A DNA stretch of 64,000 nt from Lachnospiraceae bacterium (lineage in GTDB: Bacteria > Bacillota > Clostridia > Lachnospirales > Lachnospiraceae). The stretch spans positions 1 to 64,000 of the forward strand of contig JAFUKJ010000058.1 in NCBI GenBank assembly GCA_017467805.1, given 5' to 3'. The notes under the pieces were generated by a model. The model did not search any database. It was not told the origin of the DNA and worked only from the letters and a program-made list of their open reading frames with translations. The translations under genes were made by a program, and so were the position numbers. Positions within the stretch are counted from its first letter, which is position 1. Each line of letters starts with the position of its first letter. Positions 1 to 64,000 of the stretch are shown piece by piece.

Positions 1-2
1 AG

Positions 3-128
3 GGAATATTGAATCCTGATGTTGTTTGGAGAATATGGGATGATTTTATTCAAAATGGTACATGGAGAATACAGATATGGTATATTCTGATGTTCCAGAA
101 CTGGATGTGTACGGAGAGAGTACGCTAA
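3..128 (+). CDS. Asparagine synthetase-like protein, C-terminal end (partial)
   Basis: Only the last 41 codons are visible; the reading frame is open from the window edge to a TAA at 126-128. The residues include LNPDVVWRIWDDF and IWYILMFQNWM, which match the usual end of glutamine-hydrolysing asparagine synthases (a helix with a conserved Val/Trp, a Gly, then a Trp-rich final helix of the LWxLLMFxxW type). Such amidotransferases are often found inside surface-polysaccharide clusters, where they may amidate sugars or donors. The next gene begins 20 bp downstream in the same direction, so this is probably part of the same operon. The assignment rests on a short C-terminal stretch and is tentative. 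Confidence 0.55.
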   Translation, partial: GILNPDVVWRIWDDFIQNGTWRIQIWYILMFQNWMCTERVR

Positions 129-148
129 AGTATGTGCGGAGATAAAAG

Positions 149-1045
149 ATGATTATTATTCATGTAATGGGCGGACTTGGTAATCAGTTATATCAATACG
201 CAATGTATGAAAAATTAAAATCAATAGGCAGGACAGTCAAGCTGGATACTCATGCGTATACAGCTTTGGATGAAGATGATAAGGAATGGCGTAAGCTGGA
301 GCTTGAATGGCTGGATGGTCTTTCGTATGAGGTTTGTACGAGAGAAGAGAGAACGGCATTTCTGGATAACAGCATGAATCCTTTTTGTCGAATCAGGCGT
401 AAGTTATTTGGCAGGAAAAGCAGGACTGTCAGAGAAGAGAAAATGTACATGCCAGAGATTTATGAGATGGAAGATGTCTATCTATATGGTTATTGGGCAT
501 GTGAGAAGTATTATGAGGATATCATTCCGATTCTGCAAAGAAAGATACGTTTTCCAAAGAGTCAGGATGTCAGAAATCAGCAATGCATGGAGCAGATGCA
601 GAGTGAGGAGTCAGTAAGTATTCACATTCGAAGGACAGATTATTTATCTGTTGCGGATGGTGCCAGATATATGGGCATCTGTACAGATGATTATTATAAG
701 GCTGCAATTGCGCATATGAGAAGTCATTTGAATAACCCTTCATTTTACATTTTCTCCGATGATTTGGATTATGTGAAAGTACATTATACAGATGAAGATA
801 TGCATATTGTTGACTGGAATACAGGGAAGAATAGTATGTATGATATGCAGCTTATGAGCATGTGCAAGCATAATATATGCGCGAACAGTACCTTCAGCAT
901 ATGGGGAGCAAGATTGAATCAGAATCCTGACAAGCTTATGATTAGACCGCTTCGGCATGATAATTATGAGACAATCCCTGTTGAGCAGATGAAGGAATAT
1001 TGGAAACAATGGATATTGATGGATAGCGAAGGAAAGCTGGTTTAA
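149..1045 (+). CDS. GT11 family alpha-1,2-fucosyltransferase-like protein
   Basis: A 298-residue cytosolic glycosyltransferase that would transfer fucose (or a related 6-deoxysugar) from a GDP-sugar to a glycan on a lipid carrier. The N-terminus holds the GGLGNQLYQYA motif (residues 8-18) typical of GT11, and the middle holds HIRRTDY (about 158-164), the HxRRxDY nucleotide-sugar motif of alpha-1,2 and alpha-1,6 fucosyltransferases. SANSTFSIWGA near residues 240-255 matches the third family motif. Length is normal for bacterial FutC/WbsJ-type enzymes. The ATG is preceded by GGAG at 138-141 with a 7-base spacer. It is the first complete gene of the operon, and a second, more divergent GT11 lies at 11581. 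Donor and linkage cannot be read from sequence. Confidence 0.85.
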   Translation: MIIIHVMGGLGNQLYQYAMYEKLKSIGRTVKLDTHAYTALDEDDKEWRKLELEWLDGLSYEVCTREERTAFLDNSMNPFCRIRRKLFGRKSRTVREEKMYMPEIYEMEDVYLYGYWACEKYYEDIIPILQRKIRFPKSQDVRNQQCMEQMQSEESVSIHIRRTDYLSVADGARYMGICTDDYYKAAIAHMRSHLNNPSFYIFSDDLDYVKVHYTDEDMHIVDWNTGKNSMYDMQLMSMCKHNICANSTFSIWGARLNQNPDKLMIRPLRHDNYETIPVEQMKEYWKQWILMDSEGKLV

Positions 1046-1077
1046 GGGTTTCTGAAGCTGGATTGGGAGATAAATTA

Positions 1078-2088
1078 ATGCAGGATTTAATTTCTGTTAT
1101 TGTACCTGTTTATAATATGGAGAAATATCTGGACAGATGTATGCAGTCTGTTTTGGGGCAAACTTATCAGAATTTGGAGATTATTTTGGTAGATGATGGC
1201 TCCACAGATGCTTCACCGCAGATGTGTGATGAATATGCGGTAAAGGATGACAGGGTAAAGGTAGTCCATAAACAAAATGGCGGGTTATCAGATGCAAGAA
1301 ATGCAGGACTTGCAATTGCGACAGGAACTTATATAGGTTATGTGGATAGTGATGACTGGATAGAGACTGATATGTATGAGCGTATGCACGCTGCATGTGT
1401 TGAGAATCATGCAGAGGTAGCTATATGCAGGTATGCGTCTGTATTTCCAAACAGGACTTTGACAGCGGGTACTGATAGGCTATATGTCTTCAATCGGGAA
1501 GAGTTAGTGGATAAGTACATTAGTGATGATGATAAAGTGATAATTTATAATTCTGTATGGAGCAAGCTGTTTCATCGCAGCATCGTAGATGGCGAGGTAT
1601 TTCCCGTAGGTCATAATTCTGAGGATATTATGTATACAACAAAAAGCTTTTGCAAGGTGACCAAAGGGGTATATATAGATAGCTGTTTGTATAATTACGT
1701 GCAAAACAGAGAGGGAAGTATTATGAATACCAACCGAACAGAGAGGATGTTTCGGGATGAGATTCCTTTCTGGAGGGAGCATATAAAGTGTATTGGCGAG
1801 AATGTGTCTCTTCAAATGGGAGATAAGGCAGCATTTTGGTTTTATAGAAGACTTTTGGCGTATTATATAGACCTTAGCAGAGCCGAAGCTACTAAGGAGG
1901 CCGCAGGCAGATTGGCGCAGATGATGGAAGCAGAGTCTGAGGAAATAAAAAGAGTATATACATCGATAGCAGTTTCAAGAGGCGATAGCTGTCGAATGAA
2001 GGTTTTTTTGATATGTCCAAAGTTATACTACGGAGTGAATATGCTATATGAACGGGTATTGATTCCGATTAAGAGTAAGCTGAGGTAG
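1078..2088 (+). CDS. GT2 family glycosyltransferase
   Basis: A 336-residue GT-A fold transferase adding one sugar to a lipid-linked glycan at the inner face of the membrane. It starts with the classic LISVIVPVYNMEKYLDRCM strand-helix, then ILVDDGSTDASPQMCDE, and the DSDD metal-binding motif in GYVDSDDWIE (about residue 89). The C-terminal ~120 residues are basic and probably bind acceptor or membrane. The frame could open at a TTG at 1063, but the ATG at 1078 has GGGAGA at 1065-1070 seven bases upstream and gives a normal family N-terminus, so it is preferred. It follows the fucosyltransferase by about 30 bp. Closest named relatives would be EpsJ/CpsJ-type enzymes; specificity is unknown. Confidence 0.85.
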   Translation: MQDLISVIVPVYNMEKYLDRCMQSVLGQTYQNLEIILVDDGSTDASPQMCDEYAVKDDRVKVVHKQNGGLSDARNAGLAIATGTYIGYVDSDDWIETDMYERMHAACVENHAEVAICRYASVFPNRTLTAGTDRLYVFNREELVDKYISDDDKVIIYNSVWSKLFHRSIVDGEVFPVGHNSEDIMYTTKSFCKVTKGVYIDSCLYNYVQNREGSIMNTNRTERMFRDEIPFWREHIKCIGENVSLQMGDKAAFWFYRRLLAYYIDLSRAEATKEAAGRLAQMMEAESEEIKRVYTSIAVSRGDSCRMKVFLICPKLYYGVNMLYERVLIPIKSKLR

Positions 2089-2097
2089 TGATGTGAG

Positions 2098-2985
2098 GTG
2101 AAAAAGGTGCAGAAGCATGCAATGTTAATTACGGCATATAAAGATTTTGATTTATTATATGATATGCTAAGAATATATACACAGGAATATGACATGGACT
2201 ACTACGTTCATATAGATAAAAAAGTGCAGATAGAGCAGGCCGTTATTGACAGACTGCGTTCACTTGATAATGTCACGGTTATCAGAAAGTATAGAGTTAA
2301 CTGGGGCAGCTATTATCATCCGCTGGCATTTATTGATTTGATGGATATGGCAGCAAAGAAAAAGTATGCTTATTATCATTGTATCAGTGCAAACACCTTT
2401 GTTGGGCGTTCGAAGAAAGAATTCTATAATTTCTTTGATGAGAATAGCGGTAAATCGTTTATGGAGTATGTGTATTTTAAGGACACAGAATCAGCAAAGG
2501 ATTTAGAGGCATGGTATCGTTATTATCATTATCCTTTTTTATATGATAAAAAGGGAAAACGGGCAGTTTTGTGGAATAATTTTGAGATGTATTTTGTACA
2601 GCTTCAGGCAGCTCTTGGTATAAGGAGAAGGGTGAACTTTGACTACAAGGGCTATTTATACTGTCATTTAACCTCAGAAGTGGCAGAGTATGTGTTGGAT
2701 TATATTAGAAGGAATCGTTCTTATGTAAAAGGAATAAAGTATTGCCATGTCGGGGAAGAATTTTTCTTCCAGAATATCGTTATGCATTCGATGTATGCAG
2801 ATAAAGTTATCAATGATTCATTAATATATGATGACTGGTCACCGCATAGAGAACGTCCTGCTATACTTGATTTTGGTGATTATCAGGGATTTTGGGAGTC
2901 GGACAAAGTATTTGTTCGCAAGATAGAGGATATACCTCGGAGTATGGAGTTATTTACCGCTTTGAGAGACAGATGTTGCAGTTAG
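2098..2985 (+). CDS. GT14-like (core-2/I-branching type) beta-glycosyltransferase
   Basis: A 295-residue protein resembling bacterial members of the core-2/I-branching beta-1,6-N-acetylglucosaminyltransferase family. Visible hallmarks are the opening HAMLITAYKDFDLLYDML, the YYVHIDKK segment, the VNWGSYYHPLAFIDLM stretch (family pattern W-G-x-x-S/Y), the YYHCISANTF segment in place of the usual LSGxDxP, and GEEFFFQNIVMHS near residue 223 (family GxExFxxTxL). The family normally makes beta-1,6 GlcNAc or xylosyl branches. The GTG at 2098 opens the frame; a second GTG at 2107 has AGGTG upstream and could be the true start. It sits between a GT2 and an O-acyltransferase in the same operon. Confidence 0.75.
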   Translation: MKKVQKHAMLITAYKDFDLLYDMLRIYTQEYDMDYYVHIDKKVQIEQAVIDRLRSLDNVTVIRKYRVNWGSYYHPLAFIDLMDMAAKKKYAYYHCISANTFVGRSKKEFYNFFDENSGKSFMEYVYFKDTESAKDLEAWYRYYHYPFLYDKKGKRAVLWNNFEMYFVQLQAALGIRRRVNFDYKGYLYCHLTSEVAEYVLDYIRRNRSYVKGIKYCHVGEEFFFQNIVMHSMYADKVINDSLIYDDWSPHRERPAILDFGDYQGFWESDKVFVRKIEDIPRSMELFTALRDRCCS

Positions 2986-3006
2986 TAAGAGTGAAAAGGA
3001 GCAGTT

Positions 3007-4470
3007 ATGCTTTTTAATTCATATATATTTATTTTCTTATTTTTGCCATTAGTATTGTTAGGATACTATGGATTGAATCATTTTAAACAGAATAAGCTGG
3101 CGTTAGTTTATGTAATTGGTATGTCTTTCTGGTTCTATGGATATAACAGTATAGAATATCTGTTTATTCTGGTGCTAAGCATATTAATCAATTATTCGCT
3201 GGTGGAACTTATGAGCCGTTGTCATAAGCAGGGAAATAGAAGAGTGTTGTTACTTTTGGGCTTAGGGTGGAATATAGGTTCCTTATTTTACTATAAGTAT
3301 TATGATTTCTTTGTTGAGAACTTCAATAATGTATTTCAGACTGACCTGGCATTTCTGGAGTTGGTGTTGCCGCTTGGAATCAGCTTTTATACCTTTCAGC
3401 AGATGTCGTATGTGATTGATTATTATAAACGTGAATGTGAGAAGTATAGTTTAATTGAATATGCTGCATATGTATCCTTTTTTCCACAGTTGATTGCAGG
3501 ACCGATTGTTTATCATGATGAGCTGATACCGCAGTTTAGAGATGAGACAAGCAGAAAGCTTAATTTTGATAATATGGCAAAGGGTGTCTATGCATTTGCC
3601 CTTGGTCTGGCAAAGAAGGTATTGATAGCGGATACTTTTTCAAAGATTGTAACAGTGGGCTTTAGTAATATGTACGAATTGAATGCAACCAGTACTTTAC
3701 TTGTAATGGTTTGTTATTCTCTACAGATATATTTTGATTTTAGCGGTTACTGTGATATGGCATATGGTATTGGCTATATGTTTAATATAAATCTTCCAGT
3801 GAACTTTAATTCGCCATATAAGGCGGCATCTATTACAGAGTTCTGGGATAGATGGCATATGACATTAACGAGATTTTTTACAAAGTATGTTTATATTCCG
3901 TTAGGCGGTAGCAGAAAGGGTAAGATTAGAACCTATCTTAATATTCTGATTGTATTTGCGGTAAGCGGATTGTGGCATGGAGCTAATTGGACCTTTATTC
4001 TATGGGGCTGCATGAACGGTGTAGCGAAGGTAATTGACAGACTTTGCCATAAGCTAATTGTAAAGATTCCAAGAGTAATTGGTATGGTGTTAACCTTTGG
4101 ATTTTCAACCTTTGCGTGGAGTTTATTTCGCTCAAAATCCGTTTTGCATGCCAGAATCTTATGGTCTCATTTTACTACAGAGCCATGGGGAGAGCTATAT
4201 CAGCCTTTGATAGATGTGTTTGACGAAATGGTGGAGATAAAGTTTTTACATCATTTCAATGTTGGCGGAGTGATGACATTGTATCCATGGCTGTTACTTG
4301 TATTGTTTACAGTGCTTATGACGATTATAAGTATGACAATGAAGAATACACAGGAAAAGGTAGCCGTTTTGAAGCTGACTTGGAAAAAAAGCCTGGTTGT
4401 AGTAGTTCTTCTTGGCTGGAGTATTTTGTCTCTGTCACAGGTGAGTGAGTTTTTATATTTTAATTTTTAG
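3007..4470 (+). CDS. MBOAT family O-acyltransferase (AlgI-like)
   Basis: A 487-residue polytopic membrane protein of the membrane-bound O-acyltransferase family, which passes acyl (usually acetyl) groups from the cytoplasm to an extracytoplasmic acceptor. Typical elements are SFYTFQQMSYVIDYYKR (about residues 127-143), the FWDRWHMTLTRFF segment, YIPLGGSRKG, and SGLWHGANWTFILWG carrying the invariant catalytic histidine. About ten hydrophobic segments are visible. The ATG is preceded by AAGGAG at 2996-3001. The next gene, 9 bp downstream, encodes an SGNH-like anchored protein, the arrangement seen in AlgI/AlgX or DltB/DltD-like pairs, so the two probably acetylate the polysaccharide made by this operon. 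Confidence 0.9.
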   Translation: MLFNSYIFIFLFLPLVLLGYYGLNHFKQNKLALVYVIGMSFWFYGYNSIEYLFILVLSILINYSLVELMSRCHKQGNRRVLLLLGLGWNIGSLFYYKYYDFFVENFNNVFQTDLAFLELVLPLGISFYTFQQMSYVIDYYKRECEKYSLIEYAAYVSFFPQLIAGPIVYHDELIPQFRDETSRKLNFDNMAKGVYAFALGLAKKVLIADTFSKIVTVGFSNMYELNATSTLLVMVCYSLQIYFDFSGYCDMAYGIGYMFNINLPVNFNSPYKAASITEFWDRWHMTLTRFFTKYVYIPLGGSRKGKIRTYLNILIVFAVSGLWHGANWTFILWGCMNGVAKVIDRLCHKLIVKIPRVIGMVLTFGFSTFAWSLFRSKSVLHARILWSHFTTEPWGELYQPLIDVFDEMVEIKFLHHFNVGGVMTLYPWLLLVLFTVLMTIISMTMKNTQEKVAVLKLTWKKSLVVVVLLGWSILSLSQVSEFLYFNF

Positions 4471-4479
4471 AGGGAATCT

Positions 4480-5541
4480 ATGGAACAAAAAAATGCAATA
4501 AGATGGTTAAAAAATTGCATAGTAGCATTAGGTGTTTTGCTTGGTATAATTTGGGGGATTGTTTATGTTTTCGACCCATATTTCCATTTTCATAAGCCCT
4601 ATTCTTTTGTGTCTTATCGGTTGCTGGACGAGAGATATTGCAATGATGGGATAAACAGACATTTTGATTATGATGCAATTGTGACAGGAACATCCATGTC
4701 TCAGAACTTTAAGCCAAGTCAGGTAGATGAATTGTATGGTCTTAGTACAATTAAGCAGACCTTTGCGGGAGCAGGGTATAAAGAGCTTTCAGAGAATTTG
4801 GATAGAGCCTTGCAGCGCAATCAGGATTTAAAGACGATAATCTGGGGACTGGATTATAACGCTATGATTCGAGAGGCGGATTGGCAGGCCTATGAAGAGT
4901 ATCCGACCTATATGTATGATGATAATATATGGAATGATATAGCATATGTTTTTAATAAGGATGTGTTATATCATGGTGTATTAACGAATATTAAGATGAC
5001 GATAAAGGGAGAACAGAGTACGTCCATGGATGAATATTCATCATGGAACAAGGTTACAGGATTAGAGTATATTCTTCAAAGCTATGACCGAAATAATGTT
5101 GCAGACTACATTCCGTCTGAGCTGGGAGAAGAAGAGGAGAAGTTTGTTAGAGAGAATATTACACAGAATATAGTGAATCTGGCAAATAAGTACCCTGATA
5201 CTACATTTTATCTGTTTTATACACCATATAGTATTTGCTACTGGGATAGTCTATCACAGGAAGGAAGTATGCTTCGTCAGTTGGAAGCGGAGTTAATATC
5301 TACGGAATTGTTGTTGGAGTGTCCAAATATCAGATTATATAATTTCTTTGACAATTATGAAGTGATTTGTAATACGGATTTATATAGGGATAAGGAGCAC
5401 TATTCAGCAGAAGTAAACAGCATGATACTGGAATGGATGCTTAGTGATGAATATCTTGTGAGAAAGGACAATTACAAGGAGAAGTTGCAGGCGGAGTACG
5501 AATTTTATATGAATTATGATTATGATTCTATATATGATTAA
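4480..5541 (+). CDS. Membrane-anchored SGNH-like partner of the MBOAT acyltransferase
   Basis: A 353-residue protein with one N-terminal membrane segment (about residues 12-32) and an extracellular body. The body shows remnants of an SGNH hydrolase/transferase: GTSMSQNF (about residue 70) with a candidate nucleophile Ser, an AGAGY turn, the IIWGLDYN strand, and YRDKEHYS near the C-terminus, which fits a D-x-x-H dyad. Proteins of this kind are encoded next to MBOAT genes and transfer the acyl group to the polysaccharide. The gene starts 9 bp after the MBOAT stop, supporting a two-protein acetylation unit. Overall similarity to named families is low, so the role is inferred from motif spacing and neighbourhood. 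Confidence 0.65.
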   Translation: MEQKNAIRWLKNCIVALGVLLGIIWGIVYVFDPYFHFHKPYSFVSYRLLDERYCNDGINRHFDYDAIVTGTSMSQNFKPSQVDELYGLSTIKQTFAGAGYKELSENLDRALQRNQDLKTIIWGLDYNAMIREADWQAYEEYPTYMYDDNIWNDIAYVFNKDVLYHGVLTNIKMTIKGEQSTSMDEYSSWNKVTGLEYILQSYDRNNVADYIPSELGEEEEKFVRENITQNIVNLANKYPDTTFYLFYTPYSICYWDSLSQEGSMLRQLEAELISTELLLECPNIRLYNFFDNYEVICNTDLYRDKEHYSAEVNSMILEWMLSDEYLVRKDNYKEKLQAEYEFYMNYDYDSIYD

Positions 5542-5554
5542 GGAGTAGAGTGAT

Positions 5555-7297
5555 ATGGATATTATTAAGAAATTGAGGTACGTTTTAGATAAAAAACAGA
5601 AGCAACAGGTTATTGTACTGGCGATTATGGTATTTATCGGCGGAATTTTTGAGATGGTAAGTTTGACGTCCCTGCTTCCTGTGGTGACGATTATTACGAA
5701 CCCTGAATCGGCAGCAGAGAATAAGGGTTACAAATTTGTAATGGACTTACTTGGTGTAGATGAGGTTAGTGATTTGATGATACCGATTTTGGTAGCATTA
5801 ATTGTGTTATATATCGTAAAAAATGTTTTCTTATTGATACTGGCAAAGGAAAAAACAAAATTCATTGCATTTAATCGTAACCAGTTAATCAGTCGTGTAC
5901 TGCGTGAGTTTTTGAACAGACCGTATGAATTTTATCTGGATGCGGATATCCCAACAGTTTTTCGATTAACGGATTGTGATATCCCTAATGTCTTTAATAT
6001 GCTTACAGCTATTATCTCATTAGCATCCGATGCTGTTTTATTTGTTCTTTTGAGTGCTTTCTTACTGGTGAAGGATTGGAAGCTTGCCTTATTTGTTGTG
6101 GTAGTTATGGGATGTTTAACGATTCTTCTTCTGAAGGTATTAAAGCCTAAGATGAATGTTTTGGGACAGAAGAATCAGGCAATTCAGAGTCGTATTGCTA
6201 AGTGGAGAATACAGGCGATTTATGGTATTAAGGATGTTAAGGTTCTGCATAGAGAGGCTTTCTTTGCTGATAACTATGAAGAGACAGGTAAGGTAGGTGC
6301 CGCTGTTTCAAGAGACTATTCTATTATGAATTCTCTTCCAAGACTGTTAATTGAGACTATATTTATCGTAAGTATATTGTCATATATTATTGTTTATATT
6401 GTGACGGGAAATGATGTAAAGGCGTTAATGACTACATTGACGGCATTTGCTTTAGCAGCGTATAAGTTGATTCCAAGTGTCAATAGAATTAATACGTATA
6501 CTACAGAGATTGCTTATCAGAAGCCATGTCTTGATTATGTATATGAGAATTTGAATATTAATGCGTTAAGTGAGAAGAATAATCCAACAATACAGGCAAG
6601 AAAGCCTGAGCAGGAGATTACATTAAAGAATGAAATTTCCCTTGAGGGTATTGTGTATGCATATCCTAATACGGACAAGCTGATTTTTGACCATGCGGAA
6701 ATGAAGATTCCTTATGGAAAGTCAGTCGGTATTATGGGTGCTTCGGGTGCAGGTAAGTCAACAATCGTGGATGTGTTACTTGGACTGTTGAGAGTAAAGG
6801 AAGGAACAATCACCTGCGACGGTGTGGATGTATTTGATAATTATCCGAAATGGCTTGCTCAGATTGGATATATTCCACAATCAATTTATCTCGTAGATGA
6901 ACCGATTCGTAACAATATAGCATTTGGTATTGCTGAGGAAGAAATTGATGATGAAAGAATCTGGCAGGTATTGGAAGAGGCTCAGCTGAAGGAGTTTATT
7001 AAGACGCTTCCACAGGGCTTGGATACAACAATTGGTGATAGAGGTGTAAGATTATCTGGTGGACAGAGACAGCGACTGGGTATTGCAAGAGCTTTGTATC
7101 ATAACCCTGAGATTTTGGTGTTTGATGAAGCAACATCTGCACTGGATAATGAGACAGAGTCTGCAGTTATGGAGGCAATTAACAGCTTCCACGGTAAGAA
7201 GACCATGGTAATTATTGCACACAGACTTCACACCATAGAAAAGTGTGATATTATCTACAAGGTTGATGAGGGTAAGATTGTAGAGACCAGATTATAG
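5555..7297 (+). CDS. ABC exporter with fused membrane and ATPase domains (PglK/MsbA-like)
   Basis: A 580-residue half-transporter: six hydrophobic helices in residues 1-320, then a nucleotide-binding domain with Walker A GASGAGKST (about 395-403), signature LSGGQRQR, Walker B ILVFDEATSALD and the switch IIAHR. The N-terminal region (KKQKQQVIVLAIMVFIGG, FEMVSLTSLLPVV) resembles the lipid-linked oligosaccharide flippase PglK and other type IV exporters. No Wzx-type flippase is visible in this operon, although a Wzy-like polymerase and an initiating phosphoglycosyltransferase are present. This protein is therefore the best candidate for moving lipid-linked repeat units outward. AGGAG at 5541 precedes the ATG. 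Confidence 0.88.
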   Translation: MDIIKKLRYVLDKKQKQQVIVLAIMVFIGGIFEMVSLTSLLPVVTIITNPESAAENKGYKFVMDLLGVDEVSDLMIPILVALIVLYIVKNVFLLILAKEKTKFIAFNRNQLISRVLREFLNRPYEFYLDADIPTVFRLTDCDIPNVFNMLTAIISLASDAVLFVLLSAFLLVKDWKLALFVVVVMGCLTILLLKVLKPKMNVLGQKNQAIQSRIAKWRIQAIYGIKDVKVLHREAFFADNYEETGKVGAAVSRDYSIMNSLPRLLIETIFIVSILSYIIVYIVTGNDVKALMTTLTAFALAAYKLIPSVNRINTYTTEIAYQKPCLDYVYENLNINALSEKNNPTIQARKPEQEITLKNEISLEGIVYAYPNTDKLIFDHAEMKIPYGKSVGIMGASGAGKSTIVDVLLGLLRVKEGTITCDGVDVFDNYPKWLAQIGYIPQSIYLVDEPIRNNIAFGIAEEEIDDERIWQVLEEAQLKEFIKTLPQGLDTTIGDRGVRLSGGQRQRLGIARALYHNPEILVFDEATSALDNETESAVMEAINSFHGKKTMVIIAHRLHTIEKCDIIYKVDEGKIVETRL

Positions 7298-7334
7298 GCT
7301 TCATAATATAGCAAAGAATAATGGGGGACGACCT

Positions 7335-9638
7335 GTGAAGAAATACGCAAGGAAGTATTGGAAGCTGATAAGTTTAATTGTAGTAGAGATGGTGATTGCA
7401 ATTGGACTTATTATGAATTTTTTTGAAGAAAAGATACAAATAGAGATTCCTTATCAGGAGCTAATAGGAACAACTATTCCTGATGAACGGGATGGCTGGT
7501 ATATGGATGCAACATTTCCTTGTGAGTCGTCAGGTATTTTTGATTATACCAGAGATTATGCTTTGGGTAGAGGCAGCTATGATATCACTGTTAAGTATGA
7601 AACAAATACAAATAAGAACTATACCAAGGTAACGGCAGATACTGATATGTATCGAAGCTTGTGGTCAGATGAGACACCGTTAAATCCCGAGGTAACCGAG
7701 GTTACTTATACAGTATACTTATGGGAGAATGTAGAGGATTTCAAAATAAGAACTTATTTTGGCGGCGAAGGCTATATGATTATTAAGGATATGGCAATTA
7801 ATCAGACCAATGCGATGAATGGTATGGTATTAAGCTGCGTAGTATTTTTTGCACTTCTTATTGACTTGATTTATTTAGGTGTGTTAAACGGATTTTTTGC
7901 TAAGGTAACGAGCAGAAAGTGGAATGTTATATTAGGAATTATTGCAGTAGTTATCGTTAGTTCGCTACCTAATCTGGGTGGATATATTATATGCAGACAG
8001 GATATGGGATTTCATCTTCTGCGAATAGAAGGAATTAAGGAAGCGTTACTCGATGGACAGTTTCCTGTAAAGATGCATCCTTATTGGACGAATGGCTACG
8101 GTTATCCAGTATCTATTTACTACGGTGATTTGTTTTTGTATATTCCTGCAATTATGCGTGTATTAGGATTTCCAATTCATATTGCGATTGGAACATTTAC
8201 TATACTTACTAATTTAGCGACGGCCTATATTATGTATTGGGTTGCGCATAAGATTTGTAAGAATGAGTACTATGCATTAGGCTGTGCTGTAATCTATACA
8301 TTGGCACCATATCGATTAATGGATATGTATGTAAGATGTGCAGTGGGAGAAACTTTAGCAATTACATTCCTGCCTTTGATTGCGTATGGCATTTATGCTG
8401 CATTTGTGAAAAAGGATTTTGACAGTTCATATAGGCATCTTTGGGTACCGATGGTAATTGGATTTACAGGGGTAATACAGTCTCATGTTTTGACTTGTGT
8501 TATGTGTGCAATTTTTATTATCATTGTTTGTCTTTTGCAAATTCGAAAGATTTTTGTGAAAGAGAGATTTTTGGTTTTAGCTAAAACAGTTATTTATACA
8601 GCGTTAGTGAATAGTTGGTTTATAGTACCTTTTATTACGGAGATGAAAGGAATTGATGTTGTACAGCCGTACCGCACATCAATCCGAATACAGTCAGCAG
8701 GTACGCAGCTTAATCAGTTATTCAGTATGTTCTATAGAGGAACTGGTGATTTTACTAGGGTTGAAGCTGGAGTTGCATCTGAGATGGCTCAGGGAGTAGG
8801 TCTGGCGTTAGGTCTGGTGTTAATACTCTTTTTGGCGTTGAAAATTCGCGCAAAAGAGGAAGTGCTTGTGCCAACGCAGGAAATAAAGAGCGGCACCTTG
8901 ATATGCGGCTTGAGTGTATTTGCATTGTTTGTAACAACGATTTATTGTCCTTGGGATTTGTTATCTGAGTTATTGGGACCATATAATACATGGATAGCGA
9001 ATATTCAGTTTCCATTTCGTTTTATAGCGATTGCAACTGTATTAATAATAATGCTTTTATTAATGTGTATTAATATACTTCGTAAAACTACATTAAATAA
9101 GTATGCAGGGACGATTATCGGTGTGATTACTTTGGTAGCAGGAATAACAGGTGTTTATATGATTAATCACTGTATTGACAATACAAGTGCCTTTTATGCA
9201 TATGATATAGAAGCCTTAGGGGCAAATGATAACAATGTAAAGGAGTATCTGATTTATGGTACGGATATTAATGCATTGGAGTATAACAAAGTAGCTGTCG
9301 GAGAGAATGTAAGCTATTCAGATTATGAAAAGGATGGTATTACAATTCGATTTACATGTGAAAATACAGGACTGGATGACAGTTATATAGAACTGCCGCT
9401 ATTATGGTATCCACATTATGGGGCTATGGATACGAATGGAACCGAATTGGAGTTGGTAACGGGTGTAAATAATGTTATGCGGGTTATCATTCCTTCTGAT
9501 TATGAAGGAGATGTTTTGATACAGTATCAGACACCGATTTTGTGGAAAATATCTTACGTGATTTCGCTTATGACATTGTTGGTGTTAGCTGGCAGTGTGG
9601 TATGGAGTACACGAAACAGGAAATCAGACAGAGATTAG
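7335..9638 (+). CDS. Large polytopic membrane protein, probable GT-C type glycosyltransferase
   Basis: A 767-residue membrane protein with one N-terminal anchor, a ~110-residue extracytoplasmic beta-rich domain (about 35-160), then about 11 hydrophobic helices and a C-terminal extracytoplasmic domain (about 610-735) before a last helix. The first large loop carries CRQDMGFHLLRIEGIKEAL and YWTNGYGYPVSIYYGDLF, the arrangement of acidic and aromatic residues seen in the YfhO-like/6-pyruvoyl-tetrahydropterin-synthase-related membrane family, thought to be lipid-phosphate-sugar dependent GT-C enzymes. It begins with GTG (7335) preceded by a G-rich site at 7323-7327. Its place in the operon suggests addition of a side sugar outside the membrane. 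Donor and acceptor are unknown. Confidence 0.6.
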   Translation: MKKYARKYWKLISLIVVEMVIAIGLIMNFFEEKIQIEIPYQELIGTTIPDERDGWYMDATFPCESSGIFDYTRDYALGRGSYDITVKYETNTNKNYTKVTADTDMYRSLWSDETPLNPEVTEVTYTVYLWENVEDFKIRTYFGGEGYMIIKDMAINQTNAMNGMVLSCVVFFALLIDLIYLGVLNGFFAKVTSRKWNVILGIIAVVIVSSLPNLGGYIICRQDMGFHLLRIEGIKEALLDGQFPVKMHPYWTNGYGYPVSIYYGDLFLYIPAIMRVLGFPIHIAIGTFTILTNLATAYIMYWVAHKICKNEYYALGCAVIYTLAPYRLMDMYVRCAVGETLAITFLPLIAYGIYAAFVKKDFDSSYRHLWVPMVIGFTGVIQSHVLTCVMCAIFIIIVCLLQIRKIFVKERFLVLAKTVIYTALVNSWFIVPFITEMKGIDVVQPYRTSIRIQSAGTQLNQLFSMFYRGTGDFTRVEAGVASEMAQGVGLALGLVLILFLALKIRAKEEVLVPTQEIKSGTLICGLSVFALFVTTIYCPWDLLSELLGPYNTWIANIQFPFRFIAIATVLIIMLLLMCINILRKTTLNKYAGTIIGVITLVAGITGVYMINHCIDNTSAFYAYDIEALGANDNNVKEYLIYGTDINALEYNKVAVGENVSYSDYEKDGITIRFTCENTGLDDSYIELPLLWYPHYGAMDTNGTELELVTGVNNVMRVIIPSDYEGDVLIQYQTPILWKISYVISLMTLLVLAGSVVWSTRNRKSDRD

Positions 9639-9656
9639 AGCTTAAGGAGAAATATA

Positions 9657-10610
9657 ATGGTATACGATTGTTTTCAATTCTTTAATGAACTGGATATCTT
9701 AAAGATTCGTCTGCATGTCATGAGTCCGATAGTGGATAAATTTGTCATCAGTGAAGCCACGGAGACTTTTTCAGGAATGAAGAAGCCGCTTTATTATGAA
9801 GAGAATAAAGAGATGTTTGCAGAATTTGCGGACAAGATTATTCATGTTGTGGTGGATGACACACCTCAGGGAGATACACATGCCAGAGATACTTTTCAGA
9901 AGAATGCAGTAACACGCGGCCTGAAGGATTGTACCGATGAGGATATCATTATTTTTAGTGATTTGGATGAGATTCCTAATCCTGAGAAGATACAGGAAAT
10001 TTTAAAGGATTTTAAGGAAGATAAGATTTACCACTTTGCGCAGAGATTATTTTATTGTTATCTGAATATGGAGGAAGTATCAGGAAGCCTTCTGTCCTAT
10101 GCAGGAGAGTTTGAGGGCGTAGAACGTAAGAAATGGATTGGCTCCAAGATGTGTAGCTATAAGCTTTTAAAAGAGCAGGGCTTGCAGCTAGGGGAACTGC
10201 GTTTTCCAGAGCGTAAGGAAGTGGGAATCCGTGTGGAAGACGGCGGCTGGCACTTTGGATACATGGGCGGTCATGGTGAGAAGGATATTCGAAAGCGTGT
10301 GCAGGACAAGGTGGTGTCTGCTGCGCATCAGGAATATAATTCCAAGCGGGTTTTATCACAGGTATCTGACCAGATTAAGGAGGGAAAGGATATCTTTGGA
10401 CGAGAGGCATCGTTTGTGAGATGTGAAATAGATGAATCGTACCCCGCCTATATCAGAGAACATCAGGATGAGCTTTCTTTCCTGATTATGCCAGAGGAGA
10501 AGACAGCGGTTAAATCAGTAAGAAAATTGCGCGTGAAGTTGAGAAATATGTTATATGGCGGCTATACGTCGATAAAACGAATAGCTAGAAAGATATTAAG
10601 AAGAGATTAA
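9657..10610 (+). CDS. GT17-like beta-1,4-N-acetylglucosaminyltransferase family protein
   Basis: A 317-residue protein matching bacterial relatives of the eukaryotic bisecting GlcNAc transferase MGAT3 (GT17). The opening VYDCFQFFNELDILKIRL is the family signature. It is followed by VDKFVISEATETFSGMKKPL, then RGLKDCTDEDIIIFSDLDEIP (about 84-104), which contains the acidic SDLDEIP nucleotide-sugar motif. A later GGWHFGYMGG segment (about 196-205) is also family-typical. AAGGAG at 9644-9649 sets the start. The gene is 18 bp after the GT-C-like gene and is followed at once by a GT2. It probably adds a hexosamine or related sugar; the acceptor is not known. Confidence 0.82.
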   Translation: MVYDCFQFFNELDILKIRLHVMSPIVDKFVISEATETFSGMKKPLYYEENKEMFAEFADKIIHVVVDDTPQGDTHARDTFQKNAVTRGLKDCTDEDIIIFSDLDEIPNPEKIQEILKDFKEDKIYHFAQRLFYCYLNMEEVSGSLLSYAGEFEGVERKKWIGSKMCSYKLLKEQGLQLGELRFPERKEVGIRVEDGGWHFGYMGGHGEKDIRKRVQDKVVSAAHQEYNSKRVLSQVSDQIKEGKDIFGREASFVRCEIDESYPAYIREHQDELSFLIMPEEKTAVKSVRKLRVKLRNMLYGGYTSIKRIARKILRRD

Positions 10611-10623
10611 GTTGGAGAATTGT

Positions 10624-11568
10624 ATGGTAAAGGTATCAATTTGTATTCCAACCTATAATAATGCTGGGGAAGTATCTCATTTATTAGATTCGATATTTGC
10701 GCAGGATTATAGAAGTTTGGAAGTGAATATTTCAGATGATTCAACCAATACAGAAATTGAAGAGGTGGTGAAGCACAATGCGGAACGCTTTGAACGTGAG
10801 CAGATTAGTCTTCACTATATCCATAATGATAAGCCTTTAGGGCATATATTTAATTGGAATGCAGCAATTGGGATGGCGACGGGTGAGTATATTAAGATTA
10901 TGTTTAGTGATGACTGGTTTACCCGTTCAGACAGTCTGTCTTTATTTGTAAAGATGTTGGACGAGCATTCGGAAGCAGACATTGCCTTTTGCGGTAGCAG
11001 ACAGGTTATGCTGCCTGATTCTAATCAGGAAAGTATTAAGCATGTTACCGAATTTTCTAAACAGCAGAGCTATGACAGATGTGCAAGTGCAGAATTTATA
11101 GAATGTCTGAAAAGTGATTATAGAAATTTGTTTTTGGGAAATCAGATTGGTGCCCCCAGTGCAGTAATTTATCGAAGAAATGAACAGGCAGCTTTGTTCG
11201 ATGAGAAGAGTAACTGGGCATCGGACATGTTTTTATATTTTGATATTCTGCAGAAGAACCCTAAGTTTGTTTACACGAATGAGCCATTGATTTCCATAGG
11301 GGTACATGAGCATCAGTACACGGAAAGCTTTGCTGAAAGAGATATGCGAATTTATAATGATTACAAGTATTTGTATACAAAGTATCTGTTGGCAGATTCC
11401 AAGGCCTGTAGAGATTATTTTCTAAAAAGTTATATTGTGAAATATCGCAGAGGAATAAGAGAGGCTATAGACCTTCAAATTTCGGGCTGGACTTATGTAA
11501 AGGTACAAATATGTGAGTTTATGGAATCGGTAAGGTGCTTTGTACGACATAGATTTTTGAATAAATAG
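10624..11568 (+). CDS. GT2 family glycosyltransferase
   Basis: A 314-residue GT-A transferase: VSICIPTYNNAGEVSHLLDSI at the N-terminus, NISDDSTNTEIEEVV, and the MFSDDWF motif (about residue 99-105) where the usual DxD-type acid pair lies. Later IGAPSAVIYRR and WASDMFLYFDIL match the acceptor-side part of the fold. The frame also opens at a TTG at 10612, but the ATG at 10624 has GGAGA at 10614-10618 at a normal distance. The gene begins 13 bp after the GT17 stop and is in the same operon. Sugar specificity is not apparent. Confidence 0.82.
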   Translation: MVKVSICIPTYNNAGEVSHLLDSIFAQDYRSLEVNISDDSTNTEIEEVVKHNAERFEREQISLHYIHNDKPLGHIFNWNAAIGMATGEYIKIMFSDDWFTRSDSLSLFVKMLDEHSEADIAFCGSRQVMLPDSNQESIKHVTEFSKQQSYDRCASAEFIECLKSDYRNLFLGNQIGAPSAVIYRRNEQAALFDEKSNWASDMFLYFDILQKNPKFVYTNEPLISIGVHEHQYTESFAERDMRIYNDYKYLYTKYLLADSKACRDYFLKSYIVKYRRGIREAIDLQISGWTYVKVQICEFMESVRCFVRHRFLNK

Positions 11569-11580
11569 TGAGGAAAAATT

Positions 11581-12636
11581 GTGGGTAAGAATATATTAGC
11601 GACAGAGTTGTTGAAGGGACAAGGACTGGGAAATCAGTTATTTTGTTATATTACTACCAGATGTATAGCGATGAGAAATGGATGCGATTATAGTATTCTG
11701 GGTGGAGAAACGTTGGCAAATAATATACATAGCCAGTGTGGTCTGTATTTTATGGATTTGGAAATGGGGGTGCCTTCGAAAAAGGAAGATTATGCGAAGG
11801 TGTATTATGAGAAGGATGACAGATTATATATTCCAAATTCACAGCATGATATAGAGCATGGCTGTTATATAACAGATACTGATGAAGTAATGTTGAATAT
11901 GAGCGAAACAGCACTTATGTATGGTAATATGCAGGCAGAGGATTATTACTTACCTTATAAAGAGGAAATTAAGAAGTGGTTGGCTGTTAAGCCTGAATAT
12001 GAGTGTTATGAATATAGCCAGGATGATTTGTGTATCATTCATTTAAGATGTACGGATTATATGAATTCTCCAGAGCTTTTTCTTCGTAAGAAGTATTGGC
12101 TTGACGGAATGAAGAATATGAAGAAGAATAATCCTAATATGCGATTTATGATTATCACAAATGATGTAAAGGAAGCAGAGAAGCTGATTCCAGGTGTAAA
12201 GGCATACAACTTTGATTTGGCAAAGGATTATTCTATTATTAAAAATGCAAAGTATTTGTTATTAGCTAATTCTTCATTTGCGTATTTTCCAGCATTTACG
12301 AGTGATACGGTTAAGACGATTATTGCACCGAAGTATTGGGCAAGACATAATGTATCGGATGGCTATTGGGCATCCGAGCAGAATATTTACGATGGATGGA
12401 CTTATCAGGATAGAAAAGGAAGACTATTTACAGCAGAGGAATGTCGTAGAGAGTTGGAGGAATACAAGCGTACTTCACCTAAATATCAGAAAAAGAATAT
12501 TCCGATGACGGAGAAGGAAAAAAAGGCGGCTAAGTTTAAGGTAGATTGTTCTTATAAGAAGTTTGTTGCCTTGAGAATGATGCGCTCAGCCATAAGAAAA
12601 ATAAAGAGGTTAATAAATGGAAATGTTGAAGGATAA
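11581..12636 (+). CDS. Second, divergent GT11-like fucosyltransferase
   Basis: A 351-residue relative of alpha-1,2-fucosyltransferases. It retains GQGLGNQLFCYITTRCIA (about 13-31; family GGLGNQLFQYA) and HLRCTDY (about 152-158; family HxRRxDY with the second Arg replaced by Cys). It also keeps ANSSFAYFPAF (about 230-240), the third GT11 motif. It starts with GTG and has a basic, helical C-terminal tail of about 60 residues. Its 3' end overlaps the next gene by 20 bp, which suggests translational coupling. The Arg-to-Cys change in the donor motif could mean an altered donor; together with the GT11 at 149 it gives this operon two such enzymes. Confidence 0.75.
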   Translation: MGKNILATELLKGQGLGNQLFCYITTRCIAMRNGCDYSILGGETLANNIHSQCGLYFMDLEMGVPSKKEDYAKVYYEKDDRLYIPNSQHDIEHGCYITDTDEVMLNMSETALMYGNMQAEDYYLPYKEEIKKWLAVKPEYECYEYSQDDLCIIHLRCTDYMNSPELFLRKKYWLDGMKNMKKNNPNMRFMIITNDVKEAEKLIPGVKAYNFDLAKDYSIIKNAKYLLLANSSFAYFPAFTSDTVKTIIAPKYWARHNVSDGYWASEQNIYDGWTYQDRKGRLFTAEECRRELEEYKRTSPKYQKKNIPMTEKEKKAAKFKVDCSYKKFVALRMMRSAIRKIKRLINGNVEG

Positions 12637-13369
12637 ACTGCGTTTGCCGCAAGTAACACTTGTTGCTATGACAAGTGTAAATGTAAGAGCGACAATAAAG
12701 GCAATGCAATATAGCATGAGAGGGATAGAGTTTGGCGATGTGGTTTTAATTACCCATAAGAAGCCGCTTGGTCTGCCTAAGACAATACGATACAGTCATA
12801 CCAGTCAGTTGAAAAATATAGATGATTTTAACTATAAGATGGTTTATGAGCTGGGTGAACATATTCATACTGATTTTGCATTGATTGTTCATGCTGATGG
12901 TTTTGTGGTGAATCCGCAGATGTGGCGTGATGAATTCCTTGATTATGATTATATTGGCGCACCGTGGCCTTTGCCACCAGAGGGTGACACTACTACTTAT
13001 CGTGATATTAACGGTAATATATGCAGAGTAGGGAACAGTGCAGGAATCCGCAGTAAAAGACTGATGGACTATCCTAAAAAGGCAAACATTCCATGGGAAG
13101 GTGAGTATGCCTATGGCAGGATGTGGTTTTATGAGGATGGATTTATTTGCTGCAAGATTCGGCATTTACTAGAAGCGGAAGGTATGAGAATTGCACCGAT
13201 TGATGTGGCAAAATATTACAGCCATGAAAGAATGATTCCTGAGGTTGAGGGTATTACGCCATTTGCTTTCCATAAATGGGAAGGAACGAATGCACAGTAT
13301 CCGAATTTCTGTAAGCCTTCATTTAAGACAAGATGTAAGACTTTGGTAAGACGACTGATTCGAAGATAG
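12617..13369 (+). CDS. DUF5672 family protein, glycosyltransferase-like
   Basis: A 250-residue protein resembling the DUF5672 family found in polysaccharide clusters. Visible features: VTLVAMTSVNVRATIKAM at the start, DFNYKMVYELGEHIHTDFALIVHADGFV (family WxxFxxxxLxxYxxTDFxLIVQxDGFV), then YDYIGAPW and GNSAGIRSKRLMDY, an order of motifs like that of GT-A enzymes. HADG would be the acidic metal-binding motif. It overlaps the preceding GT11-like gene by 20 bp and is followed by the polymerase gene 20 bp later. The family has no settled biochemical role as far as I know; a glycosyltransferase activity is inferred. Confidence 0.75.
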   Translation: MEMLKDKLRLPQVTLVAMTSVNVRATIKAMQYSMRGIEFGDVVLITHKKPLGLPKTIRYSHTSQLKNIDDFNYKMVYELGEHIHTDFALIVHADGFVVNPQMWRDEFLDYDYIGAPWPLPPEGDTTTYRDINGNICRVGNSAGIRSKRLMDYPKKANIPWEGEYAYGRMWFYEDGFICCKIRHLLEAEGMRIAPIDVAKYYSHERMIPEVEGITPFAFHKWEGTNAQYPNFCKPSFKTRCKTLVRRLIRR

Positions 13370-13389
13370 AAGTAAAAGGTAAAGGTATA

Positions 13390-14556
13390 ATGGAAAAAAT
13401 AGTAAAGAAGCGATTGCTGGATGCTATATTCTATATGGCGATTCTAATTGAAGTTATGATTGTGATTTTGGATAAAAGTGCATATATTATTCAGTATGAA
13501 AGCTATTGGTTTCGATTGACCTTTGCTTTATTTGTGATAAAAGCCTGTTTTAATAAGTATACGCCGAAACAGTGGATAGGTTTTTTGGGAGCAGGTGTGA
13601 TAGCAGTTATTTCTTATAAGGTAACTGGAAGGAATGAGATGCTTCGAATCATTGCTTTGATTGCGGCTTGTAAAGATATGGAACCTAAAAGATTGCTTAA
13701 GACTATTTTTTGGACAACGTTGGCGGGCTGTATAGTGTTGGTAGTGCTTTCGCTTACTGGGATAATGGGAACAGTAGCTATTACATCAGAGTTCAGGGTT
13801 GACGTAGTTCAGACAAGATATTGCTTTGGCATGGGACATCCGAATGCTTTTCATTGTATGGTGTGGGCATTAATGACTTTGGGATGCTATATATATAGGG
13901 ATAAGCTTAAGCTATGGCATTATTTGGTATTGTTTGCAGGAAACATTATCGTATTTATATTTACTGATTCAAGGACAGCCGTATTGGTTACAGCGTTGGT
14001 TATTATATTGTTTGCAATAGCATATCGGTTTAGGACATTGGCGGATAGCAAGTGGGTATATATTGGCGGAATTATTATGATTATAGCCAGCGTGTTTGGG
14101 ACAATTATCTTGTGTGAGTCATTAGAGTATTCGACACTCGTTCAAAAGATTAATGAAAAACTTTCCTTGAGAATATTGGCAGTGGAAATAGCCGAGAATG
14201 CCATGCCGACAGAGTGGGTAGCGTTTGGATTGCATGAAAATACGGGCTATTTTGATATGGGAATCGCAAGATTATTTTACTGGTATGGTTGGATTCCTGC
14301 TTTGAGTTATGTTGTGATGAATATCCATTTGGTAATTGTGGCATATAAAAAGAAAGATGCAGCATTGGCAATTTTGGTAACAACTTTCATGATATACACA
14401 GTAATAGAGGCGCATTTGATTTCTGATTATTTGCTGCGCAATTACCTGTTTGTATTATATGGATTGGCACTTACGGTGTCGCATGAAGAGAAGGATAGAA
14501 AGCCAGAGTATTATTTATGGGATATCAGATATTTGAAAAAGAGGGTTAAAGCGTGA
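13390..14556 (+). CDS. Wzy-like O-antigen/capsule polymerase
   Basis: A 388-residue membrane protein with about ten hydrophobic segments. The segment CFGMGHPNAFHCMVWAL and the following IFTDSRTAVLVTAL match Gram-positive Wzy polymerases, which carry a GHPN turn and an SRT motif in a periplasmic-side loop. Such proteins join lipid-linked repeat units outside the membrane. The gene overlaps the downstream phosphoglycosyltransferase by 4 bp (GTGA), coupling initiation and polymerisation functions. Wzy proteins diverge greatly, so the call rests on topology, the two short motifs and location. Confidence 0.8.
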   Translation: MEKIVKKRLLDAIFYMAILIEVMIVILDKSAYIIQYESYWFRLTFALFVIKACFNKYTPKQWIGFLGAGVIAVISYKVTGRNEMLRIIALIAACKDMEPKRLLKTIFWTTLAGCIVLVVLSLTGIMGTVAITSEFRVDVVQTRYCFGMGHPNAFHCMVWALMTLGCYIYRDKLKLWHYLVLFAGNIIVFIFTDSRTAVLVTALVIILFAIAYRFRTLADSKWVYIGGIIMIIASVFGTIILCESLEYSTLVQKINEKLSLRILAVEIAENAMPTEWVAFGLHENTGYFDMGIARLFYWYGWIPALSYVVMNIHLVIVAYKKKDAALAILVTTFMIYTVIEAHLISDYLLRNYLFVLYGLALTVSHEEKDRKPEYYLWDIRYLKKRVKA

Positions 14557-15974
14557 GTAGTAATAAGAAGTATAAAGTACTTGAGATGTACGGATTATTT
14601 TTTATAGATTTGGTAATGATTCTATTATCATATACAATTGCATATGCGATTCGCTATCAATGTCTGATTAATTATCGGCAGGTGTCTTTGCATACTTTGG
14701 TATGCCTGATGCTTATGTTAGTATGCGTTGCATACAGGTTGTTGATTAATGGCGACCGTAATTTTGTAGGCAGAGACTGGGTGGTAGAGTTTGTTGCGGT
14801 GGTAAAGTATAATGTGGCAATTTTGGTTGTTGCAATTTTTGCTTTATACTTTGTACAACAGGCAGGTGAATATTCGCGACTGGTATTCGGCTACTTTGCT
14901 ATTAGTAATACGATACTTACATTTGTTTTACACCAGTGCTTTAAGGTGGCAATGAGAAAGTACCTTCAGAGTGAACATGCTAAGATACCAGTGCTTTTGG
15001 TAACAGAGGCAAAAAACGTAGAGAAGATACTACAAAATCTGGAGCAGAAGCTGCCAATAAACTATGCGGTTACTTCAATTGTAGTGCTGGATGGAAATGG
15101 TGAAGAGTCAAAGATTAATGGAATTGATGTTATAGCAAACCGTAAAAACATGCTTGCCAAGGTAAAGCAGATAGCGGTGGATGAAGTATTTATCAGTGTT
15201 GAGGATGAAGAACCTGCTTTTACGCGTCAGATGATTCGGGATTTTGAGATGATGGGTGTTATATGTCATTATGATTTGGCGATAGCAGAATGGAGTGCCA
15301 ATGCAAAGCAGGTTGGTGATTTTGCGAATTATACAGTGGTTACCTATTCGCTAAAACGCCATGATGACAAGCGTTTGATTCTGAAGAGAATGATGGATAT
15401 TGCAGGAGGATTCGTGGGATTACTGATTACAGCAGTAATCACTCCGTTTGTTGCGTTGGCGATTAAGCTGGAGTCTCCAGGTCCTGTTTTTTTCTCTCAG
15501 ATAAGAATCGGTAAGAATGGAAGACGTTTTAAGATATATAAGTTTCGCTCCATGTATCGGGATGCAGAAGAACGTAAGAAAGAGCTTGAAGCACAGAATG
15601 AAATGTCTTCAGGTTTGATGTTTAAGATGGAGAATGACCCTCGAATTACCAGGGTAGGAGCATTTATAAGAAAGACAAGCATAGATGAGCTGCCGCAGTT
15701 TTATAATATTTTAGTTGGAGATATGAGTCTTGTGGGAACGAGACCGCCTACGGCTAATGAATTTGAGCAGTATGACCCGTATTTCCGACGTCGTTTGTGC
15801 ATGACGCCAGGGTTAACTGGACTTTGGCAGGTAAATGGCAGAGGAAGTGTATTTGACTTTGAGGATGTTATCAAGTATGATTTAGAGTACATAGATAACT
15901 GGTCCTTAGGGCTGGATATAAAGATATTATTGAAAACGGTCTTAGTAGTACTGACAGCAAAGGGTGCTAAGTAA
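14553..15974 (+). CDS. Polyprenyl-phosphate glycosyl-1-phosphate transferase (initiating enzyme, WbaP/CpsE type)
   Basis: A 473-residue initiating enzyme that moves a sugar-1-phosphate from a UDP-sugar onto undecaprenyl phosphate. Residues 1-125 form four membrane helices, followed by a degenerate Rossmann-like domain. The catalytic bacterial sugar transferase domain spans about 275-470: KRMMDIAGGFVGLL, PGPVFFSQIRIGKNG, KIYKFRSM, RKTSIDELPQFYNILVGDMS, VGTRPP and TPGLTGLWQVNGR. The VGTRPPTANEFEQY form resembles galactose- or hexosamine-type transferases more than the glucose type, but this is a weak guide. It starts with GTG overlapping the polymerase stop by 4 bp. A second enzyme of this class is at 48054. 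Confidence 0.9.
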   Translation: MSSNKKYKVLEMYGLFFIDLVMILLSYTIAYAIRYQCLINYRQVSLHTLVCLMLMLVCVAYRLLINGDRNFVGRDWVVEFVAVVKYNVAILVVAIFALYFVQQAGEYSRLVFGYFAISNTILTFVLHQCFKVAMRKYLQSEHAKIPVLLVTEAKNVEKILQNLEQKLPINYAVTSIVVLDGNGEESKINGIDVIANRKNMLAKVKQIAVDEVFISVEDEEPAFTRQMIRDFEMMGVICHYDLAIAEWSANAKQVGDFANYTVVTYSLKRHDDKRLILKRMMDIAGGFVGLLITAVITPFVALAIKLESPGPVFFSQIRIGKNGRRFKIYKFRSMYRDAEERKKELEAQNEMSSGLMFKMENDPRITRVGAFIRKTSIDELPQFYNILVGDMSLVGTRPPTANEFEQYDPYFRRRLCMTPGLTGLWQVNGRGSVFDFEDVIKYDLEYIDNWSLGLDIKILLKTVLVVLTAKGAK

Positions 15975-16002
15975 TTAAGAACGGAAAGGCAAGAATTATT
16001 AT

Positions 16003-17139
16003 ATGAAAATTGCGATGTTAGGGCATAAAAGAATACCATCCCGTGAAGGTGGAGTTGAAATAGTAGTGGAAAACCTCGCAACTTCAATGGCTAGATTAGG
16101 GCATAGAGTTACAGTATATAATCGTAGGGGCTACCATGTAGCAGGGATTGATAATGGTAATGATTTTACGGATAAAGAGTTTATGTATAAGGGAGTTCGT
16201 ATTATCAGTATTCCAACATTTCCGCAAAAGGCATTAAATGCGATTGTTTACTCAGCGTTGGCGAGTATAAGAGCTGTATGGAAGAAGTTTGATGTGATTC
16301 ATTTTCACGCGGAAGGTCCGTGTGCGTTGATTTGGCTGCCGAAGTTATTTGGAGTGAAGACGATAGCAACCATACATGGTTTGGATTGGCAAAGAGCAAA
16401 GTGGGGTAAATTTGCATCATGGTTTCTTAAGTTTGGCGAGTTGTGCGCTGCAAAATATGCGGATGAAATTATTGTTTTGTCTCAAAATATGCAGGAGTAT
16501 TTTAAGCAGACCTATGGAAGAGATACAGTTTATATTCCAAATGGTGTACAGATATGTGAACGCAGGAAGGCAGATATCATTATGGAGAAGTATGGACTGG
16601 AAAAGGATTCGTACTTTTTATTCCTTGCGAGAGTGGTACCAGAAAAGGGATTACACTATTTATTGGATGCGTTTGAGAAGCTGGATACGGATAAGAAGCT
16701 GGTAATAGCTGGTGGATGCAGTCATTCAGAGGAATACTATTCACAGATACAGGATAGAGCAGAGAAGATGAATAATGTTATAATGACAGGATTCGTGCAG
16801 GGAAGGGAATTGGAAGAACTCTTCTCTAATTGTGTTTGCTATGTGTTACCTTCTGATGTAGAAGGTATGCCGATTAGTCTTCTTGAGGCCATGAGCTATG
16901 GCTGCAGATGTATTGTAAGTGATATTCCTGAGAATACTGAGGTAGTCCAAGATTATGCATTGAAGTTTGCCAAGTCGGATGTTACGGATTTGCAGGACAA
17001 GTTGGAGACTTTACTAAAGAATTATCAAGATACAACAATATGGAATTCAGACAAGGTTAAGGAACACATTCGTCAGAAGTATAACTGGGAGAATGTAGCT
17101 AAGGAGACATTAAAGCTTTATGAAAGTATTACTGGTTAA
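16003..17139 (+). CDS. GT4 glycosyltransferase with DUF1972 N-terminus (rhamnosyltransferase-like, Cps2T/WchF type)
   Basis: A 378-residue GT-B transferase. The N-terminal half is DUF1972: KIAMLGHKRIPSREGGVE replaces the usual GIPARYGGFE, and NRRGYH and TIHGLDWQRAKWG follow. The C-terminal half has the GT4 donor site with FLARVVPEKGLHYLLDAF, and a SDVEGMPISLLEAM acid motif (about residues 285-298). This combination is typical of the beta-1,4-rhamnosyltransferases that act on the second sugar of pneumococcal-type repeat units, immediately after the initiating transferase, as in this gene order. It overlaps the next GT4 by 20 bp. Rhamnose donor use is inferred; dTDP-rhamnose genes lie further along at 29-33 kb. 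Confidence 0.85.
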   Translation: MKIAMLGHKRIPSREGGVEIVVENLATSMARLGHRVTVYNRRGYHVAGIDNGNDFTDKEFMYKGVRIISIPTFPQKALNAIVYSALASIRAVWKKFDVIHFHAEGPCALIWLPKLFGVKTIATIHGLDWQRAKWGKFASWFLKFGELCAAKYADEIIVLSQNMQEYFKQTYGRDTVYIPNGVQICERRKADIIMEKYGLEKDSYFLFLARVVPEKGLHYLLDAFEKLDTDKKLVIAGGCSHSEEYYSQIQDRAEKMNNVIMTGFVQGRELEELFSNCVCYVLPSDVEGMPISLLEAMSYGCRCIVSDIPENTEVVQDYALKFAKSDVTDLQDKLETLLKNYQDTTIWNSDKVKEHIRQKYNWENVAKETLKLYESITG

Positions 17140-18322
17140 TAAATTTTTATATCCGAATGGTGGTTCAGAGACATATATCTTTCAATTAGCACAGATGCTG
17201 ACTTCTATGGGGCATGAGGTTCAGTTTTTTGGTATGGAGCATGCGAACAGAACCGTTGGTAATCGTGTAGAGAGCTATACGTCTAATATGGATTTTCATA
17301 CGGGAAAGCTTCAAAAGCTGTTATACCCGTTTAAGATTATATATTCAAAGGAAGCACGCAGGAAAATTAGAGCGGTTTTAGAAGATTTTCAACCTGACGT
17401 TGTACATTTAAATAACTTTAATTTTCAGCTGACCCCTTCTATAATTTATGAAATCAAGAAGCATAATATTCCTATTATTTTCACAGCGCATGATTATCAG
17501 TTGGTATGTCCTAGTCATTTGATGGTAAATGGTAGAACGGGTAAGGTGTGCGAGAAGTGTGCAAATAGCGGTAGTATTCATTGTACGAAGGATAGATGTA
17601 TCCATGGTTCATTCATAAAGAGTTTATTAGGAACGATAGAGAATAAGCTTTATGCGGCGCTGAAAACCTATCGTTTCATTGATGTTGTGATTTGTCCAAG
17701 CAAGTTTAATCAGAGCCAGTTGGAGAAGAACCTGGCTTTGAAGGGAAGAACCTTGGTTATGCATAATTTTATCTCCATGGAAAAGCAGCAGGATGTGGAA
17801 AAACAGCCATATGTATTGTACTTTGGCAGATATTCTGAGGAAAAGGGAATTCGTACTTTGCTGAAGGTATGTAAGCGTCTGGAGCATATTCCTTTTGTTT
17901 TTGCAGGAAAAGGAGAATATCAGGAGGAGATTGCCAAGCTTCCTAATGCGAAAGAGGTTGGGTTTCAGAGTGGTGCTGCATTGCATAAGCTGATAGCCGA
18001 GGCTCAGTTTACATTACATCCTTCGGAGTGCCATGATAATTGTCCATTCGCAGTTATGGAATCACAGGCACTTGGTACGCCTGTCATTGGTGCAGAGGTT
18101 GGCGGAATACCTGAGCTTGTTGAGATTGGTAAGACGGGTTATGTCTTTGAGAGCGGTAACGAAGAAGCACTTGCTAAGCAAATTGAGCAGTTATGGAATG
18201 ATAAAGAAGCCTGTCAGCAGATGGCAGAGTATTGTAAGACGATAGATTTTATGAGTTGCCAGGAGTATTGTAAGGAATTACTTGGTATATATGAGCAGGC
18301 AATAGAAAGGTATGGTAAGTAA
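17120..18322 (+). CDS. GT4 family glycosyltransferase
   Basis: A 400-residue GT-B enzyme. The opening MKVLLVNKFLYPNGGSETYIF has the GGSE phosphate-contact loop. TAHDYQLVCPSHLMV follows, then a four-cysteine insert (CEKCANSGSIHCTKDRC, about 134-150) common in this subfamily. The donor domain carries YFGRYSEEKGIRTLL, SECHDNCPFAVMESQALGTPVIGAEVGGIPELV. The CPxAVMESQ acid motif sits at about residue 305. It starts inside the 3' end of the previous gene (20 bp overlap) and is followed by the radical SAM gene with an 11 bp overlap. Sugar specificity is not readable. Confidence 0.87.
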   Translation: MKVLLVNKFLYPNGGSETYIFQLAQMLTSMGHEVQFFGMEHANRTVGNRVESYTSNMDFHTGKLQKLLYPFKIIYSKEARRKIRAVLEDFQPDVVHLNNFNFQLTPSIIYEIKKHNIPIIFTAHDYQLVCPSHLMVNGRTGKVCEKCANSGSIHCTKDRCIHGSFIKSLLGTIENKLYAALKTYRFIDVVICPSKFNQSQLEKNLALKGRTLVMHNFISMEKQQDVEKQPYVLYFGRYSEEKGIRTLLKVCKRLEHIPFVFAGKGEYQEEIAKLPNAKEVGFQSGAALHKLIAEAQFTLHPSECHDNCPFAVMESQALGTPVIGAEVGGIPELVEIGKTGYVFESGNEEALAKQIEQLWNDKEACQQMAEYCKTIDFMSCQEYCKELLGIYEQAIERYGK

Positions 18323-19322
18323 AATGAAAAATAATTTGCATGGTTCTATTATTATTACTTATAGATGTAATGCGCGTTGTAATATGTGCGATTGCTTTAA
18401 GGATCCGACACGTCCTGAAGAGGAGATTGATTTAGCAACTCTTGAAAAGCTTCCGCAGATGGCATTTACCAATATTACAGGCGGTGAAACTTTTATTCGT
18501 CAGGATATTCATGATATTGTAGAGCTTCTTTACAAGAAGACAGACCGTATCGTTATTAGTACAAATGGTTACTTTACAGATAGAATTATTCAGCTTTGTA
18601 AGGATTTTCCAGAGGTAGGAATCCGCATCAGTATTGAAGGTCTGGAAGAGACTAATAATGCAATCAGAGGTTTACCAGATGGCTTTAACAGAGGCTATGG
18701 CACATTGAAGCAGCTTGTAGAGATGGGACATAAGGATGTCGGCTTTGGTATGACTGTGCAGGATATGAATGCCAAGGATTTGGTTCCGTTATATCAGCTT
18801 TCTAATGAGCTGGATATGGAGTTTGCAACGGCAACTCTTCACAATTCCTTCTATTTTAGAAAGACAGATAATAAGATTGATGATAAGAGAATGGTTGCTG
18901 AAGCTTTTGAAGACTTAATCAATGAGCTTTTGAAATCAAAGTCACCTAAAAAGTGGGCAAGAGCTTATTTTAATCATGGATTGATTAACTATATCTATGA
19001 CCAGCCTAGACTTCTGCCTTGTGAGATGGGTACAAATGGATTCTTTTTAGACCCATATGGTAATGTATTGCCTTGTAATGGAAGTACGGAGAAGATGTCT
19101 ATGGGTAATCTGCATGAGAATACTTGGGATGAAATATGGAATTCTGAACAGGCGCGCAAGGTACGTGAGCAGGTAAAGCATTGTGATAAGAATTGTTGGA
19201 TGATTGGTAGTGCATCTCCTGCAATGAAGCAGAGAATCTGGGTACCAGGCTGGTGGATTCTTAAGCATAAGTTATTTATGGGGAATAAGTACAGTCTGAG
19301 TGAGAATAAGTTTATTCAATAG
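18312..19322 (+). CDS. Radical SAM / SPASM domain enzyme in glycan operon
   Basis: A 336-residue radical SAM enzyme. The CNARCNMC motif (Cys19, 23, 26) would bind the [4Fe-4S] cluster that cleaves S-adenosylmethionine. NITGGETFIRQDI (GGEP-like loop), VISTNGYFT and ISIEGLEETNNAIRG follow. The C-terminal part is SPASM/Twitch-like with cysteines in LLPCEMG, VLPCNGS, VKHC and KNC, enough for about one auxiliary cluster. No peptide precursor is visible nearby, and it sits between two GT4 genes with overlapping starts, so the substrate is probably a sugar nucleotide or lipid-linked sugar (for example dehydration, epimerisation or deamination). The start could be 18312 or the ATG at 18324; neither has a perfect ribosome site. 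Confidence 0.85.
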   Translation: MVSKMKNNLHGSIIITYRCNARCNMCDCFKDPTRPEEEIDLATLEKLPQMAFTNITGGETFIRQDIHDIVELLYKKTDRIVISTNGYFTDRIIQLCKDFPEVGIRISIEGLEETNNAIRGLPDGFNRGYGTLKQLVEMGHKDVGFGMTVQDMNAKDLVPLYQLSNELDMEFATATLHNSFYFRKTDNKIDDKRMVAEAFEDLINELLKSKSPKKWARAYFNHGLINYIYDQPRLLPCEMGTNGFFLDPYGNVLPCNGSTEKMSMGNLHENTWDEIWNSEQARKVREQVKHCDKNCWMIGSASPAMKQRIWVPGWWILKHKLFMGNKYSLSENKFIQ

Positions 19323-19338
19323 ACAATAGAGGAAAAAT

Positions 19339-20382
19339 ATGAAGGTTATTTTTTTGACAGCAGGAATGGCAGGCGGCGGAACGGAAAGAGTAATTGCGGT
19401 TCTGGCAAATTATTTGATTAATAAAGATTATCAGGTCGATATTGTGATGACATCAAGAGATGATGTTGAGTATGAGTTGGATAGCAGAATTAAGCTTCAG
19501 GCATTGAGCGGCAGGACGGGCGGCAGTATTAAGAAACGTCTTGAAAGAGTGAAAAGTCTGCGCCGAATTATGAAGGAGAATCCACAAGCGACAATTCTTT
19601 CTTTTGGAACAGAGACAAACTGCTTTGCTCTTTTGGCTGGTTTGGGTATGCGTAAGAAGCTGATTATATCAGAACGAAATGACCCTAATCAGTGTGCATA
19701 CAAGCCATTAAGAAATTTGCTATATAACTTTGCTGACAAGCTTGTTTTTCAGACAAAAGATGCAGTTTTATGCTTCTCTGAGAAGGTTCAGAAAAAGGGA
19801 ATCGTAATTCCAAATCCTATTAGCGATAATTTGCCGAATCCTTTTACGGGAATGCGAAGCAAGGACATTGTGGCGGTGGGAAGAATGCAGCCACAGAAGA
19901 ATCACAAGCTATTACTGGATGCGTTTGCACTATTTTATAAGACACATCAGGAGTATCGCCTTGTGATTTATGGTAAGGGTGAGCTACAGCCTGAGTTAGA
20001 AAAGCAGGCTAGGGAGCTGGGAATTGCTGATAACGTAGTTTTTGCAGGCTTTGCGACGGATGTTTTACAAAAGATTTGCAACAGTGCAATGTACGTATTA
20101 TCCTCTGACTATGAAGGAATATCTAATTCGTTATTAGAGGCGATGGGAGTCGGCTTGCCTGTAGTTTCAACAGATTGTCCGATAGGCGGTTCGGCTATGC
20201 TGATTGAGTCGGGGGTAAATGGTGTACTTGTGCCTATGAAGGATGCAGACAGTCTTGCAGATGCAATGGCTCGTATTGCAGATGATGATGAGTTTGCAGG
20301 CAGGATTGCGAAAGAGGCTGTCAGGGTTAAGGAGAAATATTCGACTGACAACATTTGTAAGGAATGGGAAGCAATAATTTGA
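19339..20382 (+). CDS. GT4 family glycosyltransferase
   Basis: A 347-residue GT-B enzyme: VIFLTAGMAGGGTERVIAVLAN at the N-terminus (GGGTER donor loop), SFGTETNCFALLA, ISERNDPNQCAYKPLRN, and the donor domain VAVGRMQPQKNHKLLLDAF with SDYEGISNSLLEAMGVGLPVVSTDCPIGGSAMLI. The PIGGSAMLIESGVNG ending matches a subgroup that transfers galactose or GalNAc. GAGG precedes the ATG by seven bases. It is the last glycosyltransferase of the first locus; the genes that follow encode secreted or membrane proteins. Confidence 0.87.
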   Translation: MKVIFLTAGMAGGGTERVIAVLANYLINKDYQVDIVMTSRDDVEYELDSRIKLQALSGRTGGSIKKRLERVKSLRRIMKENPQATILSFGTETNCFALLAGLGMRKKLIISERNDPNQCAYKPLRNLLYNFADKLVFQTKDAVLCFSEKVQKKGIVIPNPISDNLPNPFTGMRSKDIVAVGRMQPQKNHKLLLDAFALFYKTHQEYRLVIYGKGELQPELEKQARELGIADNVVFAGFATDVLQKICNSAMYVLSSDYEGISNSLLEAMGVGLPVVSTDCPIGGSAMLIESGVNGVLVPMKDADSLADAMARIADDDEFAGRIAKEAVRVKEKYSTDNICKEWEAII

Positions 20383-20427
20383 ACGTCTATAATAGTAGGG
20401 TTCTAAGAAAGAATAGTGGAGATAGGT

Positions 20428-21570
20428 ATGAAGAGGAAGGTCGTATTAGTACTGTGCGCATTACTAATTACCATGACATCTTGTGGTAAAGCATCACAAG
20501 ATAGTACGGGATGTCAATGTAGCTGTAGCGGATGCTCTCAATGTGTGCAGCAGACGAATCAGGGAATCATAATAGAGGATGCAAGTCAGGTTCTGGGATT
20601 GATTCCAGAGAGCCAGAGTGCAGAGGATGAAGTGACAGAGTCTTTGGTAGTAGAGACGGAGACAGCAGAAACAGTGGCTTCGGAGACACAGATGACACAG
20701 GTGGAATTACCGACGGTTGAAGCTGTGCAGGAGCAGACTGATGTAAAGGATTTGACAGAGGGCGAGAAGGAAGCGCGCAGACAGTTAATACAACAGCTTG
20801 CGCAACAAAGGGAATTATTGTATGAATTACCGAATTCGATAGATAAGATGAACCAGATTGCTCAAATTGATACAATGATTATTGAGAATAATGTTTATGA
20901 TTTTTCGGAGAAGAATTTCAGTTTTATTGGTGACAGTATTACTGAAGGTGTCGGTGGAAAATCTGCTGAGGACGGAAGCAAGATTAGTTATGTGAACTAT
21001 GTTCAGGAGTATCTTGAGATTGGCGAAATAATGAAACATGGTATGGCTGGAAGAATGTTTGCTGATTATGGTGGTGCAGCCTATTCGATGGGTAAGCAGA
21101 AAGATAATTTGTTGTATCCCTTGTCTGATGCCACGGTCATTTTTTTAGGTGTTAACGATTATCTTACAGGACAACAGGATAAACGATATGGCGAGCAGAA
21201 TGCAGATTCTTACAGTGACGCAGGCTATTGTGGAGCTGTAAGAGCTACGATGAAGACAATAAAGAATAATTTTTCGAATCAGGATATTTTCTTTGTGTTG
21301 GTTTATGATGTGGACAGAGCAGTTGAATCTACTTATACGGATGTTTCATATTCCCCATCTTTAGAGGAATTTTTGGATATTCAGAAAACCTATGCAAATC
21401 ATTTTGGATTCAATATTATAGATATTTATTCTACAGGGGTTATGGACTTGACAGATGCAGCAATAGAAGCTACATATACGGCAGACGGGTTACACCCTAA
21501 TGATAGTGGATATCAGCTTTTGGCACAGCATATAGCGGCAGAGCTTGTGTTATATTATAGTAATAAGTAA
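20428..21570 (+). CDS. Lipoprotein with SGNH/GDSL hydrolase domain
   Basis: A 380-residue lipoprotein. The signal peptide VVLVLCALLITMTSC ends in a lipobox with the lipidated cysteine near residue 18. A Cys-rich stretch (six more Cys within about 25 residues), a Glu/Thr-rich linker and a helical segment lead to an SGNH hydrolase domain from about residue 165. It has GDSITEG (nucleophile Ser), HGMAGRMF (oxyanion Gly), GVNDY (Asn) and DGLHPNDSGYQ (Asp/His), so all four blocks are intact. It may deacetylate or otherwise trim surface glycan outside the cell. The frame opens at a GTG at 20416, but the ATG at 20428 has GGAG upstream and starts the signal peptide. Confidence 0.88.
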   Translation: MKRKVVLVLCALLITMTSCGKASQDSTGCQCSCSGCSQCVQQTNQGIIIEDASQVLGLIPESQSAEDEVTESLVVETETAETVASETQMTQVELPTVEAVQEQTDVKDLTEGEKEARRQLIQQLAQQRELLYELPNSIDKMNQIAQIDTMIIENNVYDFSEKNFSFIGDSITEGVGGKSAEDGSKISYVNYVQEYLEIGEIMKHGMAGRMFADYGGAAYSMGKQKDNLLYPLSDATVIFLGVNDYLTGQQDKRYGEQNADSYSDAGYCGAVRATMKTIKNNFSNQDIFFVLVYDVDRAVESTYTDVSYSPSLEEFLDIQKTYANHFGFNIIDIYSTGVMDLTDAAIEATYTADGLHPNDSGYQLLAQHIAAELVLYYSNK

Positions 21571-21593
21571 TGGGTTAGGATGAGAGTAATAAT

Positions 21594-22136
21594 ATGGAAG
21601 TCTTAAATCAAGTAGAAGCAGGTTGGCTGTTTTGGATACAGGAGAATCTAAGAAATGATGTTTTGGATGCAATTATGCCATTGGTATCGAAGGTAAACAA
21701 CGCAGGAATGTTAGCAATTTTGACAGTGGTAATCCTTCTGTTATGGAAGAAGACTAGAGAGACTGGAATAATTGCATTTGTTTCGTTGTTTTTAGAGTAT
21801 ATTCTGGTAAATGTATCTTTAAAACCAATTGTTATGAGGACAAGACCTTTTGTGGTAAATGAGGCATTGCAGCTATTAGGAGATTATCCGACGGATTATT
21901 CGTTTCCGTCAGGGCACACTGGATGTGCATTTGCAGTTGCCTTTGTGTGTTTGTTATGTCTGCCTAAGAGATATGGTGTGTTGGCGATAGTAGTAGCTGC
22001 ATTGATTGCTTTTTCGAGGTTATATAATGCGGCACATTATCCAACGGATGTATTAGCGGCGATTGTGATAGCATTTATTACGGCACTGATTGCCAAGTGT
22101 ACTGTTGGAAGAGTGTTGGCAAATAGAAGAAAATAG
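21594..22136 (+). CDS. PAP2 family membrane phosphatase
   Basis: A 180-residue membrane phosphatase with all three PAP2 signatures. These are KPIVMRTRP (K-x6-RP), PSGHTGCAFA (PSGH), and SRLYNAAHYPTDVLAA (SR-x5-H-x3-D), with five or so hydrophobic helices. Small PAP2 proteins of this type (BcrC/YbjG-like) dephosphorylate undecaprenyl pyrophosphate, returning the carrier lipid used by glycan assembly. That fits its position at the end of the polysaccharide operon. It could equally act on phosphatidylglycerophosphate. The next gene starts about 14 bp downstream. Confidence 0.9.
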   Translation: MEVLNQVEAGWLFWIQENLRNDVLDAIMPLVSKVNNAGMLAILTVVILLLWKKTRETGIIAFVSLFLEYILVNVSLKPIVMRTRPFVVNEALQLLGDYPTDYSFPSGHTGCAFAVAFVCLLCLPKRYGVLAIVVAALIAFSRLYNAAHYPTDVLAAIVIAFITALIAKCTVGRVLANRRK

Positions 22137-22149
22137 GAGTATAGAAGCG

Positions 22150-23193
22150 GTGTGGATTTTTAACTGGGCTATTTTATTGTTTTTGGTTTTAATAATGCCG
22201 TTTGGATTAGGAATGATTCCGGTAAAATATATGGATAAGGCACATAGAACGCCTGCAATGCTTTATGCTTGCGGGTGGTTTGTGAGCTTTGCATTATTTG
22301 AACTGGTAGCCATTCCTTTTATTTTATTGAGAAGAAGCTTTACAGAGCTTGCAATAGCTTATACGCTTTGCATTGTCCTTGCGCTGGGAATTTCGATATG
22401 GAAGGCATACCATGTTGTTGCAGACTGCATGGAATATAGGAGAGCATTTTGGTCTATGTCATGGATAGTAAGGTCTGGCTGGGGAATAGCGTTTCTGTGT
22501 ATTGCGGCACAGCTTTTTGCAGCTATCTTTTTGGAGTATTGGGATGGTGATGATTCCTATTATATGGCGCAGGCCATGATAGCAGATACCTATGATGTGA
22601 TGTATACAAGAGATGCATATACAGGCTATGAGTTTGGATTTGATATCAGACACGCATTATCGCCAGTACCCATTTATTTTGCATGGCTATCTAAGCTAAG
22701 CGGCATTCATGCAGTGATTATAGCGCATAGTGTGATTGCACCTGTATGGCTTATTCTGATGTATTGCGTATATGCTTTGATTGCGGAGAAGCTGTTAGGA
22801 CAACACAGAGAATATAAGCCATTGTTTATGATATTGATTTCTATATGGTATTGCTTTGGAAATGTATCTATCTATACAGCAGAAACCTTTGCTATGAACA
22901 GAATCTGGCAGGGAAAAGGTCTGATGGCTGGAATTATTATTCCGCTTTTATATTTGTGTCTGTTGTGTTTAAAAGAGAATAGTATCAGTAAAGGAACGTG
23001 GATTTTACTTATTCTAACGATTATTGCATCTTGCTTTGCGACAAGTACTTCGTTAATGCTGGTTCCTACATTAGTAGGAATTGGTGCATTCCTGTTAGGG
23101 TATAGGAAGAAAAGTTTGCGGTTTGTTTTTAAGGTGTTGCTTTGTTGTCTGCCTTGTGTCATATTGGCAGTGTGCTATTTATGTTTGAATTAA
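22150..23193 (+). CDS. Polytopic membrane protein, DUF6077-like (GT-C-like)
   Basis: A protein of about 347 residues with roughly nine hydrophobic helices. The first extracytoplasmic loop has EYWDGDDSYYMAQAMIADT, an acidic and aromatic pattern like the catalytic loop of GT-C transferases, and resembles the DUF6077 membrane family known from Clostridia. The open frame reaches back to 22090 inside the PAP2 gene, but GTG at 22150 with AGGAG at 22135-22139 is the likelier start. The next gene, 20 bp downstream, encodes a further membrane protein that looks like the missing second half of such enzymes. No enzymatic activity is known to me. Confidence 0.6.
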   Translation: MWIFNWAILLFLVLIMPFGLGMIPVKYMDKAHRTPAMLYACGWFVSFALFELVAIPFILLRRSFTELAIAYTLCIVLALGISIWKAYHVVADCMEYRRAFWSMSWIVRSGWGIAFLCIAAQLFAAIFLEYWDGDDSYYMAQAMIADTYDVMYTRDAYTGYEFGFDIRHALSPVPIYFAWLSKLSGIHAVIIAHSVIAPVWLILMYCVYALIAEKLLGQHREYKPLFMILISIWYCFGNVSIYTAETFAMNRIWQGKGLMAGIIIPLLYLCLLCLKENSISKGTWILLILTIIASCFATSTSLMLVPTLVGIGAFLLGYRKKSLRFVFKVLLCCLPCVILAVCYLCLN

Positions 23194-23213
23194 TATGAAA
23201 AGGAAAAGAGATT

Positions 23214-24005
23214 ATGATAGAAACAATAAAAGCGATATGGGAAGATGTGGTTCTATATAATGGCAACAGTTTTCTTTTAGTTTTCTTTTTGCTTGCACTG
23301 ATTTTTTTATGGATAACGGAAAAAAACAAAAATCTCAAAATGATTTTCATATATTTGAGCATTGCATTGGTGGTGGTATTTCTCAATCCGATTTATGCGT
23401 GGATAGCAATGAAGGTGGATGATGAGGTATATTATCGTGTGTGGTGGACTTTGCCAATAGGAATCGTTGTTTGCTATAGTGTGGCAAAGGCGGTTATATA
23501 TTTCAGGAAAATCATTAGTAAAATGCTGGTGATTGCGATGGCAATATTAGTAATTGTAATGAATGGAAATTTTGTCTATACGAATACGATTCATTTCAAG
23601 GCAGGTAATGCATATCATATACCGCAGATGGCAATTGATGTGGCAGAAGCATTACGTATGGATAATTATAATCCCAAAGCCGTGCTACCGTCAGAGCTTT
23701 TGCCATTTGTCAGACAGTATACCGCGGAAATTATTATGCCATATGGTAGAAATATCGTAGAAACCAGATGGGGATTTTCAAGTCCGTTGTATGATTGTAT
23801 GGAGGCAGATGTATATGTGGCAGAGGATATCGCGCAATATGCCAGAGAAGAGACCTGCGTATATGTAGTATTATCCTCAATAAAGCCGATGGAAGGAAAA
23901 ATGGAAGATTACCATTACACATTGCAAGGACTGGTTAGCGGTTACTATATTTATATGGATAACTATTGCTACGAGACGTTAAAAGAGCAAGGTTATATAG
24001 AGTAA
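23214..24005 (+). CDS. Membrane protein, probable partner or C-terminal half of the preceding DUF6077-like protein
   Basis: A 263-residue protein with three or four N-terminal hydrophobic helices and a soluble C-terminal domain of about 130 residues. A motif VYYRVWWTLPIGIVVCY lies between helices. The C-terminal part includes PYGRNIVETRWGF and ends VSGYYIYMDNYCYETL. The gene is 20 bp after the DUF6077-like gene and has GGAAAAGAG before its ATG. Its topology continues where the upstream protein stops, so the two may form one complex, or be one ancestral gene now divided. I do not recognise the family with certainty. It ends the first operon; no clear hairpin follows. Confidence 0.55.
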   Translation: MIETIKAIWEDVVLYNGNSFLLVFFLLALIFLWITEKNKNLKMIFIYLSIALVVVFLNPIYAWIAMKVDDEVYYRVWWTLPIGIVVCYSVAKAVIYFRKIISKMLVIAMAILVIVMNGNFVYTNTIHFKAGNAYHIPQMAIDVAEALRMDNYNPKAVLPSELLPFVRQYTAEIIMPYGRNIVETRWGFSSPLYDCMEADVYVAEDIAQYAREETCVYVVLSSIKPMEGKMEDYHYTLQGLVSGYYIYMDNYCYETLKEQGYIE

Positions 24006-24053
24006 AGCAGAGACTGAATATTATTTTTTAATAGTTTCGTGTTGGCAATTATA

Positions 24054-24082
24054 TTGACATAAAATAAGATGAACTGTAAAAT
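24054..24082 (+). promoter_or_regulatory. Predicted sigma-A promoter for the BspA-like gene
   Basis: A consensus TTGACA at 24054-24059 is followed after 17 bases by TAAAAT at 24077-24082. This is the best promoter in the first half of the window and would start transcription near 24089, separating the BspA-like gene from the upstream glycan operon. Confidence 0.7.
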
Positions 24083-24091
24083 TATTGTATA

Positions 24092-24104
24092 GGAATAGTA
24101 TTCC
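24092..24104. promoter_or_regulatory. Perfect 13-bp dyad just downstream of the promoter
   Basis: GGAATAGTATTCC is a perfect inverted repeat (GGAATA-G-TATTCC) about 3-15 bases after the predicted transcription start. It could be an operator that blocks initiation, or a small hairpin in the leader. Chance cannot be excluded for 6-bp arms. Confidence 0.35.
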
Positions 24105-24125
24105 ATATAAAGGGAGGGAGATATC

Positions 24126-25124
24126 ATGAAAAAAATAATTAGTTTATTATGTTGCGTAATGTTATTGTGTTCATCTTTGACAGTTTTTGCGGCAGAAGAT
24201 AATGCTGCATGGCAGAAGCTGCAAGGGAAGTTTGAATGGACATACCAGGATGCGGACGGAACAAGTCTTACGGCAAAGCTGGAGGGATATACACTGACTA
24301 TTGATGGTGTGGGAGAGATTCCAGCCTATGCAGATTATGCATTGGGTAACAGACCATGGAATGGAATGGCTGTATATGAACTGGTAATTGGAAATGGTGT
24401 AACTGCAATTGGAGCCAATGCGTTTGCAGGTTTGAAAGATTTATACCGTATTACAATTCCTGTAAGTGTATTGATTGAAGATTCTTCTGCATTTGCAGGT
24501 ATTAATTCAACAGCATATTTTATGGTTAAGGGAATGAATATTACCAATCATGGCGTAGGAAAGGTTCCATACACAAGTGCAGAAAGCTTTGCAAAGCTTA
24601 TGTCTGATTATTCAAGCTATCGTTTCCAGGTAGATAATATGTATATGGTACAGCTGTTGAAGAATTATTGTTCAGAAAAGGAAGTGGCAATTGCGCCGCT
24701 TGATGCATTAACAACAGCGTCTAATCCAGATTATCCGTTGATTAACTATACAAGTTCAATTGCAGTAGCAGAAAAGGATTGGGTTCCAGGAGCCTTAACA
24801 CATATTCAGGCAAAGCAGCAGGGTGCAGTTGCAAGGGAGGTATTCTCAATTATGTTGGGAATTATGCCTGACTACAATTATGTTTATTCATATAATATGG
24901 CATCTTATAATATAGTGGATGCGACTCAGACAGCAGGTACTAAGACATATGTTATGACTGTGCCTGCAGCGTACAGATTTCCTAACAGAACACATGCGTT
25001 GATTCAGATTGGTAATGGCGTAGTAAATATCTTGGAGGATGAGGATACAAGTGCTGATACTATTACATTCACAACAGATTTGCCATCAAGCGTATTTGCG
25101 TTAGTGTATAAAGACAACTTTTAA
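24126..25124 (+). CDS. Secreted BspA-like leucine-rich-repeat protein
   Basis: A 332-residue secreted protein with a signal peptide (ISLLCCVMLLCSSLTVFA, cleavage near residue 22). Residues 30-125 resemble BspA/TpLRR (LRR_5) modules: LVIGNGVTAIGANAFAGLKDLYRITIP is close to the xIGxxAFxxxxxLxxIxIP consensus. The remaining ~200 residues form a domain I do not recognise, with VDNMYMVQLLKNYC and a Tyr/Asn-rich segment. GGGAGGGAG lies just before the ATG. It has its own promoter and a strong bidirectional terminator, so it is monocistronic. Such proteins often take part in adhesion, but that is only suggested by the family. Confidence 0.75.
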   Translation: MKKIISLLCCVMLLCSSLTVFAAEDNAAWQKLQGKFEWTYQDADGTSLTAKLEGYTLTIDGVGEIPAYADYALGNRPWNGMAVYELVIGNGVTAIGANAFAGLKDLYRITIPVSVLIEDSSAFAGINSTAYFMVKGMNITNHGVGKVPYTSAESFAKLMSDYSSYRFQVDNMYMVQLLKNYCSEKEVAIAPLDALTTASNPDYPLINYTSSIAVAEKDWVPGALTHIQAKQQGAVAREVFSIMLGIMPDYNYVYSYNMASYNIVDATQTAGTKTYVMTVPAAYRFPNRTHALIQIGNGVVNILEDEDTSADTITFTTDLPSSVFALVYKDNF

Positions 25125-25131
25125 TATTTAG

Positions 25132-25179
25132 AGCAAAACAAAGCTTCAGTTCGTGTTTGAACTGAAGCTTTATTTTGCT
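25132..25179. terminator. Strong bidirectional terminator
   Basis: Arms at 25132-25152 and 25159-25179 pair over 21 positions with one mismatch around a six-base loop; the core AAAGCTTCAGTTC / GAACTGAAGCTTT is perfect. A- and T-rich flanks give U-tracts on both strands. It lies between convergent genes, and the stop codon of the minus-strand gene (25178-25180) is built into the distal arm. Confidence 0.92.
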
Positions 25180-26161
25180 ATTTCTCATAATATATCTTTT
25201 CTGTAATGGTTGTAGTTAATTTATCTGCAATCATTTTTCTGCCGTCAGCATTTGGATAAGTAGAGCTTTCTGTTAAATATGCATCAGCATTTCCAGCATG
25301 AATATCAATTCCCCAATAGTTATCTAAGAAGGTTACATTCTTTTGCACTGCAATATTTTTGGCAGCTATCATATAGTTGGCTAGTGTAGCATCAACATCA
25401 TTCTTGCGGGTATCCCCAGCGGAATAGGTTCCGTCTTCTTCTGGATAGCAGCAGAACGTTGGTGACATTACAATAAATTGAATATGAGGATATGCCATAC
25501 GTATCCAATCAATTCCCTGCGCTAAAGCTTCTGTATAAATAGTGGAACGATATGTTGTAGGGATTTCAAGAGTTTCAACTTCTCTGCTTAACAAATAATC
25601 TTCGGCACCGTAGGAAACGACAATAATATCAACGGTGTTAAAATCAATGCTTTCTAACAAATCCAGCTTATTGCTAAAGGTTTCATCCTTGATTGTGGCG
25701 CTTTCCAGTCCTGTATGCTGTATTTGGTAAATATTATTCATAATACACATGGATAAATAGTAAAAACTGAATGCGTCATTTCCGTAAGTACCGTCAAACC
25801 CTGTATTTTGTGTAGACATGGTCGAATTAGCAAAGCTGCAATTATAAATGGTTGCCTCTGTTGCTTCCCTGACAAGAGCTGGAACACCGCTTTCATCCGT
25901 ATAGTCATTGAGAGAACTATCGCCTAACATGACGATAGTTGTGATACCATCATCTGTATGGTTTTCGATTCGGTCAGGATCAACAGTGACGTAAAAATCC
26001 TCAGTTTCTGTATCGAAATTTTCGGCGCTGAAATCGTCTGTTGGAATCTCTGCGGATGATTTATCCCAAAGATACAATTTGATAAAGGATGCAGCAAATA
26101 GTAATACAATGGCGCTTAATAAAATAATGTGCATCAAAGTGCCGGTTTTTAATTTTTTCAT
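25178..26161 (-). CDS. Membrane-anchored SGNH-like protein with degenerate active site
   Basis: A 327-residue protein with one N-terminal anchor (about residues 10-31) and an extracellular SGNH-fold body. Block I is present (MLGDSSLNDY, Ser82). The block III Asn is replaced (SYGAEDY where GxND is usual), and block V reads ESSTYPNADGRKM where D-x-x-HPNxxGY is expected, so the catalytic His appears to be Tyr302 and the Asp to be Glu or Ser. The fold is therefore recognisable, but standard hydrolase chemistry is doubtful. It may bind glycan or use other residues. A GAAAGGA site lies nine bases before its ATG on the minus strand. It is divergent from the large GH25 gene. Confidence 0.7.
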   Translation of the reverse strand: MKKLKTGTLMHIILLSAIVLLFAASFIKLYLWDKSSAEIPTDDFSAENFDTETEDFYVTVDPDRIENHTDDGITTIVMLGDSSLNDYTDESGVPALVREATEATIYNCSFANSTMSTQNTGFDGTYGNDAFSFYYLSMCIMNNIYQIQHTGLESATIKDETFSNKLDLLESIDFNTVDIIVVSYGAEDYLLSREVETLEIPTTYRSTIYTEALAQGIDWIRMAYPHIQFIVMSPTFCCYPEEDGTYSAGDTRKNDVDATLANYMIAAKNIAVQKNVTFLDNYWGIDIHAGNADAYLTESSTYPNADGRKMIADKLTTTITEKIYYEK

Positions 26162-26226
26162 AAAATATGTCCTTTCGTTTTGAAGTTCTTGACTTGTCAG
26201 TGTTGCCTGATTTACTTCCTGTGTAT

Positions 26227-26255
26227 ATTATAGCATAATCAACGCGGAGTGTCTT
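26227..26255 (-). promoter_or_regulatory. Predicted promoter for the minus-strand SGNH-like gene
   Basis: On the minus strand, AAGACA (26255-26250) is followed after 17 bases by TATAAT (26232-26227), preceded by TGC, which makes an extended -10. It drives the gene ending at 25178. Confidence 0.6.
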
Positions 26256-26311
26256 AATAATGTTTAGTATTTACAGATTTTGCAAAAAATATTGGAAATA
26301 CGGGAATTGTG

Positions 26312-26340
26312 TTGTATTAAAAGTTTAACTTTGTTATAAT
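26312..26340 (+). promoter_or_regulatory. Predicted extended -10 promoter for the large GH25 gene
   Basis: TGTTATAAT at 26332-26340 is a perfect extended -10; a weak -35 (TTGTAT, 26312-26317) lies 17 bases upstream. It is back to back with the minus-strand promoter at 26227-26255, leaving about 56 bp between the two -35 elements. Confidence 0.65.
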
Positions 26341-26380
26341 GTTACAAAATTGTTAATGCAATTAGAATAGGAATACAAAG

Positions 26381-29083
26381 ATGAAAAAGAAAAAAACACG
26401 TGGTTTATTCGGTACAAATAAGAGAAAACTAAATTCGAAGGCTCAGAAATTTGTCCAAGAATATGAAGAATACGAAGAATATGAAGAGTTCGATGAAGAA
26501 TATTACGAAGATGCGCAGGATGAGGAATACGAGTCGGTATATGAAGATGAAGTATACGACGAAGAGTATTACGAAGATGAAGAATCTTGCGAAGATGAAG
26601 AATATTATGAAGACGAAGAATCTTGCGAAGATGAAGAATATTACGAGGACGAAGAATATTACGAAGACGAAGAATATTACGAAGATGAAGAATATTGCGA
26701 TGACGAGTACTATGATGATTATGAGTATGATGATGAGGGATATGAGCGTCCTAGAGGTTTCTTAGGATGGATTCGCAGCTTAACTGCCCTTGATGTGATT
26801 TTGTGTTTGACAGGAGTTGTGCTTCTGGCAGTATGCGGATTCGCAGTAAGCATGTGGTTCGAAGCACATGTGGTAGAACAGCAGATAGAAGCGATTGTTC
26901 CGTTAGGAGAAGAACTGAGTAATGTAGGATATATCGGAGAGAATGGTATCGAGTCCTTGGAGAATGTGTTGGTGGAACAGGGTACATCAATATCGGAGGA
27001 GCAGGAGACCATAGAGATAGAAACAAAGGAGGTAATTGATGTTTCTGCAAATGCGTCCGCGAAGGTAAACGTTACGTTTACCTCTACGGAGCGGGATTTG
27101 AAGATACGTTTCACTGATGCGGCAACTGGGAAATTGATTACAGGAACTGTCTTCGAGGTAGTACTTACCAATACAAAGGGTAAATCATTTACTGTTCAGG
27201 ATAAAGATATGGATGGAGTAATTTATGCGACTAATGTGAATGCTGGTGATTTTCAAGCAGTAGTCACCTCCACAGAGAAGTATAAATTTCCAACAACGGG
27301 TCAGACGGTAGTGGTAAAAGATAAGGTGGAGTATGTAGTAATTAATGTTCAGGATGAGATTAAAACAGAGTCTCAGATTAATGTAGCCGTAGAGGATACA
27401 GAGAACCTGGATGCGAAGGAAGAAGAAGTAATACTGAAAGATACGGTAGAGTGGATTGAGTCCGGTAAACAGTTAGTTAGTGGAACAGGCGTGTATTGTG
27501 CAATAGATAAGAAGACAATTCCTGATCCGACACTGGCTGCATCAGCAAGCGTTAACAGATTATCTGTTGGAGCATTGGCTGTGACCTTGAACCAATCGGC
27601 TCTTAATTTATTTATAGGGGAAGAATATAAGCTGGAGGGGACTTCTTTCCAAAATTCGCAAGATGGAAATGTTTCTTATGAATATTCAGCGGAATGGAAA
27701 TCCTCAAATAACGATGTTGCAACAGTTGAGAATGGAAAGGTTACGGCGAAGAGCCAGGGGAATGCGACGATTAGCTATACAGTGACGCGAAAGATAATTA
27801 CCACAGTTGAACCTGAGATAGAGGAAACAGAAGCTGTTGAGACAACGCAAGGTCCAGAGGAGCCAGAAAGCGCTTCGGAAGAAGAACCAAGCAGTGAGGC
27901 GGAGTCGAGTAGTGAAACAACGTTAAGCAGTGAAGCAGAGCCAAGTAGTGAAGTAGAGCCAGGTAGTGAAGCAGAGTCAAGTAGTGAAGCAGAGTCAGGT
28001 AGTGAAGCAGAGTCAGGTAATGAAGTAGAACCAAGCAGTGAAGCAGAGTCAACAGAAGCAGAGAGTGCTGCGCAAGAGGAGGCTTCACCAGAAGAACAGG
28101 TTGCAGAAGCATCTGTGGATAGAATGAATAAAGAGGACGCTGTTCAGACTACAGAAACAATAGATACAGCAACTGCGATATGTGAGGTTAAGGTTACACA
28201 TAAGGAAGCTTCAGATGTAGAGACACGTCTGAAGGATAGTAGCGGTAATCAGGTGTATATTAAAGACAGTAAGGGCAATTATATAGAGGCTGTGTATGCA
28301 GATTATTACACACAGAAAGATTTTTATGTCAAGATAGAAGCACAGTATTACTATACAGGCTGGCAGACGATTAACGGAAAGACATACTTTTATGATAAGA
28401 CTGGAAAACCTGTTACAGGGTCACAGGTAATTCAAGGAGTTACTTATAACTTTGGAACAGATGGTGCCATTCAGAATAATATTGATGGAATTACTTTTGG
28501 AATAGATGTATCTAAGCATAATGGTAAGATTGACTGGAATGCGGTAAAAAGCTCAGGAGTTGATTTCGCAATCATTCGTTGTGGTTACAGAGGTTCATCT
28601 ACGGGTGCGATGATTGAGGACCCTAAGTTCCATGAAAACATTAAGGGCGCAACTGCGGCAGGAATTAAGGTTGGTATCTACTTCTTCTCCCAGGCTGTAG
28701 ATGAGGTAGAAGCTGTTAAAGAGGCTTCTATGGCAGTAAGCCTTGCAAAGAGCTATAATCTGACTTATCCGATATTTATTGACACTGAGTCAAGTGGAGG
28801 AAGAGGAGACAAGATTAGTACAGAGGCAAGAACAGCAGTTGTAAATGCATTTTGTAAGACTGTGCAGGATGCTGGCTATAAGGCGGGAGTATATTCTTCC
28901 AAGACGTGGTTTGAGAAGCATCTGGATACCTCACAGCTTGGTAATTATACAATTTGGCTTGCTCATTATGCAGATGTGCCAAATTACAGTGGTAAATTTG
29001 ATATGTGGCAATATTCCTGCAAGGGTACAATAAATGGTATCAGCGGAAAGGTTGATTTGAATTATAGCTATTTAGGCTATTAA
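26381..29083 (+). CDS. Membrane-anchored multidomain GH25 muramidase with acidic intracellular repeat tail
   Basis: A 900-residue protein. Residues 1-28 are basic. Residues about 29-122 are a cytosolic tail of Glu/Asp/Tyr repeats (eight tandem EE(Y/S)(Y/C)ED units in the middle). One membrane helix follows (about 137-158), then a CnaB/SpaA-like beta domain (about 225-325), a Big_2-like domain (about 402-473) and a Ser/Glu linker with nine hexapeptide repeats (about 504-557). Next come a CW-binding repeat (GWQTINGKTYFYDKTGKPV, about 660-700) and a C-terminal GH25 lysozyme domain (about 705-900). The GH25 part has FGIDVSKHNGKIDW and the catalytic FIDTES. It would cleave peptidoglycan outside the membrane. 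A shorter paralogue is at 31214 within the rhamnose genes, pointing to a role in inserting wall polymer. Confidence 0.9.
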   Translation: MKKKKTRGLFGTNKRKLNSKAQKFVQEYEEYEEYEEFDEEYYEDAQDEEYESVYEDEVYDEEYYEDEESCEDEEYYEDEESCEDEEYYEDEEYYEDEEYYEDEEYCDDEYYDDYEYDDEGYERPRGFLGWIRSLTALDVILCLTGVVLLAVCGFAVSMWFEAHVVEQQIEAIVPLGEELSNVGYIGENGIESLENVLVEQGTSISEEQETIEIETKEVIDVSANASAKVNVTFTSTERDLKIRFTDAATGKLITGTVFEVVLTNTKGKSFTVQDKDMDGVIYATNVNAGDFQAVVTSTEKYKFPTTGQTVVVKDKVEYVVINVQDEIKTESQINVAVEDTENLDAKEEEVILKDTVEWIESGKQLVSGTGVYCAIDKKTIPDPTLAASASVNRLSVGALAVTLNQSALNLFIGEEYKLEGTSFQNSQDGNVSYEYSAEWKSSNNDVATVENGKVTAKSQGNATISYTVTRKIITTVEPEIEETEAVETTQGPEEPESASEEEPSSEAESSSETTLSSEAEPSSEVEPGSEAESSSEAESGSEAESGNEVEPSSEAESTEAESAAQEEASPEEQVAEASVDRMNKEDAVQTTETIDTATAICEVKVTHKEASDVETRLKDSSGNQVYIKDSKGNYIEAVYADYYTQKDFYVKIEAQYYYTGWQTINGKTYFYDKTGKPVTGSQVIQGVTYNFGTDGAIQNNIDGITFGIDVSKHNGKIDWNAVKSSGVDFAIIRCGYRGSSTGAMIEDPKFHENIKGATAAGIKVGIYFFSQAVDEVEAVKEASMAVSLAKSYNLTYPIFIDTESSGGRGDKISTEARTAVVNAFCKTVQDAGYKAGVYSSKTWFEKHLDTSQLGNYTIWLAHYADVPNYSGKFDMWQYSCKGTINGISGKVDLNYSYLGY
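26561..26704 (+). repeat. Eight tandem 18-bp repeats encoding an acidic tail
   Basis: Eight consecutive units close to GAAGAATATTACGAAGAT, each coding for E-E-(Y or S)-(Y or C)-E-D. Units alternate in part between EEYYED and EESCED. Near-identity at DNA level indicates recent slippage or unequal recombination, so copy number probably varies between strains. Confidence 0.92.
27890..28051 (+). repeat. Nine tandem 18-bp repeats encoding a Ser/Glu linker
   Basis: Nine units close to AGTAGTGAAGCAGAGTCA, coding for (S/G)SEAE(S/P). Unit 2 is the most diverged. The repeats form the flexible acidic stalk between the Big_2-like domain and the CW-binding repeat of the GH25 protein. Confidence 0.92.
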
Positions 29084-29084
29084 C

Positions 29085-29113
29085 TTGCAAAATATTGCAT
29101 TTTAGGCTAATAT
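29085..29113 (+). promoter_or_regulatory. Possible promoter of the rfb operon
   Basis: TTGCAA (29085-29090), 17 bases, then TAATAT (29108-29113). Each hexamer matches consensus at four of six positions. It lies between the GH25 stop and the rfbB start and would begin the second glycan operon. Confidence 0.4.
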
Positions 29114-29154
29114 GTATGCAGATACAAAACAAAATTATGGAGGCAGAGTAGCAA

Positions 29155-30249
29155 ATGAATAAAGAGGGAGTTAAGACCTATCTTGTTACAGGTGGAGCAG
29201 GATTTATTGGTTCAAATTATATTCATTATATGTTTAAGAAGTATGGTGATACTATCAGAATTATCAATGTGGATGTATTGACATACGCAGGTAATCTTGA
29301 GAATCTCAAAGCAGTTGAGGATAGAGATAATTACACATTCGTTAAGGCAGATATTACAGATAAGGAAGCGATTGCTAAGATATTTGCTGAGAATGATATC
29401 GACAGAGTAGTACATTTTGCAGCTGAGAGTCATGTTGATAGAAGTATTCGTAATCCAGAGGTTTTCGTACAGACTAATGTACTTGGTACAGCAGTTATGC
29501 TTAACTGTGCAAAGGCAGCATGGGAGTTACCAGATGGCAGCTTCAAGGAGGGTAAGAAGTTCCTTCATGTATCAACAGATGAGGTATATGGTTCTCTTCC
29601 TGATGATGAGAATGCATTCTTCTATGAGACAACACCGTATGACCCACACAGCCCATATTCAGCAAGTAAAGCATCTTCTGATATGTTGGTAAAGGCATAC
29701 ATGGATACCTATAAGTTCCCAGCGAACATTACAAACTGTTCGAATAACTATGGACCTTACCAGTTCCCAGAGAAGCTGATTCCGTTGATTATTAACAATG
29801 CATTACAGGGTAAGAAGCTTCCTGTTTACGGTGATGGTAAGAATGTAAGAGACTGGTTGTTTGTTGAAGACCATGCCAAGGCAATTGATATGGTGCAGGA
29901 GAAGGGAAGACTGTTCGAAACCTACAATGTAGGCGGACACAATGAGAAGCAGAATATTCAGATTATCGAGATTATTCTTGAGACCTTACAGGAGATGCTT
30001 CCTGAGGGAGACCCAAGAAAGGCACATGTTTCCAAGGATTTGATTACTTATGTAGAAGACCGTAAGGGACATGACAGAAGATATGCGATTGCACCAGACA
30101 AGATTAAGGCAGAGATTGGCTGGGAGCCTGAGACAATGTTTGCGGAAGGTATTAAGAAGACTATCGCGTGGTTCTTTGAGAATGAAGAATGGATGAAGAA
30201 CGTTACAAGCGGTGATTACCAGAAGTATTACGAAGAAATGTATAAATAA
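29155..30249 (+). CDS. rfbB: dTDP-glucose 4,6-dehydratase
   Basis: A 364-residue short-chain dehydrogenase/reductase that converts dTDP-glucose to dTDP-4-keto-6-deoxyglucose, the second step towards dTDP-L-rhamnose. It has the NAD-binding TGGAGFIGSNY (about 10-20), VHFAAESHVDRSI, the catalytic STDEVYG triad region and YSASKASSD (Tyr-x3-Lys), NCSNNYGPYQFPEKLIP and NVGGHNEKQN. Length is slightly above the common 340-350 because of an insert around WELPDGSFKEGKK. GGAGG lies before the ATG. It is followed by rfbA, a GH25 gene and rfbC. Confidence 0.96.
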   Translation: MNKEGVKTYLVTGGAGFIGSNYIHYMFKKYGDTIRIINVDVLTYAGNLENLKAVEDRDNYTFVKADITDKEAIAKIFAENDIDRVVHFAAESHVDRSIRNPEVFVQTNVLGTAVMLNCAKAAWELPDGSFKEGKKFLHVSTDEVYGSLPDDENAFFYETTPYDPHSPYSASKASSDMLVKAYMDTYKFPANITNCSNNYGPYQFPEKLIPLIINNALQGKKLPVYGDGKNVRDWLFVEDHAKAIDMVQEKGRLFETYNVGGHNEKQNIQIIEIILETLQEMLPEGDPRKAHVSKDLITYVEDRKGHDRRYAIAPDKIKAEIGWEPETMFAEGIKKTIAWFFENEEWMKNVTSGDYQKYYEEMYK

Positions 30250-30263
30250 ACATAAGCTATTAT

Positions 30264-30307
30264 GTGGGGACGTTAAGGACAGAGAGAATCTGAATTAGCG
30301 TTCCCAT
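30264..30307 (+). other. Intercistronic stem-loop without U-tract
   Basis: GGGGACGTTAA (30266-30276) can pair fully with TTAGCGTTCCC (30295-30305), counting two G-U pairs, and two more pairs extend the stem outward. No T-run follows, and transcription must continue into rfbA, so it may stabilise or process mRNA rather than terminate. A similar hairpin with a related 5' arm lies at 45573-45606. Confidence 0.5.
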
Positions 30308-30345
30308 TCGGCGTGTAATAAAAGAGAGAAGAAAGGGAGAAACAA

Positions 30346-31224
30346 ATGAAAGGAATTATTTTAGCAGGGGGTTCAGGTACAAGATTATATCCATTAACAA
30401 AGGCAATTTCTAAGCAGATTATGCCAGTATATGATAAACCAATGATTTATTATCCATTATCTACATTGATGCTTGCAGGTATCAGAGAGGTATTGATTAT
30501 TTCAACACCAAGAGATTTACCAGTATTTAAAGAACTGCTGGGAGATGGTTCACAGCTTGGTATGCGCTTTGAGTATGCGATTCAGGAGCAGCCAAGAGGC
30601 TTGGCAGATGCATTTATCATCGGTGAGGAGTTTATTGGTAAGGATGCAGTAGCTCTTGTATTGGGAGATAATATTTTCTATGGACAGAGTTTTTCTAAGC
30701 TGCTAAGAGCGGTAGCTGAGCGCACAGAGAAGGAAGAAGGGGCAACTATTTTTGGTTATTATGTAAGAGACCCTAGAGAATACGGCGTAGTAGAGTTCGA
30801 TGCGAATGGTAATGCATTATCCATTGAAGAGAAGCCTGAGAATCCAAAGAGCAACTATGCAGTGCCTGGCTTATATTTCTATGACAATAGTGTTATTGAG
30901 ATTGCTAAGAATGTAAAGCCTTCAGCGCGTGGAGAGATTGAGATTACAAGTGTGAATAATGAATATCTTAACAGAGGTAACCTTAAGGTAGAGACTATGG
31001 GACGTGGCTTTGCATGGTTAGATACTGGTAATCATGATATGCTTCTTGCAGCAGCTGATTTCGTATCAGCATTCCAGAAGAGACAGGGACTTTATATCTC
31101 ATGTATAGAAGAGATTGCATATAAGCGTGGATTTATTAATAAAGAGCAGCTAATTGAATTGGCACAACCGTTGTTAAAGACAGAATATGGAAAATACTTG
31201 GTAGAGGTTGCGAATGGACTCTAA
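30346..31224 (+). CDS. rfbA: Glucose-1-phosphate thymidylyltransferase
   Basis: A 292-residue nucleotidyltransferase making dTDP-glucose from dTTP and glucose-1-phosphate, the first step of the dTDP-rhamnose pathway. Characteristic motifs: [44 protein letters not shown] at the N-terminus (residues 3-46), [29 protein letters not shown], and [13 protein letters not shown] with [10 protein letters not shown]. Length is normal for RmlA. It begins 96 bp after rfbB, and its stop overlaps the start of the GH25 gene by about 11 bp. The substrate glucose-1-phosphate would be supplied by the mutase at 43827. Confidence 0.97.
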
Positions 31225-32521
31225 GACAAAAAGACTTACGGCATTGCTTCTGAGTTTGGTTATTCTATTAGTGGTAGGTGCGATTGTATTAGTCAATTAT
31301 CAGGAGCTTATCGGTAATAAAGGTGTAAATGGTGAAGAAAGCGCTGTGATGTTTCAAAATATGGAAACGGAAGCAGATGGAAAGGTAAAGGGCGCAGATT
31401 TATCTGCATTTCTAAAGGATGATACATTCTTTGATGCAGAAGAAAAGATTTATGATGGTATTGTACAGGTAACTGAGGAAGAGACAGATGTGGAAACAGA
31501 CGTAGCTGCTTCAGAGCTGACCTTGATGGCGACTTCTGTAGAACGTGATTTGCGTGTCAGAATTGTCGATAAGAGCGGTAATCCTGTAGAAGGATATGGC
31601 TTTAAGATCAGCGTGGAAGGTACAGGTACCTATAAGGATTTGGATGAGGATGGAATCATCTATGTTTCTGGCCTTAAAGCTGGAGATTATAAGATAGTTA
31701 TGCAGGAGCAGGAGGGCTTTGATGAAGTGGCTGCTCCGTTGACAGTATCTGTTAAGGCGAACATTACTTATACTCCGATTGAAGATATCAGCTATTTGAT
31801 TAAGGCAGAGTCAGAAATTGATACTATGACAGAAGATACTGATGCCAATGATGTGCAGGAAAAGGATGCTGACGAGACACAGTATACAAAGCTTTTAGAG
31901 GCTGACCAGAGTGGAGAGCCTATTCAGCTTGGAATTGATGTTTCCAAGTGGCAGAAAGAGATTGATTGGGAGCTTGTAGCTGCAGAAGGTGTGGATTTTG
32001 CGATTATCAGATGTGGATATCGTGGTTCATCTTCAGGCTATCTTGTGGAAGACCCTTACTTTGCACAGAATATTAAGGGAGCAACCGAAGCAGGAATTAA
32101 GGTTGGAGTTTACTTCTTTACGCAGGCTGTGAATGCGGTGGAGGCAGTAGAGGAAGCCAGTATGGTAATCAGTCTTTTGGGTGATTATGCTTTGGATTAT
32201 CCTATTTTTATTGATACGGAAGGCGCAGGCGGCGATGGAAGAGCGGATGGGCTTGATGTAGAGACCAGAACTGCGGTTTGTGAGACCTTCTGTAAGACAA
32301 TTGAGAATGCAGGCTATGAAGCGGGAGTATATGCAAGCCGTTCATGGTATTATACTATGTTGAATACAGATAAGATTAATGATTATACAATCTGGCTTGC
32401 TGAATATAGACAGACACCGCTTTATGATGACCACTATGAGATGTGGCAGTATACCTCTAAGGGTAGTGTTGCGGGCATTGAGGGTAATGTGGATTTGAAT
32501 GTGAGTTATTTAGGATTTTAG
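31214..32521 (+). CDS. Membrane-anchored GH25 muramidase inside the rhamnose operon
   Basis: A protein of about 435 residues: short cytosolic head, one membrane helix (about 7-30), an acidic spacer, a CnaB-like beta domain beginning [21 protein letters not shown] (about 112-190), a Glu/Asp-rich linker, then a GH25 domain (about 238-435) with [26 protein letters not shown] and catalytic FIDTEG. It shares both the beta domain and the GH25 domain with the 900-residue protein upstream, so the two are paralogues. The frame opens at TTG 31208, but ATG 31214 has GAGG six bases upstream. Overlap with rfbA and 12 bp spacing to rfbC place it firmly in the operon, which suggests wall remodelling during polysaccharide export or attachment. 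Confidence 0.92.
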
Positions 32522-32533
32522 GAGATGAATGAT

Positions 32534-33091
32534 ATGGGAAAGATTACAGTGGAAACATGTGAGATAGAAGGATTAAAGATTATTACACCAACTGTGTTTG
32601 GTGATAGCAGAGGATATTTCATGGAGTCTTACAATTACAATGACTTCAAGGAGGCAGGAATTGACCATGTGTTTGTACAGGACAACCAGTCTGCTTCTAA
32701 GAAGGGAGTTTTAAGAGGACTTCATTTTCAGAAGAATTATCCACAGGATAAGCTTGTTCGCGTGATTAAAGGTGAGGTTTATGATGTGGCAGTTGATTTA
32801 AGAGAGGGCTCTGAGACTTTTGGAAAGTGGCATGGAGTATTATTATCAGAAGAGAATAAGAAACAGTTCTTTGTTCCAAAGGGATTTGCTCATGGCTTCT
32901 TAGTATTGTCTGATTATGCAGAGTTCTGCTATAAGTGTACGGATTTCTACCATCCAAATGATGAGGGTGGATTGATGTGGAATGATCCTGATATTGGAAT
33001 TGAATGGCCAATTTCAGAAGGCATGGAAATTATTTTGTCTGAGAAAGATAAGGTTCATGGCGGTATCAAGGCATATGTAGAAGGGAAATAG
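32534..33091 (+). CDS. rfbC: dTDP-4-dehydrorhamnose 3,5-epimerase
   Basis: A cupin-fold epimerase of about 185 residues acting third in dTDP-L-rhamnose synthesis. Motifs: DSRGYFMESYN (about 22-32), FVQDNQSASKKGVLRGLHFQ with the catalytic His, KLVRVIKGEVYDVAVDLR, and PKGFAHGFLVLSD. ATG at 32525 also opens the frame, but its ribosome site GGAG (32521-32524) touches it; ATG 32534 has a better spacer. The final enzyme of the pathway, RfbD, is not encoded anywhere in this window, so it must lie elsewhere or the pathway branches to another deoxysugar. Confidence 0.95.
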   Translation: MGKITVETCEIEGLKIITPTVFGDSRGYFMESYNYNDFKEAGIDHVFVQDNQSASKKGVLRGLHFQKNYPQDKLVRVIKGEVYDVAVDLREGSETFGKWHGVLLSEENKKQFFVPKGFAHGFLVLSDYAEFCYKCTDFYHPNDEGGLMWNDPDIGIEWPISEGMEIILSEKDKVHGGIKAYVEGK

Positions 33092-33098
33092 TCTTTCG

Positions 33099-34094
33099 AT
33101 GAAAGCAGGATTATCTAAGAAAACGATTAAAATAATAGTAACCTTGATTGCGTTGATTTTTGCGTTGGTTATTGTATTACATCATAACCCTCTGGCAGTT
33201 CAGCAGGAGGAGAACATTAAGAAGACGATAGCCTGTGTGATTATTGCAGCAGCAGTTTTGGTATTCTGGCGCTTTTACGATAGGATTGTATCATTACCTG
33301 TAGAGCTTTGGCAGTCAAGACATTTGATTTGGAAGCTTGCCAAGAATGATTTTAAGACAAGATATGCAGGCTCTTATCTTGGACGAATCTGGGCGTTTGT
33401 ACAGCCTGTGGTTACAGTGGTCTTATACTGGTTTGTGTTTGATTACATTATGAACGCAAAGAAGGAGTTCTTATCTCAGGGAATAGATGTACCTTATCTG
33501 TTGTGGTTAATGGCAGGTTTGGTTCCGTGGTTCTATTTTTCAGAGGCAATTAATAATGGAATGACTTCTCTTTTGGAGTACAGCTATCTGGTAAAGAAGG
33601 TCGTTTTTAAGATTAGTATTATTCCGATTATTAAGATTATTGCGGCAACCTTTACACATTTATTCTTTGTAGCGTTTATGCTTGTGGTGTATTTTGTCTA
33701 TGGCTACGAGCCAAGTATATATTTGATACAGCTGCCTTATTATACTTTTTGTATGTTTATGATTGTACTGGCAATCAGCTATTCTACCTGTGCAATCGTA
33801 ATATTTTTCAGAGACCTGACGCAGATTGTCAGCATTGCATTACAGATTGGAATGTGGGCAACACCGATTCTTTGGAATATAAACAGATTTGAGAATCCGA
33901 TTGTACAGACGATTATCAAGATTAATCCGATATTTTACATTGTAAATGGATACCGCAGTGCTATGTATGAGCAGACCTGGTTTTGGCAGGATTTTTATTC
34001 TACGATGTATTTTTGGATTGTAACAGTAGTTTTATTTGGCGTGGGAGCGCTTATTTTCCGCAGATTAAAGGTACATTTTGCAGATGTACTGTAA
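33099..34094 (+). CDS. ABC-2 polysaccharide export permease (Wzm/TagG type)
   Basis: A 331-residue permease. The family core starts with LIWKLAKNDFKTRYAGSYLGRIWAFVQPV (about 77-105), then GLVPWFYFSEAI and YLVKKVVFKISIIPI, FFRDLTQIVSIALQIGMWATPILW and NPIFYIVNGYRSAMY. It carries about 70 extra N-terminal residues with two hydrophobic segments that ordinary Wzm proteins lack. Together with the next gene it would export a complete, lipid-linked polysaccharide. It starts 7 bp after rfbC with a weak ribosome site, suggesting translational coupling. Confidence 0.92.
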   Translation: MKAGLSKKTIKIIVTLIALIFALVIVLHHNPLAVQQEENIKKTIACVIIAAAVLVFWRFYDRIVSLPVELWQSRHLIWKLAKNDFKTRYAGSYLGRIWAFVQPVVTVVLYWFVFDYIMNAKKEFLSQGIDVPYLLWLMAGLVPWFYFSEAINNGMTSLLEYSYLVKKVVFKISIIPIIKIIAATFTHLFFVAFMLVVYFVYGYEPSIYLIQLPYYTFCMFMIVLAISYSTCAIVIFFRDLTQIVSIALQIGMWATPILWNINRFENPIVQTIIKINPIFYIVNGYRSAMYEQTWFWQDFYSTMYFWIVTVVLFGVGALIFRRLKVHFADVL

Positions 34095-34119
34095 TAGGCG
34101 TGAGTATGGAGATTGAGAT

Positions 34120-35445
34120 ATGAATCAGCAGCTTGAGGAAATCGCAATTGCGGTAGAAAACGTGAGTAAAGTATATAAGCTTTATGATAAGCCTATGGAT
34201 AGATTAAAGGAATCCTTAGGCTTAACAAAAGAGAAGAAGTATCGGGAGCATTTTGCACTTTCAGATGTAAGCTTTCATGTGAAGAAGGGCGAGTGTCTTG
34301 GTATTATTGGAACGAATGGTTCGGGTAAGTCTACAATACTTAAGATTATAACAGGCGTTTTGAATCAGACTAGCGGTAATGTGAATGTACAAGGACGAAT
34401 TTCAGCTTTATTGGAGCTGGGAGCTGGTTTTAATATGGAATATACAGGCATGGAGAATATTTACCTGCAAGGTACAATGAATGGTTTTTCGGAACAGGAG
34501 ATTGATGAGCGTTTGCAGGATATTCTCGATTTTGCAGATATCGGAGATTTTGTGAATCAGCCATGTAAGACGTATTCCAGTGGTATGTTTGTACGTCTGG
34601 CATTTTCGGTAGCGATTAATATTGAGCCTGAGATTTTGATTGTAGATGAGGCACTATCTGTAGGTGACGTATTCTTCCAGGCAAAGTGTTATCATAAGTT
34701 TGACGAGTTCAAGGAGATGGGCAAGACCATTATCTTTGTAAGTCATGATTTGAGCAGTATTGCCAAGTATTGTGACAGAGTTATCCTTTTGAATCGTGGT
34801 ACGAAGCTTGGAGAGGGTTCGGCAAAGGATATGATTGATGACTTTAAAAGGGTTCTTGTAGGTCAGTATGAACTGCCTGAGTCTAAGTCTGAGAATAGCC
34901 TGTTGAATGACGCTGACATACAGGCAGCAGTCAAAAAGGATAAGACAGAGGAAGATAAGCCAAAGCTTTTAGAGTATGGTACAAAGAGTGCTGTCATAGA
35001 AGAGATATATCTTACGGATGATAGAGGTACCCGTTCGAATTCAATTATTAAGGGCAGTGAGTTCAATATTCATATGCGTGTACGCTTTGAAGAGAATCTT
35101 CCTGCACCGATTTTTGCATTTTCTATTAAGAATGCGAAGGGTACGGAGATTACAGGAACCAATACCATGTTTGAAAAGGCATTTCTTGAGCCTGTTAAGG
35201 CTGGTGTGGTAAAGGATATTACATTTACACAAAAGATGTCTCTGCAGGGAGGAGAGTATCTTCTTTCCTTTGGTGTTACAGGCTATGATGGAAATGATTT
35301 TCAGGTATATCATAGATTATATGATGCGTTAGATATAACGGTTATTTCGGATAAGAATACAGTTGGCTATTATGATATGGATACCACGATTAAGGTAGAG
35401 GATGTCGTAGAGAAGGACAACGTAATTCAATATAAAAAGGCATAA
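34120..35445 (+). CDS. ABC polysaccharide exporter ATPase with Wzt-type carbohydrate-binding C-terminus
   Basis: A 441-residue ATPase. The nucleotide-binding domain (1-245) has Walker A GTNGSGKST (about 65-73), the TagH/Wzt-typical ARISALLELGAGFNMEYTGMENIYL-like stretch, the signature YSSGMFVRLAFSVA, Walker B ILIVDEALSVGD and the switch FVSHD. Residues 285-440 form an Ig-like Wzt_C domain: GTKSAVIEEIYLTDDRG, then MSLQGGEYLLSFGV. In O9a/O12-type exporters this domain reads the modified end of a finished glycan before export. The gene directly downstream encodes a methyltransferase-kinase fusion, the enzyme class that makes such an end cap. GGAGATTGAG precedes the ATG. Confidence 0.93.
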   Translation: MNQQLEEIAIAVENVSKVYKLYDKPMDRLKESLGLTKEKKYREHFALSDVSFHVKKGECLGIIGTNGSGKSTILKIITGVLNQTSGNVNVQGRISALLELGAGFNMEYTGMENIYLQGTMNGFSEQEIDERLQDILDFADIGDFVNQPCKTYSSGMFVRLAFSVAINIEPEILIVDEALSVGDVFFQAKCYHKFDEFKEMGKTIIFVSHDLSSIAKYCDRVILLNRGTKLGEGSAKDMIDDFKRVLVGQYELPESKSENSLLNDADIQAAVKKDKTEEDKPKLLEYGTKSAVIEEIYLTDDRGTRSNSIIKGSEFNIHMRVRFEENLPAPIFAFSIKNAKGTEITGTNTMFEKAFLEPVKAGVVKDITFTQKMSLQGGEYLLSFGVTGYDGNDFQVYHRLYDALDITVISDKNTVGYYDMDTTIKVEDVVEKDNVIQYKKA

Positions 35446-35457
35446 GGAGCATTCCCC

Positions 35458-37488
35458 ATGATGGAGAAGATAGGAAAGATAGTACTGGATATGACATATT
35501 ATCCAGGAGAAGATAAATATTCAGATGGAGCAATAGAGGATGAGTTATTGGAGATTATTCAGAATCATCCTGTAGAGGAGTATCCTGAGATTATAGAGAA
35601 GAAGAAAAGCTGGCCGATATTTTATCATTTATCACCATTCAGAACAAACATTATAGACTGGCTTCCGATTAAGAAGACAGACAGAGTGTTGGAAATTGGC
35701 TCGGGTTGTGGTGCTCTTACAGGAGCATTAGCAAAAAAGGCAGCACATGTAACATGTATTGAGTTGTCTAAGAAGCGAAGCCTTATGAATGCGTATCGTA
35801 ATCAGGATAAGGATAATATTACAATTATGGTAGGTAACTTCCAGGAGATTGAGCCTCATCTTCCTTGTGATTATGACTATGTTCTCTTAGTTGGAGTGTT
35901 TGAGTATGGACAGTCCTATATTGGTGGAGCTACGCCATACGAAGATTTTATGAGAATTTGTAATCAGCACCGTGGTAAAGACGGTAAGATGATTATTGCG
36001 ATTGAGAATAAATTTGGCTTGAAATACTGGGCAGGCTGTCGGGAAGACCATAATGCACAGTTTTTCTCAGGTATCGAAGGTTATCCTCATGGTGGTTCAG
36101 CCAGAACCTTTACTAAAAAGGGATTGGAAAAGATTATGAAGACGGTTGGAATTAGTGAGTACTCTTTCTATTATCCATACCCTGATTATAAGTTTATGTC
36201 AACCATCTATTCGGACCAGTACCTTCCTAAGAAAGGTGAGCTTTCTACCAACTTGAGAAACTTTGACAGAGATAGAATGCTTTTATTTGATGAAAAACGT
36301 GCGTTTGACCAGATAATAGATGAAGAGGAGTTTTCATTATTTTCAAACTCCTATCTGGTAGTAGTAGGAAAAGCTCCAGAGTGTGTATATTGTAAGTTTT
36401 CTAATGATAGAGCAAAGCCTTGGGCGATTAGGACTTCTATTATGAGAAATACCTTTGGGGATTTGCATGTTGAGAAGGCGCCAGATACAATGGCGGCAGT
36501 ACCTCATTTGAAGAACACGCGTAAGGCATATGATTTATTATCAACGCGTTATAAAGGGACTAAGGTAGTGATTAATCAGTGCAAGACTATGACATCAGCT
36601 TTGTATTTTCCATTCTGTAAGGGAAAGACTTTAGAGGAGCTTTTGGACGGATGTCTTGATAAGGCAGATATTTCAGGCTTTAAGGCATTGGTTGATGAGT
36701 ATATGAAGTGGCTTTCCTATGGTGAAGGTGAAACTGTCAGCAATTTGGACTTTGTATTTCCTAATATTTTGGTGGATGGAGATAAGTGGCATGTCATTGA
36801 TTATGAGTGGACCTTTGAAAAGCTGATTCCGTCAAAGGAAATTGCATTTAGAGCCTTTTATAACTATATGTTAGGTGGTGGCAATAGAGAGAATTGCCGA
36901 GACCTGTTGTTTGGAGATATTCTTCAAATGACAGATGCCCAGATAGAGGAATATATCCAGAACGAAAAGGATTTCCAAAAGTATATTACAGGGCAGCGAG
37001 CTGCAGTAGGAGATATGCGAGAGCTTATCGCGAATAAGGTATACGATATAGCAACGATAGAAAGTATTTTTGCAGACAATGCAGCAAGACAGATTTCACA
37101 GGCATTCTTTGATTGTGGAAGTGGATATTCAGAGGAGAACTCACTTTTAATCAGAGACAGCTTTGTGCAAAAGGATTTGATTGTTTCCAAAGTAGCATTG
37201 CCTGAAGGTATTAAGAGCTTTCGCTTTGACCCATGGTCTTTTGACGGTGTTGTCCGTATAGAAGAACTGAGTGTAGATGGTGTACCATATACACGGGAGC
37301 AGATTCAGGTAAATGGCAGATGGTTGGATGATAATTATATTGTTTTTGCGACAGAGGACCCGAATATTATAGTGGCCTGTGAAGGAGCAAGGGAGGTTTC
37401 CTTGAGGCTAAGGATTTATGGAATGCCAGAGGGCTTGTCAGCATTGCTGGTGCCAGAGGATTCTAAGAAAAGAAAGAAGCTGTTTTAG
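35458..37488 (+). CDS. Methyltransferase-kinase fusion, WbdD-like putative glycan chain terminator
   Basis: A 676-residue soluble protein. The N-terminal half is a class I SAM methyltransferase with motif I VLEIGSGCGALTGALA (about 77-92), acidic post-I IELS and VLLVGVFEY. From about residue 320 comes a kinase-like domain. A candidate nucleotide Lys340 lies in HVEKAP, a hinge FPFCKGKTLEELL follows, a catalytic-loop pattern D431-x4-N436 lies in NLDFVFPNIL, and a metal-binding D448 in VIDYEW stands where DFG is usual. About 100 helical residues and a beta-rich C-terminus (about 580-660) follow. The same order of domains and the position beside a Wzm/Wzt_C exporter match WbdD, which caps E. coli O9a glycan by phosphorylation and methylation. 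No coiled-coil ruler as long as WbdD's is obvious. The kinase call is by motif only. Confidence 0.75.
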   Translation: MMEKIGKIVLDMTYYPGEDKYSDGAIEDELLEIIQNHPVEEYPEIIEKKKSWPIFYHLSPFRTNIIDWLPIKKTDRVLEIGSGCGALTGALAKKAAHVTCIELSKKRSLMNAYRNQDKDNITIMVGNFQEIEPHLPCDYDYVLLVGVFEYGQSYIGGATPYEDFMRICNQHRGKDGKMIIAIENKFGLKYWAGCREDHNAQFFSGIEGYPHGGSARTFTKKGLEKIMKTVGISEYSFYYPYPDYKFMSTIYSDQYLPKKGELSTNLRNFDRDRMLLFDEKRAFDQIIDEEEFSLFSNSYLVVVGKAPECVYCKFSNDRAKPWAIRTSIMRNTFGDLHVEKAPDTMAAVPHLKNTRKAYDLLSTRYKGTKVVINQCKTMTSALYFPFCKGKTLEELLDGCLDKADISGFKALVDEYMKWLSYGEGETVSNLDFVFPNILVDGDKWHVIDYEWTFEKLIPSKEIAFRAFYNYMLGGGNRENCRDLLFGDILQMTDAQIEEYIQNEKDFQKYITGQRAAVGDMRELIANKVYDIATIESIFADNAARQISQAFFDCGSGYSEENSLLIRDSFVQKDLIVSKVALPEGIKSFRFDPWSFDGVVRIEELSVDGVPYTREQIQVNGRWLDDNYIVFATEDPNIIVACEGAREVSLRLRIYGMPEGLSALLVPEDSKKRKKLF

Positions 37489-37502
37489 TTTAGGGGGACT
37501 AT

Positions 37503-39569
37503 ATGATTAAGAAGGTAAAAGCAGCCATTCAGGATAGGATATATCAGAATTGTATAAGTGAGTATCAAAATGCCTTGCAGTGTCAGTCAGATCCATATTT
37601 GGCATGGATTCGCGAGACAGAGATGATACCTGAGAAAGAGGGAGTAGAGGAGTCTTATCCCTCTCTTTCTGTTGTATACATGGAGCAATGTGCGGAGAGC
37701 TTTCAGTTGTCTGATGTGAAGCAGGAGATAGTTGTATTTGTTTCTAAAGAAGGCAAAATTTCAGTTTGTGCATTTAAAGAGATTGTGAAGTATTTTGAAA
37801 AGCATCAGGATATAGATATTGTCTATGCCGACGAAGATATCTGGATGCTTCCTGAGGGCGGGGATGAGGAGCCTGATAATGAAATTACACATCGTATGTC
37901 ACCATGGATGAAGCCGATGTGGTCTCCTGATACCTTATTTTCCTTCCAATATTTTGGTAATATTTTTGCGATTCGGAAGTCTGCATTTTTGGATTTGAAG
38001 TGGCTGGCTCAGGAGGACTGGCGCCATAATCTTTATGATTTTGTTTTGCAGGCAACAGCGCAGGGAAAAAGGGCAGGACATATTGAAAAGATTCTGTTCC
38101 ATGCATACCGCAAGGGTAAAGACAAAGCTGCTGTTGAGCAGGAAGTGATGCTGGAGAGAAAGCTTTGGGGAGCAGATTCGGATTATGACTATATCAGAGA
38201 GCTTGCTTTAGACAGACGTAATCTCAAGGCAACATTAGTGAAGGATGAGAAGACAGGATATTCTTATCCTTTATATCGGATAGATGGGAATCCGCTTGTC
38301 AGCATTATTATTCCTTCTAAGGATAATGTGGACGTGTTAAGACAGTGTATTCGCTCAATATACCATAAAACAGAGTATAAGAACTTTGAGATAATTGTCA
38401 TAGATAATGGTAGTACGGCACAGGCAAGAATGACCTTGGAGAGCTTTAGGGAGGAATGCCCGTTCACTTATCTCTATCAGCCGATGGAGTTTAATTTCTC
38501 TAAAATGTGCAATATTGGTTTGAAGAAGGCACAGGGGGAATATGTATTACTGTTAAATGATGATATGGAGGTTATAGAAGAAAGCTGGCTTACCCGTATG
38601 CTGGGACAGGCTACACTTTCTCATGTAGGGGCGGTAGGCGCAAAGCTGTTTTACCCGAATACGACCTTGATACAGCATGCAGGAATCACAAATACCTGTG
38701 ATGGACCAGGACATAAGCTTCGCAAGATGGACGATACACAGGTTTATTATTATGGTAGAAATAAGCTTATATATGATATGATTGGCGTTACGGCGGCATG
38801 TCTTTTGATGAAAAAGTCCTTATTGGAGTCTATGGGTGGTTTGTATGAAGGCTTGAAGGTAGCTTATAATGACGTAGATTTATGCTTTAGAATTATTCAG
38901 AAGGGCTTATATATTGTACAGCGAAATGATGTTATATTGTATCATCATGAGTCTCTAAGCAGAGGCGATGATTTACAGGATAAGGCAAAGATTGCAAGGC
39001 TGTTGGCAGAGAAGGATGTGCTATTTGAAAGACATCCTAAGCTGTATCGTCAGGACCCGTTTGTAGGATGGGTTATGAATAGTGGTGAGCCAGAATATGA
39101 TTGCCGATGGATAGACGGCTATGAGCTTGCGGATATTATCGGTTATGAAGATAAAGTAACAGAGAGTAAGCCGTTGCCTAATATGAAACGTGTGAATCAG
39201 GCAATTATGATTACCATGGAGGAATGCGGAAAAGCGGAGTATCAGCGTACAGGTGCCAAGGGAAAGGGCTATTATATGTTAAAGGGATGGGCATTTGTTC
39301 CTGGAGCAGATAATGCCAGATATGAGATGAAGCTTTTACTTCGTAATCCTAAGGGAAAGGTATGGGAAATTCCAGTTGCTAAGCGTTATCGTAAGGATGT
39401 AGCCGCAATTATGGAAGACCAGATAAACGTAGAAATGACAGGCTTCTGTTGTTGGATATATGAGGGAACACTTCCTTCAGATACCTATGAGATATGGATG
39501 ACAGCAAAGGATGCCTGCTCGAGACAAAGACTTTATAGAAGCTCTGAGACCAGTTTGGTAATAGAGTAG
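37503..39569 (+). CDS. Large GT2 glycosyltransferase with eroded N-terminal module
   Basis: A 688-residue cytosolic protein. Residues about 70-235 look like the second half of a GT2 module: a YADED acidic motif near residue 109, then MKPMWSPDTLFSFQYFGN and IEKILFHAYRK. The nucleotide-binding first half is unrecognisable. The full GT2 module starts at about residue 264 (PLVSIIIPSKDN), with VIDNGST, NFSKMCNIGLKKAQGEYVLLLNDDMEV (about 330-356) and NDVDLCFRI (about 455). The last ~90 residues form a beta-rich domain. It probably adds one sugar, likely rhamnose given the rfb genes, to the ABC-exported polymer. A G-rich site precedes the ATG. Confidence 0.85.
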   Translation: MIKKVKAAIQDRIYQNCISEYQNALQCQSDPYLAWIRETEMIPEKEGVEESYPSLSVVYMEQCAESFQLSDVKQEIVVFVSKEGKISVCAFKEIVKYFEKHQDIDIVYADEDIWMLPEGGDEEPDNEITHRMSPWMKPMWSPDTLFSFQYFGNIFAIRKSAFLDLKWLAQEDWRHNLYDFVLQATAQGKRAGHIEKILFHAYRKGKDKAAVEQEVMLERKLWGADSDYDYIRELALDRRNLKATLVKDEKTGYSYPLYRIDGNPLVSIIIPSKDNVDVLRQCIRSIYHKTEYKNFEIIVIDNGSTAQARMTLESFREECPFTYLYQPMEFNFSKMCNIGLKKAQGEYVLLLNDDMEVIEESWLTRMLGQATLSHVGAVGAKLFYPNTTLIQHAGITNTCDGPGHKLRKMDDTQVYYYGRNKLIYDMIGVTAACLLMKKSLLESMGGLYEGLKVAYNDVDLCFRIIQKGLYIVQRNDVILYHHESLSRGDDLQDKAKIARLLAEKDVLFERHPKLYRQDPFVGWVMNSGEPEYDCRWIDGYELADIIGYEDKVTESKPLPNMKRVNQAIMITMEECGKAEYQRTGAKGKGYYMLKGWAFVPGADNARYEMKLLLRNPKGKVWEIPVAKRYRKDVAAIMEDQINVEMTGFCCWIYEGTLPSDTYEIWMTAKDACSRQRLYRSSETSLVIE

Positions 39570-39596
39570 TGTGGATATAATGTCGGAGGATATAAT

Positions 39597-41627
39597 ATGA
39601 ATCACAAGACCTACGAACAAATCCTATTGGAGCAGCAAACACCTTATTTGCAATGGCTTAAAGAGCATAAATGTGAATATGATTATGATTCAATATCTGA
39701 AAAAAAAGAGGGAAGCGTATTGTACCTTCCCTTCTTTGCTTGCGTTGATGATTTTATGGAAAGATATGAGAATGAGATTTCGCAGAGCAGTATTATTATT
39801 TTAACATCGGATTTGGGTTATGCTCATGAGCACATTAAGAGAATTGTTGCGAATTACTTTGATAATAATTCGGAGATAGATTTAATGTATGCGGATGAGG
39901 ATTATCTTGGAAGCTTACAGGAATTATACGGTGTAGAAGAGACAGCTCTGACAAAGGAATATCGTTTCAGAGATACCAGCTTGTATCGGGGACGTCCATG
40001 GTTTAAGCCAGAGTATTCTCCTGATACTTTATTGTCCTTTTTTTACTTTGGAAATGTGATTGCCTTTCGTACGGAACTTCTTAGGAAGGTGCATTGGCTT
40101 GGAAGTAAGAATGACTTTGAAAATATCTATGATGCTGTATTGCAAATGACCGAACTGACTTCTGGTATTGGTCATCTTGCAGAGGTATTGTTCACAAATA
40201 AGCATCTCAACAGAGAATTGGAATTACGAGGTGTGCAAGAAAAACTTGCAAAAATAAAACAGAGAGCCTTGGAAAGAAGAGGTTGTGAAGGCAAAACTTC
40301 AAATGAACAAAAAGAAGTCGAAATTTCGTATATTTTATATACAATTCCGCAGGGTGCGGCAGTATCGATAGTAATTCCCAGTAAAGACAATGCAAAAGTA
40401 TTGGAACGGTGTCTGGATACGCTGATAGCTAAGACAAAAGGTGTAAGCTATGAAGTAATTGTAGTAGATAATGGAAGTAGTGAAGCTCAGCAGATGATGA
40501 TTGGAAAGCTGCAGGAGAAATATGGCTTTCAATATCTTTATGAAAAAGAAGAATTTAATTTCTCAAGGATGTGTAATCGCGGTGCTAGAGCTGCGAAAGG
40601 AAACTATCTTCTGTTTTTAAACGATGATGTTGAAATTATAGATGAATACTGGTTGGAAAGAATGCTTGGACAGGCTGCACAGCCATGGACAGGAGCAGTA
40701 GGTGCAAAGCTCTATTACCCAGATAACGATGAGATACATCGTATTCAGCATGTGGGAATTACCAATATGGGAATCGGACCTGCCCATAAGCTTGGTGGAA
40801 TGAAGGACGAAGGTGTTCTTTATCACGGGCATAATTGTCTGACCTATAACATGCTTGCGGTAACTGCGGCATGCCTTCTGGTAAAGCGTGAGTGCTTTGA
40901 TAAGGTGCAGGGCTTTGATGAGGAGTTGGCAGTTGCATATAATGATGTAGCTTTTTGTATGAAGTTATTTGAGGCAGGCTATTATAATGTCATCAGAAAT
41001 GATGCAGTCTTAATTCATCATGAGTCACTTAGCCGTGGTCAGGACGATACTGACGAGAAGAAGCAGCGATTGGCAAAGGAAAAGGCTCTTTTGTATGAGA
41101 AACACCGCAGATTTGACGGCTACGACCCTTTTTACAGCAGACATTTGGTACAATATAAAAAGGATGTAGATTATCACTGTCATTATTTGTATCCATATGA
41201 TATGATAGGGAAAATTGAAGCCGTCGAAAGATTACCGAGATTATACAGGAATAAGCTGTTGAGAAAGCTTTCTGGTCAGCAGCTTTCTATGGCTAATATA
41301 GATGCTGTCACGGATGAAGCAGATATCCTGACGATTACAGGCTGGTATGTACTGCAGAGGTATGACAATGCATTATTGGATAAGTATCTGATTTTACAGA
41401 ATCAGGAAAGTGGTCATACGCTAAGAGTAAAAGCCGAGCCTTGGTTAAGGAAGGATGTAGCCAGCATCTTTGCAGAGTCTGAGGGAACGCTTCGCACAGA
41501 GCTTGCAGGAATATATGTCCATATAGATAAAACGCAATTGCCAAAGGGCGAGTATCGTATTGGGGTGCTGGCATGCGGCGATAAAATACAAAGGCTTTGT
41601 TGGACGGATGCGCTAATAAGGTTATAA
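39597..41627 (+). CDS. Large GT2 glycosyltransferase, paralogue of the preceding gene
   Basis: A 676-residue protein of the same architecture as its upstream neighbour. An eroded N-terminal GT2 remnant has YADED (about 99), WFKPEYSPDTLLSFFYFGN and a truncated end. A complete GT2 module follows from about 254 (AVSIVIPSKDN, VVDNGSS, NFSRMCNRGARAAKGNYLLFLNDDVEI, AVTAACLLVKREC, NDVAFCMKL). A C-terminal beta domain beginning near ADILTITGWYV completes it. Final motif NDVAFC has Ala where most relatives have Asp (NDVDLC), a possible change in the catalytic site. GGAGG at 39585-39589 sets the start. The close similarity of the two proteins indicates tandem duplication. Confidence 0.85.
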   Translation: MNHKTYEQILLEQQTPYLQWLKEHKCEYDYDSISEKKEGSVLYLPFFACVDDFMERYENEISQSSIIILTSDLGYAHEHIKRIVANYFDNNSEIDLMYADEDYLGSLQELYGVEETALTKEYRFRDTSLYRGRPWFKPEYSPDTLLSFFYFGNVIAFRTELLRKVHWLGSKNDFENIYDAVLQMTELTSGIGHLAEVLFTNKHLNRELELRGVQEKLAKIKQRALERRGCEGKTSNEQKEVEISYILYTIPQGAAVSIVIPSKDNAKVLERCLDTLIAKTKGVSYEVIVVDNGSSEAQQMMIGKLQEKYGFQYLYEKEEFNFSRMCNRGARAAKGNYLLFLNDDVEIIDEYWLERMLGQAAQPWTGAVGAKLYYPDNDEIHRIQHVGITNMGIGPAHKLGGMKDEGVLYHGHNCLTYNMLAVTAACLLVKRECFDKVQGFDEELAVAYNDVAFCMKLFEAGYYNVIRNDAVLIHHESLSRGQDDTDEKKQRLAKEKALLYEKHRRFDGYDPFYSRHLVQYKKDVDYHCHYLYPYDMIGKIEAVERLPRLYRNKLLRKLSGQQLSMANIDAVTDEADILTITGWYVLQRYDNALLDKYLILQNQESGHTLRVKAEPWLRKDVASIFAESEGTLRTELAGIYVHIDKTQLPKGEYRIGVLACGDKIQRLCWTDALIRL

Positions 41628-41653
41628 ATTTAGATGGAAAACGGAGATTTTGC

Positions 41654-43645
41654 ATGGAGAAGGAATGGAAAACACCTGAGGAAGAGCTTGCTTTTTATAA
41701 AGAGGCGTATCAGCAGGAAAAGGTTAGAAGTGCGTCATTGGCAGGAAGACTTGCTGATGCAAAAAATGAGGCTGACAACTTACAGTTTCAGTTAGATAGA
41801 ATTAAGAATAATCCTGTATGGAAGGCGTCAGCGCCACTACGAATGGGGATGCACAGAGGAATCAACCTATATCGCAGAGTAAGAAATGTAGGAGGACCTC
41901 GAAATATTGTAAGAAAGCTGAAGCAGAAGCAAAGAGATAATGGTATCAAATTACAGCATGGAACTGCAAGTTTCCCGACAGCAGAGGAAGCGGCAAGACA
42001 GCGAGAGACCAGGTTTGAGCATCCCGTTAAAATCAGTATTTTAGTTCCTCTTTGGAATAATAAGAGAGAGTTTCAGATAGAGATGATAGAGTCTGTTATG
42101 AATCAGACCTATGAGAATTGGGAGCTTTGTCTGGCGGATGGTTCTGATGCTGAGCATAATTATATAGAAGAAATCTGTAAGGAATACGCTGCAAAGGCAA
42201 ACGGAAGAATCGTATATAAGCGTCTGGAGAAGAATGGCGGTATCGCAGGGAATACCAATGAGTGCCTGAAGCTTGCAACGGGTGAATATATCGGCTTGTT
42301 TGACCAGGACGATGTTCTTCATCCATCAGTTTTATATGAGTATGTAAAGGTAATTAATGAGCAGAATGCGGATTATATTTATTGTGATGAGACTACCTTT
42401 AAGGGAGATAGCATCAACAATATGCTGACACTGCATTTTAAGCCAGATTTTTCTATTGATAATCTAAGAGCGAATAATTATATTTGCCATTTTAGTGTAT
42501 TTTCAAGAGAGTTACTGGATGGAACTGAGCTTTTTAGAAGCGGCTTTGATGGCAGTCAGGACCATGATATGATTCTTCGCCTTACAGCCAATGCCAAGCA
42601 TATCGTGCATGTGCCGCGTATTATGTATTACTGGAGAAGCCATGCAGGCAGCGTGGCAAGTGGTATTGATGCGAAGCCATATGCAGTACCAGCGGCAAAG
42701 GGAGCAGTAGCAGAGCACTTACGCAAGTGTGGGTTTGCAAACTTTGAGATTAAGAGTACCCGTGCGTTTGATACTATCTTTGAGATTAAGTATGAAATAA
42801 AGAGCGAGGATAAGATTTCTATTCTGATTCCGAATAAGGACCATGTAGATGATTTGAAGCGCTGTATTTCTTCCATACTGGAGCGTTCTACCTATGAGAA
42901 TTATGAAGTTATTATCATAGAGAATAACAGTACCCAGAAGGCAACCTTTGATTATTATAAGACCTTAGAGGGGAATCCAAAGATTCGCGTGGTTACCTAT
43001 GAGGGTGAGTTTAATTACTCTAAGATTAATAATTTTGGTGCGCAGTATGCAGATGGTAAGTATTTGCTGCTTCTGAATAATGACACACAGGTTATTACGA
43101 TGAATTGGCTTGAGGCAATGCTTATGTACGCTCAGCGAGAGGATGTCGCAGCAGTAGGAGCAAAGCTATACTATGAGGATAAGTCCATACAGCACGCAGG
43201 TATTGTATTAGGACTGGGAGCTCATAGAACGGCAGGTCATACTCATTATAAGATGGGAATGGATAACCTTGGATATATGGGAAGGCTTTGTTATGCGCAG
43301 AACGTATCTGCGGTAACAGGTGCCTGTCTGATGGTAAAGAAGGCACTTTACGATGAGGTTGGCGGTCTGGATGAAGGCTTTAAGGTGGCACTTAATGATG
43401 TGGATTTATGCCTGAAGCTTAGAGAAAAAGGCTATTTGAATGTATTTACTCCGTTTGCGGAGTTGTATCATTTTGAGTCTGCTTCAAGAGGCAGTGACGT
43501 TCAGGATACTGCAAAGGCAGAGCGCTACAACGAAGAGTGTGCAGTGTTTAAGGAGAAATGGGCAAAGGTGCTTGAAAAGGGTGACCCGTATTATAATCCG
43601 AATTTCTCATTAGACCATAGCGATTATTCACTAAGAGCTTTTTAG
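41654..43645 (+). CDS. Bifunctional tandem GT2 glycosyltransferase
   Basis: A protein of about 663 residues with two complete GT2 modules. A short coiled region precedes the first module (about 125-360). That module has KISILVPLWNN, CLADGSD, NGGIAGNTNECLKLATGEYIGLFDQDD (about 196-222) and VPRIMYYWRSHAGS. The second (about 386-640) has KISILIPNKDH, IIENNST, NYSKINNFGAQYADGKYLLLLNNDTQV, AVTGACLMVKKAL and NDVDLCLKL. Two active sites imply that it adds two sugars or alternates linkages. The open frame begins at 41597 within the previous gene, but ATG 41654 with ACGGAG at 41641-41646 is the likely start. It appears to be the intact form of the family represented by its neighbours. Confidence 0.9.
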   Translation: MEKEWKTPEEELAFYKEAYQQEKVRSASLAGRLADAKNEADNLQFQLDRIKNNPVWKASAPLRMGMHRGINLYRRVRNVGGPRNIVRKLKQKQRDNGIKLQHGTASFPTAEEAARQRETRFEHPVKISILVPLWNNKREFQIEMIESVMNQTYENWELCLADGSDAEHNYIEEICKEYAAKANGRIVYKRLEKNGGIAGNTNECLKLATGEYIGLFDQDDVLHPSVLYEYVKVINEQNADYIYCDETTFKGDSINNMLTLHFKPDFSIDNLRANNYICHFSVFSRELLDGTELFRSGFDGSQDHDMILRLTANAKHIVHVPRIMYYWRSHAGSVASGIDAKPYAVPAAKGAVAEHLRKCGFANFEIKSTRAFDTIFEIKYEIKSEDKISILIPNKDHVDDLKRCISSILERSTYENYEVIIIENNSTQKATFDYYKTLEGNPKIRVVTYEGEFNYSKINNFGAQYADGKYLLLLNNDTQVITMNWLEAMLMYAQREDVAAVGAKLYYEDKSIQHAGIVLGLGAHRTAGHTHYKMGMDNLGYMGRLCYAQNVSAVTGACLMVKKALYDEVGGLDEGFKVALNDVDLCLKLREKGYLNVFTPFAELYHFESASRGSDVQDTAKAERYNEECAVFKEKWAKVLEKGDPYYNPNFSLDHSDYSLRAF

Positions 43646-43728
43646 GTAATTTTATTGTATAAAATAGGTAAAGAAGTTGACATAATGAACCTAAAAACTG
43701 TCGAAATGGTCTTTTTATAGATTATTTA

Positions 43729-43757
43729 TTGAAAAACTGGAATTTTTTTGGTTTAAT
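43729..43757 (+). promoter_or_regulatory. Predicted promoter for the phosphoglucomutase gene
   Basis: TTGAAA (43729-43734), a 17-base spacer and TTTAAT (43752-43757), within a 181-bp AT-rich gap. Transcription would begin near 43764, about 60 bases before the mutase start. Apart from this the gap shows only AT-rich sequence. Confidence 0.55.
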
Positions 43758-43826
43758 GAATAATGAAATAAAGTGTGAAATTATTAAGAATCTATGTGAA
43801 AACAAAATGAAAACGGAGGGCGTAAT

Positions 43827-45551
43827 ATGAGCTATATGGATGAATTTAAATTTTGGTTAGAGGATGATTATTTTGACCAGGATACAAAGAATGAGTTATT
43901 AGCGATTAAGGATAATGAGGCAGAGATAGAGGACCGCTTTTATAGAGAGCTTGAGTTTGGTACAGGTGGACTTCGTGGTGTAATCGGAGCAGGTACAAAC
44001 CGTATGAACCTTTACACTGTTAGAAAGGCTTCACAGGGTCTTGCTAATTATATTATTAAGGCAAACGGACAGAAGAAGGGTATTGCGATTGCATACGATT
44101 CACGTTTCATGTCACCTGAGTTTGCAGATGAGGCAGCTCTTTGTATGGCAGCTAATGGTATTAAGGCATATGTATTTGAGTCATTAAGACCAACACCTGA
44201 GCTTTCATTTGCTCTTAGAAAGCTTGGTTGTATTTCAGGTATTGTGATTACAGCCAGCCATAATCCACCAGAGTATAACGGATACAAGGTTTACTGGGAG
44301 GATGGCGCACAGATTACTGCACCTAAGGATAAAGAGATTATTGCAGAGGTTCAGGCAGTAACAGATTACCGTACAGTAAAGACTATGGATAAGCAGGAGG
44401 CAATTGCAGCGGGCTTATACGAAGTAATCGGTAAGGAAATCGATGATGCTTACATGGTAGAGCTTAAGAAGCAGATTATTCATCCTGAGGTTATCAAGGA
44501 AGTTGCAGATGATATCAAGATTGTATATACACCACTTTGTGGTACAGGTAATAAGCCTGTAAGAAGAATCTTAGAGGAGTTAGGCTTTAAGAACGTATAT
44601 GTAGTACCTGAGCAGGAGAATCCAGACCCTAAGTTTACTACATTAGATTATCCAAACCCAGAGGATCCAAAGGCATTTACTTATGCATTAAAGCTTGCTA
44701 AGGAGAAGAATGCAGATATCGTTCTTGCAACTGACCCTGATGCAGACAGACTTGGAATTTACGCTTACGATACAGCAAGCGGTGAATATAAGGCATTTAC
44801 AGGTAATATGTCAGGTATGCTGATTGCAGAGTACATCTTAAGAGAAAGAACTGCTACAGGAACAATGCCTGCTAATCCTGCACTTGTTACTACAATCGTA
44901 ACAACTAACATGACAGCACCTATTACTAATGCTTACGGCGTGAAGTTAATCGAAGTATTAACAGGCTTTAAGTTTATTGGTGAGCAGATTAAGTGGTTTG
45001 AAGAGACAGGTTCTAATAACTATGTATTTGGTCTTGAGGAGAGCTATGGATGTCTTGCAGGTACTCATGCAAGAGATAAGGATGCAGTTGTTGCAGTTAT
45101 GTGTCTTTGCGAGGTTGCAGCATTCTGCAAGAAGCAGGGTAAGACCTTATATGATATGATGCTTGAGATTTATGAGAAGTATGGTTACTATAAGGAAACA
45201 CAGTATGCAATCACATTGAAGGGAATTGATGGTTCTAAGCAGATTGCTGCTATGATGGATAAGTTAAGAAACAACCCTCCAAAGCAGTTTGGTGATTTAG
45301 AGGTTGTAAGAGTACGTGACTATCAGAATGATAAGATTGTAGAGCTTGCTACAGGCAAAGAGTATTCTACAGGTCTTCCTAAGTCTAATGTACTTTACTT
45401 TGATTTGACTAATGATTCATGGTGCTGCGCAAGACCATCAGGTACTGAGCCAAAGATTAAGTTCTACATGGGTGTTAAGGGAACAAATCTTGACGATGCA
45501 GAAGCTAAGGTGGTAGCACTTACAGATGCTGTAAAGGCAGTGATTGAATAG
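43827..45551 (+). CDS. pgcA: Alpha-phosphoglucomutase / phospho-sugar mutase
   Basis: A 574-residue enzyme interconverting glucose-6-phosphate and glucose-1-phosphate. The N-terminus has GTGGLRGVIGAGTNRMN. The phosphoserine loop is VITASHNPPEYNGYKVYW (about 138-155), the metal loop ATDPDADRLGIY (about 302-313), the sugar-binding FGLEESYG, and the phosphate-binding CARPSGTEPKIKFYM near the C-terminus. Length matches the PgcA/YhxB group. It supplies glucose-1-phosphate to RfbA and to UDP-glucose synthesis, which explains its place inside a glycan locus. It has its own promoter and a GGAGGG ribosome site. Confidence 0.95.
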   Translation: MSYMDEFKFWLEDDYFDQDTKNELLAIKDNEAEIEDRFYRELEFGTGGLRGVIGAGTNRMNLYTVRKASQGLANYIIKANGQKKGIAIAYDSRFMSPEFADEAALCMAANGIKAYVFESLRPTPELSFALRKLGCISGIVITASHNPPEYNGYKVYWEDGAQITAPKDKEIIAEVQAVTDYRTVKTMDKQEAIAAGLYEVIGKEIDDAYMVELKKQIIHPEVIKEVADDIKIVYTPLCGTGNKPVRRILEELGFKNVYVVPEQENPDPKFTTLDYPNPEDPKAFTYALKLAKEKNADIVLATDPDADRLGIYAYDTASGEYKAFTGNMSGMLIAEYILRERTATGTMPANPALVTTIVTTNMTAPITNAYGVKLIEVLTGFKFIGEQIKWFEETGSNNYVFGLEESYGCLAGTHARDKDAVVAVMCLCEVAAFCKKQGKTLYDMMLEIYEKYGYYKETQYAITLKGIDGSKQIAAMMDKLRNNPPKQFGDLEVVRVRDYQNDKIVELATGKEYSTGLPKSNVLYFDLTNDSWCCARPSGTEPKIKFYMGVKGTNLDDAEAKVVALTDAVKAVIE

Positions 45552-45572
45552 AATTTTATACTAAAAATATAT

Positions 45573-45606
45573 CTTATGGGACGGCGATTTTTCGTGGTCC
45601 CATAAG
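45573..45606 (+). terminator. Stem-loop after the mutase gene (weak terminator or processing hairpin)
   Basis: CTTATGGGAC (45573-45582) pairs perfectly with GTCCCATAAG (45597-45606); CGA/TCG can pair within the loop. No T-run follows and the next gene starts about 25 bp later, so partial termination or RNA processing is as likely as full termination. Its 5' arm resembles that of the hairpin at 30264. Confidence 0.5.
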
Positions 45607-45630
45607 GTGCGTATATGGGAAGGTAAAAAA

Positions 45631-46983
45631 GTGTCTGTTATTCAGAATATAAGAAAAACAATTAATTACAGTAAGAAAAATGGATATAAGGAAACCATTT
45701 ATGCAACATGTGAGCGTGTGATTGCAAAGTATCATGCAGATTACCATTATGATGAACCTTTAAAGGCTAAGCTCTTGCAGCAGAAGAAGGAGCAGGAAAC
45801 GTACACGACAAAGTTTTCGATTATTGTTCCTACCTATGAAACAAAGCAGGAGTATTTGGCTATGTTGATAGACAGTTGTCTTGACCAAAGCTATGAGAAG
45901 TGGGAGCTGATACTTGCTGATGGCAGTGAAAGTGATATTGTCGAGAAGTGTGTTGCCGAGTATCAGGATGAACGTATCCGTTATATTCGTTTGGTAGAGA
46001 ATGGTGGAATAGCAGTTAACACTAATCAGGCGTTAGAGTATGCAACAGGAGAGTATTGTGGTCTTCTTGATCATGATGACTGGCTGACCTTAGATGCACT
46101 TTTTGAGATGGCGAAGGCTATTAAGATTGCCAATGATGAGGGAAAAGAGCTGGTCATGCTTTATTCTGATGAGGATAAGAGTGATTCTAAGGGAGAGAAC
46201 TTCTTTGAGCCGCATTTTAAGCTGGATTTTAATCCCGATATGATTTTGACGAATAATTATATTTGTCATTTTCTTGTGGTAAAGACAGAATTGATGCAAA
46301 AGCTTCAGCTTCGTAAGGAATATGAGGGAGCACAGGATTTTGATTTGGTGCTTAGAATTGTAAGCAATCTCTGGCAGAAGGAAAAGGAAGGCATTATCAG
46401 CCATATGGATGATTATATTGTACATGTTCCAAAGGTTTTATATCATTGGAGGTGTCATGAGGCATCTACGGCAGTGAATCCACAGAGTAAGATGTATGCT
46501 TATGAGGCAGGAAGAAATGCCCTGACCGATTTTGTAAGACGAATGGGCTGGAAGGCAGATGTACGACATAATAAGCATCTTGGATTTTACAGAATGGCTT
46601 ACCGCAATGGCATTTTCTCCCATAGAGATGATGTGGCAGCAGTAGGCGGTTATGTGGTGCATAAGGGCAAGATTTCCAGTGGCTTATACAAGGGACAGCC
46701 TATTATTTATGCAGGATATATGAACAGAATGGATTTGTATCAGAATGTAAAGTTTTTGGATATTCGTAATCTGGCTGTTAATGAGAGATATCAGTCGATT
46801 TATGAGGAGATAACAGGACATGCTTATACCAGTACATTTGATGTTCCGATTCATGAGCAGCCGCAGTGGCTGCAAGAGCTTACAGCAGAGGAAGTAAGTG
46901 AACTTAGTAAGAAATTGAGTAAGCAGCTTAGGGCAAAGGGAGGCAGACTTGTGCTTGACCCTGAGGTTGTTTGCAGAAAATAA
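45631..46983 (+). CDS. GT2 glycosyltransferase with eroded C-terminal module
   Basis: A protein of about 450 residues. The complete N-terminal GT2 module (about 62-310) has FSIIVPTYET, LADGSES, NGGIAVNTNQALEYATGEYCGLLDHDDW (about 122-149), YSDEDK and VPKVLYHWRCHEAST. The C-terminal ~130 residues resemble the late half of a second module (DDVAAVGGYVV, IIYAGYMNR) but lack its nucleotide-binding start. The pattern is the reverse of the genes at 37503 and 39597. The frame opens at GTG 45607 within the hairpin; GTG 45631, seven bases after GGGAAGG (45617-45623), is preferred. It lies between pgcA and another GT2. Confidence 0.85.
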   Translation: MSVIQNIRKTINYSKKNGYKETIYATCERVIAKYHADYHYDEPLKAKLLQQKKEQETYTTKFSIIVPTYETKQEYLAMLIDSCLDQSYEKWELILADGSESDIVEKCVAEYQDERIRYIRLVENGGIAVNTNQALEYATGEYCGLLDHDDWLTLDALFEMAKAIKIANDEGKELVMLYSDEDKSDSKGENFFEPHFKLDFNPDMILTNNYICHFLVVKTELMQKLQLRKEYEGAQDFDLVLRIVSNLWQKEKEGIISHMDDYIVHVPKVLYHWRCHEASTAVNPQSKMYAYEAGRNALTDFVRRMGWKADVRHNKHLGFYRMAYRNGIFSHRDDVAAVGGYVVHKGKISSGLYKGQPIIYAGYMNRMDLYQNVKFLDIRNLAVNERYQSIYEEITGHAYTSTFDVPIHEQPQWLQELTAEEVSELSKKLSKQLRAKGGRLVLDPEVVCRK

Positions 46984-47000
46984 AGAGGTTGGAGAAGTGT

Positions 47001-47966
47001 ATGGCGCAGACCACAGTAGTAATACCGAACTATAATGGAATAAAGTATATTGCAGCATGTCTTGACAGTCTGTATGCAGGGACTGTTTCGGACATGGAAG
47101 TAATTGTGGTGGATAATGCGTCGGCAGATGGTAGTTTAGAGCTTATAAAGGAGCAGTATCCTCAGGTTACGCTGATAGAGAATGCCGAGAATACAGGTTT
47201 TTCCTATGCTGTCAATCAGGGGATACAGGCAAGTAAAACGCCTTATGTATTTTTGCTGAACAATGATACAGAGATAGAGGCAGACTGTATCGAGAAGCTG
47301 GAAGCTTTTATGCAGACGGATGACAGAATCTTCTCTGCAAGTGCAAAGATGATTGCTTTGCATGATAAGGAGAAGGTAGACGATGCAGGCGATTATTATT
47401 GTGCATTGGGTTGGGCGTTTGCAAGAGGAAAGGGAAAGCAGCCCTCCTTGTATAAGGAGAATAAGGACGTGTTTGCGGCCTGTGCAGGAGCAGCCATTTA
47501 TAGAAGAGAGTATTTTGATAAGGTAGGTCTGTTTGATGTGCAGCATTTTGCATATTTGGAGGATATAGATGTCGGATATAGGGCGCGTATACATGGATTT
47601 CGTAATTGCTTTGCAGCAGATGCAGTAGTGTACCATGCAGGCAGTGCAACCAGTGGTTCTCGTTATAATGCTTTTAAGACATCCTTGGCATCCCGTAACA
47701 GTATTTATTTGATTTATAAAAATATGCCGTTACTTCAAATTATCCTTAATTTGCCATTCTTTTTGGTAGGTTTTGGAACAAAGCTCGCTTTCTTTATATT
47801 AAAAGGACTTGGGAAAGAATATAGTAAAGGCTTGCTGCAGGGGATAAGGCTTTGCACAGGGGAAACTGGCAAAGCTAATAAGGTTAAATTTTGTGCAAAC
47901 CGATTGCAAAATTATGCAAAGATACAGGTCGAATTGTGGTCAAATTTGTTTAAATTGCTTTTTTAG
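47001..47966 (+). CDS. GT2 glycosyltransferase, rhamnosyltransferase-like (WbbL/RfbN type)
   Basis: A 321-residue transferase: TTVVIPNYNGIKYIAACLDSL, VVDNASADGS, NTGFSYAVNQGIQASKTPYVFLLNNDTEI (about 62-90), AACAGAAIYRR, HFAYLEDIDVGYRARIHGF and VVYHAGSATSG. The LNNDTE and EDIDVGYR motifs are typical of rhamnosyltransferases that use dTDP-L-rhamnose. A C-terminal hydrophobic segment (about 240-265) may contact the membrane. The frame opens at TTG 46971, but ATG 47001 has GGAG at 46991-46994. It ends the GT2 series; 88 bp with a possible promoter follow. Confidence 0.88.
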   Translation: MAQTTVVIPNYNGIKYIAACLDSLYAGTVSDMEVIVVDNASADGSLELIKEQYPQVTLIENAENTGFSYAVNQGIQASKTPYVFLLNNDTEIEADCIEKLEAFMQTDDRIFSASAKMIALHDKEKVDDAGDYYCALGWAFARGKGKQPSLYKENKDVFAACAGAAIYRREYFDKVGLFDVQHFAYLEDIDVGYRARIHGFRNCFAADAVVYHAGSATSGSRYNAFKTSLASRNSIYLIYKNMPLLQIILNLPFFLVGFGTKLAFFILKGLGKEYSKGLLQGIRLCTGETGKANKVKFCANRLQNYAKIQVELWSNLFKLLF

Positions 47967-47979
47967 GGTAAAAATAAAG

Positions 47980-48008
47980 TTGTACTTTTTGTATAAATCA
48001 TGTAAAAT
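47980..48008 (+). promoter_or_regulatory. Possible promoter before the second initiating transferase
   Basis: TTGTAC (47980-47985), 17 bases, TAAAAT (48003-48008). The -10 is good and the -35 weak. It would allow the phosphoglycosyltransferase and LCP genes to be expressed separately from the GT2 genes. Confidence 0.38.
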
Positions 48009-48053
48009 GTATCGTGGGCGTAATGGTGTTGCGCAAAGTAAGGGTGATATATA

Positions 48054-49451
48054 TTGATAAAAGATAATCAGAAATATTTTAATAGCTTACTTGTTTTACT
48101 GGACGCGATTGTTGTCGTAATAACATATCTGCTTGCACATTTTTTGTGGGTAAGTCAGAAGGCTCCTGAGACAGGAGTATTAGCGGTAGAGATTTATTAT
48201 TCTGCGTTGATTGTGATTGTGCCTGCATATTTAATTTTATATAATACCTTTGAGCTGTATACACCCAAGCGTACGTCGAAGAGTGTATATGAGCTTTTTA
48301 ATATCATTCAGGCAAATGTCAGCGGATTGTTGTTAATCATGGTAGTTCTGTATGCAGTGAAGCAGCCTGACTTTTCCAGAGGAATGATTGGATTGTTCTT
48401 CTGCATGAATACGGTGGCAGATTATCTCATGCGTAGAGGCGTGCGTTTCTGCCTGCGTTTTGCGCGTAAGAAGGGCTATAATCTGAAGCACATTCTGTTG
48501 GTGGGATATTCCCGTGCAGCAGAGGCATATATAGATAAGCTGCAGGCGAATCCACAGTGGGGATATGTAGTCAATGGTATTTTAGATGACGAGATTCCAA
48601 GAGGGACCAAATACCGAGGCGTTAAGGTTATAGGTGATATTGAGAATCTTGAACTGATTCTTCCTGAGAATAAGTTGGATGAGATAGCAATAACACTATC
48701 TTTGGAGAACTATGGAAGATTGGAGAATATTGTTAAGATTTGTGAGAAGTCTGGTGTACATACTAAGTTTATACCAGATTATAACAGATTGATTCCAACC
48801 AATCCTTATTTGGAGGATTTGGGAGGACTGGCAGTTGTAAATATAAGACGAGTACCGCTTACTAATACAGCGAATATGATAGTTAAGAGAGTGATGGATA
48901 TTTTTGGTGCGCTTATAGCTATTATTATTTCGTCGCCGATTATGCTGGTTGCAGCGATTGGTGTTAAGACAACAAGTAAGGGACCGTTAATTTTTAAGCA
49001 GGAAAGAGTAGGGCTTCATAATAAGCCGTTTATGATGTATAAATTCCGTACGATGGAGGTTCAGCCTGTGGAGGAAGAGAAGCTTGGCTGGACGAAGAAG
49101 CATGACCCTCGTGTAACCAGGATTGGCCGTGTTTTGCGTAAGACCAGTATTGATGAGCTTCCTCAGTTTTTTAATGTACTCAAGGGTGATATGAGTATGA
49201 TTGGTCCAAGACCAGAGAGACCTCATTTTGTAGAGAAGTTTAAGGAAGAGATTCCACGCTATATGATTAAGCATCAGGTTCGTCCAGGTATAACAGGATG
49301 GGCGCAGGTAAATGGTTATCGTGGTGATACTTCTATCCGTAAGAGAATAGAGTTTGATTTGTATTATATAGAGAATTGGACAGTTGGATTCGATTTGAAG
49401 ATATTGTTCTTAACATTCTTTAAAGGTTTTATCAATAAGAATGCATACTAA
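48054..49451 (+). CDS. Undecaprenyl-phosphate glucose/hexose phosphotransferase (second initiating enzyme)
   Basis: A 465-residue enzyme of the polyprenyl glycosylphosphotransferase family: four or five N-terminal membrane helices, a CoA-binding-like Rossmann domain with ILLVGYSRAAEAYIDKL (about 144-160), and the catalytic domain from about 275. The latter shows KRVMDIFGALIAI, GPLIFKQERVGLHNKPF, MYKFRTM, RKTSIDELPQFFNVLKGDMSMIGPRPERPHFV and RPGITGWAQVNGYRGDT. The IGPRPERP form is typical of the WcaJ/EpsL glucose-type group, unlike the enzyme at 14553. It starts with TTG (48054) after AAGGGTGA. It would begin the glycan, or its linkage unit, of the second locus and is followed by the LCP ligase. 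Confidence 0.92.
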   Translation: MIKDNQKYFNSLLVLLDAIVVVITYLLAHFLWVSQKAPETGVLAVEIYYSALIVIVPAYLILYNTFELYTPKRTSKSVYELFNIIQANVSGLLLIMVVLYAVKQPDFSRGMIGLFFCMNTVADYLMRRGVRFCLRFARKKGYNLKHILLVGYSRAAEAYIDKLQANPQWGYVVNGILDDEIPRGTKYRGVKVIGDIENLELILPENKLDEIAITLSLENYGRLENIVKICEKSGVHTKFIPDYNRLIPTNPYLEDLGGLAVVNIRRVPLTNTANMIVKRVMDIFGALIAIIISSPIMLVAAIGVKTTSKGPLIFKQERVGLHNKPFMMYKFRTMEVQPVEEEKLGWTKKHDPRVTRIGRVLRKTSIDELPQFFNVLKGDMSMIGPRPERPHFVEKFKEEIPRYMIKHQVRPGITGWAQVNGYRGDTSIRKRIEFDLYYIENWTVGFDLKILFLTFFKGFINKNAY

Positions 49452-49464
49452 GGGAGAGAAAGAA

Positions 49465-50733
49465 ATGGATGATAATAGGAGAATGGATGGAGGAAACAGA
49501 CCTTCACCCAATAAGGCACGTGCAAACGGAGGAGGTAAGCGTCCACCGAAGGGAGGCAGACCACCACAGGGAGGCAGACCACCGAGGGGTGGAAGACCAC
49601 AGGGAGGCAGACCACCGCAGAATGGCAGACCACCACAGCCACCTCGCAGAAAGCCACCAAAGAGAGCAAAGAAGGGCAGCAAGATTGCTTTATTTATAAT
49701 TGAGATATTGGTATTATTAATTTTGTTGGTTGTATTCTGGGGAGCTTCTAAGGCAAGTCAGATTCAGTATATCGAGATTGCGGATGAAGAGATTGAGATT
49801 AACGAACAGGTTAAGGAAGCGACTGAGACTGGTGCATTAAAGGGATATAGGAATATTGTTTTTTATGCAGTGGATTCTAACGATAAAGAGTTAACGAAGA
49901 ATACCCGTTCAGATACGATGAAGATTATTTCTATTAATCAGGATACCAAAGAGATTAAGATGGTGTCATTGCTTCGTGATAGCTATGTGAATACTGGAAC
50001 AGACAGCTACGGCAAGGCAAATGTTGCCTATGCTAAGGGAGGTCCGAAGCAGTCTATTAGTATGATTAATATGAATCTGGATCTTAATGTTACAGATTTT
50101 GTTACAGTTGGTTATGATGCTGTAATTGATGGAATCAATGCACTTGGAGGCGTTGAGATTGATGTTCAGGAGGATGAGATTGAGCATTTAAATAACTATC
50201 AGATGAGTATTGTGGGTGAACCTACAGGAACCTACAATGCAGCTGGAGAGCCTAATTATTATGCGGAAGCATGGGTTGAGTATATACCTGTTACAGAGCC
50301 TGGCTTGCAGACATTGGATGGCTTACAGGCGGCAGCTTATTGCCGTATTCGTTATGTAGGTAATGATTTCAAACGTGTTGAGCGACAGAACAATGTTATG
50401 AAGGCTGCATTTAAGAAGGCTTTGACTTTTGATTTGGGTAAGCTCAATAAGATTGCAGAAGCAGTATTCCCGAAGATTTCTACTTCTCTTGAGCTGAGTG
50501 AGATTCTTGAGCTTATGAGTAGTGCATTGGGATATGAGATAGGTGAGTCGCAGACATTCCCATACACTTACGCAGATGAGACTATTAACAGAGGAAGAGT
50601 ACTTGTTCCGAATACATTGGAGTCAAACGTAACACAGTTACATGAGTTCCTATTTGGAATAGAGGACTACCAGCCATCTGATACGGTTAAGAGAATCAGT
50701 GACAAGATATTAAAGGATGCAGGATTAAAATAG
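49465..50733 (+). CDS. LytR-CpsA-Psr (LCP) family ligase with cationic Gly/Pro/Arg-rich cytosolic tail
   Basis: A protein of about 422 residues. Residues 1-72 are a disordered, strongly basic tail with repeated GGRPPQ units, followed by one membrane helix (about 75-96). The extracellular LCP domain (about 120-345) shows NIVFYAVDSNDKELTKNTRSDTMKIISINQDTKEIKMVSLLRDSYV, AYAKGGPKQSISMINMNLDLNVTDFVTVGYDAVIDGINALGGVEIDV and AYCRIRYVGNDFKRVERQ. The RSDT and LLRD arginines and acids bind the pyrophosphate head. LCP proteins attach polyprenyl-linked glycan to peptidoglycan, the expected last step for this locus. ATG 49465 follows AGGGAG (49451-49456); the frame also opens at 49441. Confidence 0.92.
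   Translation: MDDNRRMDGGNRPSPNKARANGGGKRPPKGGRPPQGGRPPRGGRPQGGRPPQNGRPPQPPRRKPPKRAKKGSKIALFIIEILVLLILLVVFWGASKASQIQYIEIADEEIEINEQVKEATETGALKGYRNIVFYAVDSNDKELTKNTRSDTMKIISINQDTKEIKMVSLLRDSYVNTGTDSYGKANVAYAKGGPKQSISMINMNLDLNVTDFVTVGYDAVIDGINALGGVEIDVQEDEIEHLNNYQMSIVGEPTGTYNAAGEPNYYAEAWVEYIPVTEPGLQTLDGLQAAAYCRIRYVGNDFKRVERQNNVMKAAFKKALTFDLGKLNKIAEAVFPKISTSLELSEILELMSSALGYEIGESQTFPYTYADETINRGRVLVPNTLESNVTQLHEFLFGIEDYQPSDTVKRISDKILKDAGLK
49552..49638 (+). repeat. Tandem 15/18-bp repeats encoding GGRPP units
   Basis: Five consecutive units close to GGAGGCAGACCACCACAG (one shortened to 15 bp), coding for G-G-R-P-P-Q/R. They lie in the cytosolic tail of the LCP protein. Their purine-rich, near-identical DNA makes length variation likely. 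Confidence 0.88.
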
Positions 50734-50744
50734 TAATAAAATAT

Positions 50745-50773
50745 ACGGAGCCGATACAAGCGGCTCCGTTTTG
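50745..50773 (+). terminator. Rho-independent terminator after the LCP gene
   Basis: ACGGAGCCG (50745-50753) and CGGCTCCGT (50761-50769) form a perfect GC-rich stem with a seven-base loop and a T-run. It ends the main body of the second glycan locus. Confidence 0.9.
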
Positions 50774-50794
50774 AGTTTGAAAGGTTATATTAAT

Positions 50795-51733
50795 ATGCAG
50801 TATTCAGTGGATGTAATTATATTGACGCATAAGCCGACTAAGCAGGTAATGCAGTTAATTGAAGCTTTAGAGAAGCAGACCTATCCTATTCAAAAGCTGA
50901 TTTTGATGAATACAGAGGAGAAATATTTTAATGCTCTGTTTTATGGGACAGGATTTTTGGAGAAGTATAAGAATATAGAGATACATCATATCTCTGCTCT
51001 GGAGTTTGACCATGGTAAGACAAGGGCAAAGGCAGTATCTTATTCTAAGGCGGATATATTTGTGTGTATGACACAGGATGCCATACCACAGGATGAGACA
51101 TTACTAGAGAAGCTGGTCGAAGCGTTGACACAGGATATGAGGATTGCAGCAGCCTATGCAAGGCAGCTTCCATTACCTGATTGTAGAGAAATTGAAAAAT
51201 ATACAAGAAGTTTTAACTATCCTGACAAATCTGTGATAAAATATAAGAGTGACCTGCCAACAATGGGAATCAAAACTTTCTTCTGCTCTAATGTGTGTGC
51301 GGCATATAGTAGAAATATCTACGATATGCTTGGAGGCTTTGAGACAAAGGCAATCTTTAATGAGGACATGATATTGGCGGGAAAGGCGATATTTGCAGAC
51401 TATGCAATTGCATATGCAGCAGATGCCAAAGTTGTGCATTCGCACAATTACACATGTATGCAGCAGTTTCATAGGAATTTTGATTTGGGAGTATCGCAGG
51501 CAGAGCATCCTGAGCTGTTTAAGGCAGTGTCGTCGGAGAGCGAGGGAATTGCCTTGGTGAAGAAGACGATTCAATATTTATGCGAGATAAAACAAAAGAG
51601 AATGATACCTTATTTAATTGTATCCAGTGGATTTAAGTTTGTAGGCTATCAGCTGGGAGTACGATATAAGCATTTACCGATGAATATGGTAAAGGCTTGC
51701 AGTATGAATAAGAAGTATTGGAATAAAAGATAA
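50795..51733 (+). CDS. GT2 glycosyltransferase, rhamnosyltransferase-like
   Basis: A 313-residue GT-A enzyme: VDVIILTHKPTKQVMQLIEALEKQ, ISALEFDHGKTRAKAVSYSKADIFVCMTQDAIP (about 69-101), then GIKTFFCSNVCAAYSRNIYDMLGGF and IFNEDMILAGKAIFADYAIAYAADAKVVHSHNYT. The FDHG plus T/Q-DA motifs match a branch often annotated as rhamnosyltransferases. It starts at ATG 50795 after AAAGG; the TTG at 50771 lies in the terminator stem and is not credible. It lies after a terminator and before clpX, and no separate promoter is obvious in the short gap. Confidence 0.84.
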   Translation: MQYSVDVIILTHKPTKQVMQLIEALEKQTYPIQKLILMNTEEKYFNALFYGTGFLEKYKNIEIHHISALEFDHGKTRAKAVSYSKADIFVCMTQDAIPQDETLLEKLVEALTQDMRIAAAYARQLPLPDCREIEKYTRSFNYPDKSVIKYKSDLPTMGIKTFFCSNVCAAYSRNIYDMLGGFETKAIFNEDMILAGKAIFADYAIAYAADAKVVHSHNYTCMQQFHRNFDLGVSQAEHPELFKAVSSESEGIALVKKTIQYLCEIKQKRMIPYLIVSSGFKFVGYQLGVRYKHLPMNMVKACSMNKKYWNKR

Positions 51734-51763
51734 TAATGTGTATGGAAAGGTTTGAGAGGTAGA

Positions 51764-53272
51764 ATGTCAGATAAGGACAATATGAATAAGGACGATTTTG
51801 ACGATATGGATTTTCTTGATTTGGAGGATGAGTCAGAAGAGAAGAAGGAAAATATGGATGACGAGTATGATAAGGAAAGCGAGTATGAGGATGTTTGCTT
51901 CATTTGCCGCAGACCAGAGAGTAAGGCGGGCAGAATGTTCAAGCTTCCGAATCATATTTCTGTTTGCTCGGATTGTATGCATAAGACAATGGATACCGTC
52001 AGTCAGTTTGATTATCAGGGAATGTTGAATAATATGCCTGATATGGGAAGTGATAAGAGCAGTAAAGGACATTTCCCTAATATCAGCTTTGTAAATATTG
52101 CAGATTTGCAGGGTGACGGCGGAATACCTAACCGTCAGAAGCTGAAGAAGAAAAAGTCTAAGGAAAAGGCAGAACCAGCCTTTAATATCAAGGATTTGCC
52201 TGCACCACATAGAATTAAGGCACAGTTGGATGACTTTGTAGTAGGTCAGGACTATGCAAAGAAGGTTATTTCAGTTGCCGTATATAATCATTATAAGCGA
52301 GTTGCTACAGGTACTATGGATGATATTGAGATTGAGAAGTCCAATATCCTTTTGCTAGGACCTACAGGTTGTGGTAAGACCTATTTGGTAAAGACGCTTG
52401 CAAAGCTTTTGGATGTTCCGCTTGCGATTGCGGATGCGACATCTTTAACAGAGGCAGGTTATATAGGTGATGATATTGAGTCAGTAGTTTCTAAGCTCCT
52501 TGCGGCAGCAGACAATGATGTAGAGCGTGCAGAGCGCGGTATTGTATTTATTGATGAGATTGATAAGATTGCAAAGAAGAAGAATACAAATTCCCGTGAC
52601 GTAAGCGGTGAGTCAGTACAGCAGGGTATGCTCAAGCTCTTAGAGGGCGCAGATGTTGAGGTTCCTGTAGGTGCGAATAGTAAGAATGCTATGGTGCCTC
52701 TTACCACTGTGAACACTAGAAATATTCTATTTATCTGTGGCGGTGCGTTCCCAGACTTAGAGGAGATTATCAAGCAGAGATTGACCAAACAGACCTCTAT
52801 CGGTTTTAATGCAGAGCTTAAGGATGCCTTCGACAAGGAGAAGAATCTTCTTAAGAAGGTAACAATCGAGGATATTAAGAAGTTTGGTATGATTCCTGAG
52901 TTTGTAGGAAGATTACCGATTATCTGTCCAATGGATAGCCTTGATAAGGAAAGCTATATTAAGATATTAAAGGAGCCGAAGAATGCTATTCTGAAGCAGT
53001 ACCAGAAGCTCTTGGAGTTGGATGAGGTTAGATTAAAGTTTGATGACAGTGCCTTAGAGGCAATCGCGGATAAGGCAATGGAGAGAGATACAGGTGCAAG
53101 AGCGTTGCGTGCAATCATTGAGGAATTCATGTTGGATATCATGTATGAGATTCCAAAGGATGATAATATTGGTGAAGTAACCATCACTGGAGATTATATC
53201 AATGGTACAGGTGGACCTGTGATTGAGATTCGAACAGAGCGTATTAAGGAAATATCAGAGAAAAATGAGTAA
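51764..53272 (+). CDS. clpX: ClpX-type AAA+ unfoldase with acidic N-terminal extension
   Basis: A 502-residue ATP-dependent unfoldase that would deliver substrates to ClpP. Residues 1-44 are an extra, highly acidic segment. A ClpX zinc-binding domain follows (Cys45, Cys48, Cys68, Cys71). After a long linker with a Lys-rich run come Walker A LLGPTGCGKT (about 197-206), the pore-loop segment EAGYIGDDIESV, Walker B IVFIDEIDKI, an IGF ClpP-docking loop (KQTSIGFNAE), sensor region GRLPI and the C-terminal RDTGARALRAI. Usual ClpX proteins are about 420-430 residues, so this one is about 75 longer. No clpP or tig is adjacent. ATG 51764 follows GAGAGG. Confidence 0.93.
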   Translation: MSDKDNMNKDDFDDMDFLDLEDESEEKKENMDDEYDKESEYEDVCFICRRPESKAGRMFKLPNHISVCSDCMHKTMDTVSQFDYQGMLNNMPDMGSDKSSKGHFPNISFVNIADLQGDGGIPNRQKLKKKKSKEKAEPAFNIKDLPAPHRIKAQLDDFVVGQDYAKKVISVAVYNHYKRVATGTMDDIEIEKSNILLLGPTGCGKTYLVKTLAKLLDVPLAIADATSLTEAGYIGDDIESVVSKLLAAADNDVERAERGIVFIDEIDKIAKKKNTNSRDVSGESVQQGMLKLLEGADVEVPVGANSKNAMVPLTTVNTRNILFICGGAFPDLEEIIKQRLTKQTSIGFNAELKDAFDKEKNLLKKVTIEDIKKFGMIPEFVGRLPIICPMDSLDKESYIKILKEPKNAILKQYQKLLELDEVRLKFDDSALEAIADKAMERDTGARALRAIIEEFMLDIMYEIPKDDNIGEVTITGDYINGTGGPVIEIRTERIKEISEKNE

Positions 53273-53277
53273 ATAAG

Positions 53278-53308
53278 AAGTGGACTCCACGATGGAAGTC
53301 CACTTTTT
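53278..53308. terminator. Bidirectional terminator between clpX and the minus-strand c-di-GMP gene
   Basis: AAGTGGACT (53278-53286) and AGTCCACTT (53297-53305) form the stem; CCA/TGG extends it inward with a bulged A. A T-run follows on the plus strand. It separates convergent genes. Confidence 0.9.
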
Positions 53309-53311
53309 CTA

Positions 53312-55282
53312 TTATTTCCTAGAGTCGTTGTCCTCATATGCCATAAAATCAGGATGTGCTAAATATGATTCGAATAAGCTCTTAATAAAGTCATGGTCTT
53401 TGACTTCATTGTAAATATTAAGCTCGCACATGTTTCCGACATAAGAAGGCTGCCATGTATCTCCACCTAGCATAATCTGAATCACATAGCGGTTGGTAGG
53501 AACATTTTCCATGATACCTACCACATCACCATTGATATACGCTGTCGCAGTTTCAGTCTTTGCATTATAGGATACTGCGTAATGGTTCCAAAAGCCTTCC
53601 TGTAATGGAGCGCCACTGACATCATACCAGCCGTTGATATCCTTAGAGTCACGGATACGGAAGGAAGAGTGGCCTTCCCATGCAAGCGGCAGGAGACTGC
53701 AAAAGCCTGTTTCAAACTTGACCCATACAGCGGAGGTCCACAGATGGGAGGCTTTTGGCTTGAGCCATACAGAAATTGTGTAGCTATCGTTAAGAATCGT
53801 ATTCTTTGGAAGCAGGACAGTGTTCTGTTCCTGTGGTCCACCTGGGAAATACAAGGAACTGGAATTCCTGAAAATTCCCTGCACATATTTAAATCCGCTG
53901 CCTTGAAACTGTCCTTCCAGTAAACCGTCATCTGTTTTAAGATTACCATTCATGCGGAAATTGTGGCTTTCTATCGGTTTGCTGGTGTATTTGTCGGCGA
54001 AGGAGTGGAAGTCATCTAATGCTAAAGGCTTTGAATAATAGAAACCTTGCGCAATCTGACATCCGCAGCTTGTAATAAAATGTATTTGTTCCTTGGTTTC
54101 TACACCTTCGGTGACAACATCCATTTTCAAGTCCTTACACATGGTAATGACATTTCGAAGTACCTTTTTACCGCGTGTATCGTTGGCAGAATCTCTCAAA
54201 AATTCTTTATCAATTTTAATCGTATCTACCTGCAGGTCTTTTAATAAGCTTAATGCTGAGAAGCCTGAACCAAAGTCATCTATAGATACCATAAAGCCTT
54301 TTTCCTTGAGTTTGTTGATAGTATCAATTAGTTCCATACTGTCCTTGATGAAAATATTCTCTGTAATTTCAAGCTCTAATTCTTCCTGAGGAACACCATA
54401 CTTCTGTGAAATTTTTAATAGTGTATCAGGAAATTTCTCATTGTATAAGTGAAGTCTGGACATATTAATAGAAATCGGAATATGTTCATACTTGAGTCCC
54501 TTCCAAGAGGCTTTCATCTTGCATACCTCTTCAAAAATATATAGGTCCAGATTTGAGATAAATCCATTCTTTTCAAACAGCGGAATATATGTAATTGGTG
54601 AGCGGACACCGTCCTTTGGATGAACCCATCTTGATAATGCTTCCGCACCTGAAAGGGCAGAAGTAACCATATTAATCTTTGGCTGCAGATAGACTACAAA
54701 TTCGCCATTGGCAAGAGCATCTTCCATTTCAGCCTCGATATTAAAGGTGTTTTCGAATGCAGTATCAGACGATTCATATACTACACAACGGCTTCTGCCA
54801 TCATATTTTGCCTGATACATGGCAGTATCGCACTTGGAAAGAATATCATCCAGTGACTGGGAAGATGGCTGTGACAGAATCACACCTACGCTTAAGGAAA
54901 TCATAGACAGAATATCATTACGAAAATCCATGTCACGAAAGCCGTCAACCAAAAGCTGGGCAGTACGGGATACTTCCTCCTTGGAAAGGTTTCCATCTAA
55001 TATGGCAACAAACTCATCTCCTCCAATTCTGGAGATAAAGCCTGTTAAATGTTGTTGAATATAAGTACTGATAGCGATTAATAAATGATCGCCCATACTA
55101 TGTCCATAGGTATCGTTCACTCTTTTAAAATGGTCAACATCAATAAACATGGCATGTACCATATCGGCATGATTATCTAAGGCGGCATAGTAACGATATA
55201 AACTTTGTCTGTTTGGTAAGCCTGTCAGATAATCCTTTTCAAAAGAGGGATTATTACCATTTAAAGAATTGAATGTGTTCAT
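53312..55282 (-). CDS. GGDEF-EAL c-di-GMP protein with C-terminal LamG-like domain
   Basis: A 656-residue protein with no signal peptide or membrane helix, so probably cytosolic. The GGDEF domain (about 16-170) keeps GGDEF (87-91) but lacks an obvious RxxD inhibitory site. The EAL domain (about 185-430) keeps GAEALSRW (EAL 214-216), ELEITEN, IDDFGSGFSAL, IKIDKEFL, VVTEGVET and QGFYYSKPL, so phosphodiesterase residues appear intact. Residues about 460-645 are a concanavalin/LamG-like beta sandwich: YTISVWLKPKASHLW, FWNHYAVSYNAKTETATAYINGDVVG, and GNMCELNIYNEV. A LamG domain after EAL without export signals is unusual. It is monocistronic on the minus strand. It could link c-di-GMP turnover to a carbohydrate or protein ligand inside the cell. 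Confidence 0.9.
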   Translation of the reverse strand: MNTFNSLNGNNPSFEKDYLTGLPNRQSLYRYYAALDNHADMVHAMFIDVDHFKRVNDTYGHSMGDHLLIAISTYIQQHLTGFISRIGGDEFVAILDGNLSKEEVSRTAQLLVDGFRDMDFRNDILSMISLSVGVILSQPSSQSLDDILSKCDTAMYQAKYDGRSRCVVYESSDTAFENTFNIEAEMEDALANGEFVVYLQPKINMVTSALSGAEALSRWVHPKDGVRSPITYIPLFEKNGFISNLDLYIFEEVCKMKASWKGLKYEHIPISINMSRLHLYNEKFPDTLLKISQKYGVPQEELELEITENIFIKDSMELIDTINKLKEKGFMVSIDDFGSGFSALSLLKDLQVDTIKIDKEFLRDSANDTRGKKVLRNVITMCKDLKMDVVTEGVETKEQIHFITSCGCQIAQGFYYSKPLALDDFHSFADKYTSKPIESHNFRMNGNLKTDDGLLEGQFQGSGFKYVQGIFRNSSSLYFPGGPQEQNTVLLPKNTILNDSYTISVWLKPKASHLWTSAVWVKFETGFCSLLPLAWEGHSSFRIRDSKDINGWYDVSGAPLQEGFWNHYAVSYNAKTETATAYINGDVVGIMENVPTNRYVIQIMLGGDTWQPSYVGNMCELNIYNEVKDHDFIKSLFESYLAHPDFMAYEDNDSRK

Positions 55283-55505
55283 AAGAAAACTCCATTTCTA
55301 TAATTAGTAATGATAGAAAACAACGAAAATATTGTTATTTCGACATTCTTGTCAATATTATACAATATTTAAAAAATAAAGAAAAGACGTGAAAACAGAT
55401 AGTTGCGTATAAGAACACGAAAATTGCAGAATTTAACAGAGAATAAATAGAATAGAGTCGAGGAAATATGTATACATTATAGTAAGTATAGTACGGAGAA
55501 TTGAC
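55283..55505. promoter_or_regulatory. Divergent intergenic region with candidate promoter elements
   Basis: Between the c-di-GMP gene (minus) and the subtilase-like gene (plus). On the minus strand a consensus TTGACA (55355-55350) is followed after about 18 bases by TATTTT, and a small dyad GACA-AGAA-TGTC overlaps it. A TATAAT lies just upstream on the same strand. On the plus strand no convincing -35/-10 pair was found, although TATACATTATAG near 55470-55481 could serve as a -10. Confidence 0.35.
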
Positions 55506-57230
55506 GTGGATTGTAGAGAACGCATTTTATCAAATGACTATGCAGATATTTTAGTGGATTTTTCGGTTCCACAGGAGTTGAATTATGAGGTACCTGAAGA
55601 TTTTTGTTTTCATCGTATTATAGGGAATCTGGGTATTGCCTATGTGAATCGCAATAGCGTGCCAGAGATTAACGTTTCAACGATGAATTATGCTTTTGTA
55701 CCTAAGGTTTATGGTTTGATGGAGGAAGCACCAGGTGCAATCGGGCAGCAAAATCAACGCTTTGATTCCGTAAGCCTTTTGTCGGCAGGAATTCTACAGA
55801 TGCAGGGACAACCTTTGTATCTGACAGGACGTGATGTGACGATAGCAGTGATTGGTACAGGAATACGCTACACAGATGCGGTGTTTCGGGATGCTTTCGG
55901 AAGAAGCAGAATAAAAGCTATTTGGGACCAGACGATACAGACGGGAGCTTTACCTGAGGGCTTTTCTTATGGAAGTGAATATAGCTTTGAACAGATTCAG
56001 ACGGCCTTGGAAAGTGAGAATCCACTAAGTATTGTACCAAGTACAGATACTCTTGGACATGGAACAGCAATGGCAGCAGTGGCAGCAGGAAGTCGGTTAA
56101 ATGGAGGGACACAGTACACAGGTGCAGCTCCTGAGGCAAATATAGTGGTGGTTAAGCTTAAGGAAATGAAGCAATATCTAAAGGACTATTATCTGATTCC
56201 AGAGGGCGCTATTGGTTATCAGGAAACAGATATTTTACAGGCAATTCAATATGTACAGAAGTTTGCTTTAGACCTATACCGTCCTTTGGTGATTTTAATG
56301 GGATTTGGAACGAATCTGGGAGACCATACAGGAACCTCTGTCCTAGGAAGATATATGGACTTGATTTCCATGCAGAAGAGTCGCGTATTTGCTGTAAGCA
56401 GTGGGAATGAAGGGAATGCAGGTCATCATTTTCAGGGAGAGTTATCGCAAAAGGATACCTATCGTGATGTGGAAATTCGTGTAGGAGATGCAGAAAAAGG
56501 ATTTTTAATGGATTTGTGGGGCAGTGTGCCGAATCTTTTTGCAGTCGAGATTCGAAGTCCTGGCGGAGAGGTGATTCCAAGGATTAATCCAAGAAAAACA
56601 GGTCCACAAAGCTATTCCTTTATTTTTGAAAAAACAAGAATCACTGTGGATACTTTACTGTCAGAACAGGCATCAGGTGCAGAACTGATACGAATGCGAT
56701 TTGAGGCGCCAACGGCAGGAATTTGGACGATCAGAGTCTATGCGGAAGAGGAAATGATAAATGGACGATTCGATATGTGGTTACCGATTACACCATTTAT
56801 GTCGGATGATACTTATTTTCTGGAGCCTGAGCCTGATACGACCATTACCGAACCTGGAAATGTGAAAAGTGCCATTACGGCAACTGCTTATAATGATGAA
56901 AACAGAAGTATTTATCTGAATGCAGGAAGAGGCTTTACCAGAGAAGGTGCAGTAAAGCCTGATATTGCCGCTCCAGGAGTGAATGTCTCCACGCCCACAG
57001 GAAAAAGCACAGGAGGCTATATGGCAGCAGCATTGACAGCAGGCGGTGTGGCACAGATATTACAGTGGGCAGTTGTAGAACAAAAAGATGTGCTGGCGGA
57101 TGCAAATAAGGTACGCAATTATCTGGTACGAGGAGCAAAACGCGAGGAGGAAATCCAATATCCGAATACCACTTTTGGATATGGTTTGATAGATATACAG
57201 GGTACATATGATTTTCTGGCAGGACTTTAA
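55506..57230 (+). CDS. Subtilase-fold (S8, Csp-like) protein lacking catalytic Asp and Ser: probable pseudoprotease
   Basis: A 574-residue protein with the layout of clostridial Csp-type subtilases: an N-terminal prodomain-like region (1-90), the subtilase core with an inserted jelly-roll (about 305-445), and no signal peptide. The strand that should end in Asp reads IAVIGTGIRYTD (Gly117 in the Asp place). The His motif DTLGHGTAMAAVAAG is intact (His185), as is the oxyanion Asn (GFGTNLGD, Asn270). The Ser motif reads TGGYMAAALTAGG, with Tyr505 where GTSxAAA has Ser. Two of three triad residues are therefore replaced. In C. difficile, CspC and CspA are similar pseudoproteases that control spore germination. 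A sensor or scaffold role is inferred. It starts with GTG after GGAG (55495-55498). Confidence 0.88.
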   Translation: MDCRERILSNDYADILVDFSVPQELNYEVPEDFCFHRIIGNLGIAYVNRNSVPEINVSTMNYAFVPKVYGLMEEAPGAIGQQNQRFDSVSLLSAGILQMQGQPLYLTGRDVTIAVIGTGIRYTDAVFRDAFGRSRIKAIWDQTIQTGALPEGFSYGSEYSFEQIQTALESENPLSIVPSTDTLGHGTAMAAVAAGSRLNGGTQYTGAAPEANIVVVKLKEMKQYLKDYYLIPEGAIGYQETDILQAIQYVQKFALDLYRPLVILMGFGTNLGDHTGTSVLGRYMDLISMQKSRVFAVSSGNEGNAGHHFQGELSQKDTYRDVEIRVGDAEKGFLMDLWGSVPNLFAVEIRSPGGEVIPRINPRKTGPQSYSFIFEKTRITVDTLLSEQASGAELIRMRFEAPTAGIWTIRVYAEEEMINGRFDMWLPITPFMSDDTYFLEPEPDTTITEPGNVKSAITATAYNDENRSIYLNAGRGFTREGAVKPDIAAPGVNVSTPTGKSTGGYMAAALTAGGVAQILQWAVVEQKDVLADANKVRNYLVRGAKREEEIQYPNTTFGYGLIDIQGTYDFLAGL

Positions 57231-57347
57231 AGAACGAAAAAGAAGAGTATAAAAGAATAAATTGCGGGAATAATAACCATGACAGCAATAGAAATGATTA
57301 TAGCTGCGAGTATATGCAGATATCAGAAAGGTGAGGTTATAGTTATT

Positions 57348-58334
57348 ATGAAGAAAAAACTTGTATTGTTAGCGTTAGGTATCAGCTGCAGTATCTTAGT
57401 AGTGGGTTGTGGCAGAAATAAGACAGAGGACCCATTAACAGGAGAGGAAATGACAAATGAGCAGATTACGGAAGAGCCTGTTGCAATGGATGATAATGTG
57501 ATAGACAGAGACTTTGATACAGTACTTGGTACCGCTACAAGTCCAACTGAAATTATTGATTACATTAATACAAATATTGTAGGAGCAGCAGAGACTGATG
57601 TTCGTAGATTCTTCGAGGGACTTTTCAACTTTGGAGATAATATAAGAGATATTGATTTTGCGGCACTTGAGGAAAGCAGACAGCATATGCCTGAGGATAT
57701 GATTGCATTTATGGATTTGATGCGTCTTGAGCGCGATACACCATCTTTGGTAATGTCAAATGAGAATGACAGAATGGAGATTGGGCTTACTCTATCTGAG
57801 ATGTTAGAGAGAGCATTACTCTTTGAGGAGCATATTAAGAAATATCCAGACAATGCTTCGACACAGGCTGCAGAGCGTTTATATGAAGAAATCATGACAG
57901 CTGCAATTTCAGGCGGATATGATAGAGTAAACAACATTCCACATTATTATCAGGGAGAGACTGAGGATGTAGTGGATGAGAAATCTATTCAGTATTATGA
58001 GCAGTTTGCCGAGGCAAACCCTGATACAGTAACAGGTCAGATTGTAAAAGATTATGTGCAGGTATTAAAGGATAATAAGTTTAAGCTGAATGAAACAGTG
58101 GAAGAGTTTTATCGCAATATTGCTACTAGATTGCAGGAGGTAACAAATCATTCCGCTACAGGTAATACTACAATAAATGGTAATAATACCACCGATGGTG
58201 CTAATACCACTGGTAGTGGTGTGACAAATGGAACAACAAATGGAACGAATGGAAATAATGTTACAACCAATAATGGTAATGCTGTAACAGATGGAAATGT
58301 CGGAAATACTACAGAGGGTGTTGTAGTAGAATAG
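57348..58334 (+). CDS. Lipoprotein with Asn/Thr/Gly-rich tail
   Basis: A protein of about 328 residues with a lipoprotein signal (VLLALGISCSILVVGC; lipidated Cys near residue 21). A helical central domain (about 50-265) starts TSPTEIIDYINTNIVGAAETDVRRFFEGL and includes a Glu/Arg-rich segment. The last ~60 residues are low-complexity Asn/Thr/Gly (NTTINGNN, TNGTTNGTNG). I do not recognise the central domain. The open frame starts at 57279, but ATG 57348 begins a proper signal peptide. It follows the subtilase-like gene after a 117-bp gap without a clear promoter and ends at a strong terminator, so the two could be cotranscribed. Confidence 0.7.
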   Translation: MKKKLVLLALGISCSILVVGCGRNKTEDPLTGEEMTNEQITEEPVAMDDNVIDRDFDTVLGTATSPTEIIDYINTNIVGAAETDVRRFFEGLFNFGDNIRDIDFAALEESRQHMPEDMIAFMDLMRLERDTPSLVMSNENDRMEIGLTLSEMLERALLFEEHIKKYPDNASTQAAERLYEEIMTAAISGGYDRVNNIPHYYQGETEDVVDEKSIQYYEQFAEANPDTVTGQIVKDYVQVLKDNKFKLNETVEEFYRNIATRLQEVTNHSATGNTTINGNNTTDGANTTGSGVTNGTTNGTNGNNVTTNNGNAVTDGNVGNTTEGVVVE

Positions 58335-58350
58335 TTTTTATAAAAAGAAA

Positions 58351-58387
58351 AAGTGCCTTTGCCAAGCTAAGTTGGTAAAGGCACTTT
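58351..58387. terminator. Bidirectional terminator
   Basis: AAGTGCCTTTGCCAA (58351-58365) pairs with TTGGTAAAGGCACTT (58372-58386) with one G-U pair and a six-base loop. A-rich flank upstream and T-rich sequence on the opposite strand make it usable from both sides of these convergent genes. Confidence 0.9.
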
Positions 58388-58401
58388 ACATACAAATCCA
58401 G

Positions 58402-59448
58402 TTAAAGAATAACTTTGAAAAACGGTAATTTTTTCAAAAGGAAACATATGATACTGCATACAATCATACTAAAGCAGGTCCAGATGATAGAGCAGATTAT
58501 AGTTGGCAAGGCTGGTTCCAAAGCATTTTCAAAAGCTTTATAAAGAAAATGCTTTAGAAATGGGTCCAATAAGTATATGCCAAAGGTTAGCTCTCCTATC
58601 CGACAAAGAAAAGAGCATAAAGAAGTATTAATATCAGAAAGCTTTGTCTTGAAGAAGAAGTATTTTATAAAAATAAATGTAGCGATAGCCAGTGCATAAT
58701 CAAACAACGATAAGTATGTTTGTGTATAGCCTGTATGAATACCCTGATGGTAAGTAAAGGCGGCAGAAATTCCTATGGCGATAATGGCAATACAAGCCAG
58801 TACACTTAGCTTCTTTGGAGTAAGCTGAGAAATATCTAACACATTTTCAAGGTAATATCCCATTACGAAGAAGAATAATGCATTCTCAGCTATAATTGGC
58901 AATGGTAAAGCCACATCAAATGCAACGCCATATTGACTCTGCGATATATAGCGAAGCATTGGTATAATGGAACAGAATATCGCATGTAGTGCAAGGAAAT
59001 ACAAGAAATCCTTTTGGGAAAAATTCTTAACCATTTTTTGAAGATAAGGCAATACGAAAAGAATTCCTAAGTAGGTGTATAGGAACCAGTAGCTTTCTTC
59101 TATGCCGTTGGAGAAAAGTTTTATAATAAAATCAGTAAGGCTGATATCAGGAAACTCTTCCAGCAGGTAAAGAAATGCACCTGTAGATAAAAGAGCAAGT
59201 GCGATTCTGGAAACACGATGCTTTAGTACATTTTTTATGCTGTCTGCCTTAGGGAGAAGTAAAGCGCCTGAAATCATCCAAAATAAAGGAACATTGATTC
59301 TGGTTATAATGGAAGGAACAACATATATTCCGAAGCGGACACCTGTATTATGCATATATTCGGTATAGCCGAGCATATGGTTAAAGATTACAAGAAGGAT
59401 AGCAAGTATTCTTAAAAGGTCTAAATGTACTTTTCTGTTATGGGTCAT
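58402..59448 (-). CDS. Acyltransferase family 3 membrane protein (OatA/NodX-type)
   Basis: A protein of about 348 residues with ten or so hydrophobic helices. The opening RKVHLDLLRILAILLVIFNHML has the conserved Arg-x10-His pattern of acyltransferase family 3 (R in DLLR, H in FNHML). VPLFWMISGALLL matches the next conserved helix, and WFLYTYLGILFVLPYLQKM the later one. Such proteins O-acetylate exopolysaccharide or peptidoglycan. No C-terminal SGNH domain is fused. The open frame extends to 59499, but the ATG at 59448 has GAGGAAAG just upstream. It lies downstream of htrA behind a terminator. Confidence 0.87.
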   Translation of the reverse strand: MTHNRKVHLDLLRILAILLVIFNHMLGYTEYMHNTGVRFGIYVVPSIITRINVPLFWMISGALLLPKADSIKNVLKHRVSRIALALLSTGAFLYLLEEFPDISLTDFIIKLFSNGIEESYWFLYTYLGILFVLPYLQKMVKNFSQKDFLYFLALHAIFCSIIPMLRYISQSQYGVAFDVALPLPIIAENALFFFVMGYYLENVLDISQLTPKKLSVLACIAIIAIGISAAFTYHQGIHTGYTQTYLSLFDYALAIATFIFIKYFFFKTKLSDINTSLCSFLCRIGELTFGIYLLDPFLKHFLYKAFENALEPALPTIICSIIWTCFSMIVCSIICFLLKKLPFFKVIL

Positions 59449-59491
59449 ATTCTTTCCTCGTCGATTATATTTTAAAAAGATAAAACAAATG

Positions 59492-59524
59492 TAACCCAAG
59501 GATATCTGATATATCCTTGGGTTA
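59492..59524 (-). terminator. Terminator after htrA
   Basis: A perfect 14-bp stem, TAACCCAAGGATAT (59492-59505) and ATATCCTTGGGTTA (59511-59524), with a five-base loop. On the minus strand it follows the htrA stop by eight bases and leads into a T-rich stretch, giving at least partial termination before the acyltransferase gene. Confidence 0.8.
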
Positions 59525-59531
59525 ATGAATT

Positions 59532-61055
59532 CTAATATTCAAATGGCCAGAAGCTGTAAGGCCAGCTATAGCCGCCATTGCCACCATAGTTCTCGTATGG
59601 ATTCTGCTGACTAGGTGTTTCCTGAGTGCTATTGGAAGATGATGAAGAAGCGTCTCCAAAGATATCCTTTGTACCAAGTGTCAAAGTAAAGGTCTTCTCT
59701 GTATAGCCTTGTGAATCCTGCACCATGGCAGTGACTTCGACAGTTTCACCTGCACGATAGTAAGTGAGCAAATTCTTTAATTCGCTCATTGTCTTAACAG
59801 TCTGTCCGTCAAACTTGGTAATAATGTCGTTCTTCTTAAGCCCTGCAGCTTCTGCAGGTGAGCCGTCATATACTTGACTGATGAAAATACCTATAGGCAT
59901 ATTGTATGCAGATGCTATATCAGCGGTTACGTCTGGTCCTGAGATACCAAGGTAACCTTGGTCTTCCTCTGCAACAACATCTCTTGTTTCTTTTAACATA
60001 AGCTCTTCGATAATAGACTGAACATCTGAAATTGGAATCGCATAGCCCATACCTTCTACAGAGCTTGAAGCTACCTTAACGGAATTAATACCGATAAGTT
60101 CACCGTTCATATTCAATAAAGCACCACCAGAGTTACCAGGATTAATAGCCGCATCTGTCTGAATTAATTTGTTTGTTATTGTGCTTCCGTCATCTGCTGA
60201 AACAGATACCTCTCGATTCAAAGCACTGATAATACCTGTTGTAACGGACTGACCGTATCCAAGAGCATTACCGATTGCAACGACCTCCTGACCTAACTGT
60301 AAGGTAGAGGAATCACCGATTGTGGCAATCTTAATCTGAGAACGCATCTCATCTGTAATATCTTCCTGAGAAACAGAGATGACTGCTAAGTCCTTCTCTG
60401 AATCATAGCCCTTGAGCTTAGCACTTACCAAGGATGGCTCATCACTATCCTCATCGTAGCTGAAAACAACGCTTAATTCATTACTAGAGGATACTACGTG
60501 ATAATTGGTAACAATTAATAATTCCTTATCATTGCTTCCGATAATAATACCTGAACCACTGCTTTCGCTGTCCTGCTGATAGGTACCAAACATAGTCTGT
60601 ACCTCAGTAACTCCCTTATTAGTAATAGAAACTACACTTGGCAGACAGCTGTTTGCAATCGCTGTTACATCGGTAGTGGCAGCCTGTGTATTAGATGAAG
60701 TCACTAATGAGCTTGTAGTAGTAGAAACTGCATTAGTGTTGCTCTGCAGCTGTGCATTCTCAGCAGCCTGCTGTTGAGCTTCCTCTAAAGCAATTCTTGA
60801 TTGCTGTAAGGACTGGTTTGCCATGTAGGTAGGAATGCTGAATGCAACACCTGTTGATGCGCCGAACAAAACACCAAGACAAATTGCAGCAACAGCCTTC
60901 TTGGCAAAGCCGCCTGATTTCTTAGGCTTCTTCTGATTAGGTGTATTACCTGAGTTATACTGGTAGTTATTGCTTCCAGCTGAATAATAATACTCCTGAG
61001 GTTTGTTTTGGTTTGTATTGTTTTGATTCTGATTGTCATATTGATTCTCGTACAT
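59532..61055 (-). CDS. htrA: Membrane-anchored HtrA-type serine protease
   Basis: A 507-residue protease. The cytosolic head (1-50) is rich in Asn, Gln and Tyr. One membrane helix follows (about 52-75), then a coiled, Gln-rich stretch (about 78-105). The trypsin-like domain (about 130-340) has the triad His in IVTNYHVVSS, Asp in SEKDLAVISV and Ser in INPGNSGGALLN. A PDZ domain (about 365-455) has GIFISQVYDGSPAEAAGLKKNDIITKFDGQ. A low-complexity Ser/Asn/Gly/Tyr tail ends the protein. It degrades misfolded proteins at the outer face of the membrane. AGGAG lies eight bases before the ATG. Confidence 0.95.
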   Translation of the reverse strand: MYENQYDNQNQNNTNQNKPQEYYYSAGSNNYQYNSGNTPNQKKPKKSGGFAKKAVAAICLGVLFGASTGVAFSIPTYMANQSLQQSRIALEEAQQQAAENAQLQSNTNAVSTTTSSLVTSSNTQAATTDVTAIANSCLPSVVSITNKGVTEVQTMFGTYQQDSESSGSGIIIGSNDKELLIVTNYHVVSSSNELSVVFSYDEDSDEPSLVSAKLKGYDSEKDLAVISVSQEDITDEMRSQIKIATIGDSSTLQLGQEVVAIGNALGYGQSVTTGIISALNREVSVSADDGSTITNKLIQTDAAINPGNSGGALLNMNGELIGINSVKVASSSVEGMGYAIPISDVQSIIEELMLKETRDVVAEEDQGYLGISGPDVTADIASAYNMPIGIFISQVYDGSPAEAAGLKKNDIITKFDGQTVKTMSELKNLLTYYRAGETVEVTAMVQDSQGYTEKTFTLTLGTKDIFGDASSSSSNSTQETPSQQNPYENYGGNGGYSWPYSFWPFEY

Positions 61056-61112
61056 AAGATAACTCCTTTCGTCTGAACATTTATATAAAATGAATGTATT
61101 TGCGTTGTTGTG

Positions 61113-61142
61113 ATTTTAGTATATTGATAATTTGTGTTTCAA
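61113..61142 (-). promoter_or_regulatory. Possible htrA promoter
   Basis: On the minus strand TTGAAA (61142-61137) is followed after 18 bases by TAAAAT (61118-61113), about 60 bases before the htrA start. The rest of the 269-bp gap to the flavodoxin gene holds that gene's promoter and nothing else obvious. Confidence 0.42.
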
Positions 61143-61245
61143 ATGTTATCTAAATGTGTTTAATTTGTGAACTCTTCAGAGCCATGCAGATTTTCGATAA
61201 ACAAGAATAGTATAGCAAACAAATGGAAAAAATAAAATCCTATAC

Positions 61246-61274
61246 TTGACTTTATACATAACTTAGATTATTCT
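61246..61274 (+). promoter_or_regulatory. Predicted promoter of the flavodoxin operon
   Basis: TTGACT (61246-61251), 17 bases, TATTCT (61269-61274). The -10 lies inside the first of two operator-like dyads, as expected for a repressed promoter. Confidence 0.55.
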
Positions 61275-61296
61275 AATTATGGTTAGATATAACTAA
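61263..61296. promoter_or_regulatory. Paired operator-like dyads at the flavodoxin promoter
   Basis: TTAGATTATTCTAA (61263-61276) and TTAGATATAACTAA (61283-61296) are related 14-bp inverted repeats whose centres are exactly 20 bp apart, so they face the same side of the helix. They cover the -10 and the expected start site. A repressor dimer pair, possibly an iron-responsive or MarR-like regulator, is the likely ligand; the sequence does not match the classical Fur box. Confidence 0.5.
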
Positions 61297-61324
61297 CTAA
61301 AACAAATTTAAGGAGGAGAAAAAT

Positions 61325-61756
61325 ATGAAAAAAATTGTAGTGGCATTCTGGACACAGACAGGAAATACAGGAATGATGGCTGGGGCGATTGGCGAAGGTA
61401 TCGTGGCAGCAGGAGGAGAAGCACAGGTAGTACCAGTATCTGATATCAATCCACAGGAACTGGCGGCAGAGGCAGTATTTGCATTAGGCTGTCCTGCAAT
61501 GGGAGCAGAGGTATTAGAGGAAACTGAGATGGAACCTTTTGTAGAAGCGGTTGAGAAGTTTGCAGCGGGTAAGCAGATTGCACTCTTTGGCTCTTATGGC
61601 TGGGGTGATGGCGAGTGGATGCGTGACTGGGAGTCACGTATGAAGGCAGCAGGTGCAACCTTGGTAAATGGCGAGGGCTTAATGGCACATGAAACACCTG
61701 ATGTTGATGTATTAGAGGCATGTAAGGAATTAGGAAAGCAGTTGGCTTCTATTTAA
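61325..61756 (+). CDS. Flavodoxin
   Basis: A 143-residue short-chain flavodoxin. The FMN phosphate loop is WTQTGNTGMMA (residues 9-19), with the isoalloxazine-contacting loops at GCPAMGAEVLEE (about 59) and GSYGWGDGEWMRDWESRMKAAGA (about 88). Flavodoxins carry electrons in place of ferredoxin and are often induced when iron is short. AAGGAGGAG lies just before the ATG. It is the first gene of an operon with a DUF3793 protein and a ZIP transporter, behind a promoter covered by paired dyads. Confidence 0.94.
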   Translation: MKKIVVAFWTQTGNTGMMAGAIGEGIVAAGGEAQVVPVSDINPQELAAEAVFALGCPAMGAEVLEETEMEPFVEAVEKFAAGKQIALFGSYGWGDGEWMRDWESRMKAAGATLVNGEGLMAHETPDVDVLEACKELGKQLASI

Positions 61757-61784
61757 TAGTGAAACATGAGAAAGGAGGGAGCAC

Positions 61785-62378
61785 ATGAGTTATGAAATGT
61801 TAGAGCTGTTTCGCAATATGGACTTTAATGATACGGAGACACAGCTGGCATTGCAGTGTGCTCCGCTTCTTACAGGCTTAAAAATGTCGAATCTTTTTAT
61901 TATTTCCACAGAAAATGAAAGGAATTTTCTTGAATATTTGGACAGAGCCACGCATAATGTAGATATAGAGGCGTATAGATTGCTTGAGCATCAAGGAAAG
62001 AGTATCTATCTGCTTTATCGTAAGGAGCAGTTGGAGCATTTTCTTGCAAAGGAAGAGGTTCGGGATTTCTTTGCAGTAGAAGGCTACTATGACTTTACGT
62101 TGGAGGGGATATTGTTAGGCTTTCGTTTCAGATACCAAAAGCATCGCTTGTGTGGAGGGGATTTTCCGCATGAGATGGGACTGCTTTTAGGTTATCCACT
62201 GGAGGATGTGGTTGGCTTTGTGGAGAATGAGGGAGAGCATTTTCTCTGCTCAGGCTATTGGAAGGTCTATGCTAATCCTGCGGAGAAGCTGTTGCTGTTT
62301 AGAAAGTTTCAGTGTGCAGAGGATAGACTAATAAAGTTGTTGTCAAAGGGAATTAGTATAAAGGATATGATTGTATGA
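61785..62378 (+). CDS. DUF3793 family protein
   Basis: A 197-residue soluble protein. Family features visible: LQCAPLLTGLKMSNLF (about 26-41), YLLYRKEQLEHFL, FPHEMGLLLGYPLEDVVGFVENEGEHFLCSGYWKVYANPAEKLLLFRKF (about 126-175). DUF3793 proteins are common in Clostridia next to flavodoxin or iron and heme transport genes. A role in iron handling or flavodoxin function is suggested by context only. GGAGGG precedes the ATG, and the next gene overlaps by 4 bp (ATGA), so translation is coupled. Confidence 0.88.
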   Translation: MSYEMLELFRNMDFNDTETQLALQCAPLLTGLKMSNLFIISTENERNFLEYLDRATHNVDIEAYRLLEHQGKSIYLLYRKEQLEHFLAKEEVRDFFAVEGYYDFTLEGILLGFRFRYQKHRLCGGDFPHEMGLLLGYPLEDVVGFVENEGEHFLCSGYWKVYANPAEKLLLFRKFQCAEDRLIKLLSKGISIKDMIV

Positions 62379-63157
62379 CAGGTGAAATTGTAAAAGGGCT
62401 ATTGATACCATTTGCAGGCACATCGCTTGGCGCGGCGTGCGTATTATTTATGAAAAATGGTTTAAATCAGAAGGTTCAGCGTGCGCTGACGGGTTTTGCC
62501 GCTGGAGTGATGGTGGCAGCGTCTGTGTGGAGTCTGCTGATTCCTGCGATGGAACAGGCGGCACATATGGGGAAGTGGTCGTTTGTACCTGCGGTAGTCG
62601 GCTTTTGGTTAGGTATTTTATTCCTGCTTGCACTGGACCATTTGATACCGCATATGCATATGAATAGTGAAGAGACAGAGGGACCTCATGTGAAGCTAAA
62701 AAAAAGTACCATGCTGGTACTAGCTGTAGCACTACATAATATTCCTGAGGGAATGGCAGTGGGCGTAGTGTATGCAGGTCTGACGATGGGGAATACGGAT
62801 ATTACAATGGCAGGAGCATTGGCTTTGTCTATTGGTATTGCCATACAGAACTTCCCAGAAGGAGCGATTATCTCCATGCCGCTTCGGGCAGAGGGCTTAA
62901 GTAAGCCTCGTGCATTCTTATACGGAATGCTTTCAGGTATTGTAGAGCCGATAGCAGCATTTATCACGATACAGCTTGCAGCGCTGGTAACGCCGATTCT
63001 GCCATATACGCTTAGCTTCGCTGCTGGTGCCATGATTTATGTAGTTGTGGAGGAATTGATTCCTGAGGCCTCCGAGGGAGAACATTCCAATATTGGAACG
63101 ATATTGTTTGCAGTTGGATTTAGTATTATGATGACGCTGGATGTGGCGTTAGGGTAG
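62375..63157 (+). CDS. ZIP family divalent metal transporter
   Basis: A 260-residue membrane protein with eight helices. Metal-site motifs are ALHNIPEGMAVGV in helix 4 (about 120-132) and IQNFPEGAIISMPL in helix 5, as in the GufA/ZupT-like branch; an MHMNSEE acidic/His segment forms the loop before helix 4 (His-rich loop is short). ZIP proteins import Zn2+, Fe2+ or Mn2+. Location in the flavodoxin/DUF3793 operon favours iron. The gene overlaps DUF3793 by 4 bp and is followed by a terminator. Confidence 0.92.
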   Translation: MTGEIVKGLLIPFAGTSLGAACVLFMKNGLNQKVQRALTGFAAGVMVAASVWSLLIPAMEQAAHMGKWSFVPAVVGFWLGILFLLALDHLIPHMHMNSEETEGPHVKLKKSTMLVLAVALHNIPEGMAVGVVYAGLTMGNTDITMAGALALSIGIAIQNFPEGAIISMPLRAEGLSKPRAFLYGMLSGIVEPIAAFITIQLAALVTPILPYTLSFAAGAMIYVVVEELIPEASEGEHSNIGTILFAVGFSIMMTLDVALG

Positions 63158-63165
63158 GGAATGAT

Positions 63166-63201
63166 AAGACCATTTGACTTAGAAGTCGGATGGTCTTTTT
63201 A
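63166..63201 (+). terminator. Terminator of the flavodoxin-ZIP operon
   Basis: AAGACCATTTGACTT (63166-63180) pairs with AAGTCGGATGGTCTT (63183-63197), allowing two G-U pairs, around a two-base loop, followed by a T-run. Confidence 0.88.
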
Positions 63202-63216
63202 TTAGATATGGGATGG

Positions 63217-63245
63217 TTGACACTGTATCATTGCGATGATATAGT
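63217..63245 (+). promoter_or_regulatory. Strong predicted promoter of the DUF3990 gene
   Basis: Consensus TTGACA (63217-63222), 17 bases, TATAGT (63240-63245). Transcription would start near 63252, inside a pair of direct repeats. Confidence 0.78.
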
Positions 63246-63271
63246 GTAAGTGTAACATTGCAATGATATAG
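63229..63271 (+). repeat. Direct repeat pair overlapping promoter and ribosome site
   Basis: CATTGCGATGATATAG (63229-63244) and CATTGCAATGATATAG (63256-63271) differ at one base and are 27 bp apart. The first covers the -10; the second ends at the GGAG ribosome site. The first copy is also part of a dyad with ACTGTATCAT (63222-63231 region). This looks like autoregulation sites of a toxin-antitoxin operon. Confidence 0.6.
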
Positions 63272-63280
63272 GAGCTGCTT

Positions 63281-63979
63281 ATGAAGAAAATTATAATTTA
63301 TCATGGTTCAGAAAATATTATAAAAAATCCCAATATAAATGAAGGTAAGAGGCATAATGATTATGGAAGGGGATTTTATTGTACAGAGGATGTAGAACTG
63401 GCAAAAGAGTGGGCTTGTAAGAATGGAAATGATGGATTTGCTAATAAGTATGAACTGAACTTAGCAGATTTGAGGATTCTAAATCTAAATAGCAAAGGGT
63501 ATACGATTCTAAACTGGATTGCGATATTGTTGAAAAATCGAGTATTTTCACTTGATAATGCTATATCTAATGCGGCAAGAAACTATATGATAGAGAATTT
63601 TTTAGTAGACGTAGAGAATTACGATGTGATTATTGGTTATCGTGCAGATGACTCCTATTTTTCTTTTGCAGATGCCTTTGTAAGCAATTCGTTACCGCTG
63701 AGTAGTTTGAATAAGGCACTTCGTTTGGGGAAATTAGGTGAACAGATAGCACTTGTTTCGGAGAAAGCGTTTGAAAGTATTCAGTATATAGACGCTATTC
63801 CAGCAGAGAGTGGAATTTATTATCCGAAGTTCTATTCGAGAGATAACAATGCAAGAATGACATATCGAAATGAAATAGCGCATACAGAAAATATGTTAGA
63901 TGACATTTTTGTTCTTGATATTATAAGACAGGAGATGAAAAATGATGACCCACGCATACAACGAATTGTATCTGAGTGA
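63281..63979 (+). CDS. DUF3990 family protein, toxin-like ADP-ribosyltransferase fold
   Basis: A 232-residue protein. The N-terminal ~160 residues fit DUF3990: IIIYHGSENIIKNPNINEGKRHNDYGRGFYCTEDVELAKEWAC (3-45), then LNWIAILLKNR, DVIIGYRADDSYFSFADAFVSN and LGKLGEQIALVSEKAFE. DUF3990 is grouped with ADP-ribosyltransferase-like folds, and HGS plus GRGFYCT fit the NAD-binding start of that fold. A ~60-residue C-terminal extension carries YRNEIAHTENMLDDIFV. It has its own promoter with direct repeats, and its 3' end overlaps the next gene by 38 bp. The arrangement suggests a toxin-antitoxin pair; activity is not shown by sequence alone. Confidence 0.8.
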   Translation: MKKIIIYHGSENIIKNPNINEGKRHNDYGRGFYCTEDVELAKEWACKNGNDGFANKYELNLADLRILNLNSKGYTILNWIAILLKNRVFSLDNAISNAARNYMIENFLVDVENYDVIIGYRADDSYFSFADAFVSNSLPLSSLNKALRLGKLGEQIALVSEKAFESIQYIDAIPAESGIYYPKFYSRDNNARMTYRNEIAHTENMLDDIFVLDIIRQEMKNDDPRIQRIVSE

Positions 63980-64000
63980 TGCCAAAAAAAGTCTGGCGAC
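63942..64000 (+). CDS. Partner (putative antitoxin) of the DUF3990 protein, partial
   Basis: Begins at ATG 63942 (or 63945) in the +1 frame within the 3' end of the DUF3990 gene, with GGAG at 63931-63934 seven bases upstream, and runs off the window. The visible residues are MMTHAYNELYLSDAKKSLA. An opening of the form AYNELYLxDA is, as I recall, shared by small proteins encoded beside DUF3990 genes. The overlap implies coupled translation. Only 19 codons are visible, so the role is inferred from position. Confidence 0.6.
   Translation, partial: MMTHAYNELYLSDAKKSLA

Follow-up and report, generated by a model that had tools for sequence, protein, structure and literature searches.

Genetic layout of the locus

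How would a Gram-positive bacterium end a glycan chain and mark it for export? The question is raised by a 64,000-nucleotide stretch of Lachnospiraceae DNA (here termed the window), in which a putative chain terminator is encoded beside an ABC exporter. A first-pass annotation had named a permease, an ATPase with a Wzt-type C-terminal domain and a 676-residue methyltransferase-kinase, and Pfam searches together with the list of open reading frames located all three, tightly packed on the + strand. They are a Wzm-type ABC-2 permease (331 aa, 33099 to 34094; ABC2_membrane, E 2.7e-17), a Wzt-type ATPase (441 aa, 34120 to 35445; ABC_tran, E 3.8e-22) with a Wzt_C, putatively cap-reading, domain (34972 to 35379; E 2.2e-41), and the 676-aa protein (35458 to 37488), which we call the terminator. 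An exporter whose Wzt carries a C-terminal carbohydrate-binding domain adjoins the terminator, as in polymerase-terminator systems with ABC export.

The same strand encodes three GT2 glycosyltransferase proteins downstream: GTa (688 aa, 37503 to 39569; Glycos_transf_2, E 4.9e-20), GTb (676 aa, 39597 to 41627; E 7.6e-22) and GTc, in which a pair of GT2 domains comes after a coiled coil (41654 to 43645; E 9.2e-45, in two stretches). Upstream, and also on the + strand, we found RmlB (29155 to 30249; 386.9 bits against the Citrobacter braakii ORF annotated rffG), RmlA (30346 to 31224; 408.5 bits against rfbA) and RmlC (32525 to 33091; 227.4 bits against rfbC), with an RmlD above the curated cutoff elsewhere in the same genome (G000:C97). 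Two further + strand genes encode a polyprenyl-phosphate sugar-1-phosphate transferase (48054 to 49451; Bac_transf, E 4.7e-72), a candidate initiator, and a LytR-CpsA-Psr (LCP) protein (49441 to 50733; LytR_cpsA_psr, E 1.2e-29), a candidate for wall attachment.

A methyltransferase followed by a predicted kinase

We then analyzed the sequence of the terminator. Pfam matched methyltransferase families only (best, RrnaAD, E 6.2e-9; Methyltransf_25, E 3.3e-6), and residues 1 to 304 (35458 to 36369) form the methyltransferase part. Y21, Y150 and G83 are kept in all rows of a 65-row alignment and Y56 and G81 in 64 (one X each), while position 102 is D or E in every row. No Pfam kinase family was found in the kinase part (residues 305 to 545; 36370 to 37092); among 40 family members, Pkinase matched five (best E 4.9e-6) and APH one (E 0.02). 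The kinase elements that the first-pass annotation had picked out are nevertheless conserved, K340 in 64/65 rows (one X) and D431, N436 and D448, together with G389, in 65/65.

Structure prediction pointed the same way. The AlphaFold model (mean pLDDT of 90.1) contains methyltransferase, protein-kinase-like and beta domains, with a kinase-like succession of strands and helices at residues 309 to 545. A second model, covering residues 305 to 676, had RIO1/RIO2, Bud32/PRPK, macrolide phosphotransferases and JAK kinases among the best 50 Foldseek matches listed (best E 6.7e-6, probability 1.00, TM-score by query 0.25 to 0.37). On residue conservation, predicted fold and Foldseek matches, we set aside a chance kinase motif.

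Strands lie between residues 547 and 655 of the AlphaFold model, and both models show strands in the beta domain (residues 546 to 665; 37093 to 37452), a possible carbohydrate-binding module. The protein ends in a short basic tail (37453 to 37488, stop codon included) without a coiled coil; neither the heptad score nor the AlphaFold model revealed a coil anywhere in the window terminator, in line with the earlier remark that a beta-rich C terminus takes its place. GT2 modules were likewise not found in this chain by Pfam, the GT2 domains of the locus being those of GTa, GTb and GTc.

The nearest known family is that of ORF6^O7

The first-pass annotation had likened the protein to WbdD of Escherichia coli O9a, which makes a methyl phosphate cap and uses a C-terminal coiled coil as a ruler, as described in PMC3482155. 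The functional analogy holds: both proteins have a methyltransferase followed by a kinase, and as partner a Wzt whose C-terminal domain reads the cap in O9a (PMC3482155) and putatively does so in the window. WbdD structures 4azt, 4uw0, 4azw, 4ax8 and 4azs ranked 3, 4, 6, 7 and 14 among the best 50 Foldseek matches listed for the whole terminator (best E 3.1e-9, identity 12 to 13%, TM-score by query 0.19 to 0.22) and were the only methyltransferase-kinases there. Since their 439 to 559 aligned columns exceed the methyltransferase alone, the matches should cover both domains. TM-scores were low in these searches, partly because the models contain several domains. Unlike WbdD of O9a, the window protein lacks a C-terminal coil and has an extra beta domain.

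As the closest known family, WbdD gave way to that of ORF6^O7 of Klebsiella pneumoniae O7. According to PMC11231755, ORF6^O7 comprises a methyltransferase, a kinase, an Ig-like module, a coiled coil and two GT2 modules; the kinase phosphorylates the non-reducing end, the methyltransferase then methylates this phosphate, the product is a methyl phosphate on O-3 of the terminal rhamnose, a D441A mutant is dead, and some orthologues stop after the coil, without GT2 modules. A 1457-aa Pseudomonas asturiensis plasmid protein has this layout, and its Y28, Y66, G91, G93, E112 and Y158 bear the same numbers as those printed for ORF6^O7, with the catalytic Asp at 443 (441 in ORF6^O7; D431 in the window protein). 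Mapped through this protein and the printed numbers, Y21, Y56, G81, G83, E102 and Y150 of the window protein are the counterparts of those six residues. Comparison of kinase profiles by hhalign, on one pair, aligned the window family with a five-member ORF6^O7-like group (98%, E 2.8e-13, 19% identity), and a profile alignment also matched the beta domain of the window protein to that of P. asturiensis.

The two systems share a methyltransferase, an unannotated AmiN-like kinase and probably a beta or Ig-like module, in loci that both hold rml, wzm and wzt genes (PMC11231755). In contrast to ORF6^O7, the window terminator has neither coil nor GT modules; instead, the separate GTc carries a coil and a pair of GT2 domains, with two further GT2 proteins in between. 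The host is Gram-positive by kinship, and its cluster includes an LCP protein. Methyltransferase, kinase and probably beta domain are homologous in the two systems, which favors common ancestry or transfer; transfer was one of the two origins that had been left open. An independent origin is set aside on the methyltransferase residues and the kinase profile, and so is descent from WbdD.

Two other systems resemble the window in part. The O8-type WbdD (E. coli O8, Klebsiella O5) is a methyltransferase terminator of an ABC-exported glycan and, as presented in PMC3482155 and PMC11231755, has no kinase domain, unlike the window protein. WsaE of Geobacillus stearothermophilus shares the Gram-positive host, the rhamnan and the adjoining wzm and wzt, and its methyl cap is thought to end the chain and to be bound by Wzt (PMC2943079). 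WsaE is a methyltransferase fused to two glycosyltransferase domains, with no kinase mentioned in the available text of that source, whereas the window terminator has a kinase and no GT domains in its chain. Earlier work has described both a methyl cap in a Gram-positive bacterium (WsaE; PMC2943079) and a kinase followed by an Ig-like module (ORF6^O7; PMC11231755). No phosphate-type terminator from a Gram-positive bacterium was among the papers listed in literature searches, though the 2019 survey of Mann, Kimber and Whitfield may name such loci.

The enzyme pairs with one type of Wzt_C

If the cap is read by the exporter, as the first-pass annotation proposed, enzyme and Wzt_C should go together, and a survey of 99 genomes supported this. 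The enzyme was encoded downstream in 44/45 places where Wzt_C scored above 90 bits and in 0/18 below, a line set after the scores were seen; the exception, in G046, is a Wzt_C of 106.9 bits without the enzyme. In 79/80 loci wzt is the nearest recognized upstream gene, and the 80th (L069) begins at a contig edge. Conversely, among the strongest 53 of 70 family rows, nine had no Wzt_C upstream: three lie at contig ends, one is a kinase part whose locus had been counted before, and five are real cases with sufficient room (G014:C74, G027:C8, G024:C11, G023:C3 and G037:C42), so the enzyme is not everywhere tied to ABC export.

Scored against the window Wzt_C, 25 rows reached 135 to 346 bits, all in enzyme loci (in L146 about 4 kb away), versus 0 to 29 bits for 17/17 unlinked rows, including the second Wzt of the same genome; four linked rows (L127, L128, L141 and L142) reached only 5 to 41 bits. 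A filter on length or score removed L143, L115 and two unlinked Wzt_C places, L149 and L161, from this comparison, and L020 and L168 are, by their scores, one same sequence. The ATPase halves differ as well (341 to 535 bits for linked and 229 to 340 bits for unlinked rows), so the pairing is partly plain kinship. The Wzt_C type may allow the cap to be predicted from sequence.

A proposed phosphate-then-methyl cap

We propose, with good though not full confidence, that the 676-residue protein ends chains in the manner of ORF6^O7, making a phosphate-then-methyl cap that is read by the neighboring Wzt_C. The kinase would phosphorylate a lipid-linked glycan, probably one with rhamnose, at its non-reducing end, and the methyltransferase would then methylate that phosphate, two steps shown in Klebsiella O7 (PMC11231755). 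The cap would halt chain growth by the GT2 enzymes and serve as the mark recognized by Wzt_C, as the pairing suggests, with the beta domain probably acting as a glycan-binding module and the LCP protein probably attaching the exported chain to the wall. If true, the phosphate-plus-methyl cap logic, which the literature consulted proves only for Gram-negative O antigens, would extend to a group of gut Gram-positives.

Alternatively, the protein might add methyl phosphate to internal residues or side chains without ending the chain, its pairing with Wzt_C reflecting operon inheritance. This is consistent with the family members in loci without a visible Wzm/Wzt (the two examined, L120 and L122, have neither beta domain nor coil), with the lack of a coil in the window terminator itself and with the parallel difference between linked and unlinked ATPase halves. 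We consider it unlikely: the enzyme pairs with one Wzt_C type, and in L113, L147 and P. asturiensis, for example, GT2 domains are fused to the kinase part, an arrangement shared with ORF6^O7, a proven terminator.

Still less probable is an inactive kinase, or one with another target, so that the cap would consist of a methyl group alone, like those of WsaE and the O8 WbdD: the missing Pfam kinase match would fit, but K340, D431, N436 and D448 are kept in 64 to 65 of 65 rows, and D431 is the counterpart of the D441 whose replacement kills ORF6^O7 (PMC11231755). We give hardly any weight to the idea that the protein is a WbdD orthologue proper whose coiled coil has been lost. WbdD is indeed the sole methyltransferase-kinase among the best 50 Foldseek matches listed, but no WbdD chain appears among the best 60 of 97 PDB sequence matches of the family profile, the best 60 of 70 of the kinase profile or the best 50 Foldseek matches of the kinase-plus-beta model, and profile homology points to the ORF6^O7-like group instead.

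A putative ruler on GTc

Coils were sought with a home-made heptad score with its own weights, its 99% threshold taken from 282 globular proteins encoded in these loci; it missed a repeat-rich stretch of L142 that resembles a coil and was also positive in 21/85 GTa/GTb proteins (borderline, 0.59, in the window GTb). By this score, no coil was found behind the kinase in 80 relatives of the terminator; 20 of them exceeded the threshold, and a coil in the terminator was rejected as all 21 segments concerned fall inside the kinase part. In a set of 14 tested relatives, a coil follows the kinase or beta part in 12, while the terminator of the window lineage is coil-less, as are L120, L122 and the kinase-beta protein of L146. 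The fused, coil-less form occupies one clade (16 rows, 100/95) of the methyltransferase tree, a tree with weak deep forks and with long branches for L148 and L119. Such natural rearrangements would indicate that kinase, beta domain, coil and GT2 domains form a set.

We found a coil on GTc instead, which agrees with the earlier suggestion of another way of measuring chain length. We start GTc at the ATG at 41654, the ORF list extending the frame to a TTG at 41597. Numbered from 41651, the coil score is above threshold at residues 24 to 54, preceded by a tip motif that is highly conserved (Y16, A19, Y20 and E23). The stretch from Y16 to W57 (41696 to 41821, + strand) has a constant length of 42 residues in 63/63 relatives, which were picked by similarity to the window GTc (>800 bits, >600 aa), a choice that may favor equal length. 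Zero indels alone are not rare, as 66/101 overlapping 42-residue segments of GTc have none; the 14 indel-free segments with identity no higher than that of the coil all begin between residues 16 and 94. A regular expression for the tip motif matched 51/64 proteins, and we relied on column counts because the printed misses were mostly motif variants or long N-terminal extensions.

A coil of constant length on GTc, together with a coil-less terminator, suggests a ruler on the polymerase, with GTc as the putative polymerase that carries it. Tentatively, and with more doubt than we attach to the cap, we envisage that the GTc rod and its conserved tip hold the separate methyltransferase-kinase at a set distance, such that the coil measures chain length; the terminator would have to dock on GTc or else reach the membrane via its basic tail. 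If true, the O7 machine, a single chain in Klebsiella, would here be split over two proteins, and glycan length would be set in a new way; with the coil on the polymerase, the ruler question becomes open to experiment. The combination of a coil-less terminator with a coil at the N terminus of a downstream double-GT2 protein looks new. Among the 64 loci with downstream room, seven had no + strand GTc above 800 bits within 8 kb: in L065 not even a weaker one was found over that distance, L047 and L053 have a weaker GTc (557 bits) on the same strand, and L036, L046, L048 and L058 have one (533 to 563 bits) that is not on the + strand.

Gene content and organization of the locus

A permease gene (33099-34094; ORF calling and domain search), the gene for an ATPase that carries a Wzt_C domain (34120-35445; E 2.2e-41 for this domain) and the gene for the 676-residue protein (35458-37488; ORF calling and Pfam methyltransferase) form one close-packed series on the + strand, and the trio announced by the first-pass annotation is thus present at 33099-37488. 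Downstream lie three GT2 proteins, GTa (37503-39569), GTb (39597-41627) and GTc (41654-43645), then a phosphohexomutase and more GT2 proteins, followed by a Bac_transf initiator and an LCP protein. RmlB, RmlA and RmlC genes are located upstream of the permease, and an RmlD above the curated cut-off was found outside the window, elsewhere in the same genome. Among the best 80 of 396 relatives, the related loci were mostly from Lachnospiraceae, and the closest (L003) was 87% identical, which places the host in this family by kinship.

The window contains two Bac_transf initiators (14553-15974 and 48054-49451), which suggests that two separate glycan assembly lines adjoin here. It also encodes a 900-residue GH25 protein (26381-29083) that carries strongly acidic EYYEDEE repeats and Ser/Glu repeats together with a Big_2 domain and a choline-binding repeat, and another GH25 gene lies between rmlA and rmlC. 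Most relatives with enough flank have a GH25 gene directly upstream of rmlC or wzm.

Domains and fold of the 676-residue protein

Pfam recognized only the methyltransferase. AlphaFold models of the whole protein (pLDDT 90.1) and of residues 305-676 alone (pLDDT 90.6) together displayed a methyltransferase followed by kinase-like and beta domains. With the 305-676 model, the Foldseek matches listed include JAK kinases and macrolide phosphotransferases as well as RIO and Bud32/PRPK (best E 6.7e-6). The predicted fold at residues 320-480 is kinase-like, so the different fold that would have refuted the first-pass annotation did not appear. In a 65-sequence alignment, K340 was kept in 64 sequences and D431, N436 and D448 in all 65. 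His350, in the long helix that follows the K340 strand, is also invariant (65/65).

With the whole model, WbdD structures, those of the E. coli O9a terminator, ranked 3, 4, 6, 7 and 14 among the matches listed (439-559 alignment columns, 12-13% identity), the remaining ones being methyltransferases without a kinase. The proposed likeness to WbdD holds for the methyltransferase-kinase composition and the Foldseek matches and does not go as far as showing the protein to be a WbdD, the nearest known family being that of ORF6^O7, the Klebsiella pneumoniae O7 terminator.

Relationship to ORF6^O7

In ORF6^O7, as described in PMC11231755, a methyltransferase and an unannotated AmiN-like kinase are followed by an Ig-like module, a coil and two GT2 modules. 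The enzyme places a methyl phosphate on O-3 of the terminal rhamnose, and D441A abolishes its kinase activity. A tblastn search of a plasmid collection yielded two records with relatives. On the Pseudomonas asturiensis plasmid, wzm and wzt (Wzt_C 2.1e-29) accompany a 1457-residue protein in which Pfam recognizes a methyltransferase and two GT2 stretches; kinase, beta and coil parts lie between the methyltransferase and the GT2 stretches. In the Citrobacter braakii record, rml genes, wzm and wzt stand with a 649-residue relative, which has a coil segment at 562-601.

We linked the window protein to ORF6^O7 via published residue numbers and this close relative from P. asturiensis, whose Y28, Y66, G91, G93, E112 and Y158 bear numbers identical to those printed for ORF6^O7 in PMC11231755 and whose catalytic Asp is 443. 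The equivalent window residues are 21, 56, 81, 83, 102 and 150, with 431 as catalytic Asp. A profile-profile comparison of the window family's kinase with an ORF6^O7-like profile, built from P. asturiensis, C. braakii and three Bacillota fusion proteins, gave 98%, E 2.8e-13 and 19% identity, and the beta parts of the window family and P. asturiensis also aligned. The window protein, a probable terminator, is best classed as related to ORF6^O7, with its parts rearranged.

Pairing of the probable terminator with the Wzt_C exporter

We then looked at the gene preceding the terminator in the best 80 of 396 matched relatives. The nearest recognized upstream gene was wzt in 79 loci (≤400 bases away in 78, ∼600 in L079), the exception being L069, which begins at a contig edge. 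In the 99 genomes screened for the enzyme as well as for Wzt_C, and with a 90-bit line set after the scores were known, the enzyme was downstream of Wzt_C in 44/45 places above the line (≤191 bases away in 43 and 2214 in one) and in 0/18 below it, and the cap-and-read idea of the first-pass annotation, in which Wzt_C would recognize a cap made by the terminator, is well supported by this difference.

Similarity to the window's Wzt_C reached 135-346 bits in 25 rows (including the window itself and one sequence twice), all in loci carrying the enzyme; the unlinked Wzt rows, among them the second Wzt of the window's own genome, all scored 0-29 bits (17/17). ATPase halves scored 229-340 bits in unlinked and 341-535 bits in linked rows. 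Four rows that are linked but belong to the fusion-protein group (L127, L128, L141 and L142) carry a different reader, with only 5-41 bits to the window's Wzt_C. The overall pattern is the one expected of a reader fitted to a cap, but operon inheritance would account for part of the pairing. The family profile matched in 9/299 sampled genomes of the phylum, the window's own included; the family is therefore sparse outside the window's group.

Position of the coil and proposed mechanism

When the methyltransferase is an ORF of its own, the kinase is on the next ORF (11/11 such relatives). A coil segment stands behind the kinase/beta part in 12/14 relatives tested outside the window's lineage (exceptions, L142 and L146), and L113 combines kinase, beta, coil and two GT2 domains in a single 1035-residue chain, whose GT2 part matches GTc with 793 bits. 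In the window protein and the scored relatives of its lineage, no coil was found in the terminator. Unlike ORF6^O7, the window terminator thus lacks a coil in the same chain, a coil being present on another protein, GTc.

All 63/63 GTc relatives scoring >800 bits have the N-terminal coil, after which comes a W(K/R)xSxPLR-like stretch (pattern matched in 49/63). Y16-W57 spans 42 residues in all 63, and residues 16-177 have zero indels, although the first part of this region is the protein's least conserved (41-57% mean identity, windows starting at 16-94). Y20, E23, I51, W57 and R64 are invariant in 64 rows, and Y16 and A19 reach 95%. The arrangement is not universal, a + strand GTc of >800 bits being absent in 7/64 loci with room downstream.

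Most likely, the glycan would be started on a lipid carrier, extended by GT2 enzymes, phosphorylated and methylated at its free end by the 676-residue protein, recognized through this cap by Wzt_C, exported, and finally attached to the wall. The domains and the gene pairing are the observed part of this scheme. We infer its chemistry, cap recognition and wall attachment, as well as a ruler function of the coil. We found no description of this terminator variant in the literature searched, a scope outside which a 2019 survey of chain-termination chemistry falls. Since WsaE of Geobacillus stearothermophilus is a capping system already described in a Gram-positive (PMC2943079), the window system is not the first to be described in such a host.

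Relatives without a seen ABC exporter and distribution of the beta module

Terminator relatives devoid of both beta domain and coil occur in two glycosyltransferase-rich loci (L120:7505-9184; L122:7309-8250 and 8247-9335), and Wzm/Wzt was not seen in the 16-19 kb around each. These versions, only two cases, suggest that the beta domain and coil serve the ABC route.

The beta module also matched four other ORFs in loci of this kind (L145:1912-4020, L145:5037-7286, L146:11559-13967 and L126:5590-6912; E 2e-4 to 1e-10), two of which show glycosyltransferase similarity, the behaviour expected of a portable glycan-binding module. L122 (15505-17850) further encodes a 781-residue protein, part of which is methyltransferase-like and whose end by eye looks like a cytidylyltransferase, and many genomes of the genus have open frames, mostly of 737-791 aa, matching the same part of the query.
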